A stretch of 39,807 nt of DNA from a virus. Of this stretch, positions 1 through 39,807 are shown in pieces. The stretch lies in IMG/VR virus record IMGVR_UViG_3300050821_023325, positions 1 to 39,807 of that record, one strand, 5' to 3'. The notes under the pieces were generated by a model. The model was not told the DNA's origin, did not search any database, and was given only the letters and a program-made list of their open reading frames with translations. The position numbers and the translations under genes are program-made. Positions within the stretch are counted from its first letter, which is position 1, and the number at the start of each line of letters is the position of its first letter.

Positions 1-2
1 CG

Positions 3-1553
3 GGAGAAACCCTAGTGAAGGTCTTTAATAATGAGGATTTTCAACGCAGCCTCCAGTCGGCCCTCGGGCGGGTAAAGGACTGGATGAAGAACCTCTTTAC
101 CCCTTCCGCGAACGATCCGCTAAAGAACGATTTCGTCGCCCGCTTAAAGCGGGCTATGGGCGAGTTCGAGGATTGGTTGCGGCCTTACTGGAACTCCCTC
201 GTCGGCTGGTTAGGAGACCGGTGGAACGAAATCTGGAATCCGAAGAGCGGGAACCAGGGGCCGGAACTCGTCGGCACCCCCTCCGCTCTCCAAGGGCTTA
301 AGGATACCATAATGTCGATTACCCTCGATATCGAGGCGGCAAAAAAATCCTGGGCCTCTTTTACGACCGGTTTCGCTCAAGGCTTCCGGGAGTCGACCGC
401 CGCTAAAGGGGCCGACGTCGGGGGAGCGGTTAAGAACGCCTCCGAGGCGGTCGCCGGGGCGGCGGATCAAATCACGGGCCGCGTCTTCGAGAGCGTCGCC
501 GAATCCTTTAACGCTTTCGCGAAGACGGTGCGGGACGATAACTTCCAGGCCGCCCTTACCAATATGGGGAAGGTGCTCGGGAGCCTTACCGGCATGACCT
601 GGGAGGGATTAAAGAACGTCGTCGTCGGTCTAAGCGACGCCATCCGGGATCTAGCGGCGGAGCTTAATAAGGTAAACGCGGTTATCGCCGGGATTACCGG
701 GATTAAGAGCAAAATCCTCGCCCCAACGACCCCGAGCGGAGAACCGCTCGATACCTCGTCTATAGGCCATGCCATGGGCGGCATTATTAATACTCCCCAA
801 ATCGGCCTCGTCGGGGAAGCGGGCCGGGAATCGATCGTCCCCCTCCGGCAAGACTCCAATACGCTTAGTATCCTAGGGGCGACCTTCGACGCTCTCGGGA
901 TTAAGCCGGGCGATCCGACGAGCTGGGGGCAAGAGCTTTTCCCGCCTCCCGCCGGAGGAGCCTTCGGTCTCGCGAGCGGTTACGGTACGGCGGGAGCGGG
1001 AGGACCGATCCGGGCGGAGGCCTACGGCCCTAGTCAAGGCGAATACACGCACGATACTCTTTTCGGACCGACCGGGGCGCACCTTATGCAGGGCGACTAT
1101 GCCGTCTCCCCGGATCTTTCCGCCGGACACTCGCTAGGCTCCATGTTCCGCTTTACCGATGCCGGGGGGCATGAACATACCGGGCGTTACGCCGATGCCT
1201 CTTACCGCACGAGCGGCCATCCGAACTCCCGCACAATCGAGGAATGGAACGGGCGGGATCTCGGCACCGTCTCTAACCTAACCTGGCTAGCCCGGGGCGG
1301 CATCGTTAATAGTAAGATCCTAAGCTGGCTCGGGGAGAAAGGGAAAGAAGCGGTTATTCCCCTAAACCGGAGCGGCCTAGAGAAAGCCGGGCTTAACGGC
1401 GGGGGAGATATCCACCATTATTTCTCCCCCAATATCACGGTCAACGGCGGGGGCCCCAATGTGGCGGAAGAGATCCTCGCCCTTATGCAGAGCCACTTCC
1501 CCCGTTTTCTAGAAGAAGCGGCCTTCGAGTTCTCCCGCCGGGCGCTAAGCTAA
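3..1553 (+). CDS. Tail tape measure protein, C-terminal part (5' end outside the window)
   Basis: Tape measure proteins span the tail tube lumen and set tail length. The frame is open from base 3, so the GTG at 15 is probably not the start. Two typical C-terminal tape-measure motifs are visible: GGIINTPQIGLVGEAG followed by ESIVPL (about residues 258-282), and GGIVNSKILSWLGEKGKEA followed by VIPL near 440. The end, with NITVNGGG and a helix, is also typical. Between them, a stretch with TLFGPTG, YAVSPDL and GRYADAS (about 345-410) resembles the 3D/RlpA-like barrel often found in tail proteins, but the family's catalytic Asp residues are not evident, so this is tentative. The gene is on the + strand while all neighbouring tail genes are on the minus strand. 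It ends 4 nt from the convergent lipoprotein stop. The N-terminus is at 39224-39807. Confidence 0.85.
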   Translation, partial: GETLVKVFNNEDFQRSLQSALGRVKDWMKNLFTPSANDPLKNDFVARLKRAMGEFEDWLRPYWNSLVGWLGDRWNEIWNPKSGNQGPELVGTPSALQGLKDTIMSITLDIEAAKKSWASFTTGFAQGFRESTAAKGADVGGAVKNASEAVAGAADQITGRVFESVAESFNAFAKTVRDDNFQAALTNMGKVLGSLTGMTWEGLKNVVVGLSDAIRDLAAELNKVNAVIAGITGIKSKILAPTTPSGEPLDTSSIGHAMGGIINTPQIGLVGEAGRESIVPLRQDSNTLSILGATFDALGIKPGDPTSWGQELFPPPAGGAFGLASGYGTAGAGGPIRAEAYGPSQGEYTHDTLFGPTGAHLMQGDYAVSPDLSAGHSLGSMFRFTDAGGHEHTGRYADASYRTSGHPNSRTIEEWNGRDLGTVSNLTWLARGGIVNSKILSWLGEKGKEAVIPLNRSGLEKAGLNGGGDIHHYFSPNITVNGGGPNVAEEILALMQSHFPRFLEEAAFEFSRRALS

Positions 1554-1557
1554 AGCG

Positions 1558-1899
1558 TTACCATTGCTGCCAGGGCGGCAACTCCCGCCCGGTAATCCCG
1601 AGATTATCCGTCTCCCCGGTAATGGAGGAGGTAACCCGACGACCGCTCTCGTTGCCGTCCGCATCGTAAAGAGGCGTGCCGTTTGCGAAGTCCCGACGCT
1701 TTTGGGCGCTAAGAGCGCGGAGGCGGTTGGTTTCCCGCCATGACCCAACCGGGTCTTTAGGGTCCCAGACGAAAGGACCGTCTAAAATATTCGGCTCGGT
1801 TAAGGCAACGGAGGCCCGGGTCGTCGGCGTTCCCGTCGTCGGCATCTCCGCGCAACCGGCGGCTAGCACTAAAAGAGGAAGAAGAATTAATCGTCGCAT
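1558..1899 (-). CDS. Small lipoprotein in the tail operon
   Basis: A 113-residue protein with a basic N-terminus, a hydrophobic core and the lipobox LAAGC with the lipidated Cys at residue 16, so it should be exported and anchored in a membrane of a diderm host. The remainder (TTGTPTTRASVAL, DGPFVWDPKDP, YDADGNESGRRV) matches no family I recognise. Its ATG lies 4 nt beyond the TAG that ends the frameshifted tail chaperone (1904-1906), so it is probably translationally coupled to it. The preceding AGAGAG is at most a weak ribosome-binding site. Its position between the tail chaperone and tape measure genes is unusual for a lipoprotein. Superinfection exclusion or a spanin-like lysis role are possibilities, neither supported by motifs. 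Confidence 0.75.
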   Translation of the reverse strand: MRRLILLPLLVLAAGCAEMPTTGTPTTRASVALTEPNILDGPFVWDPKDPVGSWRETNRLRALSAQKRRDFANGTPLYDADGNESGRRVTSSITGETDNLGITGRELPPWQQW

Positions 1900-1903
1900 C
1901 TCT

Positions 1904-2544
1904 CTACATTTCGCGGCCTTCCACGTTAACGAGTTCCCTTACCCCTTCCTTAGACGGATCGGGAGGTTGCGTCTTAATTAAATCGAAGGCGAATTCGCAA
2001 AGATCGATGTAAGGCATCTGCCAAAGGGATTCGAACTCGATCCCCCCGAACATGGCCACGGTAATCTTTATGCAAAGGCGACGAACTAGCCCCTCCGATA
2101 AAAGCGGGCCGTCGTCGCCCTCTAGTTTCCCAGACCGGAAAGCCCTAGCTTAAATCCTTCGGTAAGCCCTAAATAAGTGCGACCGTCGACCCGATCGAAG
2201 AAAGCCTCGTCGACCTCGTTTATCCTGGCGAAGCAAAGGATTAAGTAACTGGAATCGAGAAGGAAGGATTCCCCCGGCGGCGGGCGGAAACGCATCTTAT
2301 ACTCCTTCGCGATCTGCTTTAGATCCTTCCCGCTTAGCCGGGAGAAGTCGGTCGAGATAAAGGAAATCGTTTTCCCCTCGAATTCGATCGGCTCCTTTAG
2401 TTCGATTCCCGGTGCTTTCTCCGGGCTTTCCTCTTTTACCGGTTCTTCAACTTTATATTCGACCGGCGACGTCGGCAATTCGACGGCATTTATCCCGAGC
2501 GGATCTTCGAGAAGGATGTCCTCTTTATTAATGGTAGCGGCCAT
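1904..2544 (-). CDS. Tail assembly chaperone, long form (gpE-E' fusion by -1 frameshift)
   Basis: A -1 ribosomal slip on GGGAAAC (2125-2131) at the end of the short chaperone gene opens a second frame that has no stop for 73 codons. It begins LEGDDGPLLSEGLVRRL, continues through FGGIEFESLWQMPYIDL, and ends at the TAG at 1904-1906 just before the lipoprotein ATG. The fusion would have 213 residues (complement of 1904..2125 joined to 2125..2544, with base 2125 read twice). Paired short and long chaperones made by a programmed frameshift are conserved just before the tape measure gene in most long-tailed phages (P2 E/E', lambda G/GT). The open frame, slippery site, position and coupled downstream gene all agree. 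Confidence 0.8.
2122..2544 (-). CDS. Tail assembly chaperone, short form (gpE-like)
   Basis: A 140-residue acidic protein. The N-terminal 60 residues are Pro/Glu rich and probably flexible. The rest (KTISFISTDFSRLSGKDLKQI and the final LGLTEGFKLGLSGLGN) resembles Mu gp41 and P2 gpE-type tail chaperones, which bind the tape measure protein during tail assembly. The start is preceded by GGGTACTTCTA, then GGGC and ATG, with no Shine-Dalgarno sequence. It terminates at the TAG (2122-2124) that directly follows the slippery heptamer. It lies downstream of the tube gene and a 57-residue membrane protein. The family call rests mainly on position, size and the frameshift. Confidence 0.75.
   Translation of the reverse strand: MAATINKEDILLEDPLGINAVELPTSPVEYKVEEPVKEESPEKAPGIELKEPIEFEGKTISFISTDFSRLSGKDLKQIAKEYKMRFRPPPGESFLLDSSYLILCFARINEVDEAFFDRVDGRTYLGLTEGFKLGLSGLGN
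2125..2131 (-). promoter_or_regulatory. Slippery site G GGA AAC for -1 frameshifting
   Basis: In the chaperone frame the codons read CTG GGA AAC TAG, so GGGAAAC fits the X XXY YYZ consensus in the correct phase. Four bases downstream, GGGC (loop GACGACG) GCCC can form a short hairpin, a plausible stimulator. The zero frame stops immediately, and the -1 frame stays open for 73 codons. Confidence 0.8.
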
Positions 2545-2548
2545 GCCC

Positions 2549-2559
2549 TAGAAGTACCC
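2549..2559 (-). promoter_or_regulatory. Late element GGGTACTTCTA before the tail chaperone gene
   Basis: One of 12 copies of the element GGGTA(A/C)TTCTA. Here the sixth base is C instead of A. It ends 4 nt before the ATG of the chaperone gene, the same spacing (and same GGGC spacer) as at the tape measure start. Confidence 0.7.
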
Positions 2560-2574
2560 GCCCGAAAAAGAGGC

Positions 2575-2748
2575 TTAGTGAACCGGCCCGGCATGGCCGA
2601 TCATGGGGAGCAAAACGAGGACGATAGCGACGATAAGGAGGATAAAGAGAACCACCCAAAAGGCCCGCCCGATCGGCACGCCGAAGGAAGGCCCAATCGT
2701 TAGGCAAAGAAGGGTAACGAGGATGATAAGTAGAATGACAACATTCAT
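2575..2748 (-). CDS. Small two-segment membrane protein (57 aa)
   Basis: Short open frame starting ATG AAT GTT GTC and ending TAA at 2575-2577. The protein has two hydrophobic stretches, MNVVILLIILVTLLCLTIG and WVVLFILLIVAIVLVLL, separated by PSFGVPIGRAF, so it is predicted to be a hairpin in the inner membrane. The ATG lies 6 nt after the tube gene's stop codon, which suggests co-transcription. It matches no family I know. Size and topology are compatible with a small holin or an accessory membrane protein, but nothing more specific supports lysis. No Shine-Dalgarno sequence precedes it. Confidence 0.6.
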   Translation of the reverse strand: MNVVILLIILVTLLCLTIGPSFGVPIGRAFWVVLFILLIVAIVLVLLPMIGHAGPVH

Positions 2749-2754
2749 TCCGCT

Positions 2755-3291
2755 TTAAGCGAGCCCGAGAAGCGAACGGTCGGCGGCGAGAAGATCGTTA
2801 CCGTTTACCCGGTAGCGATAGTTGTAAAAATCCCAAAGCAAAGTTTCCGCCCCGTCGAGGAAATAAACGACGTAGGGAGTAACCAGTTCGATAACCGAGT
2901 CGCTCTTCTCCCCCGGGGTTAGCTTGCCGGGGTTAGCGCTCTTTACCCCGTCCGCTCCGAGGACGACCCGGAGAGCCTTGCTGTAGCGCTGGTTAGTAGA
3001 GGGGTCCTTGCCTTGGATAATCCCCCGTAGCTCGAAATTATCCCCGTCGACGTCCCCAAAAGAGCAAAATTCATCATCCGGCGTATGCAACGTAATTTTG
3101 GCAGTTAGCCCCTGGAAATGTCCGGGAATTACAGTTTCCATTTTTCCGGCTAGACCGCTCCCGGTAAGTTCCATGGTCAGGGCGTTCCAGTTCGGAAGCT
3201 CGGCGTCCGCCGCCCCGAGAAAGATATTTCCCTTACCCACCCTTCTCAAAGTGAAGTTGCGAATTACCGTGCCGATACGAGGGGTAGCCAT
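2755..3291 (-). CDS. Tail tube protein (P2 FII-like)
   Basis: A 178-residue protein of the size and pattern of the contractile-phage tail tube family (P2 FII, Phage_tube). It starts MATPRIGTVIRNFTLRRVG, has the early NIFLGAADAELPNW segment, the central ELTGSGLAGKMETVIPGHF beta region and a C-terminal SVIELVTPYVVYFLDG strand region followed by NYRYRVNGND. Subunits stack as hexameric rings inside the sheath and carry DNA at ejection. It lies directly downstream of the sheath gene, the usual order. The late element GGGTAATTCTA ends 4 nt before the ATG, although the upstream gene is only about 20 nt away. Confidence 0.9.
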   Translation of the reverse strand: MATPRIGTVIRNFTLRRVGKGNIFLGAADAELPNWNALTMELTGSGLAGKMETVIPGHFQGLTAKITLHTPDDEFCSFGDVDGDNFELRGIIQGKDPSTNQRYSKALRVVLGADGVKSANPGKLTPGEKSDSVIELVTPYVVYFLDGAETLLWDFYNYRYRVNGNDLLAADRSLLGLA

Positions 3292-3295
3292 ATTT

Positions 3296-3306
3296 TAGAA
3301 TTACCC
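3296..3306 (-). promoter_or_regulatory. Late element GGGTAATTCTA before the tail tube gene
   Basis: Exact consensus copy in the short gap between sheath stop and tube start. It ends 4 nt (AAAT) before the ATG. A separate start here would let the abundant tube protein be expressed independently of the sheath. Confidence 0.75.
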
Positions 3307-3314
3307 GTTAAAAG

Positions 3315-4835
3315 TTAAGGGGTCTGGTTAGGGAAGATCTCGAGAAGGAACTGCGGATTAAGCTGGATATTAAATTGGATCCATTGCGCCGGAATTGGCG
3401 GCATGATACTTACATAAAAAATAGCGTGCCCGGCCTCGAGCTGGCCAAGGGTATTATCTTGCACCCGGAAATCGATCGTGCCGTCGAGGAGCGCACCGAC
3501 TTTAATAAAGTAGCCGATCATCTGGTCGACGGTATCCCGCACCATCTCCGCCCATCTCTGGGTCATCGGCTCGTCGACATATTGGAAAGCTTGCAGCTGC
3601 AAACTATTTTTGAGAAATGCGACCATCCGGCGGACCGAAATCCACATGTCCTTCGGGTCGGTGGAATTGGGGTAGATTGCGCAATAATTTCCCCATGCTC
3701 TCCATTTATTAAGCCAGTTAAGGCCGGTCCAGATCGCTTGCCCCTTTAGGAGATCGGCAGCGGGCTTTGGCTGATGAACGATCGTCCCATCGTGCAGAAC
3801 GAGAGAATCGATCGGCAAACCGACATTTGACGGACTCGCATAAGGCAAAAAGTTCCGCGAGATATCCGTCTCCGCCATGGTCACGGCGCAATGGGTAGAG
3901 AGGCTAACGATTAGCCCGCCGAGAGCCGCCTCCGGCCAACAGGCGATCTGTTGCCCTCCGGCGATATTAGCCGCCGTCTTGCCATCGAGGGCGTCGTTGC
4001 GGGTGCGGAAAGTCTCCGTATCGATCTGCACCGGGGCGATCGCCTCGAAACAGTTATTCACTACGGTGCGGGCTTGCATGACCGCTGCCACATTATGATC
4101 GATATCGTATTTGGGAACGCAGATAATGGAGGGGACGATCTGATATTTTGGAAAAACGGTTTCGATAACCTCGAGACCGGTATAGGAGTCGGTCTCCGGG
4201 TCGTAGCCGCCGATAATATCGTTGACCGTAACCTGGGTCGGATCGCCGCGTAGATAGTCGATCGTTACCGTCGAGTTCGGGGAAATACGCCCTCCCTCCA
4301 GAGCGGTAAAGACACAATTAAAGTTCTGGTCGTAGCCGAGGAGGTAATCGGCCCCTCCGGAGCTTAAATTATTGTAGAGGATGGAGCCGTCCTCGTTCTT
4401 AACGACGACCGAATCGCCGTAGACGTCCGGGTCGGAAATAACGAAGGTAAAGCCGGAGAGGGTTACCGGGCCGAGGGAGATCGGCAAATTATGGATGCGA
4501 GGATCGAAGACGTTATTGTAAACGTTAGCCGAAACGTTCCCCACAACCATGGCACGGTAGGCATGCGGAAGGAGTGTCCATTTATCGAAATCGCCGGGAT
4601 TCATGCTGAACCCGAAGGCGGAGGTAAAGTCGCTAATATCGAGGGTTACCACCGCCTCATTGGCCACCACCTTCGCCGTCGTAATCGCCCCCGAGCCGAC
4701 GGAGCCGTTTTGGACTCTATGAACCGGCGCGGTACCCGTAACAAAATTAATCCCCGAGTCGGCAACGATCGTTGCCCCGATAGGCGTTTGTAGCTCGACG
4801 GAGCTAATTCCATAAACGGTCGTAACTACAGCCAT
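3315..4835 (-). CDS. Tail sheath protein (P2 FI-like)
   Basis: A 506-residue protein of the contractile tail sheath family. The N-terminus (AVVTTVYGISSVELQTPIG) is typical. The middle has the subtilisin-like sheath fold pattern with PSIICVPKYDID and DALDGKTAANIAGG. The C-terminal domain shows the conserved ISVRRMVAFLKNSLQLQAFQYVDEP-type segment (about 415-440) and ends with a strand pairing region, FNIQLNPQFLLEIFPNQTP. Sheath subunits polymerise around the tube and contract on infection. This defines the phage as a myovirus. It sits between a 91-residue unknown gene and the tube gene. The start follows AGAGAGAAACCT, at best a weak ribosome-binding site. Confidence 0.93.
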   Translation of the reverse strand: MAVVTTVYGISSVELQTPIGATIVADSGINFVTGTAPVHRVQNGSVGSGAITTAKVVANEAVVTLDISDFTSAFGFSMNPGDFDKWTLLPHAYRAMVVGNVSANVYNNVFDPRIHNLPISLGPVTLSGFTFVISDPDVYGDSVVVKNEDGSILYNNLSSGGADYLLGYDQNFNCVFTALEGGRISPNSTVTIDYLRGDPTQVTVNDIIGGYDPETDSYTGLEVIETVFPKYQIVPSIICVPKYDIDHNVAAVMQARTVVNNCFEAIAPVQIDTETFRTRNDALDGKTAANIAGGQQIACWPEAALGGLIVSLSTHCAVTMAETDISRNFLPYASPSNVGLPIDSLVLHDGTIVHQPKPAADLLKGQAIWTGLNWLNKWRAWGNYCAIYPNSTDPKDMWISVRRMVAFLKNSLQLQAFQYVDEPMTQRWAEMVRDTVDQMIGYFIKVGALLDGTIDFRVQDNTLGQLEAGHAIFYVSIMPPIPAQWIQFNIQLNPQFLLEIFPNQTP

Positions 4836-4860
4836 AGGTTTCTCTCTTTAAAGGGATTTT

Positions 4861-5136
4861 CTAAACGAGGGTTATCGGGGCCACTTTGGCAAACTTCTTC
4901 GCGTAATAGGCGTAGACCTGGGAGATGGCGGAAGTGGGCACCTTTAGGTCGGCAACGGTGCGGGCGAGCACCTCCGTCGGCACGAAAAGGGTAACCATGC
5001 TCGGATTCTCGTTAATCCGCTCTTGCACCGCCCTCGGATAGGCCCCGTTGCGAAAGGTAGTATGGGCAAATAAACCGATATCCGCCATACCCGGACCCAG
5101 GTACATCGTCGGTTTTCCTAGAGGGGTGGTAGCCAT
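4861..5136 (-). CDS. Conserved-position small protein upstream of the sheath gene (91 aa)
   Basis: A 91-residue protein beginning MATTPLGKPTMYLGPGMAD. It has no membrane segment and no motif I recognise. In P2/Mu-type phages a small protein of unknown function (DUF2635-type) often sits just before the sheath gene, so a tail role is likely from context alone. It is preceded by the late element GGGTAATTCTA 8 nt before its ATG, and its stop is 25 nt from the sheath start, so the two genes probably share a transcript. Confidence 0.7.
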   Translation of the reverse strand: MATTPLGKPTMYLGPGMADIGLFAHTTFRNGAYPRAVQERINENPSMVTLFVPTEVLARTVADLKVPTSAISQVYAYYAKKFAKVAPITLV

Positions 5137-5144
5137 CTTCGAGC

Positions 5145-5155
5145 TAGAATTACCC
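5145..5155 (-). promoter_or_regulatory. Late element GGGTAATTCTA before the 91-aa gene and the sheath gene
   Basis: Exact consensus copy ending 8 nt before the ATG at 5136. It lies in the short gap after the gene at 5182-5808 and would head the sheath transcript. Confidence 0.7.
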
Positions 5156-5181
5156 GAAGACCCGTTTCGACGACCCGGCGC

Positions 5182-5808
5182 TCAGTTATGGACCGGCCAC
5201 TGGCGATCGGGATCGGTAATCGCCCGGGGGTGCGGGCTATCGTTCTCGTAGAGAAAGGTATCCCCCTCGACGTTATCGCTCTCGTCCGGGGCGGAACCCA
5301 TATTGTATTCGAGGTCGATCGAGCGGATAAAGTAGGGTTCCCGCCCGGCGATTATTTTCCCCCATTTCGGCTTCCCGGTAAGCTCGTAACGCTGGGCAAG
5401 CACCCGGTAACGGAGAAGTTTTAGATAAAGCATCTCGGTTAGATGGCGGCAATCGAGATTGCCGCTAAAATCCGGCGCGTCGTCCCAGAGGCTTATCATG
5501 AGCCGGACGGAGATTAGATATTCCCCGAGGGGGTGAAGTTCCAGTTCGCCGGAATGGGCCTCGACGATAATGGAGGGCACTAGCGGCGGGTTTAGGAGCC
5601 CCTCCGGGCTTACTAGATTAGAGGGGGCCTCTTGCACGTAGACCCGGGGAGTTATTAACTTGTAGCCCGCCTCCGGGCTCGGATTAGGGCATTTATAGAC
5701 CTCCTCCTTAACCCAGAAGGTAAGATGATCGAAGAGGGCCCGCTCGAGCGCCTCGCAGGTCCACCCGTAGTACCATTGCCCAATTTGCCCGCCTTTTAAG
5801 ATTTGCAT
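5182..5808 (-). CDS. Putative tail completion/terminator-type protein (208 aa)
   Basis: A 208-residue soluble protein with the feature order of tail terminator-like proteins such as Mu gp37: an N-terminal helix (EALERALFDHLTFWV), a beta segment (VPSIIVEAHSGELELHPLG), YLISVRLMISLWDDAPD, and a helix with HLTEMLYLKLLRY. It lies after the minor tail protein Z-like gene and before the sheath gene, where the tail terminator or completion protein is normally encoded. The assignment is from context and secondary-structure pattern, not a clear signature. The C-terminus is acidic and polar. It starts 5 nt after the preceding stop, so it is translated within the same unit. Confidence 0.7.
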   Translation of the reverse strand: MQILKGGQIGQWYYGWTCEALERALFDHLTFWVKEEVYKCPNPSPEAGYKLITPRVYVQEAPSNLVSPEGLLNPPLVPSIIVEAHSGELELHPLGEYLISVRLMISLWDDAPDFSGNLDCRHLTEMLYLKLLRYRVLAQRYELTGKPKWGKIIAGREPYFIRSIDLEYNMGSAPDESDNVEGDTFLYENDSPHPRAITDPDRQWPVHN

Positions 5809-5813
5809 AGGGG

Positions 5814-6461
5814 TTAAGCCGGTTTCCCGAGAGCGTGCCCGAGGGCCCGGTCGGCCTGACGACCGAACTCGTACTCGAAAGCGTCATGCGCTTCTTTATC
5901 GACCGAATTAATAATGTCGTGCTGCTCGAACATCTCCGCCACGCCGATGGTGTAGAGCTGGCTAAGGGCTTGCTTAGGGGCCAGGGTATTGCCCCGCTTA
6001 CCGATCTTCGGGGTTAGCGCGGAAGCGGCGATCCGCTGGAAAACCCCGGAGTGCCCGGATTTCATTACCGCGACGAAAGCCCCCGGAACCGGTTTGGAGG
6101 AGCCTTTAATTACCGAGGCCTTAATAACCGGGCGCGGCGGCCCGGGATGAGGGGCGGAAGGTAAAATATTAAAGTAGCCCAGCGCAAAATGAGTGCTATA
6201 AGCGACCAAACCGCCGGAGAGATTATCCGGGGTCGCCTTAACCATGTGGAGGACTTTATCTTCTTCATCGTAAAGGCGTTTTTGAGAAATATTATAGCGA
6301 CTACGGATAGCCCGGGAAGCGTAGGTACGGGCCTTCGCGGTCGCATAATTAATCGCCAAGGAAGTTACCTTCGGGATCTCCGCCGGAAGGGAAGAGAGCC
6401 CGGCCTGGAGCTTCTTAATCTCCTCCGTATCCATGGTTATCCCGCCGTAGACCGTGGCCAT
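5814..6461 (-). CDS. Prophage minor tail protein Z-like (tail completion)
   Basis: A 215-residue protein matching the lambda gpZ-like family pattern: an early helix followed by AINYATAKARTYASRAIRSR and YNISQKRLYDE (about 35-70), then FVAVMKSGHSGVFQRIA (about 125-145), and a C-terminal amphipathic region with RQADRALGHAL. These proteins complete the tail end that joins the head. The preceding gene ends 3 nt upstream and the following one starts 5 nt downstream, so it is inside a tight unit. An internal ATG at MDTEEIKK is an alternative start 9 residues later. Neither start has a Shine-Dalgarno sequence. Confidence 0.82.
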   Translation of the reverse strand: MATVYGGITMDTEEIKKLQAGLSSLPAEIPKVTSLAINYATAKARTYASRAIRSRYNISQKRLYDEEDKVLHMVKATPDNLSGGLVAYSTHFALGYFNILPSAPHPGPPRPVIKASVIKGSSKPVPGAFVAVMKSGHSGVFQRIAASALTPKIGKRGNTLAPKQALSQLYTIGVAEMFEQHDIINSVDKEAHDAFEYEFGRQADRALGHALGKPA

Positions 6462-6464
6462 CTT

Positions 6465-6809
6465 TTACCGGTTCCTTACCAGTTTTAAGAACCAAACCTC
6501 ATAATCGTAGATGACGTCGACAACATGAAAAGCGTAACCCGCCGGGCTCTCGATAAAGAGATCCGGTTTCGGATGCCCGTAGAAATCGGCCCGGCGGATA
6601 CTGAGGAGAACGTCGCCCTGGTAATAGACGTTCCCGGCTCCCACGTTCGCGATCGGCTGCTCCCGCAAGGCCTCGTTCGACCAGATTACCGTCGGGCGGG
6701 AGCTAATCCGCGTCCCGTCCTCGCTAAGGTAGACGAGTTCCCGTTCCTCCCCGGCCACCTCGAGAAGGCGCTCGAAACCCGCTAACATAGCCGTATCGAA
6801 AGCATTCAT
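6465..6809 (-). CDS. Putative head-tail attachment protein (114 aa)
   Basis: A 114-residue protein, probably all beta: ELVYLSEDGTRISSRPTVIW, YYQGDVLLSIRRADF, and YAFHVVDVIYDYEVWFLKLVRNR. The pattern (a short N-terminal helix, then an OB-like barrel ending in W-x-L-x-L-x-R-N) is that of lambda FII/ATP-binding-sugar-like head-tail joining proteins, and the position after the coat gene and before the gpZ-like gene agrees. It is the first gene after a strong hairpin and carries a late element 8 nt before its ATG, so it heads a transcription unit. Confidence 0.7.
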   Translation of the reverse strand: MNAFDTAMLAGFERLLEVAGEERELVYLSEDGTRISSRPTVIWSNEALREQPIANVGAGNVYYQGDVLLSIRRADFYGHPKPDLFIESPAGYAFHVVDVIYDYEVWFLKLVRNR

Positions 6810-6817
6810 CTACGGGT

Positions 6818-6828
6818 TAGAAGTACCC
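6818..6828 (-). promoter_or_regulatory. Late element GGGTACTTCTA before the head-tail gene
   Basis: Copy with C at the sixth base, ending 8 nt before the ATG at 6809. It sits just downstream of the GC hairpin at 6839-6873, as expected if one unit ends and another begins here. Confidence 0.7.
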
Positions 6829-6838
6829 GTTAACGCAA

Positions 6839-6873
6839 CGCGCCCGCCGTACTGTCTAATTCGGGCGGGCGCG
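6839..6873 (-). terminator. GC-rich hairpin between the coat-region and head-tail units
   Basis: The perfect 10-bp inverted repeat CGCGCCCGCC / GGCGGGCGCG with a 15-nt loop lies between the 80-residue gene and the next late element. There is no T run in either direction, so it may be a weak or factor-assisted terminator, or an mRNA-stabilising 3' hairpin for the coat transcript. Confidence 0.55.
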
Positions 6874-6917
6874 TCGACATGGCCTTCTAACGGGAGGGGG
6901 AGAGAGGGAGAAAATCG

Positions 6918-7160
6918 CTAATTGGCGGAGAGATGGTCGAGGTTATGCTGGTAATGACCGACGAAGCGTTTAAGCATGGCCGTATCCGTCCAAACCTCTA
7001 CTTTCGTCGAATAACCGGAGCCGGGGCCGCTATGGGCGGAAATGTAGCTTTTTGCGAAGGCCTGTTGCGTCTCGATCGGGGTTTCCGGACCGTAAACGAG
7101 GGACGCCGTTGCGTACCCGCTCGGGCCGCCCGCATAAGTCAACGTAATAGCGCGTCGCAT
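6918..7160 (-). CDS. Small protein downstream of the major capsid gene (80 aa)
   Basis: An 80-residue soluble protein (MRRAITLTYAGGPSGYATAS, TPIETQQAFAKSYISAHSG, WTDTAMLKRFVGHYQH) with no recognisable family. It begins 9 nt after the coat stop codon and is followed by a strong hairpin, so it is the last gene of the coat unit. In lambda-like head operons this position is taken by decoration or head-completion proteins, but size and content do not decide between them. Confidence 0.65.
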   Translation of the reverse strand: MRRAITLTYAGGPSGYATASLVYGPETPIETQQAFAKSYISAHSGPGSGYSTKVEVWTDTAMLKRFVGHYQHNLDHLSAN

Positions 7161-7169
7161 AAGGGGAAA

Positions 7170-8063
7170 TTAAGCGGAGGTAATCCGGCCTAAGGCACTC
7201 GGGTTGACCATGGTATAACCGTAATTAGCCTCGACCGCTTGCGTCCGCTGGCCGGAATCATTATTGTAATAGTCCCTAAAACCCAAAGTGAAACCCGCGT
7301 CATTGGTCAAGGCGAAGGCGCTTAGGTAGGTATTACCGGGCTGCGGATCGAGGTACCGACAAGCGACCGCCATAGCATCCGGGCGGGCCACGAAACCGGT
7401 AAGGTTTTCCCCGTTGCTGGGGATGAGGGCGCTCTGGTTAAGGGTAAAGCCGACAATCTCGGTTAGCTTGCCTTGCTGTCCGGGAAGGGTCGAACCGATC
7501 GCATAAGCGAGGCGGACGTCGCTATCGCCTAAGAGACCGTTATAATAGGCCGGGCTAAGCACCCCCAGGCGGTCGAATTCCGGCCAATAGAGATTATCGA
7601 TAATCGTCTTAATGGCGATTAGGTCGTTCGAATCGAAGGTGGAGGCGGCCCCGGTAAAGATCGGCGCACCAAAATTGGCGGCGGTAATGATGCTCCAGAT
7701 ATCTTGCAGCACACTTTTCGCTAAAAGGTAGCCGAACTGTCTGCCGAATTGTTCGATCCGGATAAGGTTGTTCACCGCGAACTCGACGTCGGTTAGCCCC
7801 CAGCTAACGAACTTGTGCTTATTGATAACCACGTCGACCCCGGCGGCATTGGTATTGCCCGCCGCATAGCTCCCGGCGAAATCGACCGCCCCGGAACCCT
7901 GGGAGGGGATATAGAGCACCCGCACGGCGGAGCCTCTCTGCGCGGCAGCCGCGCTAAAATCGGAAGCGAAACTCGTTAGAGGCTGGATCATGGCCGTAAA
8001 CGCTTCGAGGACGGCATTCGTTAGAATAACCGTCGAGGTATTAGTCCAAGTATTGGTCGCCAT
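7170..8063 (-). CDS. Major capsid protein (HK97-fold type)
   Basis: A 297-residue protein in the coat position right after the protease/scaffold gene. It has an N-terminal arm (MATNTWTNTSTVILTNAVLEAF), a beta-rich segment with VRVLYIPSQGSGAVDFAGSY, a helix around IRIEQFGRQFGYLLAKSVLQ, a central helix DSNDLIAIKTIIDNLYWPEF followed by GVLSPAYYNGLLGDSDVR (the usual spine helix and A-domain transition), and a C-terminal strand region GFRDYYNNDSGQ. It builds the icosahedral shell. The preceding gene stops 3 nt upstream, and AAAGAGAAAG gives a weak purine-rich leader. Confidence 0.85.
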   Translation of the reverse strand: MATNTWTNTSTVILTNAVLEAFTAMIQPLTSFASDFSAAAAQRGSAVRVLYIPSQGSGAVDFAGSYAAGNTNAAGVDVVINKHKFVSWGLTDVEFAVNNLIRIEQFGRQFGYLLAKSVLQDIWSIITAANFGAPIFTGAASTFDSNDLIAIKTIIDNLYWPEFDRLGVLSPAYYNGLLGDSDVRLAYAIGSTLPGQQGKLTEIVGFTLNQSALIPSNGENLTGFVARPDAMAVACRYLDPQPGNTYLSAFALTNDAGFTLGFRDYYNNDSGQRTQAVEANYGYTMVNPSALGRITSA

Positions 8064-8066
8064 ACG

Positions 8067-9053
8067 TTACTTTCTCTTTGCGTATTCCTTCGCGATTAGG
8101 GCCCGGTGTTTTTGGAAATAGGTCATTCGCTCGGAGGGGTCTTCTAGCGCTTCTAGTTGCGCAATGTGACTGCCTAGAAGTACCCCGTTATCGGCGGCGA
8201 GGGTTTTGCTCTTCTCGGCGCTTACTCCGGTGGCAGACAATTTCCTCGCAGCCAAAATATCTGCGTCTTTTAATTGCGCAGTAAACTCCGCCGTTTGCGT
8301 CTCGAGTTTCTTCGCGAATTCGGCGGCCTGAATCTCTTGCGCCTTAACGATCCCTTCGAGAATCGTCTGGAACGACTTTAGACTCTCGGAGATCGAAGAG
8401 ACGGTCGCTTCCAGCGCCGTCACACGCGGATTTTCGGGAACGGGAGCCGCGTCCGTTTTATTTTCCGCGTTGGCGGTCGATTCTTCATTCATAGGAGGTA
8501 GAGAAAAAAGTCCATTGGGGTTCGCCGCTGGGTTATCCACTAAATCGCAACTAAAAATTTCTATGCAGCGGACCGCCGGTAAGGGGAGCCCGGCCACCTT
8601 TTCGACGTCGAAAGAAAAGGCCACGGAAAGCCCGATCGACTCCGGGATCGTCGAGGCTAGCTCCATGACATAATCGGCGGAGGGGGAGTTCTCGAGGAGA
8701 TGGAGATCGCCGCGAAGATGAGAAAATTCCTGGTCATCGTCATCGTCGTTATCCGGGTCGTAGTTGGGATCGGCCTCGTCGTTTACGTCGTCGATATTGC
8801 TATCCGGGGTAATCGAGAAATTGTCTATATAGCCGACGATATCCCCGACGTTATCGGAGTGGTTAAGCTTAACCTTTAAACCTCCGGCGTAGGTTTCCGC
8901 GCTAGCCATTAACGTCGCGAGCGTCGTTTTATCCGCCCAGACATCGTGCCCTTGGACGACGCCCTCCGTAATTAGGCTAACCCCGCTAATCGTCCGGCTC
9001 TCGGCGTCGATTTTCGAAGCCCCCGCTCGGGCAAACTGGATAATTTTCCCCAT
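8067..9053 (-). CDS. Capsid maturation protease fused to scaffold domain
   Basis: A 328-residue protein. The N-terminal 180 residues follow the prohead serine protease pattern: a beta segment with GVSLITEGVVQGHD, then KLNHSDNVGDIVGYIDNF with a candidate catalytic His at 65, and STIPESIGLSVAF with a candidate Ser at 139 or 143, closing with EIFSCDLVDNPAANPNGLF. A very acidic insert (about 84-109) lies between them. The C-terminal 140 residues are a predicted coiled coil (VTALEATVSSISESLKSFQ and on), as in scaffold domains. A separate scaffold from the internal ATG (MNEES) is possible but has no ribosome-binding site. Located between portal and coat genes, as expected. A late element ends 7 nt before the ATG. 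Confidence 0.83.
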   Translation of the reverse strand: MGKIIQFARAGASKIDAESRTISGVSLITEGVVQGHDVWADKTTLATLMASAETYAGGLKVKLNHSDNVGDIVGYIDNFSITPDSNIDDVNDEADPNYDPDNDDDDDQEFSHLRGDLHLLENSPSADYVMELASTIPESIGLSVAFSFDVEKVAGLPLPAVRCIEIFSCDLVDNPAANPNGLFSLPPMNEESTANAENKTDAAPVPENPRVTALEATVSSISESLKSFQTILEGIVKAQEIQAAEFAKKLETQTAEFTAQLKDADILAARKLSATGVSAEKSKTLAADNGVLLGSHIAQLEALEDPSERMTYFQKHRALIAKEYAKRK

Positions 9054-9060
9054 CGCGAGC

Positions 9061-9071
9061 TAGAATTACCC
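9061..9071 (-). promoter_or_regulatory. Late element GGGTAATTCTA before the protease/coat unit
   Basis: Exact consensus copy ending 7 nt before the ATG at 9053 and only 4 nt beyond the portal stop. It would allow high coat and scaffold expression independent of the portal gene. Confidence 0.75.
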
Positions 9072-9075
9072 GCGA

Positions 9076-10704
9076 CTAAGCGCTGACGGTAGGCGCGACG
9101 GGTTTAAGCGAAGGTTTCGGGGCCCGCGATCCGTTCGGGGAAGAAGAGGGCGGTTCTTCCTCTTCGGAAGAGCCGGGCGGCTGCCCGTTCGGGAGAATAA
9201 GCGCCATTTCGTCGTCGGCGATCTCCACCCCGAACTCGGTGCCCACTTTTTTAGCGATAATTTTGCGCAAGGCCACTTCCCGGGCCCGCCGGATAAGGTG
9301 CTCCTCGAGATCTTTCCCCTCCGCGTCGAGAATGTCGCACAAATTCTGGATCCCGGCCCGCCAGTCGGCCTGATCGGCCATCTTATCCCGCCCATAATCG
9401 ACGCTTAGCCGGGGCGGCAAGGTAAAGTCCCAGCGGAACCATTCCGGCGACTCCGGCAAACGGCCCATTTTTATAAGCTTCGCGACGGCATAGCCGATAA
9501 TCCGCTTGGCGATCGGGCGGAAAAGCTCTTGCCGGTCCTGGATGGCCCGCATGGCCTGGCCGATGACCAATCTCGAATTCGTTCCGGAGAGAGCGGAGGC
9601 GTCGAGAGCTAGCTCGAAGGGCCAAGGGAGCCCGACACAGGCCTGCCGCTCTAGCCTTTGCATAAATCTCTCCCAGTTTTCGCTCGGATTGCGGTTCTGA
9701 AGCACTTGCATCTTGCCCCCGGTGCCGCTCCGGAAGTATTTAACCAGGCCCCCGGCAAATTGCTGCATGGTAATCCCGGGCGGAACGACGATGGGAGGCG
9801 ATCCGGCTTGGGCCTGTTGCATTAAACTCAACATGTTAGTCGGCCCGCCTTGCTCGTTCTCCTCGATTAGCCCGATCGAGCTGGCCAGCATGGCCGCTTG
9901 CTTTTCGAAGCCCACCGTAGACTTCAAATCAAGCAGATCTTGAATAGCGTGGGTTAGCCCGGGAAGACCTCTAACCTGGTCGGGGACGTCCGGATCGCTA
10001 ACGAGGATGGCGTCCCGGGCGCTAATATCCGTGTAATCCGAATCGTCGAGGCCGGTATCGCCGCCGATCTGAATCCGATAGGCGACCGGTCGATCGACGT
10101 CGTTTAAGATAACCCCATTCCAGATCCGCAGGCCGCGATAGGGGCCCTTTTCGATCCGGGTCTGGTAGACGTCCCCGACCATAATCCGGTGGGCGAGCAC
10201 GGTCTGGATCTGCGGGTAGCCGTCCTCCGTCTCGCTTAGCAAAATAAGGATGTCGCCGTCCCGGTCCATGCAAATAGAGGCGAGATGGAGGGAGGTAACG
10301 AAATCGAACCCCCGGGTATCGGCGACCCCGTACCATTCCTCCTTTAAAAGGGTCGTCGCGAGCGTGCCCCAGACCTTATCCTTCCCCTCGAAGCGGGGCT
10401 GCCAGGCCCTTCCGAAGCTATAGTTCGTCCTTTGAAGGATGGCAGAGCGGGCGCTCCCCAGGTTATGGAAAAGCTTGCGGGCGGCACTTCGCAACTGAGC
10501 GAAGTCGTAGGGACTCACCATGCGGAAGAAGTCCCAGTTCTGGAGAGCGAAGTAGGGTTTCGTCGGATCGGGGCGGCTCGCGTCGACGAGCCCCCAGCTC
10601 CCGTAGTTTTGCGGAATGCCGAGCTTCATGACCTTTTCCGGGTCGTCCGGGCGGACCAGTTCCTTAAAGGCATTCGTTAAGCGGGCTAGCATCGTTCTCG
10701 GCAT
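9076..10704 (-). CDS. Portal protein (lambda family)
   Basis: A 542-residue protein of the lambda-type portal family, which forms the dodecameric ring at the capsid vertex for DNA entry and exit. Typical segments are the N-terminal linker, FAQLRSAARKLFHNLGSARSAI (about 65-90, the lambda-type 'R..aR.l..N...a...l' region), HRIMVGDVYQ, PVAYRIQIGG and the clip/stem-like VGLPWPFELALDASALSGTNSR followed by VIGQAMRAIQDRQELF (about 365-400). The C-terminus is Pro/Ser rich. The gene lies between a small gpW-position gene and the protease gene. The start follows GGTACCCCCGTT with no Shine-Dalgarno sequence. Confidence 0.9.
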   Translation of the reverse strand: MPRTMLARLTNAFKELVRPDDPEKVMKLGIPQNYGSWGLVDASRPDPTKPYFALQNWDFFRMVSPYDFAQLRSAARKLFHNLGSARSAILQRTNYSFGRAWQPRFEGKDKVWGTLATTLLKEEWYGVADTRGFDFVTSLHLASICMDRDGDILILLSETEDGYPQIQTVLAHRIMVGDVYQTRIEKGPYRGLRIWNGVILNDVDRPVAYRIQIGGDTGLDDSDYTDISARDAILVSDPDVPDQVRGLPGLTHAIQDLLDLKSTVGFEKQAAMLASSIGLIEENEQGGPTNMLSLMQQAQAGSPPIVVPPGITMQQFAGGLVKYFRSGTGGKMQVLQNRNPSENWERFMQRLERQACVGLPWPFELALDASALSGTNSRLVIGQAMRAIQDRQELFRPIAKRIIGYAVAKLIKMGRLPESPEWFRWDFTLPPRLSVDYGRDKMADQADWRAGIQNLCDILDAEGKDLEEHLIRRAREVALRKIIAKKVGTEFGVEIADDEMALILPNGQPPGSSEEEEPPSSSPNGSRAPKPSLKPVAPTVSA

Positions 10705-10718
10705 AACGGGGGTACCTT

Positions 10719-11039
10719 TTACCAGTAGGTCGCTACGGTGTAGTCTTGCGGGTAGGTCATCATGTAGTTACTAATTTGGGTCGCCGAGAAGTTGCGGATT
10801 ACCCAGTCCGCCTTGGCGATAAGGGCCTGGATGGTTAGCATCGGGATCGATTGCCCGCTCGACGCTTGCGGGAAGGCGAAACTCGTTCGCTTGCCCCCAT
10901 GCATCGACTCGGAGATATACATGCCGCCTTGCTGGCTTATCAGCACCGCCTGGCCGCTAACCAGGGCCTGCCATTGGCTCGGGTTAGCGAGACCATATTG
11001 GATTAGAGCGCGGAAGAGCCATTCGAGAGGAGGTACCAT
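10719..11039 (-). CDS. Small protein between terminase and portal (106 aa, gpW position)
   Basis: A 106-residue protein (MVPPLEWLFRALIQYGLANPS, QALVSGQAVLISQQGG, IPMLTIQALIAKADWVIRNF). Lambda encodes the head-tail joining protein gpW between terminase and portal, but this sequence is longer than gpW and shows no clear match, so only the position is comparable. A late element lies 7 nt before its ATG, and a cluster of hairpins separates it from the terminase gene. It ends 14 nt before the portal start. Confidence 0.68.
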   Translation of the reverse strand: MVPPLEWLFRALIQYGLANPSQWQALVSGQAVLISQQGGMYISESMHGGKRTSFAFPQASSGQSIPMLTIQALIAKADWVIRNFSATQISNYMMTYPQDYTVATYW

Positions 11040-11046
11040 TGCAGGG

Positions 11047-11057
11047 TAGAATTACCC
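11047..11057 (-). promoter_or_regulatory. Late element GGGTAATTCTA before the 106-aa gene and portal gene
   Basis: Exact consensus copy ending 7 nt before the ATG at 11039, directly downstream of the hairpin cluster that follows the terminase gene. Confidence 0.75.
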
Positions 11058-11072
11058 GGGAGGGAGGTGCGA

Positions 11073-11186
11073 GCGGCCTGGACTAGCTAGTCCAGCCGCC
11101 CGCTTGCCGGGGTTCTTTCTATGCGCGGAGACACTCGTCCGGCTAGTCTCCGTCCGCCTATTAAAAGCCGCCGAGCGGAAGGCGGC
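11073..11186 (-). repeat. Cluster of three hairpins after the terminase gene
   Basis: Three separate inverted repeats fall in the 167-bp gap: the perfect palindrome CTGGACTAGCTAGTCCAG (11078-11095), extended by GCGG/CCGC flanks; CGGAGAC / GTCTCCG (11126-11132 and 11146-11152); and GCCGCC / GGCGGC (11167-11172 and 11181-11186). There is no T run. They may end the terminase transcript, form a structured RNA, or be a packaging (cos/pac) region, since such sites lie near terminase genes. Confidence 0.55.
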
Positions 11187-11207
11187 CCGAGTCCTAAACG
11201 AAAGTAA

Positions 11208-13022
11208 CTACCCGGCGATGGCCGTCGCCGCCGCCGTCGTTACGTCCATATCGACGTTAAACTGTTCGTCGAGCCGGAGGATATCGCAAGAGATCGCGAA
11301 GACGATCTGCATCGTCTCGCAGTCCCAGGCATGGTTAGGGCGGCTCCCGACGACTACCCAGCGCTGGGCGGGCCCATGATCGCCGGGAAGATCCTTCCGG
11401 ATCTCGGCGCTCATTTGCTCGGAGTAGACCCCCGGGATATCGTTCGGCACTTCGAAGGGCCGCAACCGGCCCATGCGGAGAAGCGAGAGCACGTCCTTAC
11501 AATGAAGATTCGAAAAGGAGAGCGCGTAACAAGCCCGCCCGTCGATCGCAATCGTCTGGAAGGGGGAGAAGGGCTTCTTAACCGGGGGCTTATCCTTCAG
11601 TGGATGGGTCCAGCTATTAACCCGGTCCCCCCGGAAGGCGATATGCCCGCCCCGGGCGCAAAAGGAGTAGACGTTCCCCGAGTCGTAACGGCAATCTACA
11701 GCCACCGCTGTGCTCAGCACCTTATAGCGCTTCGCCAGGGCGGTAATCTCCGTCCAATCGTTAATCCGGTCGTAGTAGAGAAGGCGGCTACTCCCGTCCG
11801 CCCGCCAGGCCCGGACCAGGGCCCAGAAGTGCCCGAGCTGACGATCTACGGTAAGGAACCGGATCATCTCCCCGGGAATAAGCTGACCCTCGAGATACTG
11901 CCCAACCCCGTACTGCCCCGCTTGGAGCTGGATCTTCGGTAACTCCTCCTCGTCGGACCAGAACTCCGCGCATCTTTTTTGCTTCCATTGCCGCATAGCG
12001 GCCTTATCCCCGATTTGCTTTATCCGGTCGTAAGCGACGATAAACTCGAGCACGATATTCGCCCACGGTATCCACCATACCGCTAGCACGTTTAAGTGGA
12101 AACCGATCCGCTCCGGCCAGGCATTATTTTCCTCTAATGGGCGGTAGGAGCCGGAGTCGGAAAGCCGTCGGCGGTTGTATTCGGTATCGTTAAAAGAAGC
12201 CTCGCACTTCGGGCAGGCTACCCGCACCGATTTAACGATCCCGGCGATGTCCCATTCCCCCTTCTCCGTCTTAAGCGAGTCGTATTTTAACATCTCCCGA
12301 CCGCACGAATAGGCGTTCCATTCGTTACAGTTGGGGCATAGCCAGCCGTAATCGTGCTTTAAGGTCGTTTCATGAAGTTGATAATGCTCGTCGTTAACGA
12401 CCCCCGCTTGCCCGAGAGCGAGAAGCACCCCGTTGGCCCGGTCGTGCAAACGGGCAAAAGCCTCCTTTACCATGCCGGAACCGAAGAGCCAAACCTCGTC
12501 GAGGAGCACGTAGCGGCAACTTTTACTTTGCAGCGTGTTGAGATTTGCGCCACCGAGACGCAACATCATGTGCGGAAATGCAATTTCCGTTTTTCGTTTT
12601 GCGTGCCGGTTTTGCGGCATTAAAACCCGCACCGCCGTTATGGCGTTTAGCATCGGCATGAGACGCTCCTCCGCCCAATCGGCAATGTCGTCGTCGCTTT
12701 GCCCGACGAAGAGGGAAGGCCCCGGATCTTGCGCGATTATGTAGGCGCTAAGGATCTCGATAAAAGTGGTCTTTCCGGCCCCAGTTGGTCCGATGAAACT
12801 AAGTACCTTGTATTCCCCGGAGGCGAAAGCGGTTAGGACCGGATTCCAGAACCGGGCAAAGGAACGCTCGAATTTCGGATTGCGGTCGCTATGCGGGAAA
12901 ATAACGTGCTCCTCCGCCCAATCGAGAATGTTGAGCCGCACCTCGGAAGCGGCCAGGGAAAGGATATGCCCGAGGATCGCCTGGTACTGGACCCGGTCCG
13001 GATGGCGGAGATCGGCGAGCAC
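11208..13022 (-). CDS. Terminase large subunit (lambda GpA family)
   Basis: A 604-residue packaging motor and nuclease. The ATPase domain shows Walker A FIGPTGAGKTTFIE (about 77-90) and a Walker B-like YVLLDEVWLFG (about 170). Two CxxC pairs, CPNCNEW (about 231) and CPKCEAS (about 268), give the zinc-ribbon-like insert common in GpA proteins. The nuclease domain has FLTVDRQLGHFW (about 390) and VAVDCRYDSG (about 440), each with the expected Asp. The GTG start lies 5 nt after the small subunit stop. AGGAGG occurs about 12 nt upstream, farther than ideal. The C-terminal tail is Ala/Thr rich. Confidence 0.93.
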   Translation of the reverse strand: MLADLRHPDRVQYQAILGHILSLAASEVRLNILDWAEEHVIFPHSDRNPKFERSFARFWNPVLTAFASGEYKVLSFIGPTGAGKTTFIEILSAYIIAQDPGPSLFVGQSDDDIADWAEERLMPMLNAITAVRVLMPQNRHAKRKTEIAFPHMMLRLGGANLNTLQSKSCRYVLLDEVWLFGSGMVKEAFARLHDRANGVLLALGQAGVVNDEHYQLHETTLKHDYGWLCPNCNEWNAYSCGREMLKYDSLKTEKGEWDIAGIVKSVRVACPKCEASFNDTEYNRRRLSDSGSYRPLEENNAWPERIGFHLNVLAVWWIPWANIVLEFIVAYDRIKQIGDKAAMRQWKQKRCAEFWSDEEELPKIQLQAGQYGVGQYLEGQLIPGEMIRFLTVDRQLGHFWALVRAWRADGSSRLLYYDRINDWTEITALAKRYKVLSTAVAVDCRYDSGNVYSFCARGGHIAFRGDRVNSWTHPLKDKPPVKKPFSPFQTIAIDGRACYALSFSNLHCKDVLSLLRMGRLRPFEVPNDIPGVYSEQMSAEIRKDLPGDHGPAQRWVVVGSRPNHAWDCETMQIVFAISCDILRLDEQFNVDMDVTTAAATAIAG

Positions 13023-13027
13023 GGGGT

Positions 13028-13702
13028 TTAAGCCTCCTCGGAGCCGTAGACGACCTGAGCGCTTTCCCGCAAAATCCCGAGAAGACGGGTGGCGATGGCA
13101 CTCAGTTTCACTTTCTCTATTTCGTTTTCCGCCGAATCGGGGAGTTTGCGGATCTCGATAATAATCGGGGCTAGCATTTTCGTTATCCGGTCCTTGTAGG
13201 CGTCGACGGCGATTAGGCGGCCCCGCTCGTGCTCGACCTTTATTACCATGCGCTCGGCGTTAAGAAGGGCTTTGCTAGCGTCCCGGTGCTCCTTGCGGAG
13301 GTACTCGATCTTATTCTGGATAAGGCTAAGAGTGCGCTCCGCTTCGATAAGCGCTTTCTTTCCCTTTGCGTTATCCCGGGCTTCCCGGGCTTGCGGGAGG
13401 CTAACGTTAACCCAGGCCTCGATTTGCCCGGAGACGGTGCGCTCGAAGGTCTGGAGCCGGGAAACGACATCGTAGGGATCGGTTCCTTGCGCCAGTTCGA
13501 AGGAGGGCGCTTGGAGAACCTCGCTCGGGGGCGTCGGCAAGCCCTTATGCGGGCGGTTAGAGGCCTGCCATTCCTTCGCCGCATCGATGGAGGCGTTCGG
13601 CATCCCGTGCCGTCGGCGCCATCCGCTTACCGTCGATTGCGTTACGCCGAGGGCCTTCGCGATTTCGGTGTCCGTAACTGGACCATTTACTGTCACCATC
13701 AT
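13028..13702 (-). CDS. Terminase small subunit
   Basis: A 224-residue protein with an N-terminal helix-turn-helix, TDTEIAKALGVTQSTVSGWRR (about 11-31), which would recognise the packaging site, followed by a long helical region (PQAREARDNAKGKKALIEAERTLSLI) suited to oligomerisation. It sits directly before the large subunit gene. The ATG ATG start has no Shine-Dalgarno sequence. Upstream lie a TATAAT box (about 20 nt before the start) and a late element 132 nt upstream, so it may have both a host-type and a phage-type promoter. Confidence 0.85.
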   Translation of the reverse strand: MMVTVNGPVTDTEIAKALGVTQSTVSGWRRRHGMPNASIDAAKEWQASNRPHKGLPTPPSEVLQAPSFELAQGTDPYDVVSRLQTFERTVSGQIEAWVNVSLPQAREARDNAKGKKALIEAERTLSLIQNKIEYLRKEHRDASKALLNAERMVIKVEHERGRLIAVDAYKDRITKMLAPIIIEIRKLPDSAENEIEKVKLSAIATRLLGILRESAQVVYGSEEA

Positions 13703-13892
13703 TTCAGGAAGCAGTTTTTACATTATAATTCTTTTATGTAAAATACGCTCGGACCGCTCCCGTTCCTTTCTTGTAGAAAAGAGATTCCTTCAGTGGGGGG
13801 CCAGGATCTAAAAAGATGGATATATGAGCTGGGATAGAATTACCCCGACCCCCTTTCGGAGACTGTAAAGCGGTCGAAAAGCTAGTCATAAC
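13703..13892. promoter_or_regulatory. Upstream region of the terminase unit with TATAAT box
   Basis: A 190-bp gap between the sigma-like gene and the terminase small subunit gene. On the minus strand it contains, in order, the late element GGGTAATTCTA (13835-13845) and an AT-rich stretch with GAATTATAATG (about 13722-13732), a good match to a host -10 box. No good -35 hexamer is seen at 16-18 bp from it. No open reading frame of note is present, and this is the only late element not next to a start codon. Confidence 0.5.
13835..13845 (-). promoter_or_regulatory. Late element GGGTAATTCTA upstream of terminase genes
   Basis: Exact consensus copy, 132 nt before the terminase start with no start codon close behind it. 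This argues that the element acts on transcription rather than as a ribosome-binding site. Confidence 0.65.
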
Positions 13893-14897
13893 TCATTTTA
13901 TTACAGTTACTGGTTGATTGTGCACGTGATTTAATCTAGGCTGTAGACCCGTCTCGCCATTAACGACGACGATCGGCACTCGACGGTACCATCGCGCCCT
14001 CGGCGGGCAAGAGGGTAAAATTCCCGCCATGCAATCGAGTAGCATAACCGTTTGCCACGGTTCTAAAACCAGAAGTAACGGCCAAAGTTTAGGGTCCCCC
14101 CGCTCGAGAAGGCCTCGTAGTACCTCTAATGCTTCTTCCCGCCGGGCATGCTCGGATTCGACGCGGAGGCGAAACTCATACAATTTAGCGCGCACTCCGG
14201 CAATAGTCGCTCGCACTAGGTTCTCGATCGACTTCGGATCGAGACTATGGCAAGGAAGTTTCGCCACTTCCGCGCTTAGTTCGGAAATGTATAATTGTTC
14301 TCCATTATCTGCCATGTCCAGATAACGCCGGGCAACGTAACGCATCAGGTTTTTATGCGGCAAGCCTTCCCCGATCTCGTTCGGGATCATAAACATTAAC
14401 TGTTCGAATTCCGCCGCCCGTTTCTGCACCGATTCGTTGCTAACGAAAGAGCTTTGCGAATCCTCGAGATCGAGATAATTGCCCTCCTCGTCCGTTGGCC
14501 AGTCGCCCCGATACTTATCCGCGTTGCGCTTTTTGCGTAGCCATTTCTGAAACGTGTTGCCGATGCTGGCCGTTAAGTAGGAAAAGAACTTGGAGCCGTT
14601 ATCCGGCTTATAGCTGTCGAGAATTTTGGGCAACTTAAGGACGAACTCGGAAACGATCGCTTCTAGCTGCGATTCGCCGACGCTGGCTAACCAACCACTC
14701 TTTAAGCTGAGCCATTCGATAAGCGGAATGACCTCGACGACGATTTCGCGGAAAAGCCTTTCCCGATCCTCCGGCACAAAATGCAATTTTTTATAGAGGG
14801 AAACGAGAGCTTCTAACTGCAAATTGCCGCCCGGATCGAAAAAATAAGCTTCTCCGCGCCGGTATCCGTTGCCGTTGCCATTTAAGGGTTTATCCAT
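13893..14897 (-). CDS. Sigma-like transcription factor (candidate late sigma, T4 gp55-type region 2)
   Basis: A 334-residue protein. Residues about 55-125 follow a sigma-70 region 2 pattern: helices around FREIVVEVIPLIEWLSLKSG, ESQLEAIVSEFVLKLPKIL, then YKPDNGSKFFSYLTASIG and NTFQKWLRKKR, close in layout to the 'FkPekssnpFaYfTqia.naFl..ikkekr' stretch of T4 gp55 and other phage sigmas. A later segment, LYISELSAEVAKL to IENLVRATIAGVRAKLYEF (about 195-235), could be a degenerate region 4 helix-turn-helix. It would direct host RNA polymerase to phage late promoters. The gene lies immediately upstream of the terminase genes, which begin the late region. A diverged late element (GCGTAATTCTC) sits 16 nt before its ATG, hinting at self-regulation. 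The function is inferred from pattern only. Confidence 0.68.
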   Translation of the reverse strand: MDKPLNGNGNGYRRGEAYFFDPGGNLQLEALVSLYKKLHFVPEDRERLFREIVVEVIPLIEWLSLKSGWLASVGESQLEAIVSEFVLKLPKILDSYKPDNGSKFFSYLTASIGNTFQKWLRKKRNADKYRGDWPTDEEGNYLDLEDSQSSFVSNESVQKRAAEFEQLMFMIPNEIGEGLPHKNLMRYVARRYLDMADNGEQLYISELSAEVAKLPCHSLDPKSIENLVRATIAGVRAKLYEFRLRVESEHARREEALEVLRGLLERGDPKLWPLLLVLEPWQTVMLLDCMAGILPSCPPRARWYRRVPIVVVNGETGLQPRLNHVHNQPVTVIK

Positions 14898-14901
14898 TCG
14901 T

Positions 14902-15261
14902 TTACGGATGAGAATTACGCGCCTCCAAGTTTTTCTGGAGAAGGTCGAGAATCTTTTGCTGGTTTTGCAGAGCTTGCGAATCGCTATCGAGCATTTTCGA
15001 ACCGTTGGCTAGAATTTCGCCGTTTTGCTTAATGCTCGTTTCTAAACCTTCTAGAATGGCGGTCTGATTCTCTAGGCTTTTTTCGATTCCCTCTAAAGCG
15101 ATCGCTCGCTGGCGGCCTTGTTCGCCGACTTGGGTAACTTCGGAGATATTAATTCCTTGGAGACCGAGTAACGCCGCGCCGAGTGCGCCGGTTAGGATTT
15201 TCGTCCAATCGACCGAGTGCTTACCACCGTTTTTCCCGGCTCCGTTAGAGTTATCCGACAT
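14902..15261 (-). CDS. Membrane-anchored coiled-coil protein (holin candidate)
   Basis: A 119-residue protein with a polar N-terminus (MSDNSNGAGKNGGKHSVDW), one hydrophobic segment KILTGALGAALLGLQGINI (about 20-38), and a long coiled-coil C-terminus with hexad/heptad spacing (ALEGIEKSLENQTAILEGLET, ILDLLQKNLEA). This topology is seen in some small phage holins and in other membrane tethers. No lysis gene is adjacent, so holin is only a suggestion. Its start follows AAGGAAA, a reasonable Shine-Dalgarno sequence, unlike the late genes. It ends 4 nt before the sigma-like gene, so the two are probably co-expressed. Confidence 0.65.
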   Translation of the reverse strand: MSDNSNGAGKNGGKHSVDWTKILTGALGAALLGLQGINISEVTQVGEQGRQRAIALEGIEKSLENQTAILEGLETSIKQNGEILANGSKMLDSDSQALQNQQKILDLLQKNLEARNSHP

Positions 15262-15315
15262 TTTCCTTGCCGGATAAATACGCGCTAACTCTCCCCTCCG
15301 CGAGAAATCCGGGCC

Positions 15316-16563
15316 CTAATCGAGCGCAACCGTAAGTTCAGTCTCGAACGGATAAAGGGTGAAGTAGGCCTCCGCCGTCTCTCGGTCGACCACCTCCCAG
15401 TAATGCTCTCTTAATTCGCGTTCGGAGTGGTCGGCTTGCCCCGCCGTCCAAGTCAACCCCTTTAACGCCACGGCGTAGGAGCAAAAAGAATGCCGGAGCA
15501 CGTTCTGCGGCCAGGGAGAGATACCGGCTTTCCCCGCCGCCTCCGTCATTACGATTTGCAAGCCGGGCCGGGGAGGGAGGACGGATGTTGCGGGAATTCC
15601 CGCAACGTTATCCTCGGGAATTCTAGAGCGCGTCGAAAACGCGAATCTCGAGGATTCGACGCTTTCTTCGGTTATGAAGCAGCTCGAGGATGCGAGGATC
15701 TTCGCTAGATTCTCCGGGATTTCGAGGAGCTTGCGCTTGCCGTTTTTGGACTTGGAGAATGGTAAATCGATAAGCTTGCGGTCGAGCTTTATCTCGCTCC
15801 AATCCAATCGCTCCACCTCCGCCCGCCGCAAGCCGGTAAAGGCGGAGAGCGCGAAGAAGGGGAGGAAATCCGGGCGGAGTGCGGCGAGGAACTTTTTAAG
15901 TTGCTCCGGGGTAAGCACGGAGATTTGCCGTCCTCGCTTTGCCGGATCGTTAAAGGGGTCGACCTCGGCTAGGGGATTGGCCGAGAGGAGGTGCCAGCTC
16001 TTGGCCATGTTAAGCACGTTTTGCACGTAACCCAGGTGGCGGTTGCGGGTCTTTACGGCTAGGTCGAGGGACGACAGCCAGGTCTTTATCTCGTTCGCGG
16101 TAAGGAGAGCTACGCTCGTCGTTCCGAAGCGTTGCTCGAATTTGCGGAGCGTTTCCCGCATGCTTTCGGCGTGGCGATCGGAAATCTCCTTCTCTTTAAG
16201 ACGGCGCTCGAATTCGACCCTTACCCGTGCGCACAGTTCGCTTACAGCGATGGCGCCTCCTTGCCGGTCTAAATGATCCCGGAAGAAGTGCACCGCGTCG
16301 TAGAGGCTTTTCTCGTAAGGCCGGAGCATTTCAATGCATTCGGCAACCATAACCCGTTGCGTGTCCGTCAGGGAAGTCTTCGTACCGAAGGCGGCGATCT
16401 GGTCGTTTAGGTTGCGGGCGGCGGCTTTCGCTTCCTTCTCGGTAACGAAGTAATACCGTTCCCGCCGCCCGGACGGACGGCCCTCGATCTTCCATTCCTT
16501 CTTGCCGTTGGGGGAGGAGAGTTTAAAAACGCGAAAAGACTTGGACGACGGCGGGCGCGGCAT
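15316..16563 (-). CDS. Tyrosine recombinase integrase
   Basis: A 415-residue site-specific recombinase. The N-terminal part (GRPSGRRERYYFVTEKEAKAA) is arm-binding-like, followed by a SAM-like core-binding domain (about 85-195). The catalytic domain shows the first Arg in FTGLRRAEVERLDW (about 244), the HxxR-type box VLRHSFCSYA (about 355), DHSERELREHYWEVV with the late His and the nucleophile Tyr (about 388). It would integrate the phage at the host site matching the tRNA-like sequence at 16666-16708, which lies about 100 bp upstream of its start. An imperfect palindrome (TAGATATTTAAATCTA) overlaps the region just before the ATG and could be a control site. Confidence 0.93.
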   Translation of the reverse strand: MPRPPSSKSFRVFKLSSPNGKKEWKIEGRPSGRRERYYFVTEKEAKAAARNLNDQIAAFGTKTSLTDTQRVMVAECIEMLRPYEKSLYDAVHFFRDHLDRQGGAIAVSELCARVRVEFERRLKEKEISDRHAESMRETLRKFEQRFGTTSVALLTANEIKTWLSSLDLAVKTRNRHLGYVQNVLNMAKSWHLLSANPLAEVDPFNDPAKRGRQISVLTPEQLKKFLAALRPDFLPFFALSAFTGLRRAEVERLDWSEIKLDRKLIDLPFSKSKNGKRKLLEIPENLAKILASSSCFITEESVESSRFAFSTRSRIPEDNVAGIPATSVLPPRPGLQIVMTEAAGKAGISPWPQNVLRHSFCSYAVALKGLTWTAGQADHSERELREHYWEVVDRETAEAYFTLYPFETELTVALD

Positions 16564-16665
16564 AGATATTTAAATCTACGCCTATTTAAGCCCATAATTA
16601 AGGTTTTTCCAGTTCTTTCCCGTTCCTTCGCGTCGCTTCGCCCCTGGGGAAGGGCTACATCCCAA

Positions 16666-16708
16666 GCGACCCTAACGGGATTCGAACCCGTCATTTCACC
16701 TGGGAGTG
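16666..16708 (-). other. Candidate attP core: 3' part of a tRNA gene
   Basis: On the minus strand the sequence contains a complete T-arm, ACGGG TTCGAAT CCCGT, preceded by CTCCCAGGTGAAATG and followed by TAGGGTC, which fits a 3' acceptor strand. There is no CCA and no matching 5' half (no D-arm or 5' acceptor strand), so it is a tRNA fragment. Integrases often use tRNA 3' ends, and attP then carries a copy. The direct repeat TTAAGCCCA on both sides (about 16586 and 16716) could be arm-type sites. Confidence 0.65.
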
Positions 16709-16747
16709 GCTAAAATTAAGCCCACTTTAGGCCCGTAATAGCAGATC

Positions 16748-17335
16748 TTATGCCACTTTCGCGCTCTTCTTTAGCTCGGCATAAGGGACGAGAGGTTGGG
16801 GGCCGCGCTTATTCGTGCGGGCATTGGATTTTAGGAGTCCGGCTTTTTTCTTCATGCGGTATGTCTTGCTCTTCTTACTCGCATCTCGCCGGGAGCTTTC
16901 GTTAACCGGGGCGACGACGCCGAGATATTCGAGGGAGTTCTTTACGAAGGGGTTTACCCGGGTAAGGAGGGCGGTCTTGCCGGTAAGGTCGAAACGGTTA
17001 ATATAGCGTTGTGCTCGTTGGTTAAAATAAATGCGGAACCGGTGGTTGAGGCCCGCGATTCTTTCCGTCCAGTAAAAGAAGCCGTCCTCGTAGACGGAGA
17101 TACTCTTCAGGAGAATTTCCCGCTTCGGATCGAGGATCATGATCCGCCGGGCGACCACCTTTAGAAGATTGGCAAATTGGCAGGTGCGCCGGTTTTTCGT
17201 ATGGCATTGCTTTTTAATGTATTCCCACTCCTTTTCGGTGGGATTAAAACGTAACCAGGGTATAGCGGTGGGAGGTGTAGGGGTAGGCATAGTTGTAAGA
17301 AGTTTAATGTTTAGGGGTTTTAACAGGTTTTCCAT
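16748..17335 (-). CDS. Unknown basic protein next to the att site (195 aa)
   Basis: A basic protein with aromatic-rich core segments (RFNPTEKEWEYIKKQCHTKN, SVYEDGFFYWTERIAGLN, FRIYFNQRAQRYINRFD) and a Lys/Arg-rich C-terminus (DASKKSKTYRMKKKAG). No family is recognised. The frame is open farther upstream, but that part overlaps the excisionase-like gene and lacks protein-like composition, so I start at MENLLKPLN (17335). MPTPTPPTAIPW at 17290 is an alternative just after the excisionase stop. It may bind nucleic acid, judging from charge alone. Confidence 0.55.
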   Translation of the reverse strand: MENLLKPLNIKLLTTMPTPTPPTAIPWLRFNPTEKEWEYIKKQCHTKNRRTCQFANLLKVVARRIMILDPKREILLKSISVYEDGFFYWTERIAGLNHRFRIYFNQRAQRYINRFDLTGKTALLTRVNPFVKNSLEYLGVVAPVNESSRRDASKKSKTYRMKKKAGLLKSNARTNKRGPQPLVPYAELKKSAKVA

Positions 17336-17522
17336 AGACGGTTTTCGCCTGGAAGCTGTTCCGCTCCAGGAACTCCGCGATATTGCGCCGGGTAAACAGC
17401 CAATGCCGTTTTCCGAGCCGCACGAAACCGATCCGCCCGGCGGCACACATTTCCCGAAGGACCCGGGTGCTTAGGCGTAGTTCTTTGGCCGCCTCGGCCA
17501 GGGTTAATTTTTCTTCGCTCAT
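17304..17522 (-). CDS. Excisionase-like helix-turn-helix protein
   Basis: A 72-residue protein starting MSEEKLTLAEAAKELRLSTR, with VLREMCAAGRIGFVRLGKRHW and LFTRRNIAEFLERN following. This is the winged-helix MerR/excisionase-type (HTH_17) pattern: an N-terminal helix-turn-helix then a basic wing. The start at 17522 is chosen because AGGAAG lies 4-9 nt upstream; a longer version from 17570 has no such site. It probably bends DNA at the att site and favours excision, given its place near the integrase. Its stop overlaps the downstream gene's start. Confidence 0.8.
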   Translation of the reverse strand: MSEEKLTLAEAAKELRLSTRVLREMCAAGRIGFVRLGKRHWLFTRRNIAEFLERNSFQAKTVYGKPVKTPKH

Positions 17523-17708
17523 CGTCTTCCTAGAACGCGAAGCGACGGAAGACGACGGAAAAAAGTTCAAAGGCGTTCAAGGGAACGATAGAAAACGCGG
17601 CGAGCGGCAATCCATCGCCGCACCCGGGCCGGTAATTATTTCCCGGGCGTGCGCTTTACGGGAAAGGAGCGTGCCCGTATTGTAACGAAACCTTTATATC
17701 CTAAAACA

Positions 17709-17746
17709 AAAAACGCGGCCTCCCCGGAAAGAAAAGCCGCGTTTTT
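17709..17746. terminator. Bidirectional terminator-type hairpin
   Basis: An 11-bp perfect stem, AAAAACGCGGC / GCCGCGTTTTT, with a 16-nt loop and T runs on both strands. It ends 14 nt before the ATG of the + strand gene at 17761, so on that strand it is positioned like an attenuator. AT-rich TTGTAAC and TATATCCTAA sequences just upstream (17685-17703) may be a promoter. The rest of the gap at 17523-17708 shows nothing clear. Confidence 0.75.
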
Positions 17747-17760
17747 ACCTAGTCTGACGA

Positions 17761-18726
17761 ATGCAAAATAACTCCGTTTCTGGAGACGTAAAGCCCCTTT
17801 CGGAGCTTTCTAATGAGAAATTTAACGGCGACGAAGAGGTCGTCGTCGCTCAGCGTTCGATCGCCGAACTACGGGCGGAGCGGGAGCTAAAGACGGAGTG
17901 CCCGGCGGTCGAGATAACCCCGGAGGACGAGTTCCTCGCCCGGCTCCTCCGCAACCTGCAACGCCCTTTCCTTTACTGGCTCTCGCCGGAGGAGAAGACG
18001 GCGCTAAAGCGGATCGGCCTTTTGCACGGGGAGGCGGTCTGCGACCGGCTTTCCCTCGAAGTTTACCCTAAGCCGGTAACCTACGTCTCGAAGAAAGGGT
18101 ACTACATAATGAAGGGCATCGTCGGGATAAGCCTGGCTACCGGGCGATTCTACCTCGGCAAAAAACCGGGACATTCGAACGGCGACGGGGATCTTATCGA
18201 GACCTGGGCGCTATTCCGGAACGTTAATTTCCCGGTAGCGGTGCGGGAGCTTACCGAGTTCCTTATCGGGCTCCGGGCAAGGGAAGCCCGGCAACGGGCA
18301 AGCCTTAACCGGGAGAAGGTGCCGCTCGACGAATTAAAGCGGTATCTTTGGCAAGCCTTCGAGAAGCGGGAGCTTATCGTCGGGGAAAAGGTGCTCTTTC
18401 CGAAAGGGGAGGGAAAACGAATGACCTGGGTAAGCGCGGGCGGGGTCTTCGAGATACTCCGGGAGGTCTACGGGGAGGCATGTACCGGTTCGGATTACTT
18501 CGCTTCCCCGGCGGGAGTGCGGGCGCTACTCGATCTATGGGTAGAAAGCGGATGCGCCGGTCTTTTCCGGGTCGACCGCCGCTGGCGACCGAAAGGAGTC
18601 GTTCTCGCCGAGGCAAGGCAGGTCGAGTTCGCTTTCTATCCCTCCGGCATATATGTTAAACCCTTCTCCGGGAATAACTTACTCCTTAACGCCTTTCGTA
18701 AAAAATACCTTAGCGCACCGATTTAG
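17761..18726 (+). CDS. Possible replication protein with primase-like segment (321 aa)
   Basis: A 321-residue protein with an acidic N-terminus. The central segment, ATGRFYLGKKPGHSNGDGDL followed by IETWALFRNVNFPVAVRELTEF (about 128-170), is laid out like the 'G..GDaidFv....g.sF.eAv..La' end of the DnaG-type zinc-binding domain of phage primases, but the zinc-binding Cys residues are absent. The remainder (GVFEILREVYGEACTGSDYF, LLDLWVESGCAGLFRVD) may contain a winged-helix-like region. It lies immediately before the multi-hairpin element at 18726-18888, which supports a role in replication initiation. No DNA polymerase or helicase was found elsewhere. The assignment is an inference; it may be an unrelated early protein. 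Confidence 0.6.
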   Translation: MQNNSVSGDVKPLSELSNEKFNGDEEVVVAQRSIAELRAERELKTECPAVEITPEDEFLARLLRNLQRPFLYWLSPEEKTALKRIGLLHGEAVCDRLSLEVYPKPVTYVSKKGYYIMKGIVGISLATGRFYLGKKPGHSNGDGDLIETWALFRNVNFPVAVRELTEFLIGLRAREARQRASLNREKVPLDELKRYLWQAFEKRELIVGEKVLFPKGEGKRMTWVSAGGVFEILREVYGEACTGSDYFASPAGVRALLDLWVESGCAGLFRVDRRWRPKGVVLAEARQVEFAFYPSGIYVKPFSGNNLLLNAFRKKYLSAPI

Positions 18727-18888
18727 CGCGGGAAAAAGTTAGCGCGGGAAAGCTCTCTAGAGAACTACCATACTGGTAGTCTAAGAAGAGACTAGTGAGC
18801 TAGTACGCGTATTAGCGTATACGCGTCTTAACTGTTACGTATGTAACAGTACTCTAGAGAGCTTTCCCGCGCCGATAATTTCCCGCGC
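18726..18888. repeat. Multi-hairpin inverted-repeat element (replication origin candidate)
   Basis: A perfect 21-bp inverted repeat (18742-18762 with 18852-18872, beginning GCGCGGGAAAGC) encloses four smaller perfect inverted repeats: ACTACCA/TGGTAGT (18764-18780), ACTAG/CTAGT (18791-18804), ACGCGTAT/ATACGCGT (18805-18826) and ACTGTTAC/GTAACAGT (18831-18850). TAAGA/TCTTA (18782-18786, 18826-18830) can nest the middle two, apart from one shared base. GCGCGGGAAA occurs four times, two direct (18726, 18742) and two inverted (ending 18872 and 18888). The whole folds as a cloverleaf. It lies between convergent genes and has no coding potential. Confidence 0.8.
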
Positions 18889-18901
18889 TTTGGAATGTAT
18901 T

Positions 18902-19165
18902 TTAGACGCTATCCGGGTCGTTATCCCCGTGTAGTTCGGAATGGCGGACCAGGGTCTCCATTAGCCGGAGCGCCTCCTTCGCCGGGATAAGCTTCTTGCC
19001 GGAGACTTGCTCGTTAGTCGCCGCGTCGTAGATCGCGTAGGCGTCGCTATTTTTAAGCTGAAAGTAACGGTACCCTCGTTCCCGGGCGGTTCTTACGAGC
19101 CGGTCATGCTCGGAGGTCCGACCCGTCTTTAAGCGATACCGGAGTTCTTCGATGGATAGCGGCAT
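18902..19165 (-). CDS. Small hypothetical protein (87 aa)
   Basis: An 87-residue soluble protein: MPLSIEELRYRLKTGRTSEH, RTARERGYRYFQLKNSDAYA, IYDAATNEQVSGKKLIPAKEAL. The end is acidic. The central part looks like a small alpha-beta fold, but I recognise no family. It is convergent with the possible replication gene across the multi-hairpin element and divergent from the + strand gene run that starts at 19378, with which it shares a 212-bp control region. This layout would fit a regulatory gene, though no DNA-binding motif is visible. Confidence 0.65.
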   Translation of the reverse strand: MPLSIEELRYRLKTGRTSEHDRLVRTARERGYRYFQLKNSDAYAIYDAATNEQVSGKKLIPAKEALRLMETLVRHSELHGDNDPDSV

Positions 19166-19221
19166 AGCTCATTTTATCTAACGGCGGCCCCTTATTCAAC
19201 TTTATCTCCATGCTCTGACTA

Positions 19222-19251
19222 TTGACCATAGCCCGGGTTCTTCTCTAAAAT
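19222..19251 (+). promoter_or_regulatory. Host-type promoter for the + strand early genes
   Basis: TTGACC (19222-19227), an 18-bp spacer and TAAAAT (19246-19251) match a sigma-70 promoter, about 125 nt upstream of the first + strand gene. The stretch behind it contains GTAGAT...ATCTAC and GATTG...CAATC inverted repeats (about 19261-19292). Confidence 0.5.
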
Positions 19252-19344
19252 GACCAGTTAGTAGATTGTTGCCGGAGCAATCATATCTACGATGTAGGGA
19301 TCGCCGCCTGTAAAACCCGTGAACATTCATTAAAATAATCCTAG

Positions 19345-19361
19345 ACTGTCGCGCTGACAGT
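19345..19361. promoter_or_regulatory. Operator-like inverted repeat
   Basis: ACTGTC GCGCT GACAGT is a perfect 6-bp inverted repeat with 5-bp spacer, 17 nt before the ATG at 19378 and just after an AT-rich TAAAATAAT. Size and position fit a repressor-binding site, but the regulator is not identified. Confidence 0.45.
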
Positions 19362-19377
19362 ACGATTTGTTAGGCTT

Positions 19378-19638
19378 ATGAAGGTTAAACTCTCGAAGAG
19401 CGTCGAGAAAAAGGTCGTCTCTAATTATTTCTCCGCTCTGGCCCGCAAGGCCAACGCGAAGACGATTCCCGGTTCGGCGGCGGCCAAGGCCCGCACCGCG
19501 AAAGCCCGGGAGGCTTTAAAGCGCAAGCGGGAGGAGCGCAAGGCGGCGAGAGAAACGATCGTCGCTCCCGCCGTGCCCTCGGCGAGCAATCCCCCGGTTT
19601 GGACCGCCGTTATCGAGAGCGAGGAAACCGGGAAATGA
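19378..19638 (+). CDS. Small basic Ala/Lys-rich protein (86 aa)
   Basis: An 86-residue protein, mostly helical and basic (SVEKKVVSNYFSALARKANA, AAAKARTAKAREALKRKREE, RKAARETI), with a Pro-containing C-terminus. No family is recognised. The charge suggests nucleic-acid binding, but low-complexity Ala/Lys helices are not diagnostic. It is the first gene of the + strand run and overlaps the next gene by ATGA (19635-19638), a sign of translational coupling. There is no Shine-Dalgarno sequence before its ATG. Confidence 0.65.
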   Translation: MKVKLSKSVEKKVVSNYFSALARKANAKTIPGSAAAKARTAKAREALKRKREERKAARETIVAPAVPSASNPPVWTAVIESEETGK

Positions 19639-19832
19639 ATAAGAATCGCTACGATGTCGAGCGGGTTAGCTGCGAGGAACGTTACGGCGACTCGAAAGCG
19701 ACGGGGCCGATTATCCGTTTCCGCATTTTGCGGAACGGCCTCCCGATTCCCGGCCTCTTCGATTACTTCGACGAGGCGGAGGAGGCGGCGGAAATAGAGG
19801 CCCGCAAAACGGCGAAAGCCGGGAAAATTTAA
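19635..19832 (+). CDS. Small hypothetical protein (65 aa)
   Basis: A 65-residue protein: MNKNRYDVERVSCEERYGDS, IIRFRILRNGLPIPGLFDYF, DEAEEAAEIEARKTA. An alternating strand pattern followed by an acidic/basic helix suggests a small single-domain fold. The start is set at 19635 because it overlaps the previous stop as ATGA; the frame is open 12 codons further but those would overlap the previous gene. No function can be assigned. Confidence 0.65.
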   Translation: MNKNRYDVERVSCEERYGDSKATGPIIRFRILRNGLPIPGLFDYFDEAEEAAEIEARKTAKAGKI

Positions 19833-19858
19833 CAAACCTGCGAAATGTAACGGGTAAG

Positions 19859-20074
19859 ATGAGCGACAATTTAGATAATGCGGCAACGAAAGCCGATCTT
19901 GCGGAGCTAAGAACCTGGGTGATTAAGCGGGAGATAAAAGCCATCTACTGGTTCGCTTATATCATGCTGGGCTTTTGGGCGATTATCCTATTCTCGGTCT
20001 GGGTTCTCCTTAATGTAACAAATTTCTCCCTTAATTGGCGAATTGACGAACTTTTGCTCCGTTTACCTAAATGA
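19859..20074 (+). CDS. Small membrane protein with ATKADLAELR helix (71 aa)
   Basis: A 71-residue protein: a soluble N-terminal helix MSDNLDNAATKADLAELRTW, then one transmembrane segment WFAYIMLGFWAIILFSVWVLL (about 31-51), and a short polar tail. The ATKADLAELR stretch recalls the DUF1640/coiled-coil membrane family. It is a sequence relative of the next gene (shared MSD-LD-AATK-DLA-LR) and overlaps it by ATGA. It could be a membrane anchor or holin-like protein, but this is unproven. Confidence 0.65.
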   Translation: MSDNLDNAATKADLAELRTWVIKREIKAIYWFAYIMLGFWAIILFSVWVLLNVTNFSLNWRIDELLLRLPK

Positions 20075-20277
20075 GCGACGATTTAGATAGCGCGGCAACG
20101 AAACGGGACTTAGCCGATCTACGGATCGAACTAACCGACCGCATGCAGAAGGTGCAAGCCGACGTAAACAACTTACGCGCCGACTTTAATAGCATGCGCA
20201 ATTCCTTCCGGCTACAAATTGTCGTTCCTTCTCTAACCCTACTGGTCTCCTTACTTATCCACTACTTTTTTAAGTAG
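20071..20277 (+). CDS. Small membrane coiled-coil protein, paralogue of the preceding gene (68 aa)
   Basis: A 68-residue protein with the same N-terminal motif as its neighbour (MSDDLDSAATKRDLADLRIE), a longer coiled coil (DRMQKVQADVNNLRADFNSM), and a C-terminal transmembrane segment LQIVVPSLTLLVSLLIHYFF (about 48-67). This is the DUF1640-like layout. Tandem duplication followed by divergence is likely. The pair may form hetero-oligomers in the membrane; no catalytic residues are visible. Confidence 0.65.
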   Translation: MSDDLDSAATKRDLADLRIELTDRMQKVQADVNNLRADFNSMRNSFRLQIVVPSLTLLVSLLIHYFFK

Positions 20278-20366
20278 TAGCTAAACTCTCTCGCACGGAG
20301 GCGAACCGGCTCGCGCTAGACGGCAAAAAGTAAAAAAGCGCTGCGAAATGAACCCTAAAACCTACT

Positions 20367-21020
20367 ATGCGAAATAAACTAGTCTCCCTACTGGCCGCGC
20401 TGAGCCTAATAATCGGCGCTACGGCGCAAGCCGCGACCTCCGCTACCATAACCATAACCTACTTGCCCTATACCATTACCACGGCGGGCACCTACGTTCT
20501 AAAATCGAACCTCCAGTATCCGGGGAGCACTCCCGGCCCTAACCGAACTCCGGCGATTAACATTGCCGGGCCGTTTACCGGGCCGGTCGTTCTCGACCTA
20601 AAAGGGTTTACCATTTCCGGCCCCGGAGGCTACCAAGGCTTTGCCTACGGGATCGGCGTTAGCGGTAACAACCCCAGTGTAACGGTGCAGAACGGCACTC
20701 TAAACGGGTTCGACTACGCCCTAAACGCCGCCTCGACCTCTAACCTGACGGTAAAGAACGTAACCTTTGCCCGTAACGGGGTAAGTATCCAATTTGTAAA
20801 CGTGGATAGCTCGACGGTAAAAAACTGCGATTTCGTCGGCCCCGCCGCCGATTTTACCTCCGGGATTATCGATCGCTATAGCTCGAAGAATAATTCCTAT
20901 AGCGGCATTACCTTTACCGCCATCGATTTCCCTTTCCAGGCGACGAATTCGGAGGAAGGCCACCCCATGGTTTTCGACCTTCAACCGCCGCCGGTTAAAA
21001 CGGTGGCCGTTAACCCCTAA
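20367..21020 (+). CDS. Secreted right-handed beta-helix protein
   Basis: A 217-residue protein with a clear Sec signal peptide (MRNKLVSLLAALSLIIGATA followed by QA, cleavage after residue 22). The mature part has parallel beta-helix repeats with the usual hydrophobic and Asn/Gly ladders: INIAGPFTGPVVLDLKGFTI, VTVQNGTLNGFDYALNAAST, LTVKNVTFARNGVSIQFVN and STVKNCDFVG. No catalytic triad of a pectate lyase is apparent. It is outside the virion gene block, exported, and followed by a strong terminator, so it may be a lysogenic-conversion (moron) gene acting at or beyond the cell surface. Confidence 0.75.
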   Translation: MRNKLVSLLAALSLIIGATAQAATSATITITYLPYTITTAGTYVLKSNLQYPGSTPGPNRTPAINIAGPFTGPVVLDLKGFTISGPGGYQGFAYGIGVSGNNPSVTVQNGTLNGFDYALNAASTSNLTVKNVTFARNGVSIQFVNVDSSTVKNCDFVGPAADFTSGIIDRYSSKNNSYSGITFTAIDFPFQATNSEEGHPMVFDLQPPPVKTVAVNP

Positions 21021-21048
21021 ACCCTCAACTTCATCCCTATTGCAAAAG

Positions 21049-21073
21049 CCGGGAGCGCAAACTCCCGGTTTTT
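21049..21073 (+). terminator. Rho-independent terminator after the beta-helix gene
   Basis: Stem CCGGGAG / CTCCCGG with a 6-nt loop followed directly by TTTTT, 29 nt after the stop codon at 21020. Confidence 0.85.
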
Positions 21074-21089
21074 CGTATTTATTACCGCT

Positions 21090-21305
21090 ATGCCCGCCGA
21101 AGTTCTCTCTTCGACTTCTATTTACCTTAGCCGGACGATGGTAATCGCCCGGGGCTGGACCCCGGCCCTTATTAAAAAGCATCTCCGGGAGGCCGACGTA
21201 AGCGTAAAGGACCGCCAGTACCGCGAACCGATCCGCCTCTATAAGCGTTCGCGGGTAGAGGAAAAGGAGAAGGAGCGTTGGTTCGCCGCTCTCCGGAAAC
21301 CATGA
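21090..21305 (+). CDS. Small protein with RGWT-type N-terminal helix domain (71 aa)
   Basis: A 71-residue protein. TMVIARGWTPALIKKHLREA, then a linker with DRQYREPIRLYKRSRVEEKE, follows a short domain common in phage and plasmid proteins ('RGWTetlIkrfL.epD......rlY...rV...E'), usually of unknown role and possibly DNA binding. The gene starts 17 nt after the terminator and overlaps the next gene by ATGA (21302-21305), so the two are coupled. Confidence 0.7.
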   Translation: MPAEVLSSTSIYLSRTMVIARGWTPALIKKHLREADVSVKDRQYREPIRLYKRSRVEEKEKERWFAALRKP

Positions 21306-21535
21306 TCCATTTCCGTTGCCAGCGCGGCTCGCTCGAAGAGTCGTTAAAAACGATGGTAGAAATCGGCTCCCGGGGGGAGCTGGTCGCCCATCTTCGGCGA
21401 GCGCTTGCCCCCTTGCCGGTTAGCAATAAGAGCATCTCCGTGCGGTACTATGGGTTCGACGAGCGGATCGGCTGGCCGACCTACCTCGTTACGGTAAAAG
21501 GCGAGGTCGCCGGTTTTACCGATGGTAAAATCTAG
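21302..21535 (+). CDS. Small conserved-type phage protein with YYGFDERIGW motif (77 aa)
   Basis: A 77-residue protein: MIHFRCQRGSLEESLKTMVE, then KSISVRYYGFDERIGWPTYL, VTVKGEVAGFTDGKI. The 'RGSLeea' start and 'YGFDeRiGW.TY.Vt..g...GFtdG.l' end are seen together in many small phage proteins of unknown function. The start at 21302 gives the ATGA overlap with the previous gene; the frame is open 8 codons further upstream. No mechanism is known to me. Confidence 0.75.
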   Translation: MIHFRCQRGSLEESLKTMVEIGSRGELVAHLRRALAPLPVSNKSISVRYYGFDERIGWPTYLVTVKGEVAGFTDGKI

Positions 21536-21727
21536 CCCCGGGTTTGCGCTTACTATGCGCAAGACTTCCGCTATCCGGGCGCTCGAGGTTCTACTAAAAT
21601 CGATTCCTTTGGCCTTCAGCGTCTCTAGGAACGCTTCTTTTACCGTTCCGCTCTCGTTACCCCTCCCGACCTTTAAAAACGCCCGGTAGACCTTTAAAAT
21701 CGGTCGCTGGTTTTCTTTCGTTTGCAT
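21344..21727 (-). CDS. Doubtful antisense reading frame (127 aa)
   Basis: A minus-strand frame with fairly protein-like content in its first half (MQTKENQRPILKVYRAFLKV, ESGTVKEAFLETLKAKGIDF, ARIAEVLRIVSANPGLDF), covering a gap (21536-21752) that holds no better + strand gene. Its second half lies antisense to the well-supported gene at 21302-21535. No ribosome-binding site precedes the ATG. It could be a real small gene, an antisense relic, or chance. Confidence 0.3.
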   Translation of the reverse strand: MQTKENQRPILKVYRAFLKVGRGNESGTVKEAFLETLKAKGIDFSRTSSARIAEVLRIVSANPGLDFTIGKTGDLAFYRNEVGRPADPLVEPIVPHGDALIANRQGGKRSPKMGDQLPPGADFYHRF

Positions 21728-21752
21728 CGGGAGATAGATACCCTCTTCCGGT

Positions 21753-21974
21753 ATGCCTGAAAATGAAATCGTTCCCGTCCCGCTCGAAATCGCCCTCGAC
21801 GGCAAGATCCACGTCTTTTTCTTTACCGGCACGAAGAAAGCGGATATCCGCTTCGCCCGCATCGAGGACCTCGATAAGGTTTATCCCGGCGATCAGCTTT
21901 ACGCCGCTATCTACGAGCTAACGAAGGAGCGGAAGATTATCGAAAGTAACTCGAGCGCGACCGCTCCAGGCTAA
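21753..21974 (+). CDS. Small hypothetical protein (73 aa)
   Basis: A 73-residue protein: MPENEIVPVPLEIALDGKIH, VFFFTGTKKADIRFARIEDL, VYPGDQLYAAIYELTKERKI. Beta strands at the start and a helix at the end suggest a small compact fold; no family is recognised. It is the last + strand gene, and its final 38 bp overlap the tail of the convergent glycosyltransferase gene. There is no room for a terminator between them. Confidence 0.65.
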   Translation: MPENEIVPVPLEIALDGKIHVFFFTGTKKADIRFARIEDLDKVYPGDQLYAAIYELTKERKIIESNSSATAPG

Positions 21975-23043
21975 AGACCCGGTTGCTCTCGGCCAGGGTG
22001 CGGATGGCGAGCGGCAATTCCGGCTCGGCCAGAACCGTCTCGTAGAGATCGAGGGCCTCCGCATCCGCCCCGCAATAGTAGGCGGCGACGGCGCATTCGA
22101 GCGGGAGAAGGTAGTCGTAGACCGGCTTCTCGACGAAAAGCCGGTCCTCGGTGGGATAGGGAATGTCCAGCGCGGCGTGCAAAAAGAGATAGGCCTCCCT
22201 AAATCTCCTCGCCCGGGAATAGGCGATCCCGATCCGGTAGAGCGGCTCCGCCCGTTGCGGGCGGTAGGCGTAGGCGGCGAGATAATCCTCGAGCACCTCC
22301 GGGAACGGGTCGCCCCGGCGGGCCCGGATCTCGGCAACCTGGTAAAGGGAGTAGAAGACCTCCTCCGGCCAGCCCCCTTTTGCCGCCCGGCGGCGGTAAA
22401 AACGAATGGCCAGTTCCGGTTCGGCGGCGTCCCGATAACTTTGCGCTAAATAAAAAAGGTAGCGCTCGTTCTCCGGCTCGGCTAGCAAGGCCGTTTCGAG
22501 GACGATCGCATCCCGGCGGTAGGTTAGCGGGTCGCGGGCCCGGGCACCATCCGGGTAGCGGTAGATCCGGAGTCCATCGAAAGGGTAAACGCCCGGATCG
22601 TCCCCCGGCACGGTAATGTACTCGTGCAAAACCCCCCGGTATTCCCAGGGGAGATCCGCCCGCACCAGGGAGGTCTTATCGTAGACGATTTCCCCGGAGA
22701 CGACCTTTAGGGCATAAGCCTCCCGATCTAAGACCGGGAGATTAAAGCCGGGCTCCGCTTTTAAGATCTCGTCGGCATCGATGATCAGTAAATAACTCGC
22801 CTTCTTATACGCCCGTTTAAGCGCTTGCGTGCGGTTAGAGGCAAAGTCTACCCACTCGTCCTCGAAAACGTCCCCCTCTAGCCCCTGCAACGTTTCCCGG
22901 GCTATCTCCATCGTGCGGTCGGTCGAGCCGGTATCGCAGATAACGTAGGAGTCGATAAAGGGCCGCACCGATTCGAGGCATCGCCGGAGCACCGGCTCTT
23001 CGTTGCGCACGATCATGCAAAGACAAATCGACGGCTTCGTCAT
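21937..23043 (-). CDS. Family 2 glycosyltransferase with TPR-like C-terminus
   Basis: A 368-residue protein. The GT-A domain starts SICLCMIVRNEEPVLRRCLES (about 5-25), has YVICDTGSTDRTMEIA (about 33-48) for nucleotide-sugar binding and YLLIIDADEILKA (about 84-96) with the DxD metal-binding motif. HEYITVPG (about 140-147) completes the SunS/YclG-type pattern. From about residue 180 the sequence is a series of TPR-like helical pairs (ERYLFYLAQSYRDAAEPELA, PLYRIGIAYSRARRFREAYL), often used to hold peptide acceptors. It is the last gene of the fibre cluster. I infer that it glycosylates the collagen-like fibre proteins encoded upstream, which are rich in Gly-Pro-Thr triplets. Confidence 0.85.
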   Translation of the reverse strand: MTKPSICLCMIVRNEEPVLRRCLESVRPFIDSYVICDTGSTDRTMEIARETLQGLEGDVFEDEWVDFASNRTQALKRAYKKASYLLIIDADEILKAEPGFNLPVLDREAYALKVVSGEIVYDKTSLVRADLPWEYRGVLHEYITVPGDDPGVYPFDGLRIYRYPDGARARDPLTYRRDAIVLETALLAEPENERYLFYLAQSYRDAAEPELAIRFYRRRAAKGGWPEEVFYSLYQVAEIRARRGDPFPEVLEDYLAAYAYRPQRAEPLYRIGIAYSRARRFREAYLFLHAALDIPYPTEDRLFVEKPVYDYLLPLECAVAAYYCGADAEALDLYETVLAEPELPLAIRTLAESNRVFSLERSRSSYFR

Positions 23044-23053
23044 TCGCCTAGTC

Positions 23054-23707
23054 TCAATAGAAAATGCGGGGGTTATTTGCCTCCGTCAGCGCTCCATTGA
23101 CGGCCCAGGTTCCCGGGCTTACGAGGTCCGGTTCCGGGGAGGCCCCGCCCGTGAGGTTGAGCGAAGCAATGAGGGAAGCTGGACGGATTCGCCGGGGATG
23201 GCAGCCTTGCGAAAGGGCGGCAACTTCCGGCGTGGTTAGGGCAGCGGCCCAAAAACCGATCCAACTTATTACTCCCCGGGTGCCGGTATTAGCGGAGGCG
23301 GAGGAAATCCCTACCCAGTTCGTCGTTAAACTATTTGGGGAGTTAAAGCCGCCGATGGTCGTCCCGGGAACCCCGTTACGGTAACAAGTACGAGAGCTGG
23401 TACTCGCGTAGACAGCAGCCAGATGGTAGAGGGTACCAGCCACCATGGCGCTCCCCCCGTCGGTCGCGGTCGAGATAAAGACGTTATTGGAGCCGGTCTC
23501 GGCTAGGGCGATTTTCGTCGAGGAGGGCACCGCTAGATCTAACATATTCTGCCAGCCGGTGCCCCCGGCGGCGGTTATCGTTAGCGGAGCCCCGTCGGTC
23601 GGAAAAGAGGACGGCGTAAAGAAGCAGGCCATGGTTAGCGGGGGCGCGGTCACGAGCGCTCCCGCCTTCGTCATATAAATCGATCCCGACCAGCCAGTGC
23701 GTGCCAT
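23054..23707 (-). CDS. LamG/concanavalin-like fibre protein
   Basis: A 217-residue beta-sandwich protein of the LamG/ConA-lectin-like group often attached to phage fibres: MACFFTPSSFPTDGAPLTIT, GTLYHLAAVYASTSSRTCYR then NGVPGTT (the typical 'W.hvA.vyd....r.yvNG' strand pair), and ISWIGFWAAALTTPEVAALS followed by a Gly/Pro end. It probably binds sugars on the host surface. It lies between a short collagen-like protein and the glycosyltransferase, 5 nt from the previous gene, so it belongs to the fibre unit. Confidence 0.78.
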   Translation of the reverse strand: MARTGWSGSIYMTKAGALVTAPPLTMACFFTPSSFPTDGAPLTITAAGGTGWQNMLDLAVPSSTKIALAETGSNNVFISTATDGGSAMVAGTLYHLAAVYASTSSRTCYRNGVPGTTIGGFNSPNSLTTNWVGISSASANTGTRGVISWIGFWAAALTTPEVAALSQGCHPRRIRPASLIASLNLTGGASPEPDLVSPGTWAVNGALTEANNPRIFY

Positions 23708-23712
23708 AACGT

Positions 23713-24345
23713 TTAGTAGGTCTTTACCGTTACGAGAAATAAGGAGACGATATCCGACATGGTATCGTTCGTCGTATCCGAGGCTTTCCTCGTAACGAGC
23801 AGCTTAAACGGTTGCTCGGCGCTTAACGATTGGAGGTTAGCGTTCGGGATCGAAATCGTCGTCGAGGTCATAACCGCCGCTCCGGCGGGCGGAGTCGGCG
23901 TTCCGACGACCGCCGTGCCATAACTATCAGTATCAATGCTATGCGAGGCGATATTATCGACCGCCGTACTCCATTCGACGTTGCCGGTCGTCGCCGTTAC
24001 GCTTGCCCAAAAAAGGGTTACTTTTAACCCGGTCGTAAAAGCGGGCGTGCCTTGCGGGATTAGCCCGGTATAGATAGCGGAGGTATCGACGTTGCCCGTT
24101 TTAACGAATTGGAGAACCCCCAGCGCCCCGGAATCCCTACTGGCAAAATAGGCGTAGTTACTGGTCGGCGGCTGGCCGTCCATACCCCGGAAAACGGCCA
24201 TGGTTAGGGTGCCGCCCGTGCCTCCCCCGCCTCCGCTAGCTCCCGCCGGACCTTGCGCGCCGGGAATGCCTTGCGCCCCTCCCGGCGAAACGGCGGAGCC
24301 GGAAGGAACGACCGAACCTGGAATTGCAATGCCTGGAGTACTCAT
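23713..24345 (-). CDS. Short collagen-like fibre-tip protein (210 aa)
   Basis: A 210-residue protein with a short Gly-X-Y stretch near the N-terminus (GGAQGIPGAQGPAGASGGGG), then a beta-rich domain of about 150 residues (LTMAVFRGMDGQPPTSNYAY, GLKVTLFWASVTATTGNVEW, AVMTSTTISIPNANLQSLSA, PFKLLVTRKASDTTNDTMSD) that resembles jelly-roll or TNF-like head domains on collagen stalks. It is probably trimeric and virion-attached. Parts of this arrangement suggest it replaces or adds to the tip of the large fibre. Confidence 0.72.
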   Translation of the reverse strand: MSTPGIAIPGSVVPSGSAVSPGGAQGIPGAQGPAGASGGGGGTGGTLTMAVFRGMDGQPPTSNYAYFASRDSGALGVLQFVKTGNVDTSAIYTGLIPQGTPAFTTGLKVTLFWASVTATTGNVEWSTAVDNIASHSIDTDSYGTAVVGTPTPPAGAAVMTSTTISIPNANLQSLSAEQPFKLLVTRKASDTTNDTMSDIVSLFLVTVKTY

Positions 24346-24370
24346 AAAATTTTTCTATCCGCGACGAATC

Positions 24371-24982
24371 TCAAATTATAAAAACCGTGGTTGCCGGTGC
24401 GCTCCCCGGCACAAAACCGAGCAGGATCATATTCCAATTCGCCGAAACGCCATACTGACAGGTATAAGTACCGGCGGCGGAGATAATCTGATAGGCGGAG
24501 CTGGCACCCCCCGCGTTCTGCAGGAAAGTAAACGTGCTGCTGGCACCCATCGCTGGTTGATTAGTTCCGGTTCCGAGGAGGCTAAAGAGGAATTCCGAGG
24601 CTTGGCTGGCCGTTATAGCGAGGCTGGGTTTCGCGGAGTTGGAAGTGCTGAAGTTTTGGACATTGCCGTCGATGGTCGGGAGGCTACCTAACCCGGAAAC
24701 TTCGGCGAGGATAATACTCTTATTTCCGCTTCCTTGGGGCGTGACCACATTTCCAGCCGCCGCCGCCGCAACATTTGGGGCATGGAAAACGGTTATATAC
24801 CGGCCATTCTGAAGATACTGCACATCGAGGGTATAGACGTTGCCCGAGGTATCTAAGCACCCGGAAGCAAAAGCGGTGGAGGAATTCATCCCGACAATGT
24901 TGGTATTGCCAGCGGCTTGCGCTCCCGTATAAGTGCAAGCGGTAGCGTTCCCGGCATTGTTGCTCTGGGCGAGGGCGATCAT
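24371..24982 (-). CDS. Beta-sandwich adhesin-type protein (203 aa)
   Basis: A 203-residue protein with an Ig-like or jelly-roll repeat pattern common in phage structural proteins: [20 protein letters not shown] followed by [39 protein letters not shown], and [20 protein letters not shown]. Such domains usually bind surface glycans or decorate fibres. The ATG overlaps the stop of the collagen-like fibre gene as ATGA, so translation is coupled. It shows no signal peptide, which fits a virion component. Confidence 0.7.
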
Positions 24983-27900
24983 TGGGTACGAACCGAAACG
25001 GCTAAATTGGCGGCGGAAGAGAGGGCGGTAATTTGGAGACTTAGGGTATTGCCGGTGGCCACGGCTTGGCTAAGCGTTCCGGTGGCCAGCGTCGTCGATA
25101 CCGCAATACCGGTCGCTCCCGAAATCGCCGTGCCATTAAGCAAAAGCGAAATGGTGCAAGTGCCCGCCGTTAAAATAACGGAATACTTAACTACCGTGTA
25201 AGGGGAAGGAGCATCCAGCTGCAAGACGTAAGTCTTAACGGACGGGGTTTCGATAAAAACCGAAAATGCCTGGGCGGGAAGGGCGCTCCTTAAACTATGG
25301 CAGGCATTATCCCCTCCAACATAATCGGTCGAGTTCCCGCTTAATAGATTCATTAACCCCGGCTGCGTCGCATCCGCCGGAGGAATAGCGGGAATCCCCG
25401 CTGGGTTAAGCAGGGTTAAGACGTTCCCGGCGACGGCGGTTATTTGAAGCGCCCCGGCAAGGCCACTGCCAGCCGCCCCGGCGAAGTAGGCCATCTCCCC
25501 GGGAACCGCCCATCCGGCATCGGTAACCGTAACCGTCGTCGTCGCTCCCGAACCGGGCACCGTAAATCCGCCGGAGGTAGTGGTAAAAGAGTTGTGCCCC
25601 GCCGCCCCGGTAGGGCCGGTCGCGCCGGTTGGTCCAACGGCTCCGGCGGTTCCCGCTCCGCCGGTCGGTCCGGTCGGTCCGGTCGCGCCGGGAGATCCGG
25701 TCGCGCCGGTTGGACCGGTTGGACCGAGAGGCCCCGTGGGACCGGTCGCGCCGGTGGAACCGCTCCCCGTGGCAATCGTGCTCCAACCGCGTATCCCACT
25801 TACGTCGGTCCCGTATACTTTAGAAGGCCCGGGGGAGGTAACGTCGCCGACGAGGGAAATGACGGAGCCAGTGACGTTGACCGAGGAAACTCCCGAATAA
25901 GTTATCCCACCGGAACCGGGAGTAACGGCGGAAGGAGGAACCGGGTTTAAGAGGGTAACGGTATTACCCGCGATTCCAGTTATTTGTAGCGCTCCGGCTT
26001 GTCCACTCCCAGCCGCGTTGGCACAATAAACCATTTGCCCGGGCGACATCCAGCTCGGATCGGCAACGCTTACTTGAACCGAGGCTCCTATTTGGGGGAC
26101 CGAGAAGCTCCCGAGGGCGGTCGTCGTAAAGGCGTTCCCGCCGGGATAGGGCGCGGGATTTAACAAAGTTAGGACATTTCCATTAATCCCGACGACTTGC
26201 AACGCGCCCGCTAAACCCGACCCAGCCGCGTTGGCCACGTAGACCATTTGCCCGACCTCTACCCAGGCCGCGCTGGCGACGGTTGCCGGGCCGGTCGCAC
26301 CGACATTGGGGACGGTAAAAGGGAGGGTCGAAACGATCGTCGAATAGGCGTTGCCCCCGGTTCCTCCAGTTCCTCCGGTTCCTCCAGTCCCTCCGCCTCC
26401 GCCGCCTCCGACGATGGCCCCATAAACGTAGGCTCCGGAATCCCAACTAGCGGCTAGCCGCTGGACGATCGTCGGATTTGGGAAAGCGGTTCCGGGGAGG
26501 ATGCCGTAGGAGTACTCGACGTCGAGGGTAGCATCCCCCGCTCCGACGCAGGGGGAACCGGCCTGGAGATTAAAATTGCTGTTCGTCGGATCGACGAGGA
26601 GAGGGTCGGCGGTTACCGATCCGCCCGGGCCGGAAAGGGAGGTATCGGTGCCGTTGCGGTAAAGGAAATTATTCCCGAACCCACTCTTCGTCATCTCGCA
26701 AGAGGGCACCCCGGTAAAGCCGGGATAGGTCCAGAGGATATTATTCTTCCAGGTAGCCGTGCCCGCACCGGTTTGGGTCGAATTCGTAGCAAAAAAGCCG
26801 ACGTCGTTCCCCGGTTCGAGGGACTTAATAACGGTATTACCGATGAAGAAGTGGGTATCGCCGGGGTTGGGATTCTTATTATCCCTTACCCCGTTATTTA
26901 CCCCACTTCCGCTTGTCCAGAAGATGGCGCTCGGGTTAAGCGGGCAATAGAAGATGTTGCTATAGATCTTAATCGCCGGAGTGCCGACGAGGGCCTCCAT
27001 CATCATCCATGAGGAATTGCCGTCCGAATCGAAAGCTTGCGGCGGGTTATGGGCGGTAAAATTCTGGTTCTCGACCCAGTTATAGCGAACAATCCAATTA
27101 CTGGGATTGGCATGCCCGCTCCCCCCGGTTAGATACGTCTGGATACAGTCATTGTGCCGCCCGGTAGCGTTGCCGGGGGCTCGCATGACCAGCTTATTTT
27201 TCTCGACGGTTATATTAACCCCCGACCCTAAGTGGATAATATCCGATTGGTCAGTATTATTTATGGCCGTCGTTAAGCTGTTACCCCGAATGATAAAGTC
27301 ATGAGCATCGTCTCCTACAATCCCGAACGAATGGTTAAGCGCGGTGCAATTGGCGATCGTCATATTGAATGACTGATTTACGTTCATCCAATTTACCGCG
27401 TTATTAATATTGGTCGCTAGCCAGGTTAGGCTATCGATTACGATGTCGTGCGAGCTGGTAATCGCAATCGTCGTAGGAAGACTATTGGGGAACGGAGTGC
27501 CGACGGTATTAGGGTCGATCGTTCCCCCGAGGAGGGTAAGGAACGAACGGCTAGCGAGGGTAATATAGGGAAAGCCGGTGGCCAGGCGTAGATCGAGAAA
27601 GATGGGGCTACCGCTCGCTCCGTTGCAGCTCGGCGCGAGGGCGCTCGTAAAGGCCCCGGAAAACTGGACGACCATTCCGGCGGCGAGGGCGTTATTGCCG
27701 TTAAAGGTGCTAATGGAAGCCGGGGAACCGACGCTCGAACCGTTGCCGGTGCCGCCTTGCGTAACGAAATAGCTCGCTAAACCCGGCGGGCTAACCGGCG
27801 GCGTGGGGGCCACGGTAACCCAATTCGACCCGGTACCGCCCGTGCCGCCCGTGCCGCCCGTTCCACCTCCACCCGAGCCCGCCGGTATACTCCATGCGCC

Positions 27901-29850
27901 GGTCGAATCGAGGTAATGAGTTGGATTTCCGTCTAGTTTTGGAGCTAGCCCGGGAGCGGAAACGGAGACGAGAGGGGAGGTTGCCCCGGAAAGACCGGTC
28001 GGTCCGGTTGGGCCCGTGGGGCCGGTTGCCCCGGTTGCACCCGTTAACCCGATAGAGCCGGTTGGCCCGGCGGCCCCGGCTAGACCCGCGACGCCCTGCA
28101 CGCCCTGCGGCCCGGTAGCACCGCTCGGGCCGGGCGCACCGCTCGGGCCGGTCGGGCCGGTAATCCCGACCCCGGCGGGGCCGGTCGGCCCGATATTTCC
28201 GGTCGCCCCGGAAGGGCCGGTAGGACCGGTAGGCCCAGTTAAAGAAGCGCCGGTCGCCCCGCTCGGTCCGGTAGCACCGGTCGCTCCGGCGGGCCCAGTG
28301 GGGCCGGTATTTCCCGTATTCCCGGTAGCCCCGGCGGCCAGAAGGGACCAGCGGCTCGGATCGATTACCGGGTCGACCCCGGTCGAAGATAAAAGGGCAA
28401 CGTAGCTCGAACCGTTGGTCGTTCGGAAAACGGTATCGTAGGGCGAATAGGCAACCGTATTAGACCAGGTTCCCCGGAAAGTATAGCCTTGCCCGCTTTG
28501 CCCGACCGGTCCTACCGCTCCGGTTGGCCCAATCGGCCCCGTATTTCCGGTCGGTCCGGTCGGGCCGACGTTCCCGGTCGCTCCGGTATTGCCGATATCG
28601 CCTTTCGCTCCCGTCGCCCCAGTCGCTCCGGCGGCTCCGGTAGGCCCGGGTGCACCGCTTGCCCCGGTCGCCCCGGTCGAACCGGTGGGGCCGAAGCTGC
28701 CCGTCGGCCCGGTCGGACCCACTAGCCCGGTCGCCCCGCTTACCCCGGCGTTGCCGGTTGGGCCTTGGGCTCCGGAAGGGCCGGTATTCCCTTGCGGGCC
28801 GGTTGCTCCAGTATGTCCGGTCGCCCCGGCGGGCCCTTGAATGGAACCGACGTCTACCCATTGCCCCGGTGCGCTCCAAACCCAGCCGTGGCCAGTATCC
28901 GAAGTTATCCATAAATCCCCATAGACATTTCCGGAGGGCGGTAAAGCGTTAAAAGTCGAGACCGAACCCTTTAAAATAACGGAAGTGCCGGTCGGTCCAA
29001 CCGGGCCGGTAGGCCCGACGTTTCCCTGGATGCCTTGCGACCCTTGCGGCCCGGCGATTCCTTGCGACCCCTGGGGGCCGGTCACCCCCACGGGACCGGG
29101 AGGCCCTTGGATGTGGCCGACGTTTACCCATTGCCCGGGGGCGCTCCAGACCCAGCCTTCCCCCGTGCTACTGACGATCCAAAGATCGCCGAAGGTATTG
29201 CCGGAACTCGGCAAATTAGCGAAGGCGGGAACGGAGCCTTTTAAGACGACGGAGGTTCCGGCGGGCCCGGTCGGCCCAGTGCCTCCGGTCGCCCCCTGAA
29301 TTCCTTGGATTCCTTGGCCTCCGGTTGCTCCTTGCGGCCCGGTATTCCCCATCGTTCCTTGCGGGCCGGTTGGGCCGGTATGTCCGATCGGTCCGATAGG
29401 ACCGGTAATCCCTTGCGGGCCTTGCGCTCCGTTCGCTCCGATGGGCCCGGTCGCTCCGGTATTCCCGATCGCGCCGGTATCGCCTTTTAAACCGGTCGGG
29501 CCCTGTGCCCCGGTCGATCCCCGAAGGCCGGTCGCGCCTTGGATTCCGGCGGGGCCGGTATCCCCTTTAGTTCCGGTTAAGCCTTGGGCCCCGGTATGCC
29601 CGGTCGCCCCGGTAGCCCCCGGTGCACCCGCCGCTCCCGTTGGGCCGGTCGCGCCCGGCGTGCCCGGGCTCCCGAGACCGCCGACGAGCCCTTGCGGGCC
29701 GGTAGGCCCCGTAGGGCCGATTGGGCCAGTATTCCCGGTCGGTCCGGGCGGTCCGCCGGAGGGGCCGGTCGGTCCGGGAGGGCCGCTACCGGCTAAGGTA
29801 ACGCGGACCTTAATCGGCTGCGTGTAGACGGGAGTAGTAGTCTCCGGCAT
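24979..29850 (-). CDS. Giant collagen-like tail fibre with beta-helix domain (1623 aa)
   Basis: Residue map (approximate). 15-200: Gly-X-Y collagen repeats, dominated by GPT and GAT triplets. 203-250 and 292-338: two copies of a small domain ([40 protein letters not shown]) separated by collagen. 340-450: collagen. 453-500: a carbohydrate-binding-like domain ([20 protein letters not shown]). 500-625: collagen. 655-675: Gly-Gly-Thr linker. 683-1135: right-handed beta-helix, pectate-lyase-like ([33 protein letters not shown]). 1150-1168: second GGT linker. 1170-1303: two copies of a 65-residue repeat ([20 protein letters not shown]), and a third near 1420-1483 after more collagen. 1507-1623: C-terminal TNF/C1q-like trimerisation domain. 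It is a long trimeric stalk with a possible depolymerase. Confidence 0.85.
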
Positions 29851-29854
29851 AGCT

Positions 29855-30226
29855 TTAAAGGGGGTTTATCTCCGGCATATCCGGCCCGTCGCGGACGGCG
29901 GCGGGCCCGCCGCAAAGGGCCGCCGGGGCCGCTCCGGGGGCTCTCGCAAGCACCCGCCAGGAATAAGCCCGGGTAAAATCGAGGGCGCTGGTATCCCCGT
30001 CGGAAAGAACGAAATTAGTGCCGCTATCCCCGCTCCCGGCGATAAGCTCTTGCGCGAAGGAGGCGGTAACCGGCCAGCTATAGTCCCAGGCGCTCGGCGC
30101 GATCTCGAGCCGATAGGTCCAGAACGGAGTAACGAAGGGCGTGCCGTCCCCCTTCTCGAGCGCCAGCGGCAAGCTATACCCGGCGTTCCGGTAAAGGGTA
30201 ATCGGGATATTAAAAGGATCGTCCAC
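29855..30226 (-). CDS. Baseplate-associated beta-sandwich protein (123 aa)
   Basis: A 123-residue protein: [60 protein letters not shown]. The opening 'itl.rn..ysl.l.....dG' strand pattern resembles the N-terminal Ig-like domain of BppU-type baseplate proteins, and the gene at 31679-32056 has a similar layout. It is located between fibre genes, so it may connect a fibre to the baseplate. It starts with GTG, preceded 8 nt upstream by a near-consensus late element, and ends 4 nt before the giant fibre start. Confidence 0.65.
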
Positions 30227-30234
30227 GGCGTGCT

Positions 30235-30245
30235 AAGAATTACCC
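30235..30245 (-). promoter_or_regulatory. Near-consensus late element GGGTAATTCTT before the giant fibre unit
   Basis: Ten of 11 bases match the consensus (last base T). It ends 8 nt before the GTG at 30226 and would head the unit that includes the 1623-residue fibre. Confidence 0.6.
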
Positions 30246-30249
30246 CGGG

Positions 30250-31674
30250 CTAGGCCTTGATAACGAAATTCAAAAAGAGCGACGGTTGCATATTGTTATG
30301 GGCGGCCCCGGAGCCCGCCGCCGCCGGGCTAAGGCTAGTTGCCGCCGTGCCGGGGGTAATCGCCCCGGAGGCGGAGGTGGTCACCACCGGGAGGGCCATC
30401 GTCTGGCTAAGCCAGTTTGTATTCGCCGGGCAAAGGTTGCCGACCGTCGAGATATTCGCCGCGTTAACGGAGGTATTATTGCTGGAAACCCCGTTCGCGA
30501 TATAGGTCGTCGAGCCGCCCGCCTGAGCCCCAAAAATCGTTCCGTAGGGGTTAGGGTAAAAGGAAGTATGGGCGTGCCCGGAATCGGTATGATTATGGCT
30601 AGGGCCCGCCGGGATTAGGTGGTAATGGTCGGCGGTTGTAAAAGTATGGGAGTGGTTTCCGCCGCCGGGAATAGAATGGCTATGGTCCGGAAGGGCGTGA
30701 CCATGAACGGCTAGCTCGGCAATGGAGAGGGTATGCAACTCCTCCCCGGTCGTCCCGCCCCGCACCCGGTTCGTTAGACCGGTTCCCTGCCCGGCTCCCA
30801 CTACCGTCCGGCCCCGTAAATCCGGTGTCGAGAAGTTAGGCCCGGAGCCACCATAGGTGTACCCGAGAACGCTAAAAAGCGCCGGGAAACTAGCCACCGG
30901 ATAAGAGGTGCCGTCGCACAGTAGGAACCCCGCCGGGGCCGCCGCTCCCCCGAAGGGCATAATAACTCCGGCGGGTAAAACCCGGGCGAAAACGGCTAGG
31001 CCGTTTAGGTAGCTATCCCCGTCGTTGGGCGGAACCGGCACGAGACCGGTAGCGGTCGCGGTCGCCGCCGGAATAGGGTCCGCCGTCGTTATATGCGAGC
31101 CGCCGTGCGGGGAGGGCGGAAAGATAAGCGGAGTGCCGGTAATGTTATTCCAGGCGACGGCATCGGCGAGGTGAGCATGGTCGACGACGAGATCGTTATT
31201 TTGGTCATAGTCCGACTTCGACATGTTTCCACCCCCGGCGGGCGTACTCCAAGCACCCGTTCCGTCGAGGGTATGGGCGGCATTGCCGTCGAGTTTCCGG
31301 AGAAGCCCGTGCGCCGTCGTCGAAGCGTTTAAATTAGTGTTATCCGAAGGCGAACCGAGCGAATCGAGGACGATAACGTCGACTCCCCCGGTTTTATGGG
31401 CCGCCGCATGGAGGAGCGGAATTCTTGCGTCGCTTAGTTGCGGATCATCACCAGCGACGACCTGTACGTGCGTGGTTGCCTTCGCCCCGGAGCCCACTCC
31501 CTGGACGAGGAAAAAGGTATCCGAACCTAATTTTGCCAGGTTATTCGGATCGGCGCTAATCCGGGTCGCTCCGGGAGGCCCCTGGATTCCCTGGATGCCT
31601 TGGTCACCTTTATCCCCTTTGAACCCCTGGATGGGGAGTACGATCGATGCGTCGGTTATTAGAGTTGTAGGCAT
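30250..31674 (-). CDS. Tail fibre with tail-collar domain (474 aa)
   Basis: A 474-residue fibre. The N-terminus has a short collagen-like stretch ([20 protein letters not shown]). The C-terminal half carries a phage tail-collar domain: GVIMPFGGAAAPAGFLLCDG, TPDLRGRTVVGAGQGTGLTN, GGTTGEELHTLSIAELAVHG, followed by alternating His pairs (HGHALPDHSHSIP, NHSHTF, HYHLIP, HNHTDSGHAHT). Such His-x-His ladders hold metal ions in T4 gp12-type fibre tips. It is a paralogue of the fibre at 32058-33665, which shares the collar layout but not the N-terminus. Confidence 0.8.
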   Translation of the reverse strand: MPTTLITDASIVLPIQGFKGDKGDQGIQGIQGPPGATRISADPNNLAKLGSDTFFLVQGVGSGAKATTHVQVVAGDDPQLSDARIPLLHAAAHKTGGVDVIVLDSLGSPSDNTNLNASTTAHGLLRKLDGNAAHTLDGTGAWSTPAGGGNMSKSDYDQNNDLVVDHAHLADAVAWNNITGTPLIFPPSPHGGSHITTADPIPAATATATGLVPVPPNDGDSYLNGLAVFARVLPAGVIMPFGGAAAPAGFLLCDGTSYPVASFPALFSVLGYTYGGSGPNFSTPDLRGRTVVGAGQGTGLTNRVRGGTTGEELHTLSIAELAVHGHALPDHSHSIPGGGNHSHTFTTADHYHLIPAGPSHNHTDSGHAHTSFYPNPYGTIFGAQAGGSTTYIANGVSSNNTSVNAANISTVGNLCPANTNWLSQTMALPVVTTSASGAITPGTAATSLSPAAAGSGAAHNNMQPSLFLNFVIKA

Positions 31675-31678
31675 CTTT

Positions 31679-32056
31679 TTAAGGGATAGATTTAGTTACC
31701 GCCGGAACGACCGTTACGTTGCCTTCGACGAGAGTTACCCAGTCCGGCGTCATGGCCGTATCTTGCACCGAGACGTCGTAAACGATGCTCGTACTAACCG
31801 GGCCGGACCCTGCCCACCACAGATTGTTTACCGATCGAGCAATGCGGAACGTAAATTGCCCGAAGGGGAGATTGCTCCCCCAAGGGGGGCCTTTATAGAG
31901 CGCGGCGGCGTCGCTATCGGTAACGTGGGCCTTTACCGTCATGACCGGCAAATAGTTGGAGAGGTTGGCCGGAAAGAAGGTATCGGCGGTGACCACCGAT
32001 ACCGGGAGATAGAAATCCCGGTTTTGCCGAACTTCGATATCGTAGCTAACCGCCAT
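31679..32056 (-). CDS. BppU-like baseplate domain protein (125 aa)
   Basis: A 125-residue beta-sandwich protein beginning MAVSYDIEVRQNRDFYLPVS ('i.v.qn.df.l.v', as in BppU N-terminal domains), with NYLPVMTVKAHVTDSDAAAL and FTFRIARSVNNLWWAG. It sits between the two tail-collar fibre genes and starts 1 nt after the upstream gene's stop, so it is translated with it. It probably connects or caps a fibre at the baseplate. Only the fold pattern supports this. Confidence 0.68.
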   Translation of the reverse strand: MAVSYDIEVRQNRDFYLPVSVVTADTFFPANLSNYLPVMTVKAHVTDSDAAALYKGPPWGSNLPFGQFTFRIARSVNNLWWAGSGPVSTSIVYDVSVQDTAMTPDWVTLVEGNVTVVPAVTKSIP

Positions 32057-32057
32057 G

Positions 32058-33665
32058 CTAGTACTTAATAATTTGGTTGACCGCTAGCCAGGGCTGCATG
32101 TTAGCGTGAGGGGTATTGCCGCCGGTTGCCCCGAGGGAGATGCCGGTTCCGCTCGAGAAAAGGCTAATCCCGGTAAAGGCCGGGTTAACCGTTATCCCGA
32201 CCGTCGCGGCAACGATGCTAATGTTGGACCCGGTCGAAAGAGCGGTCGACCCTTCGTCAAAAACGCTAATATTGTCGATCGGCGCACCGGCATTGACCTG
32301 GCGCACCCATACCCCCGGCGATCCGATATATTGCGAAAAATCCGCCGTCGTATGGTAACCCCCGATTTGGGTATGGAGGGGGACGGTATGGGCGTGCCCG
32401 GGGTCGACTAAATTATGGCTGTGCGGATTTTGAGCTAAAGAGTGCGAATGCTCGGGGTCATGGACGGAGTGGGTATGCCCGTTATCGATTACCGCGTGCG
32501 AATGTTGCGGCATCTCCGCCGAGCTAAGGGAATGGTTCTCCTCCCCGCCGACGCTCCCGAGAAGGCGGTTAGTTAGACCGGCCCCTTGCCCAGCCCCAAT
32601 AAGCGCCCTTCCCCGGCAATCGGGAAGGTTAAAGGTGGTGGTGCCGTCCCCGGAGCCGTAGAGATTGCCGATAATCCCGTAGAGGGCGGCGTAAGTCGTG
32701 CGGCTAATTGCCGCCCCGTTACAGATTAACCATCCGACCGGGGCACTAGCCCCCGCCCAGGTAACGATCTCCCCCGCCATGCGCCCGGCTCCCCAAGCCC
32801 CGTTGCCCTGCAAGACTTGGGCCGGGTTGCCGGAGAGAGGGATTAAGAGGCCGGTCGCGTTAACGGTCGCGATCGGTACCGGGTCGCTCCCGATCGAGGT
32901 ATGGGTAACCCCATGGAGGGGAATAGCGGCGAAGGTATTATTCCCGATTAGGACATGTTGCGGATTATCGTCCGTCGCGTGCAAAGCCCCGGAACCGGAA
33001 ATATCCGCCAGCGGGAGAGGGTCGCTCCCGGAGTTGCCCTTATGGGTAGGAGCATGGGGAGGAAGGCTCCCGAAGGCCGCCGTCGTTCCGCCGAGGAGCA
33101 CTTTCGAAGCGTCCCCGGGGGTAATCGGCACGAAGCCGTCGGAGGTCGAACTAGCCACCGGAATAGGATCGTCCCCGCCCGGTAAAAGATGGGTTACCGC
33201 GTGCAGGGCGGGCGGAATCGCCGCCGTTAAAGTAGCGATGCAGCTGGTCGCCTCGCTAAAGACGATGGCCAGGAAATTGGAGTCGATTACGGCGTTGCTA
33301 GTGGAGGTCGGGGAAATCGTATCCCCGCCGGTCGTATAGGCGTAGTAGATAAGCACCGGCTCCCCTTCCGGGTCGCCGAGGGTGCAATAGAGCCCGATCT
33401 CGTTTAGAAGGTAGGCCTCGGTAACCGTGCTCGAATCGATTAGGAATTCGAAGTTGGCCTGGCCGGGAGTAAGGGCGTTCGAGCTATTAATCGGGAACTC
33501 CTCCACCTCGTGCTTTAGCGTGGTAAAAGAGTAGGGATCGTCGTTTAGGGCGAGGATGCCGTCCCCGGTTAGGACGGCAAAAGGATAAACCGTGCCGCCG
33601 CCCGCTTGCGCCTCGGCGATGAGCGCCCGGCCTACGTTAGTAACGAGAGAGGTATAGACGGCCAC
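32058..33665 (-). CDS. Tail fibre, P2 gpH-like N-terminus with tail-collar domain (535 aa)
   Basis: A 535-residue fibre. Residues 1-160 match the P2 gpH-like N-terminal domain that docks to the baseplate: YTSLVTNVGRALIAEAQAGG, ALNDDPYSFTTLKHEVEEFP, LLNEIGLYCTLGDPEG. The middle has repeats of 'LADISGSGALHATDDNPQHV'-type shaft segments. The C-terminus has the tail-collar domain (GEIVTWAGASAPVGWLICNG, LPDCRGRALIGAGQGAGLTN) and a long His-x-His ladder (HSHAVIDNGHTHSVHDPEHS). It is the first fibre gene after gpI, the usual P2 position. It starts with GTG, 4 nt after the late element. Confidence 0.87.
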   Translation of the reverse strand: MAVYTSLVTNVGRALIAEAQAGGGTVYPFAVLTGDGILALNDDPYSFTTLKHEVEEFPINSSNALTPGQANFEFLIDSSTVTEAYLLNEIGLYCTLGDPEGEPVLIYYAYTTGGDTISPTSTSNAVIDSNFLAIVFSEATSCIATLTAAIPPALHAVTHLLPGGDDPIPVASSTSDGFVPITPGDASKVLLGGTTAAFGSLPPHAPTHKGNSGSDPLPLADISGSGALHATDDNPQHVLIGNNTFAAIPLHGVTHTSIGSDPVPIATVNATGLLIPLSGNPAQVLQGNGAWGAGRMAGEIVTWAGASAPVGWLICNGAAISRTTYAALYGIIGNLYGSGDGTTTFNLPDCRGRALIGAGQGAGLTNRLLGSVGGEENHSLSSAEMPQHSHAVIDNGHTHSVHDPEHSHSLAQNPHSHNLVDPGHAHTVPLHTQIGGYHTTADFSQYIGSPGVWVRQVNAGAPIDNISVFDEGSTALSTGSNISIVAATVGITVNPAFTGISLFSSGTGISLGATGGNTPHANMQPWLAVNQIIKY

Positions 33666-33669
33666 GCCG

Positions 33670-33680
33670 TAGAATTACCC
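33670..33680 (-). promoter_or_regulatory. Late element GGGTAATTCTA before the gpH-like fibre gene
   Basis: Exact consensus copy ending 4 nt (CGGC) before the GTG start at 33665. Confidence 0.75.
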
Positions 33681-33685
33681 TACCG

Positions 33686-34261
33686 CTAGGCATAGGCGGT
33701 AAGCCGCCGTTTGCGGATGCGGAAAAGGGCCGTCCCCATGTAAAGAGTAGCCGGGGCGACGGTGCGGGGACGGGTAATCGGGTCCGGCCACCTCGACACC
33801 GGCTTCGTGGCCATAATGGCGTTATTAAGCGTGGTAATCCGGCTCGGATGGATTAAGGGATCGGTCGTCTTAATCCGGAACCGGTAGGGTAAACCACCAT
33901 ACTGCCACCATTCTTCCACAACGGCATGACCAAAAACGAGGCTGACCAACTTTTGCACGCTATCCGGCGTGCCTAAATGGGCGTTATCGAAGCAAGCCGT
34001 CTTTATCATCCGCCGCTTTAGATCCGGCGAAAAGGAGCGGTCGTAGCCGGGGGGCCCGAATTCGACCGCTAGCTCGTCGAGAAGATCCTCCGGCAAGGTA
34101 TCGACTCGCGGTTTTATTAGCAGGTTGGAGAACTGGTTAATGAAATTCTGATAAGGGACGGCGAAGGCGGAGAGAAGGCCGGAAAAGCGGGGGTCGTTCG
34201 CTACTACTCCGGGAGCGAACTGAGTGGTCAGGTCGAAGCTATCGAGGGTAGTATTCGCCAT
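33686..34261 (-). CDS. Baseplate protein gpI-like
   Basis: A 191-residue protein of the P2 gpI family (tail protein I). It starts TTLDSFDLTTQFAPGVVAND, has the family-typical LPEDLLDELAVEFGPPGYDR near 55-75 and RMIKTACFDNAHLGTPDSVQ followed by KLVSLVFGHAVVEEWWQYGG (about 86-123), and a C-terminal ITTLNNAIMATKPVSRWPD. It forms part of the baseplate wedge. Located between gpJ and the fibre genes in the canonical P2 order. The gene starts 4 nt after the gpJ stop. Confidence 0.87.
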   Translation of the reverse strand: MANTTLDSFDLTTQFAPGVVANDPRFSGLLSAFAVPYQNFINQFSNLLIKPRVDTLPEDLLDELAVEFGPPGYDRSFSPDLKRRMIKTACFDNAHLGTPDSVQKLVSLVFGHAVVEEWWQYGGLPYRFRIKTTDPLIHPSRITTLNNAIMATKPVSRWPDPITRPRTVAPATLYMGTALFRIRKRRLTAYA

Positions 34262-34265
34262 AACT

Positions 34266-35441
34266 CTAAATTAATCCGTTATCGAGCACGACGGGATCGT
34301 CGGTTAAGACCGGTTGTTCCCAGGGTAGGAGCACCGTCCAAACCGGGGCGGTAACGACGACCCCCACCGCTCCCGTCGCGGAGACCTCCGCCGCTAGGAG
34401 GGAGGGATCGACCACGCCCCCTAGCTGTTCGAGCCAGCTCTGGATGCGATTATCGACCACCGTCTTTACGTTAGTATCGATGGCCACCTCGGCGGCGGCC
34501 AGGATCTTCGGCACGTAGTAGGAAAGGCTAACCGAGTAGGCCCGGGCGATCGGGGTTAGCACCTGCACTAAATCGGAGAGGGGCCGGTTATTGGTCGGGC
34601 TACAGGCGTTATAGATGGCGGTTAGGATATCCGTCGTCGGCAAGACCCCGTTATCCATTAGGGGGTAGATCTGCACCGTCCCGGAAATCCCGGGGTTGCT
34701 ATAGACTTCGACCTGGGCAATCGTCTGGTTGGTGGAGAGGGAGAAGAACTCGTACCCGGCCTGGGTACCGCAGGTCGAGAGGGCCTTCGGCAAAAGGACG
34801 AGCCGGTAACGGTAGCGGTCGTCGGCCTCCTTATCCGCCCCCCCGGAAGAGGTCGTCGTATTTACCGCGTTAATGACGAAGGGAGAATCCCAATTCTGAA
34901 GCTGAGAGATCTGGCCGGGAAGGAAACCGTTCCCGATTCCCCCGCTAACCGAGCACTCGGCGGGAGCGGCCACGCTAAAGCTCCCGGCGCTAATAACCGC
35001 GTCGGCGGTAGTGGCGAAGGTAACCGTCGTCGAGCCGGAGGCGGTCGAAACGACGGTGCCGGTGGGAATCGGGATATCCGCGTCGGCGGGAGCGCTAATC
35101 GAGAAGGAGAGGGTCGTTAGGGCGGAGGCGGCGGGAAGCCGCTTCCCCATATCCCCCCAGAACGATCCGAGGACATCTAAATTGTCCCCCACCGCCTCCC
35201 GCAAGGTATTCTGCCCGGCTACCCAGTTCCCCGCCGCGAAAGCTTGAGAAACCAGATCGGCAAGATAGAGACAAGCATACCGCCAGGGGTCCGCCGCCCC
35301 GAGGGTTAGCGGCTTGCCGGAGGCCGCTTGGAAACCGGCTTCGAAGCCGAGGATAATCGTTTGAGCGATCTGGGCGGTATTCGATTCGAAGAAGAGAGGG
35401 GCCGGAAGACCGGCAAAAAAATCCTGTGCGTTTTGCGCCAC
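34266..35441 (-). CDS. Baseplate protein gpJ-like
   Basis: A 391-residue baseplate wedge protein of the P2 gpJ/Mu gp47 type. Typical segments: SNTAQIAQTIILGFEAGFQA, AVGDNLDVLGSFWGDMGKRL PAA (about 67-90), ADADIPIPTGTVVSTASGST, GGADKEADDRYRYRLVLLPK near 205, QTIAQVEVYSNPGISGTVQI and YPLMDNG near 250, and the C-terminal VVDPSLLAAEVSATGAVGVV. It starts with GTG, 4 nt after an exact late element. Followed by gpI, preceded by gpW, as in P2. Confidence 0.9.
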   Translation of the reverse strand: MAQNAQDFFAGLPAPLFFESNTAQIAQTIILGFEAGFQAASGKPLTLGAADPWRYACLYLADLVSQAFAAGNWVAGQNTLREAVGDNLDVLGSFWGDMGKRLPAASALTTLSFSISAPADADIPIPTGTVVSTASGSTTVTFATTADAVISAGSFSVAAPAECSVSGGIGNGFLPGQISQLQNWDSPFVINAVNTTTSSGGADKEADDRYRYRLVLLPKALSTCGTQAGYEFFSLSTNQTIAQVEVYSNPGISGTVQIYPLMDNGVLPTTDILTAIYNACSPTNNRPLSDLVQVLTPIARAYSVSLSYYVPKILAAAEVAIDTNVKTVVDNRIQSWLEQLGGVVDPSLLAAEVSATGAVGVVVTAPVWTVLLPWEQPVLTDDPVVLDNGLI

Positions 35442-35445
35442 GAGA

Positions 35446-35456
35446 TAGAATTACCC
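35446..35456 (-). promoter_or_regulatory. Late element GGGTAATTCTA before the gpJ-like gene
   Basis: Exact consensus copy ending 4 nt (TCTC) before the GTG start at 35441 and 11 nt beyond the gpW-like stop. Confidence 0.75.
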
Positions 35457-35467
35457 GCCGGGAAAAA

Positions 35468-35824
35468 CTAAGGGATAGAGACGACCAGATTGCAGATTAT
35501 GTGCCCTTGCCCGGCGAGATCCCCGACGGAATCGATCGTCCAGCCGATGGAGCGGAAAGTCGCCCGGGGCTCGTACTGGCGGAGCTTATCGATAACCTCC
35601 GCCGCCACCATGTTCTGGGCGATCGGGAAGGGCATATCGACGAAGCTCATATCGATCCCGATCCGCCGGTCGAGCATGACGCTCCCGATCGGCGTGTTAA
35701 TTAAGGAGTGCACGCATTGCATAATCTCGGTCGGGCTATTATTCCCGATGGAGCCCATATCGTACCAGTCGCCGGGAGTGGTTCCGTTTAGGTCGGTAAT
35801 GTTAAAGGAAATATCGAGCGGCAT
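35468..35824 (-). CDS. Baseplate protein gpW-like (gp25 family)
   Basis: A 118-residue protein of the P2 gpW/T4 gp25 baseplate wedge family. The family core is visible as EIMQCVHSLINTPIGSVMLD followed by RRIGIDMSFVD, NMVAAEVIDKLRQYEPRATF, then a beta segment DSVGDLAGQGHIICNLVVSI. The conserved 'tp.Ge....p..G' stretch corresponds to TPIGSVMLDRRIGID. It is followed by gpJ and preceded by a gpU-like gene. No enzymatic activity is expected. Confidence 0.85.
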   Translation of the reverse strand: MPLDISFNITDLNGTTPGDWYDMGSIGNNSPTEIMQCVHSLINTPIGSVMLDRRIGIDMSFVDMPFPIAQNMVAAEVIDKLRQYEPRATFRSIGWTIDSVGDLAGQGHIICNLVVSIP

Positions 35825-35826
35825 AG

Positions 35827-36708
35827 TTAAACTTTCGGAATGCGGATGCCGGAGGGAAGAACGGTGCTCGCTAGGCTCCCGGCGGCCAGGGCAAAACCGC
35901 CGACCGAGCCGAAGGTATTAGCGACGCCGGTAATGGAGGCCGGAACGTTCGCTAGGGATTGGACGGCCCCGATCCCTCCCGCAACCGTTTGCGAGACCTT
36001 CTGGACGAAATTGCCGACGTTATTTATTACCCCGGTTATGGAGCCCGCTGACCCGGCCAGGCTACTTAAGCCCCCGACGGCGCTAGAGATCCCGCTAAGG
36101 GCTCCTCCCACGTTCCCGAGCACCCCGGAGACCGCTCCGACGGTGCCGCTAACCGCCGAGATCCCCCCGACGACCCCGCCGACCGCCCCGAGGGCCTCGT
36201 TAACCGTCGCGACGACCCCCCCGATAGTGGAGGCCACCCCGCTAACGGCGGCGGCGATCCCCCCGAGAGGGGAGGTTAGGGAGTTCGAACCGGCGTTAGG
36301 GGCGGAGGAGGGCACGCTAACCCGGTATTGTTTAAACTCGACGCTAGCGCTCCCGTGGATAACCTTCCCGGAGGGAGTAACCACCCCGTAGTCGCCCTCC
36401 GCTTTCGTAATAACGAAATTAGGGGCGACCGCCCCTCCCACCGGAATGCCCCCGATGATCAACGGAAAATATTGCCCGGAGGTCGCGTAGGTCGTTAGAA
36501 GAGCCATGCCCGCCTCGAAGGTCTGAGTGTGCTTGCGGTTAAAGGTAACCGTTAGCGAAAACGTGGCGCATTCCCCGCCGGTCCGCTCGAGCACCGGCAC
36601 GTTGCCGAGGATTTTATGTTCCGCCCACTCGCTACTGAAGTGGGACTTCATCTCCTTCGAAAGGTAAGTCGCGGAGCTAAAAACGAGACCGCCGAAAGTG
36701 CCGACCAT
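35827..36708 (-). CDS. gpU-like tail protein with long hydrophobic Gly/Ala-rich extension (293 aa)
   Basis: The first about 140 residues follow the P2 gpU pattern: MVGTFGGLVFSSATYLSKEM, WAEHKILGNVPVLERTGGEC, ATFSLTVTFNRKHTQTFEAG and FVITKAEGDYGVVTPSGKVI. P2 gpU has about 160 residues; this one is almost twice as long because of a 140-residue C-terminus made of Gly, Ala, Val and Ser repeats (SGVASTIGGVVATVNEALGA, LGNVGGALSGISSAVGGLSS). I choose the ATG at 36708 because GGAGGGAG precedes it; a start 13 codons earlier would run into the gpV-like gene. It acts at the tail end. Confidence 0.8.
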   Translation of the reverse strand: MVGTFGGLVFSSATYLSKEMKSHFSSEWAEHKILGNVPVLERTGGECATFSLTVTFNRKHTQTFEAGMALLTTYATSGQYFPLIIGGIPVGGAVAPNFVITKAEGDYGVVTPSGKVIHGSASVEFKQYRVSVPSSAPNAGSNSLTSPLGGIAAAVSGVASTIGGVVATVNEALGAVGGVVGGISAVSGTVGAVSGVLGNVGGALSGISSAVGGLSSLAGSAGSITGVINNVGNFVQKVSQTVAGGIGAVQSLANVPASITGVANTFGSVGGFALAAGSLASTVLPSGIRIPKV

Positions 36709-36712
36709 TTTT

Positions 36713-37381
36713 TTAGCTCCCTCCTCCCGAGCCCGAGGTATTAACAATGTTAGGCGAAGCCGAACCGCCGGTCTTAAAGTTAACCGCTCCCTCGACGATA
36801 AGCGTACCGACGACGTGGAGATTACCGGCGCTATCGATCGTGCACCCGTTTAAGACGATATTAGGGGCGGTAATCGTTACCGGGCTCCCGGCGGTAATTT
36901 GCACCGTCGCTCCGGCGTTAATCGTATAATCCCCGGCGAGAGAGATCGAGATCCCCGCCCCGCAATCGATCTTAAGCGGGGTCGTCGCTACGAGGTTCAT
37001 GCCCCGGCTGGGGGTAACCGTCAATGTCGAGCCGTCGTCGAAGGTAACGTGCTCGTTTGCGGTATTGCCCTGCGGCGGAGTCGTCGTGCTCGCTCCATAG
37101 AGAGAACCGTTCGCGAAAGCGCCCTCCGGCCCGTTATGCAACTTATGCACGATCATTCTCTCTCCAATTCTGGGCAAGTGATAATGGGCGGTGCCCAGGG
37201 TGCTTTTTTGGGCGACCTGGATAAAGGCGGTCGTCTTGCCGTCCTGGTCGGGCAAGCTATAACGAGCAACCGGCCCGAGCACCGGATCGTTCTTTGCGTC
37301 GGCAACGATGCCGATGCAGGGGGAATTCTGCATCCGGTGGACGGTATGCTCTAACTCGGCGATCCGTTCTAGAAGGTCCAT
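36713..37381 (-). CDS. Baseplate spike protein gpV-like
   Basis: A 222-residue tail spike of the P2 gpV/Mu gp45 family, which punctures the outer membrane. An N-terminal OB-like domain (NSPCIGIVADAKNDPVLGPV, LPRIGERMIVHKLHNGPEGA) is followed by a triple-stranded beta-helix with repetitive strands (SISLAGDYTINAGATVQITA, GSPVTITAPNIVLNGCTID, VVGTLIVEGAVNFKTGGSA). The Gly/Ser end lacks an obvious iron-binding His-x-His tip. It lies between a gpD-type C-terminal fragment and gpU in the late unit. Confidence 0.87.
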   Translation of the reverse strand: MDLLERIAELEHTVHRMQNSPCIGIVADAKNDPVLGPVARYSLPDQDGKTTAFIQVAQKSTLGTAHYHLPRIGERMIVHKLHNGPEGAFANGSLYGASTTTPPQGNTANEHVTFDDGSTLTVTPSRGMNLVATTPLKIDCGAGISISLAGDYTINAGATVQITAGSPVTITAPNIVLNGCTIDSAGNLHVVGTLIVEGAVNFKTGGSASPNIVNTSGSGGGS

Positions 37382-37386
37382 AAAAA

Positions 37387-37857
37387 TTATTTAGGAGTGC
37401 CGCCCAACTGCACGTTAATGGGAGTCGGGGAACCGCCCCCGACGATCGGAATTACCTTCCCCGGGCTAAAGGGGCCGCTCGGGAGGGCTTTCGGAGCTTT
37501 CGGGGGAGCGCTCGTTTGCTCCTCGTACCCGACGAGGCACTTATGCCCGGAGAGATCGGAGGTATACCCTTGCCGCCCGATCTTATGCACCACCTTATCG
37601 ATTAGGTACTTGCCGGAGAAATTGCCGAAGGAGTCGTCGAGCTGGATAGTAATCCCGGCGGCGTAACGGAGATCGCCGAACATTTGGAAATCGAAGGTAT
37701 TCTCTTTCCGGTTCCTATCCCGCAATTCGGCCAGGAGGAGCTTTTTCGCGTCCTCGTTGCGCTGAGCATTGGGGTCGGTCGCCTGGGTATTGGAGCCGGG
37801 AAGGAAATCCTTATTGGAGGCCTCCTTTTGGGACTTAGCGATCGGGTTAACGGCCAT
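37387..37857 (-). CDS. gpD C-terminal-like baseplate hub segment (156 aa)
   Basis: A 156-residue protein. Its centre, TFDFQMFGDLRYAAGITIQL followed by GNFSGKYLIDKVVHKIGRQG and YTSDLSGHKCL (about 54-108), reads like the end of late control gpD/baseplate hub proteins ('G..v.v.g.g...sG.yyV..v.H.l...GyttelelrR'). The N-terminus (SKDF-type, polar) and Pro-rich C-terminus differ. With the gene at 38048-38950 holding the N-terminal hub part, the hub seems divided between two genes. It starts 11 nt inside the preceding small gene. Confidence 0.7.
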   Translation of the reverse strand: MAVNPIAKSQKEASNKDFLPGSNTQATDPNAQRNEDAKKLLLAELRDRNRKENTFDFQMFGDLRYAAGITIQLDDSFGNFSGKYLIDKVVHKIGRQGYTSDLSGHKCLVGYEEQTSAPPKAPKALPSGPFSPGKVIPIVGGGSPTPINVQLGGTPK

Positions 37858-38044
37858 CCGGGGGATTCTCCTCTTCTAGCTCGGATAAGGGGACGGAAGC
37901 CGTTTGCATATTGTCGTTCGCGAAAAAGCGGCTAATAACCGCCCGGTCGTGCGCCCGGAGATAATTCCGCAAGGTCCATAGCTCCTCTTTCCAAGTAACC
38001 TTCGCTCCTAGCTCTAGATGCGAATCGTAAACGAATTCCGACAT
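37847..38044 (-). CDS. Small protein between hub segments (65 aa)
   Basis: A 65-residue protein: MSEFVYDSHLELGAKVTWKE, ELWTLRNYLRAHDRAVISRF, FANDNMQTASVPLSELEEEN. The start is 3 nt after the gpD-like stop, and its end overlaps the next start by 11 nt. The N-terminal LysM-like 'sHLElGakVtW' cannot be assigned to a family. It probably belongs to the hub or spike assembly because of its position. Confidence 0.68.
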   Translation of the reverse strand: MSEFVYDSHLELGAKVTWKEELWTLRNYLRAHDRAVISRFFANDNMQTASVPLSELEEENPPDGR

Positions 38045-38047
38045 AAT

Positions 38048-38950
38048 TTATTGTCCGACGTATTCCGGGTCCGGGGGAGGCGGGTTGCCGCCTCCCGGCA
38101 CGTTAGGTTGCATCCCGGCGCTATAGCTGTAGGCTTCGTACTGGTCGTCGTTGCCGGTTAAGGGGGGCCGCTTGCGGGAGTTATGGATGGTGTTAGTACC
38201 GTCCGGGGGATTAGGGAGGGTAACCGTCGTCGTAATAAGCTTGCCGGTCTTCGGGTCGATGTATTGGTGCTTGCCGCCCTTTACCTTGTCCTGGCAAGTG
38301 GTCTTCATCTTTCCCCCGAGGAAGGGGGAATCCTTCTCCGTAGCGTCGTCATGGAAGATAAAGGAGACCGCCTTAGCCTCCATATCGCATTCCCGGAAGG
38401 TAATAACCTTTCCCCCGACGACCATGGTACGCTGGTCGTTCTCTTTCGCCAGCCGTTTAGCCGCCCGGAGATCGGATTCGGCCTCGGTATCGATCCGCTT
38501 TAAGGAGGCATCGGGAGCCTCCGGAGTCGCCGGGAGAAAGTCCCCGGCGGCGTCCTTTGCCATTTTCGCGCTTAATTTCGTCCCCTCCGTGCCGGTATGC
38601 TTTACCCCGCCCTTTTCCATGGCCGGGTTAACGCTGGTCGCCTTAAATTGCATCGAACGGGGCTTTAGGGTTAGATCGATCGTATCGATCCACATGGTAT
38701 CCGTTCCCCGGGAAAAGTTATCCCCGGCCCCCGTCCACTCTTTCTGGGAGACCTGGACGACGATCTGGGAGCCCTTTTTTATGAACCATTTATTTCTATA
38801 TTTCAAATCGGTATCCCGCACCTTTATGTCGCAGGTATGGGCCTCGTTCTCCAGCGTCTCGGTATAGGTAAACTCCTCGATATCGTCGCTAATGTTAGCC
38901 GTCGCGCCATTAACGGTAACCGTTATCACCATGTTGCGGGGAATGGCCAT
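38048..38950 (-). CDS. Late control gpD-like baseplate hub protein (300 aa)
   Basis: A 300-residue protein with the early hub pattern MVITVTVNGATANISDDIEE, FTYTETLENEAHTCDIKVRD, then IVVQVSQKEWTGAGD and WIDTIDLTLKPRSMQFKATS, as in P2 gpD/Phage_GPD. The segment DTEAESDLRAAKRLAKENDQ followed by RTMVVGGKVITFRE (about 153-187) is the 'sDl.FL.rLa.e.G....v..g.l.f' region typical of gpD, but with basic Lys/Arg replacements. The C-terminus is Pro/Gly rich rather than the usual beta domain, which seems to be encoded separately at 37387-37857. The gene lies next to gpX, as in P2-like phages. Confidence 0.83.
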   Translation of the reverse strand: MAIPRNMVITVTVNGATANISDDIEEFTYTETLENEAHTCDIKVRDTDLKYRNKWFIKKGSQIVVQVSQKEWTGAGDNFSRGTDTMWIDTIDLTLKPRSMQFKATSVNPAMEKGGVKHTGTEGTKLSAKMAKDAAGDFLPATPEAPDASLKRIDTEAESDLRAAKRLAKENDQRTMVVGGKVITFRECDMEAKAVSFIFHDDATEKDSPFLGGKMKTTCQDKVKGGKHQYIDPKTGKLITTTVTLPNPPDGTNTIHNSRKRPPLTGNDDQYEAYSYSAGMQPNVPGGGNPPPPDPEYVGQ

Positions 38951-38956
38951 ATAATC

Positions 38957-39190
38957 TTATCCGGTAGCGAGCACCCAGGGCGGATAGCCGCCGGTAACCG
39001 GAGGGGTTACGGCGGGGACGTTTAGGACATAGCCCGGCTCGAACGACATAACCAGGTAGTACTCCGGATTAGCGTCGATAAGGAGATCGACGTAAAACTC
39101 GCTCCCGAAAAGAAAGAAAGAGATGGCGTCGTAGGTATCGTCCATCGCCGTCGTATACTGCCCGGTCGCGGGGTTATAGGTTCCCGGCAT
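38957..39190 (-). CDS. Tail protein X-like (LysM-type)
   Basis: A 77-residue protein with the gpX/LysM-like pattern TTAMDDTYDAISFFLFGSEF, LLIDANPEYYLVMSFEPGYV, LNVPAVTPP ('dt.d.Ia...yG......ll..NP.l......l..G..l.iP'). In P2-like phages gpX lies at the end of the tape measure region and helps attach the tail tube to the baseplate hub. The late element ends 7 nt before the ATG, back to back with the one that serves the tape measure gene on the other strand. Confidence 0.85.
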   Translation of the reverse strand: MPGTYNPATGQYTTAMDDTYDAISFFLFGSEFYVDLLIDANPEYYLVMSFEPGYVLNVPAVTPPVTGGYPPWVLATG

Positions 39191-39197
39191 AGCGGAG

Positions 39198-39208
39198 TAG
39201 AATTACCC
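39198..39208 (-). promoter_or_regulatory. Late element GGGTAATTCTA before the gpX-like gene (divergent pair, minus strand)
   Basis: Exact consensus copy ending 7 nt before the ATG at 39190. It directly abuts the + strand copy at 39209-39219, so the two make a perfect 22-bp palindrome. Confidence 0.78.
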
Positions 39209-39219
39209 GGGTAATTCTA
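39209..39219 (+). promoter_or_regulatory. Late element GGGTAATTCTA before the tape measure gene (divergent pair, plus strand)
   Basis: Exact consensus copy on the + strand ending 4 nt (GGGC) before the ATG at 39224. The only + strand late gene is the only one with a + strand element. Confidence 0.78.
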
Positions 39220-39223
39220 GGGC

Positions 39224-39807
39224 ATGGCCGAAGGCAAGACATATCAAAGCCGCCTCGTTATTACCGGCAATATCGATCCTAAGCTCTACGCCGACATTAA
39301 GAAGCTGGTCGGAGAGAACGGGAAGATAATTAAACAGGCCGGAGACCTCGGCAAGGAATCGAAGAAAGCCTTCGAGGCCTTCGGGAAAGGGGTCGACGTC
39401 GCGAAGGTTAAGATCGTCGCCTTCGGGGAGGCAACGAAAGCGGCTCTTCTCCCCCTTCTCGGGCTCGGGCTCGCCTTTAAAGGTTTCTCGACCCTTACTT
39501 CGACGATCGAAACCGCTATCGGCAAGTTCGAGGGGATGCGGGATGCCGTCTCTCAATTCCACTCCACGCTGGCCGCCACCGATTACATCGCGGTTATTAA
39601 GAAGGGCTCCGAAGAAGCCCTCGACGCCCTTCTCGGAGCCTACCAAAAAGCGGCGGAAGTAGCCCAAGCCGACGTCGGCAATATCTTCGGCAAGGGCATG
39701 TTCCGGGGCATCGAGCAAGCCCTCGTGCAAACCGCCGGGCTTAGCCCGCAGGGAGCCTCTAAGCTACTAGAAGGTATTCCGATCGCCTATGCCCGCCTTT
39801 ACGGCGG
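39224..39807 (+). CDS. Tail tape measure protein, N-terminal part (3' end outside the window)
   Basis: The first 194 codons of the tape measure protein, still open at the window end. It begins MAEGKTYQSRLVITGNIDPK, continues with a helical coiled-coil-like region (KKLVGENGKIIKQAGDLGKE), then a hydrophobic stretch (ALLPLLGLGLAFKGFSTLTS, about 75-95), and later IFGKGMFRGIEQALVQTAGL. Such an N-terminus that begins with a short strand and then long helices with 'l.g.i...l..dikk' is usual. The ATG follows the late element and GGGC. The C-terminal part is at 3-1553. Joining the window ends directly shifts the frame by one base, so some sequence is missing. Confidence 0.85.
   Translation, partial: MAEGKTYQSRLVITGNIDPKLYADIKKLVGENGKIIKQAGDLGKESKKAFEAFGKGVDVAKVKIVAFGEATKAALLPLLGLGLAFKGFSTLTSTIETAIGKFEGMRDAVSQFHSTLAATDYIAVIKKGSEEALDALLGAYQKAAEVAQADVGNIFGKGMFRGIEQALVQTAGLSPQGASKLLEGIPIAYARLYG

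Follow-up and report, generated by a model that had tools for sequence, protein, structure and literature searches.

At the entry to the late gene region of this virus contig (39,807 bases, analysed over its full length and referred to here as the window) is a 334-residue open reading frame on the minus strand (13893–14897, ATG to stop) that encodes a candidate late sigma factor of the sigma-70 family. The initial annotation had reported a 334-residue ORF at this position, with no strand given, and had placed it directly upstream of terminase; both statements hold. The minus-strand order is a tyrosine integrase gene (15316–16563; phrog_1, E = 3.3e-31), a gene for a 119-residue protein of unknown function (14902–15261), the sigma gene, a gap of ~190 nt, the terminase small subunit gene (terS), the terminase large subunit gene (terL), the portal gene and other head and tail genes. 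The small subunit-like protein, next downstream of the sigma gene, is a helix–turn–helix (HTH) protein (13028–13702; phrog_141, E = 4.4e-6), and the large subunit, TerL, is of the GpA type (11208–13022; Pfam GpA_ATPase, 1.9e-21). The 119-residue protein, encoded immediately upstream of the sigma gene, has no family match at E ≤ 0.001 in scans of PHROG, Pfam and NCBIfam. Owing to the presence of the integrase, the phage is probably temperate, and as TerL is nearest to those of metagenomic phages and Verrucomicrobiota-type MAGs, the host group is likely to be Verrucomicrobiota.

Sigma region 2 occupies residues about 46–124 of the protein (14526–14762). This assignment can be considered secure because of the match to the NCBIfam sigma-70 model TIGR02937 with its yardsticks, a chromosomal relative, and profile alignments compared with shuffled sequences. 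TIGR02937 matches residues 76–175 with an E value of 8.4e-9 and a score of 35.3 bits, below the curated cut-off of 42.9; by the same model the established phage sigmas, used as yardsticks, fall under the curated cut-off as well, with phiEco32 gp36 matching at E = 4.1e-5 and T4 gp55 giving no match. Pfam Sigma70_r2 matches residues 79–124 (E = 0.0014, under its gathering score). In hhalign comparisons, an ECF profile aligns to residues 72–144 with a score of 51 (five shuffles, at most 16) and the sigma factor of cyanophage S-CBWM1 aligns to residues 43–119 with a score of 35 (shuffle maximum, 19). None of ten other window proteins scanned against NCBIfam matches any sigma model.

The nearest relatives of the sigma protein appear to be chromosomal ECF-type sigmas. 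One protein stood out as a clear relative in a search of 388 genomes from the phylum of a Verrucomicrobium: an ECF sigma encoded on a chromosome (L125/L151) and matching residues 73–169 with 27% identity (E = 2.1e-7; BLASTP between the two proteins, E = 5e-11). The alignment of the two runs through region 2, and the stretch WPTDEEG just behind it (residues 133–139, 14481–14501) is common to both; the chromosomal protein additionally has a recognizable region 4, ends in a zinc finger-like segment and is encoded with no evident phage region around it. The near-identical copy of this relative, L125, passes the TIGR02937 cut-off. Together with the TIGR02937 match and the hhalign controls, the BLASTP alignment supports, on sequence statistics, membership of the sigma-70 superfamily. 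A sigma whose region 2 is ECF-like is the better description of the protein; because its TIGR02937 score is under the curated cut-off and region 4 is undetected, we do not count it as an ECF sigma in the strict sense.

The C-terminal 180 residues yielded no sequence match to region 4. Single-sequence AlphaFold2 models have a mean pLDDT of 44 at full length and 58 for residues 25–250; within the latter, a three-helix segment (residues 182–248, 14154–14354; pLDDT mostly about 65–85) is possibly a diverged counterpart of region 4. Taken as a whole, however, the models are too weak to support a fold assignment, and Foldseek searches with them gave no significant structural match. Sigma factors do appear in the lists, which we take as a hint at most: sigma H and WhiG at ranks 1–2 and Escherichia coli sigma E at rank 24 for the first low-confidence model, all with E of at least 0.5, and sigma E at rank 14 for the second.

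In phage T4, a short single-block element stands before each late gene, and the late sigma factor gp55 carries a C-terminal sliding-clamp epitope. The region 2 layout and the location of late genes behind a short single-block element are points of likeness to gp55, whereas the epitope and a separate partner, gp33, are features of the T4 protein; no hydrophobic–acidic epitope of the gp55 type is recognizable by eye in the C terminus of the sigma protein, NQPVTVIK. T4 gp55 has no region 4, the counterpart of which is gp33 (PMC2988020). The initial annotation had read the layout of gp55 from the peptide YKPDNGSKFFSYLTASIG followed by NTFQKWLRKKR. Both peptides are present, at residues 96–124 and inside the supported region 2 match, and a general sigma region 2 pattern is indeed common to the two proteins, but kinship with gp55 is not borne out by BLASTP, PHROG or hhalign. 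BLASTP aligns SYLTASIGNTFQKWLRKKR with the corresponding gp55 motif AYITQACFNAFVQRIKKER at E = 0.15 over 19 residues, PHROG 234 recognizes gp55 and not the sigma protein, and the hhalign score against gp55 is at the level of shuffles. The remark that gp55, at about 185 residues, is the shorter protein is correct (185 versus 334 residues).

Repeated at the start codons of the late genes is an element of 11–12 bases, CGGGTAATTCTA. Allowing up to two mismatches, the element has 17 hits in the window against 5.1 expected, and 12 of the 17 end 4–12 nt before an annotated gene start (binomial P about 1e-24). Among these 12, the distance to the start codon is 4 nt in five cases, 7 nt in three, 8 nt in three and 12 nt in one, this last one being the poor copy that precedes the sigma gene. 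With a further good copy before terS, the total is 13, of which 11 are good copies located 4–8 nt before the starts of late genes or of divergent tail genes. Essentially all structural genes, but no early-type gene, fall in sub-operons headed by the element. A −35-like block was sought upstream of the element at fixed and variable spacing and was not found; provided that the element is the promoter that the sigma protein reads, it is not the bipartite −35/−10 promoter characteristic of the ECF group.

Located by motif search on the minus strand are copies 7 nt before the gene at 10719–11039, which the portal gene follows (element at 11047–11058), 7 nt before gene 8067–9053 (9061–9072), 8 nt before gene 6465–6809 (CGGGTACTTCTA, 6818–6829), 8 nt before gene 4861–5136, which is followed by a likely tail sheath gene (5145–5156), 4 nt before gene 2755–3291 (3296–3307) and 4 nt before a tail chaperone-like gene at 2122–2544 (CGGGTACTTCTA, 2549–2560). 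At the other end of the window, minus-strand copies lie 4 nt before the baseplate J gene 34266–35441 (35446–35457), 4 nt before gene 32058–33665 (AGGGTAATTCTA, 33670–33681) and 8 nt before gene 29855–30226 (GGGGTAATTCTT, 30235–30246). This last gene is followed by that of a 1,623-residue tail protein (24979–29850) composed largely of collagen-like repeats.

Two divergent copies of the element form a perfect 22-bp palindrome (39198–39219). Its minus-strand half (39198–39209) lies 7 nt before the tail gene 38957–39190, and its plus-strand half (39208–39219) lies 4 nt before the gene of a probable tape measure protein. The latter gene (39224–39805), which starts at the palindrome, is inverted relative to the minus-strand tail genes that flank it.

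In the gap before terS, a copy of the element (GGGGTAATTCTA, 13835–13846, minus strand) is located 132 nt from the terS start codon. Directly before terS, at about 13705–13735, is also an AT-rich inverted repeat, TTTTACAT and ATGTAAAA separated by 12 nt, with TATAAT inside it, which is possibly an operator or a host-type promoter. The copy associated with the sigma gene itself (CGCGTAATTCTC, 14910–14921, minus strand) falls within the 3′ coding end of the 119-residue ORF. The initial annotation had described a diverged element here, 16 nt before the ATG; the element is present, at a distance of 12 nt. It has two mismatches to CGGGTAATTCTA, a quality at which chance alone would give about five hits in the window, and from the window hit rate we estimate at about 2% the chance of an accidental hit of this quality just before some phage gene. 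Feedback of the sigma factor on its own gene, for which this one poor copy is the evidence, is possible.

We propose, with a probability of roughly 60%, that a phage sigma-70-family factor with an ECF-like region 2 directs the host core polymerase to single-block late promoters. The gene lies at the entry to the late region and the repeated element lies before the late operons, and from this position and the start-codon element the most likely role of the protein is that of a late specificity factor. The phage sigma with a late role put forward in the initial annotation is retained, as a member of the sigma-70 family and detached from gp55. In the proposed mechanism, the sigma protein would be made early or on induction, its region 2 would bind the host core RNA polymerase, and the holoenzyme would be directed to GGGTAATTCTA, a single-block promoter with no conserved −35. 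About a dozen sub-operons would be started by the element, jointly covering the terminase, head, tail and baseplate genes. If transcription began 6–8 nt past the block, as with phiEco32 gp36, most mRNAs would start at the start codon or within a few bases of it, and would therefore be leaderless or nearly so. That the sigma protein reads this element is something we infer from their co-occurrence in one genome, the sole tie between the two.

A late sigma factor is a known kind of phage regulator, encountered here in an unfamiliar phage. A functional parallel may be Xpf of the Bacillus subtilis prophage PBSX, the gene of which lies before the PBSX terminase genes. Xpf is a protein of about 20 kDa with sigma2 and sigma4 domains, whereas the protein described here has 334 residues and no detectable sigma4. 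By description, the likeness lies in a sigma-70-family protein of group IV (ECF) type that belongs to a temperate, myovirus-like element and that in PBSX serves as the positive control factor (PMC10141391). The second parallel is phiEco32 gp36, which, with the sigmas of phages SU10 and 7-11, is ECF-like and uses a single −10-like motif, its own gene being under such promoters as well (PMC4281155, PMC4331800). A single motif, tAATGTATAtA, is read by the phiEco32 sigma and lies 6–8 nt before the points at which transcription of middle and late genes begins (PMC4281155). In common with the proposed factor are the phage-encoded ECF-like sigma, the single-block motif and the middle or late target genes; phiEco32 differs in being a lytic podophage with three middle and three late promoters, versus 13 element copies here, mostly at start codons. 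Pairwise comparison and hhalign detected no pairwise sequence similarity between gp36 and the sigma protein.

The same co-occurrence leaves room for a true sigma factor that serves other promoters, those of host genes or of a few phage genes, while the element is read by another factor, for example a DNA-binding late activator acting with the host sigma. This we consider unlikely. Protein and element have no direct link, two copies of the element make up a perfect 22-bp palindrome, as might be expected at the site of a dimeric regulator, and proteins of unknown function are encoded nearby (14902–15261 and 16748–17446). However, an activator site 4–8 nt before a start codon would coincide with the transcription start or lie beyond it, the element is not accompanied by any consistent −35 or host-type promoter block, and the NCBIfam scan of eleven window proteins revealed no second sigma-like protein.

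The element might instead be a translation-initiation signal in the mRNA, with the sigma-like protein acting elsewhere: the spacing of 4–8 nt resembles that of a Shine–Dalgarno sequence, few phage genes have a Shine–Dalgarno sequence of their own, and the genes that lack the element mostly lie close behind the preceding gene. We regard this as improbable, given that the element is absent from the early-type genes and, by eye, has no obvious complementarity to the 3′ end of 16S rRNA. The good copy 132 nt before terS has no adjacent start codon, which is easier to reconcile with a promoter than with a signal for translation. Finally, the divergent C-terminal part with no detectable region 4 and the TIGR02937 score under the curated cut-off would suit a captured sigma devoid of promoter function, such as an anti-sigma decoy or an adaptor that merely binds the core polymerase, but this is very improbable, as region 2, which opens and reads the −10, is the best-preserved part of the protein, and T4 gp55 functions as a late sigma equally devoid of region 4, with gp33 as its counterpart (PMC2988020).

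Under the preferred reading, that of a sigma factor directing late transcription from the element, a fuller picture can be drawn, which we offer as tentative and, taken as a whole, rather doubtful. A temperate phage would here use a sigma of ECF origin in which the C-terminal domain has been replaced, together with promoters that consist of a −10 alone and abut the start codons, would express its whole structural regulon from leaderless or nearly leaderless mRNAs, and would have a palindromic promoter firing in both directions for the tape measure gene and the tail genes next to it.

Few phages have so far yielded a sigma factor together with its promoters, and a literature search found no report of such a pair in phages that infect Verrucomicrobiota, which is the likely host group here. 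With a factor and a clear 13-copy element in one genome, the proposed pair is directly testable, and such a test would show whether an ECF-type region 2 works from a single short block at the start codon. Searches of viral contigs with the single sequence, and with its alignment to the chromosomal ECF sigma, returned no homologue of the sigma protein, and tblastn of phage records gave only a weak match, to a cyanophage sigma (E = 0.5). Among TerL relatives in viral contigs and genomes, those contigs with sufficient upstream sequence have no sigma homologue before terS. The two nearest by TerL (46%; L044 and L045) do not have the element, and L044 is cut off at the place expected for the sigma gene. 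A relative carrying a homologous sigma as well as the element was not encountered in the viral collection, and the palindromic form of the element was not found in viral contigs.

In three related phages (L002, L020 and L064), a protein of 106–146 residues is encoded at a comparable position, with a few genes between it and TerL. Its C-terminal end in L064 is HTH-like by eye, and the proteins of L020 and L064, the two scanned, have no Pfam match; this protein may be what regulates the late genes in that clade.

Two further features of the window lie away from the sigma gene. Two small plus-strand ORFs that lie side by side at 19859–20277 begin alike, each with a near-copy of one 51-nt sequence (78% identity), a recent duplication. 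At the end of the tail module is a gene (21937–23043) for a glycosyltransferase family 2 protein with tetratricopeptide-like repeats.
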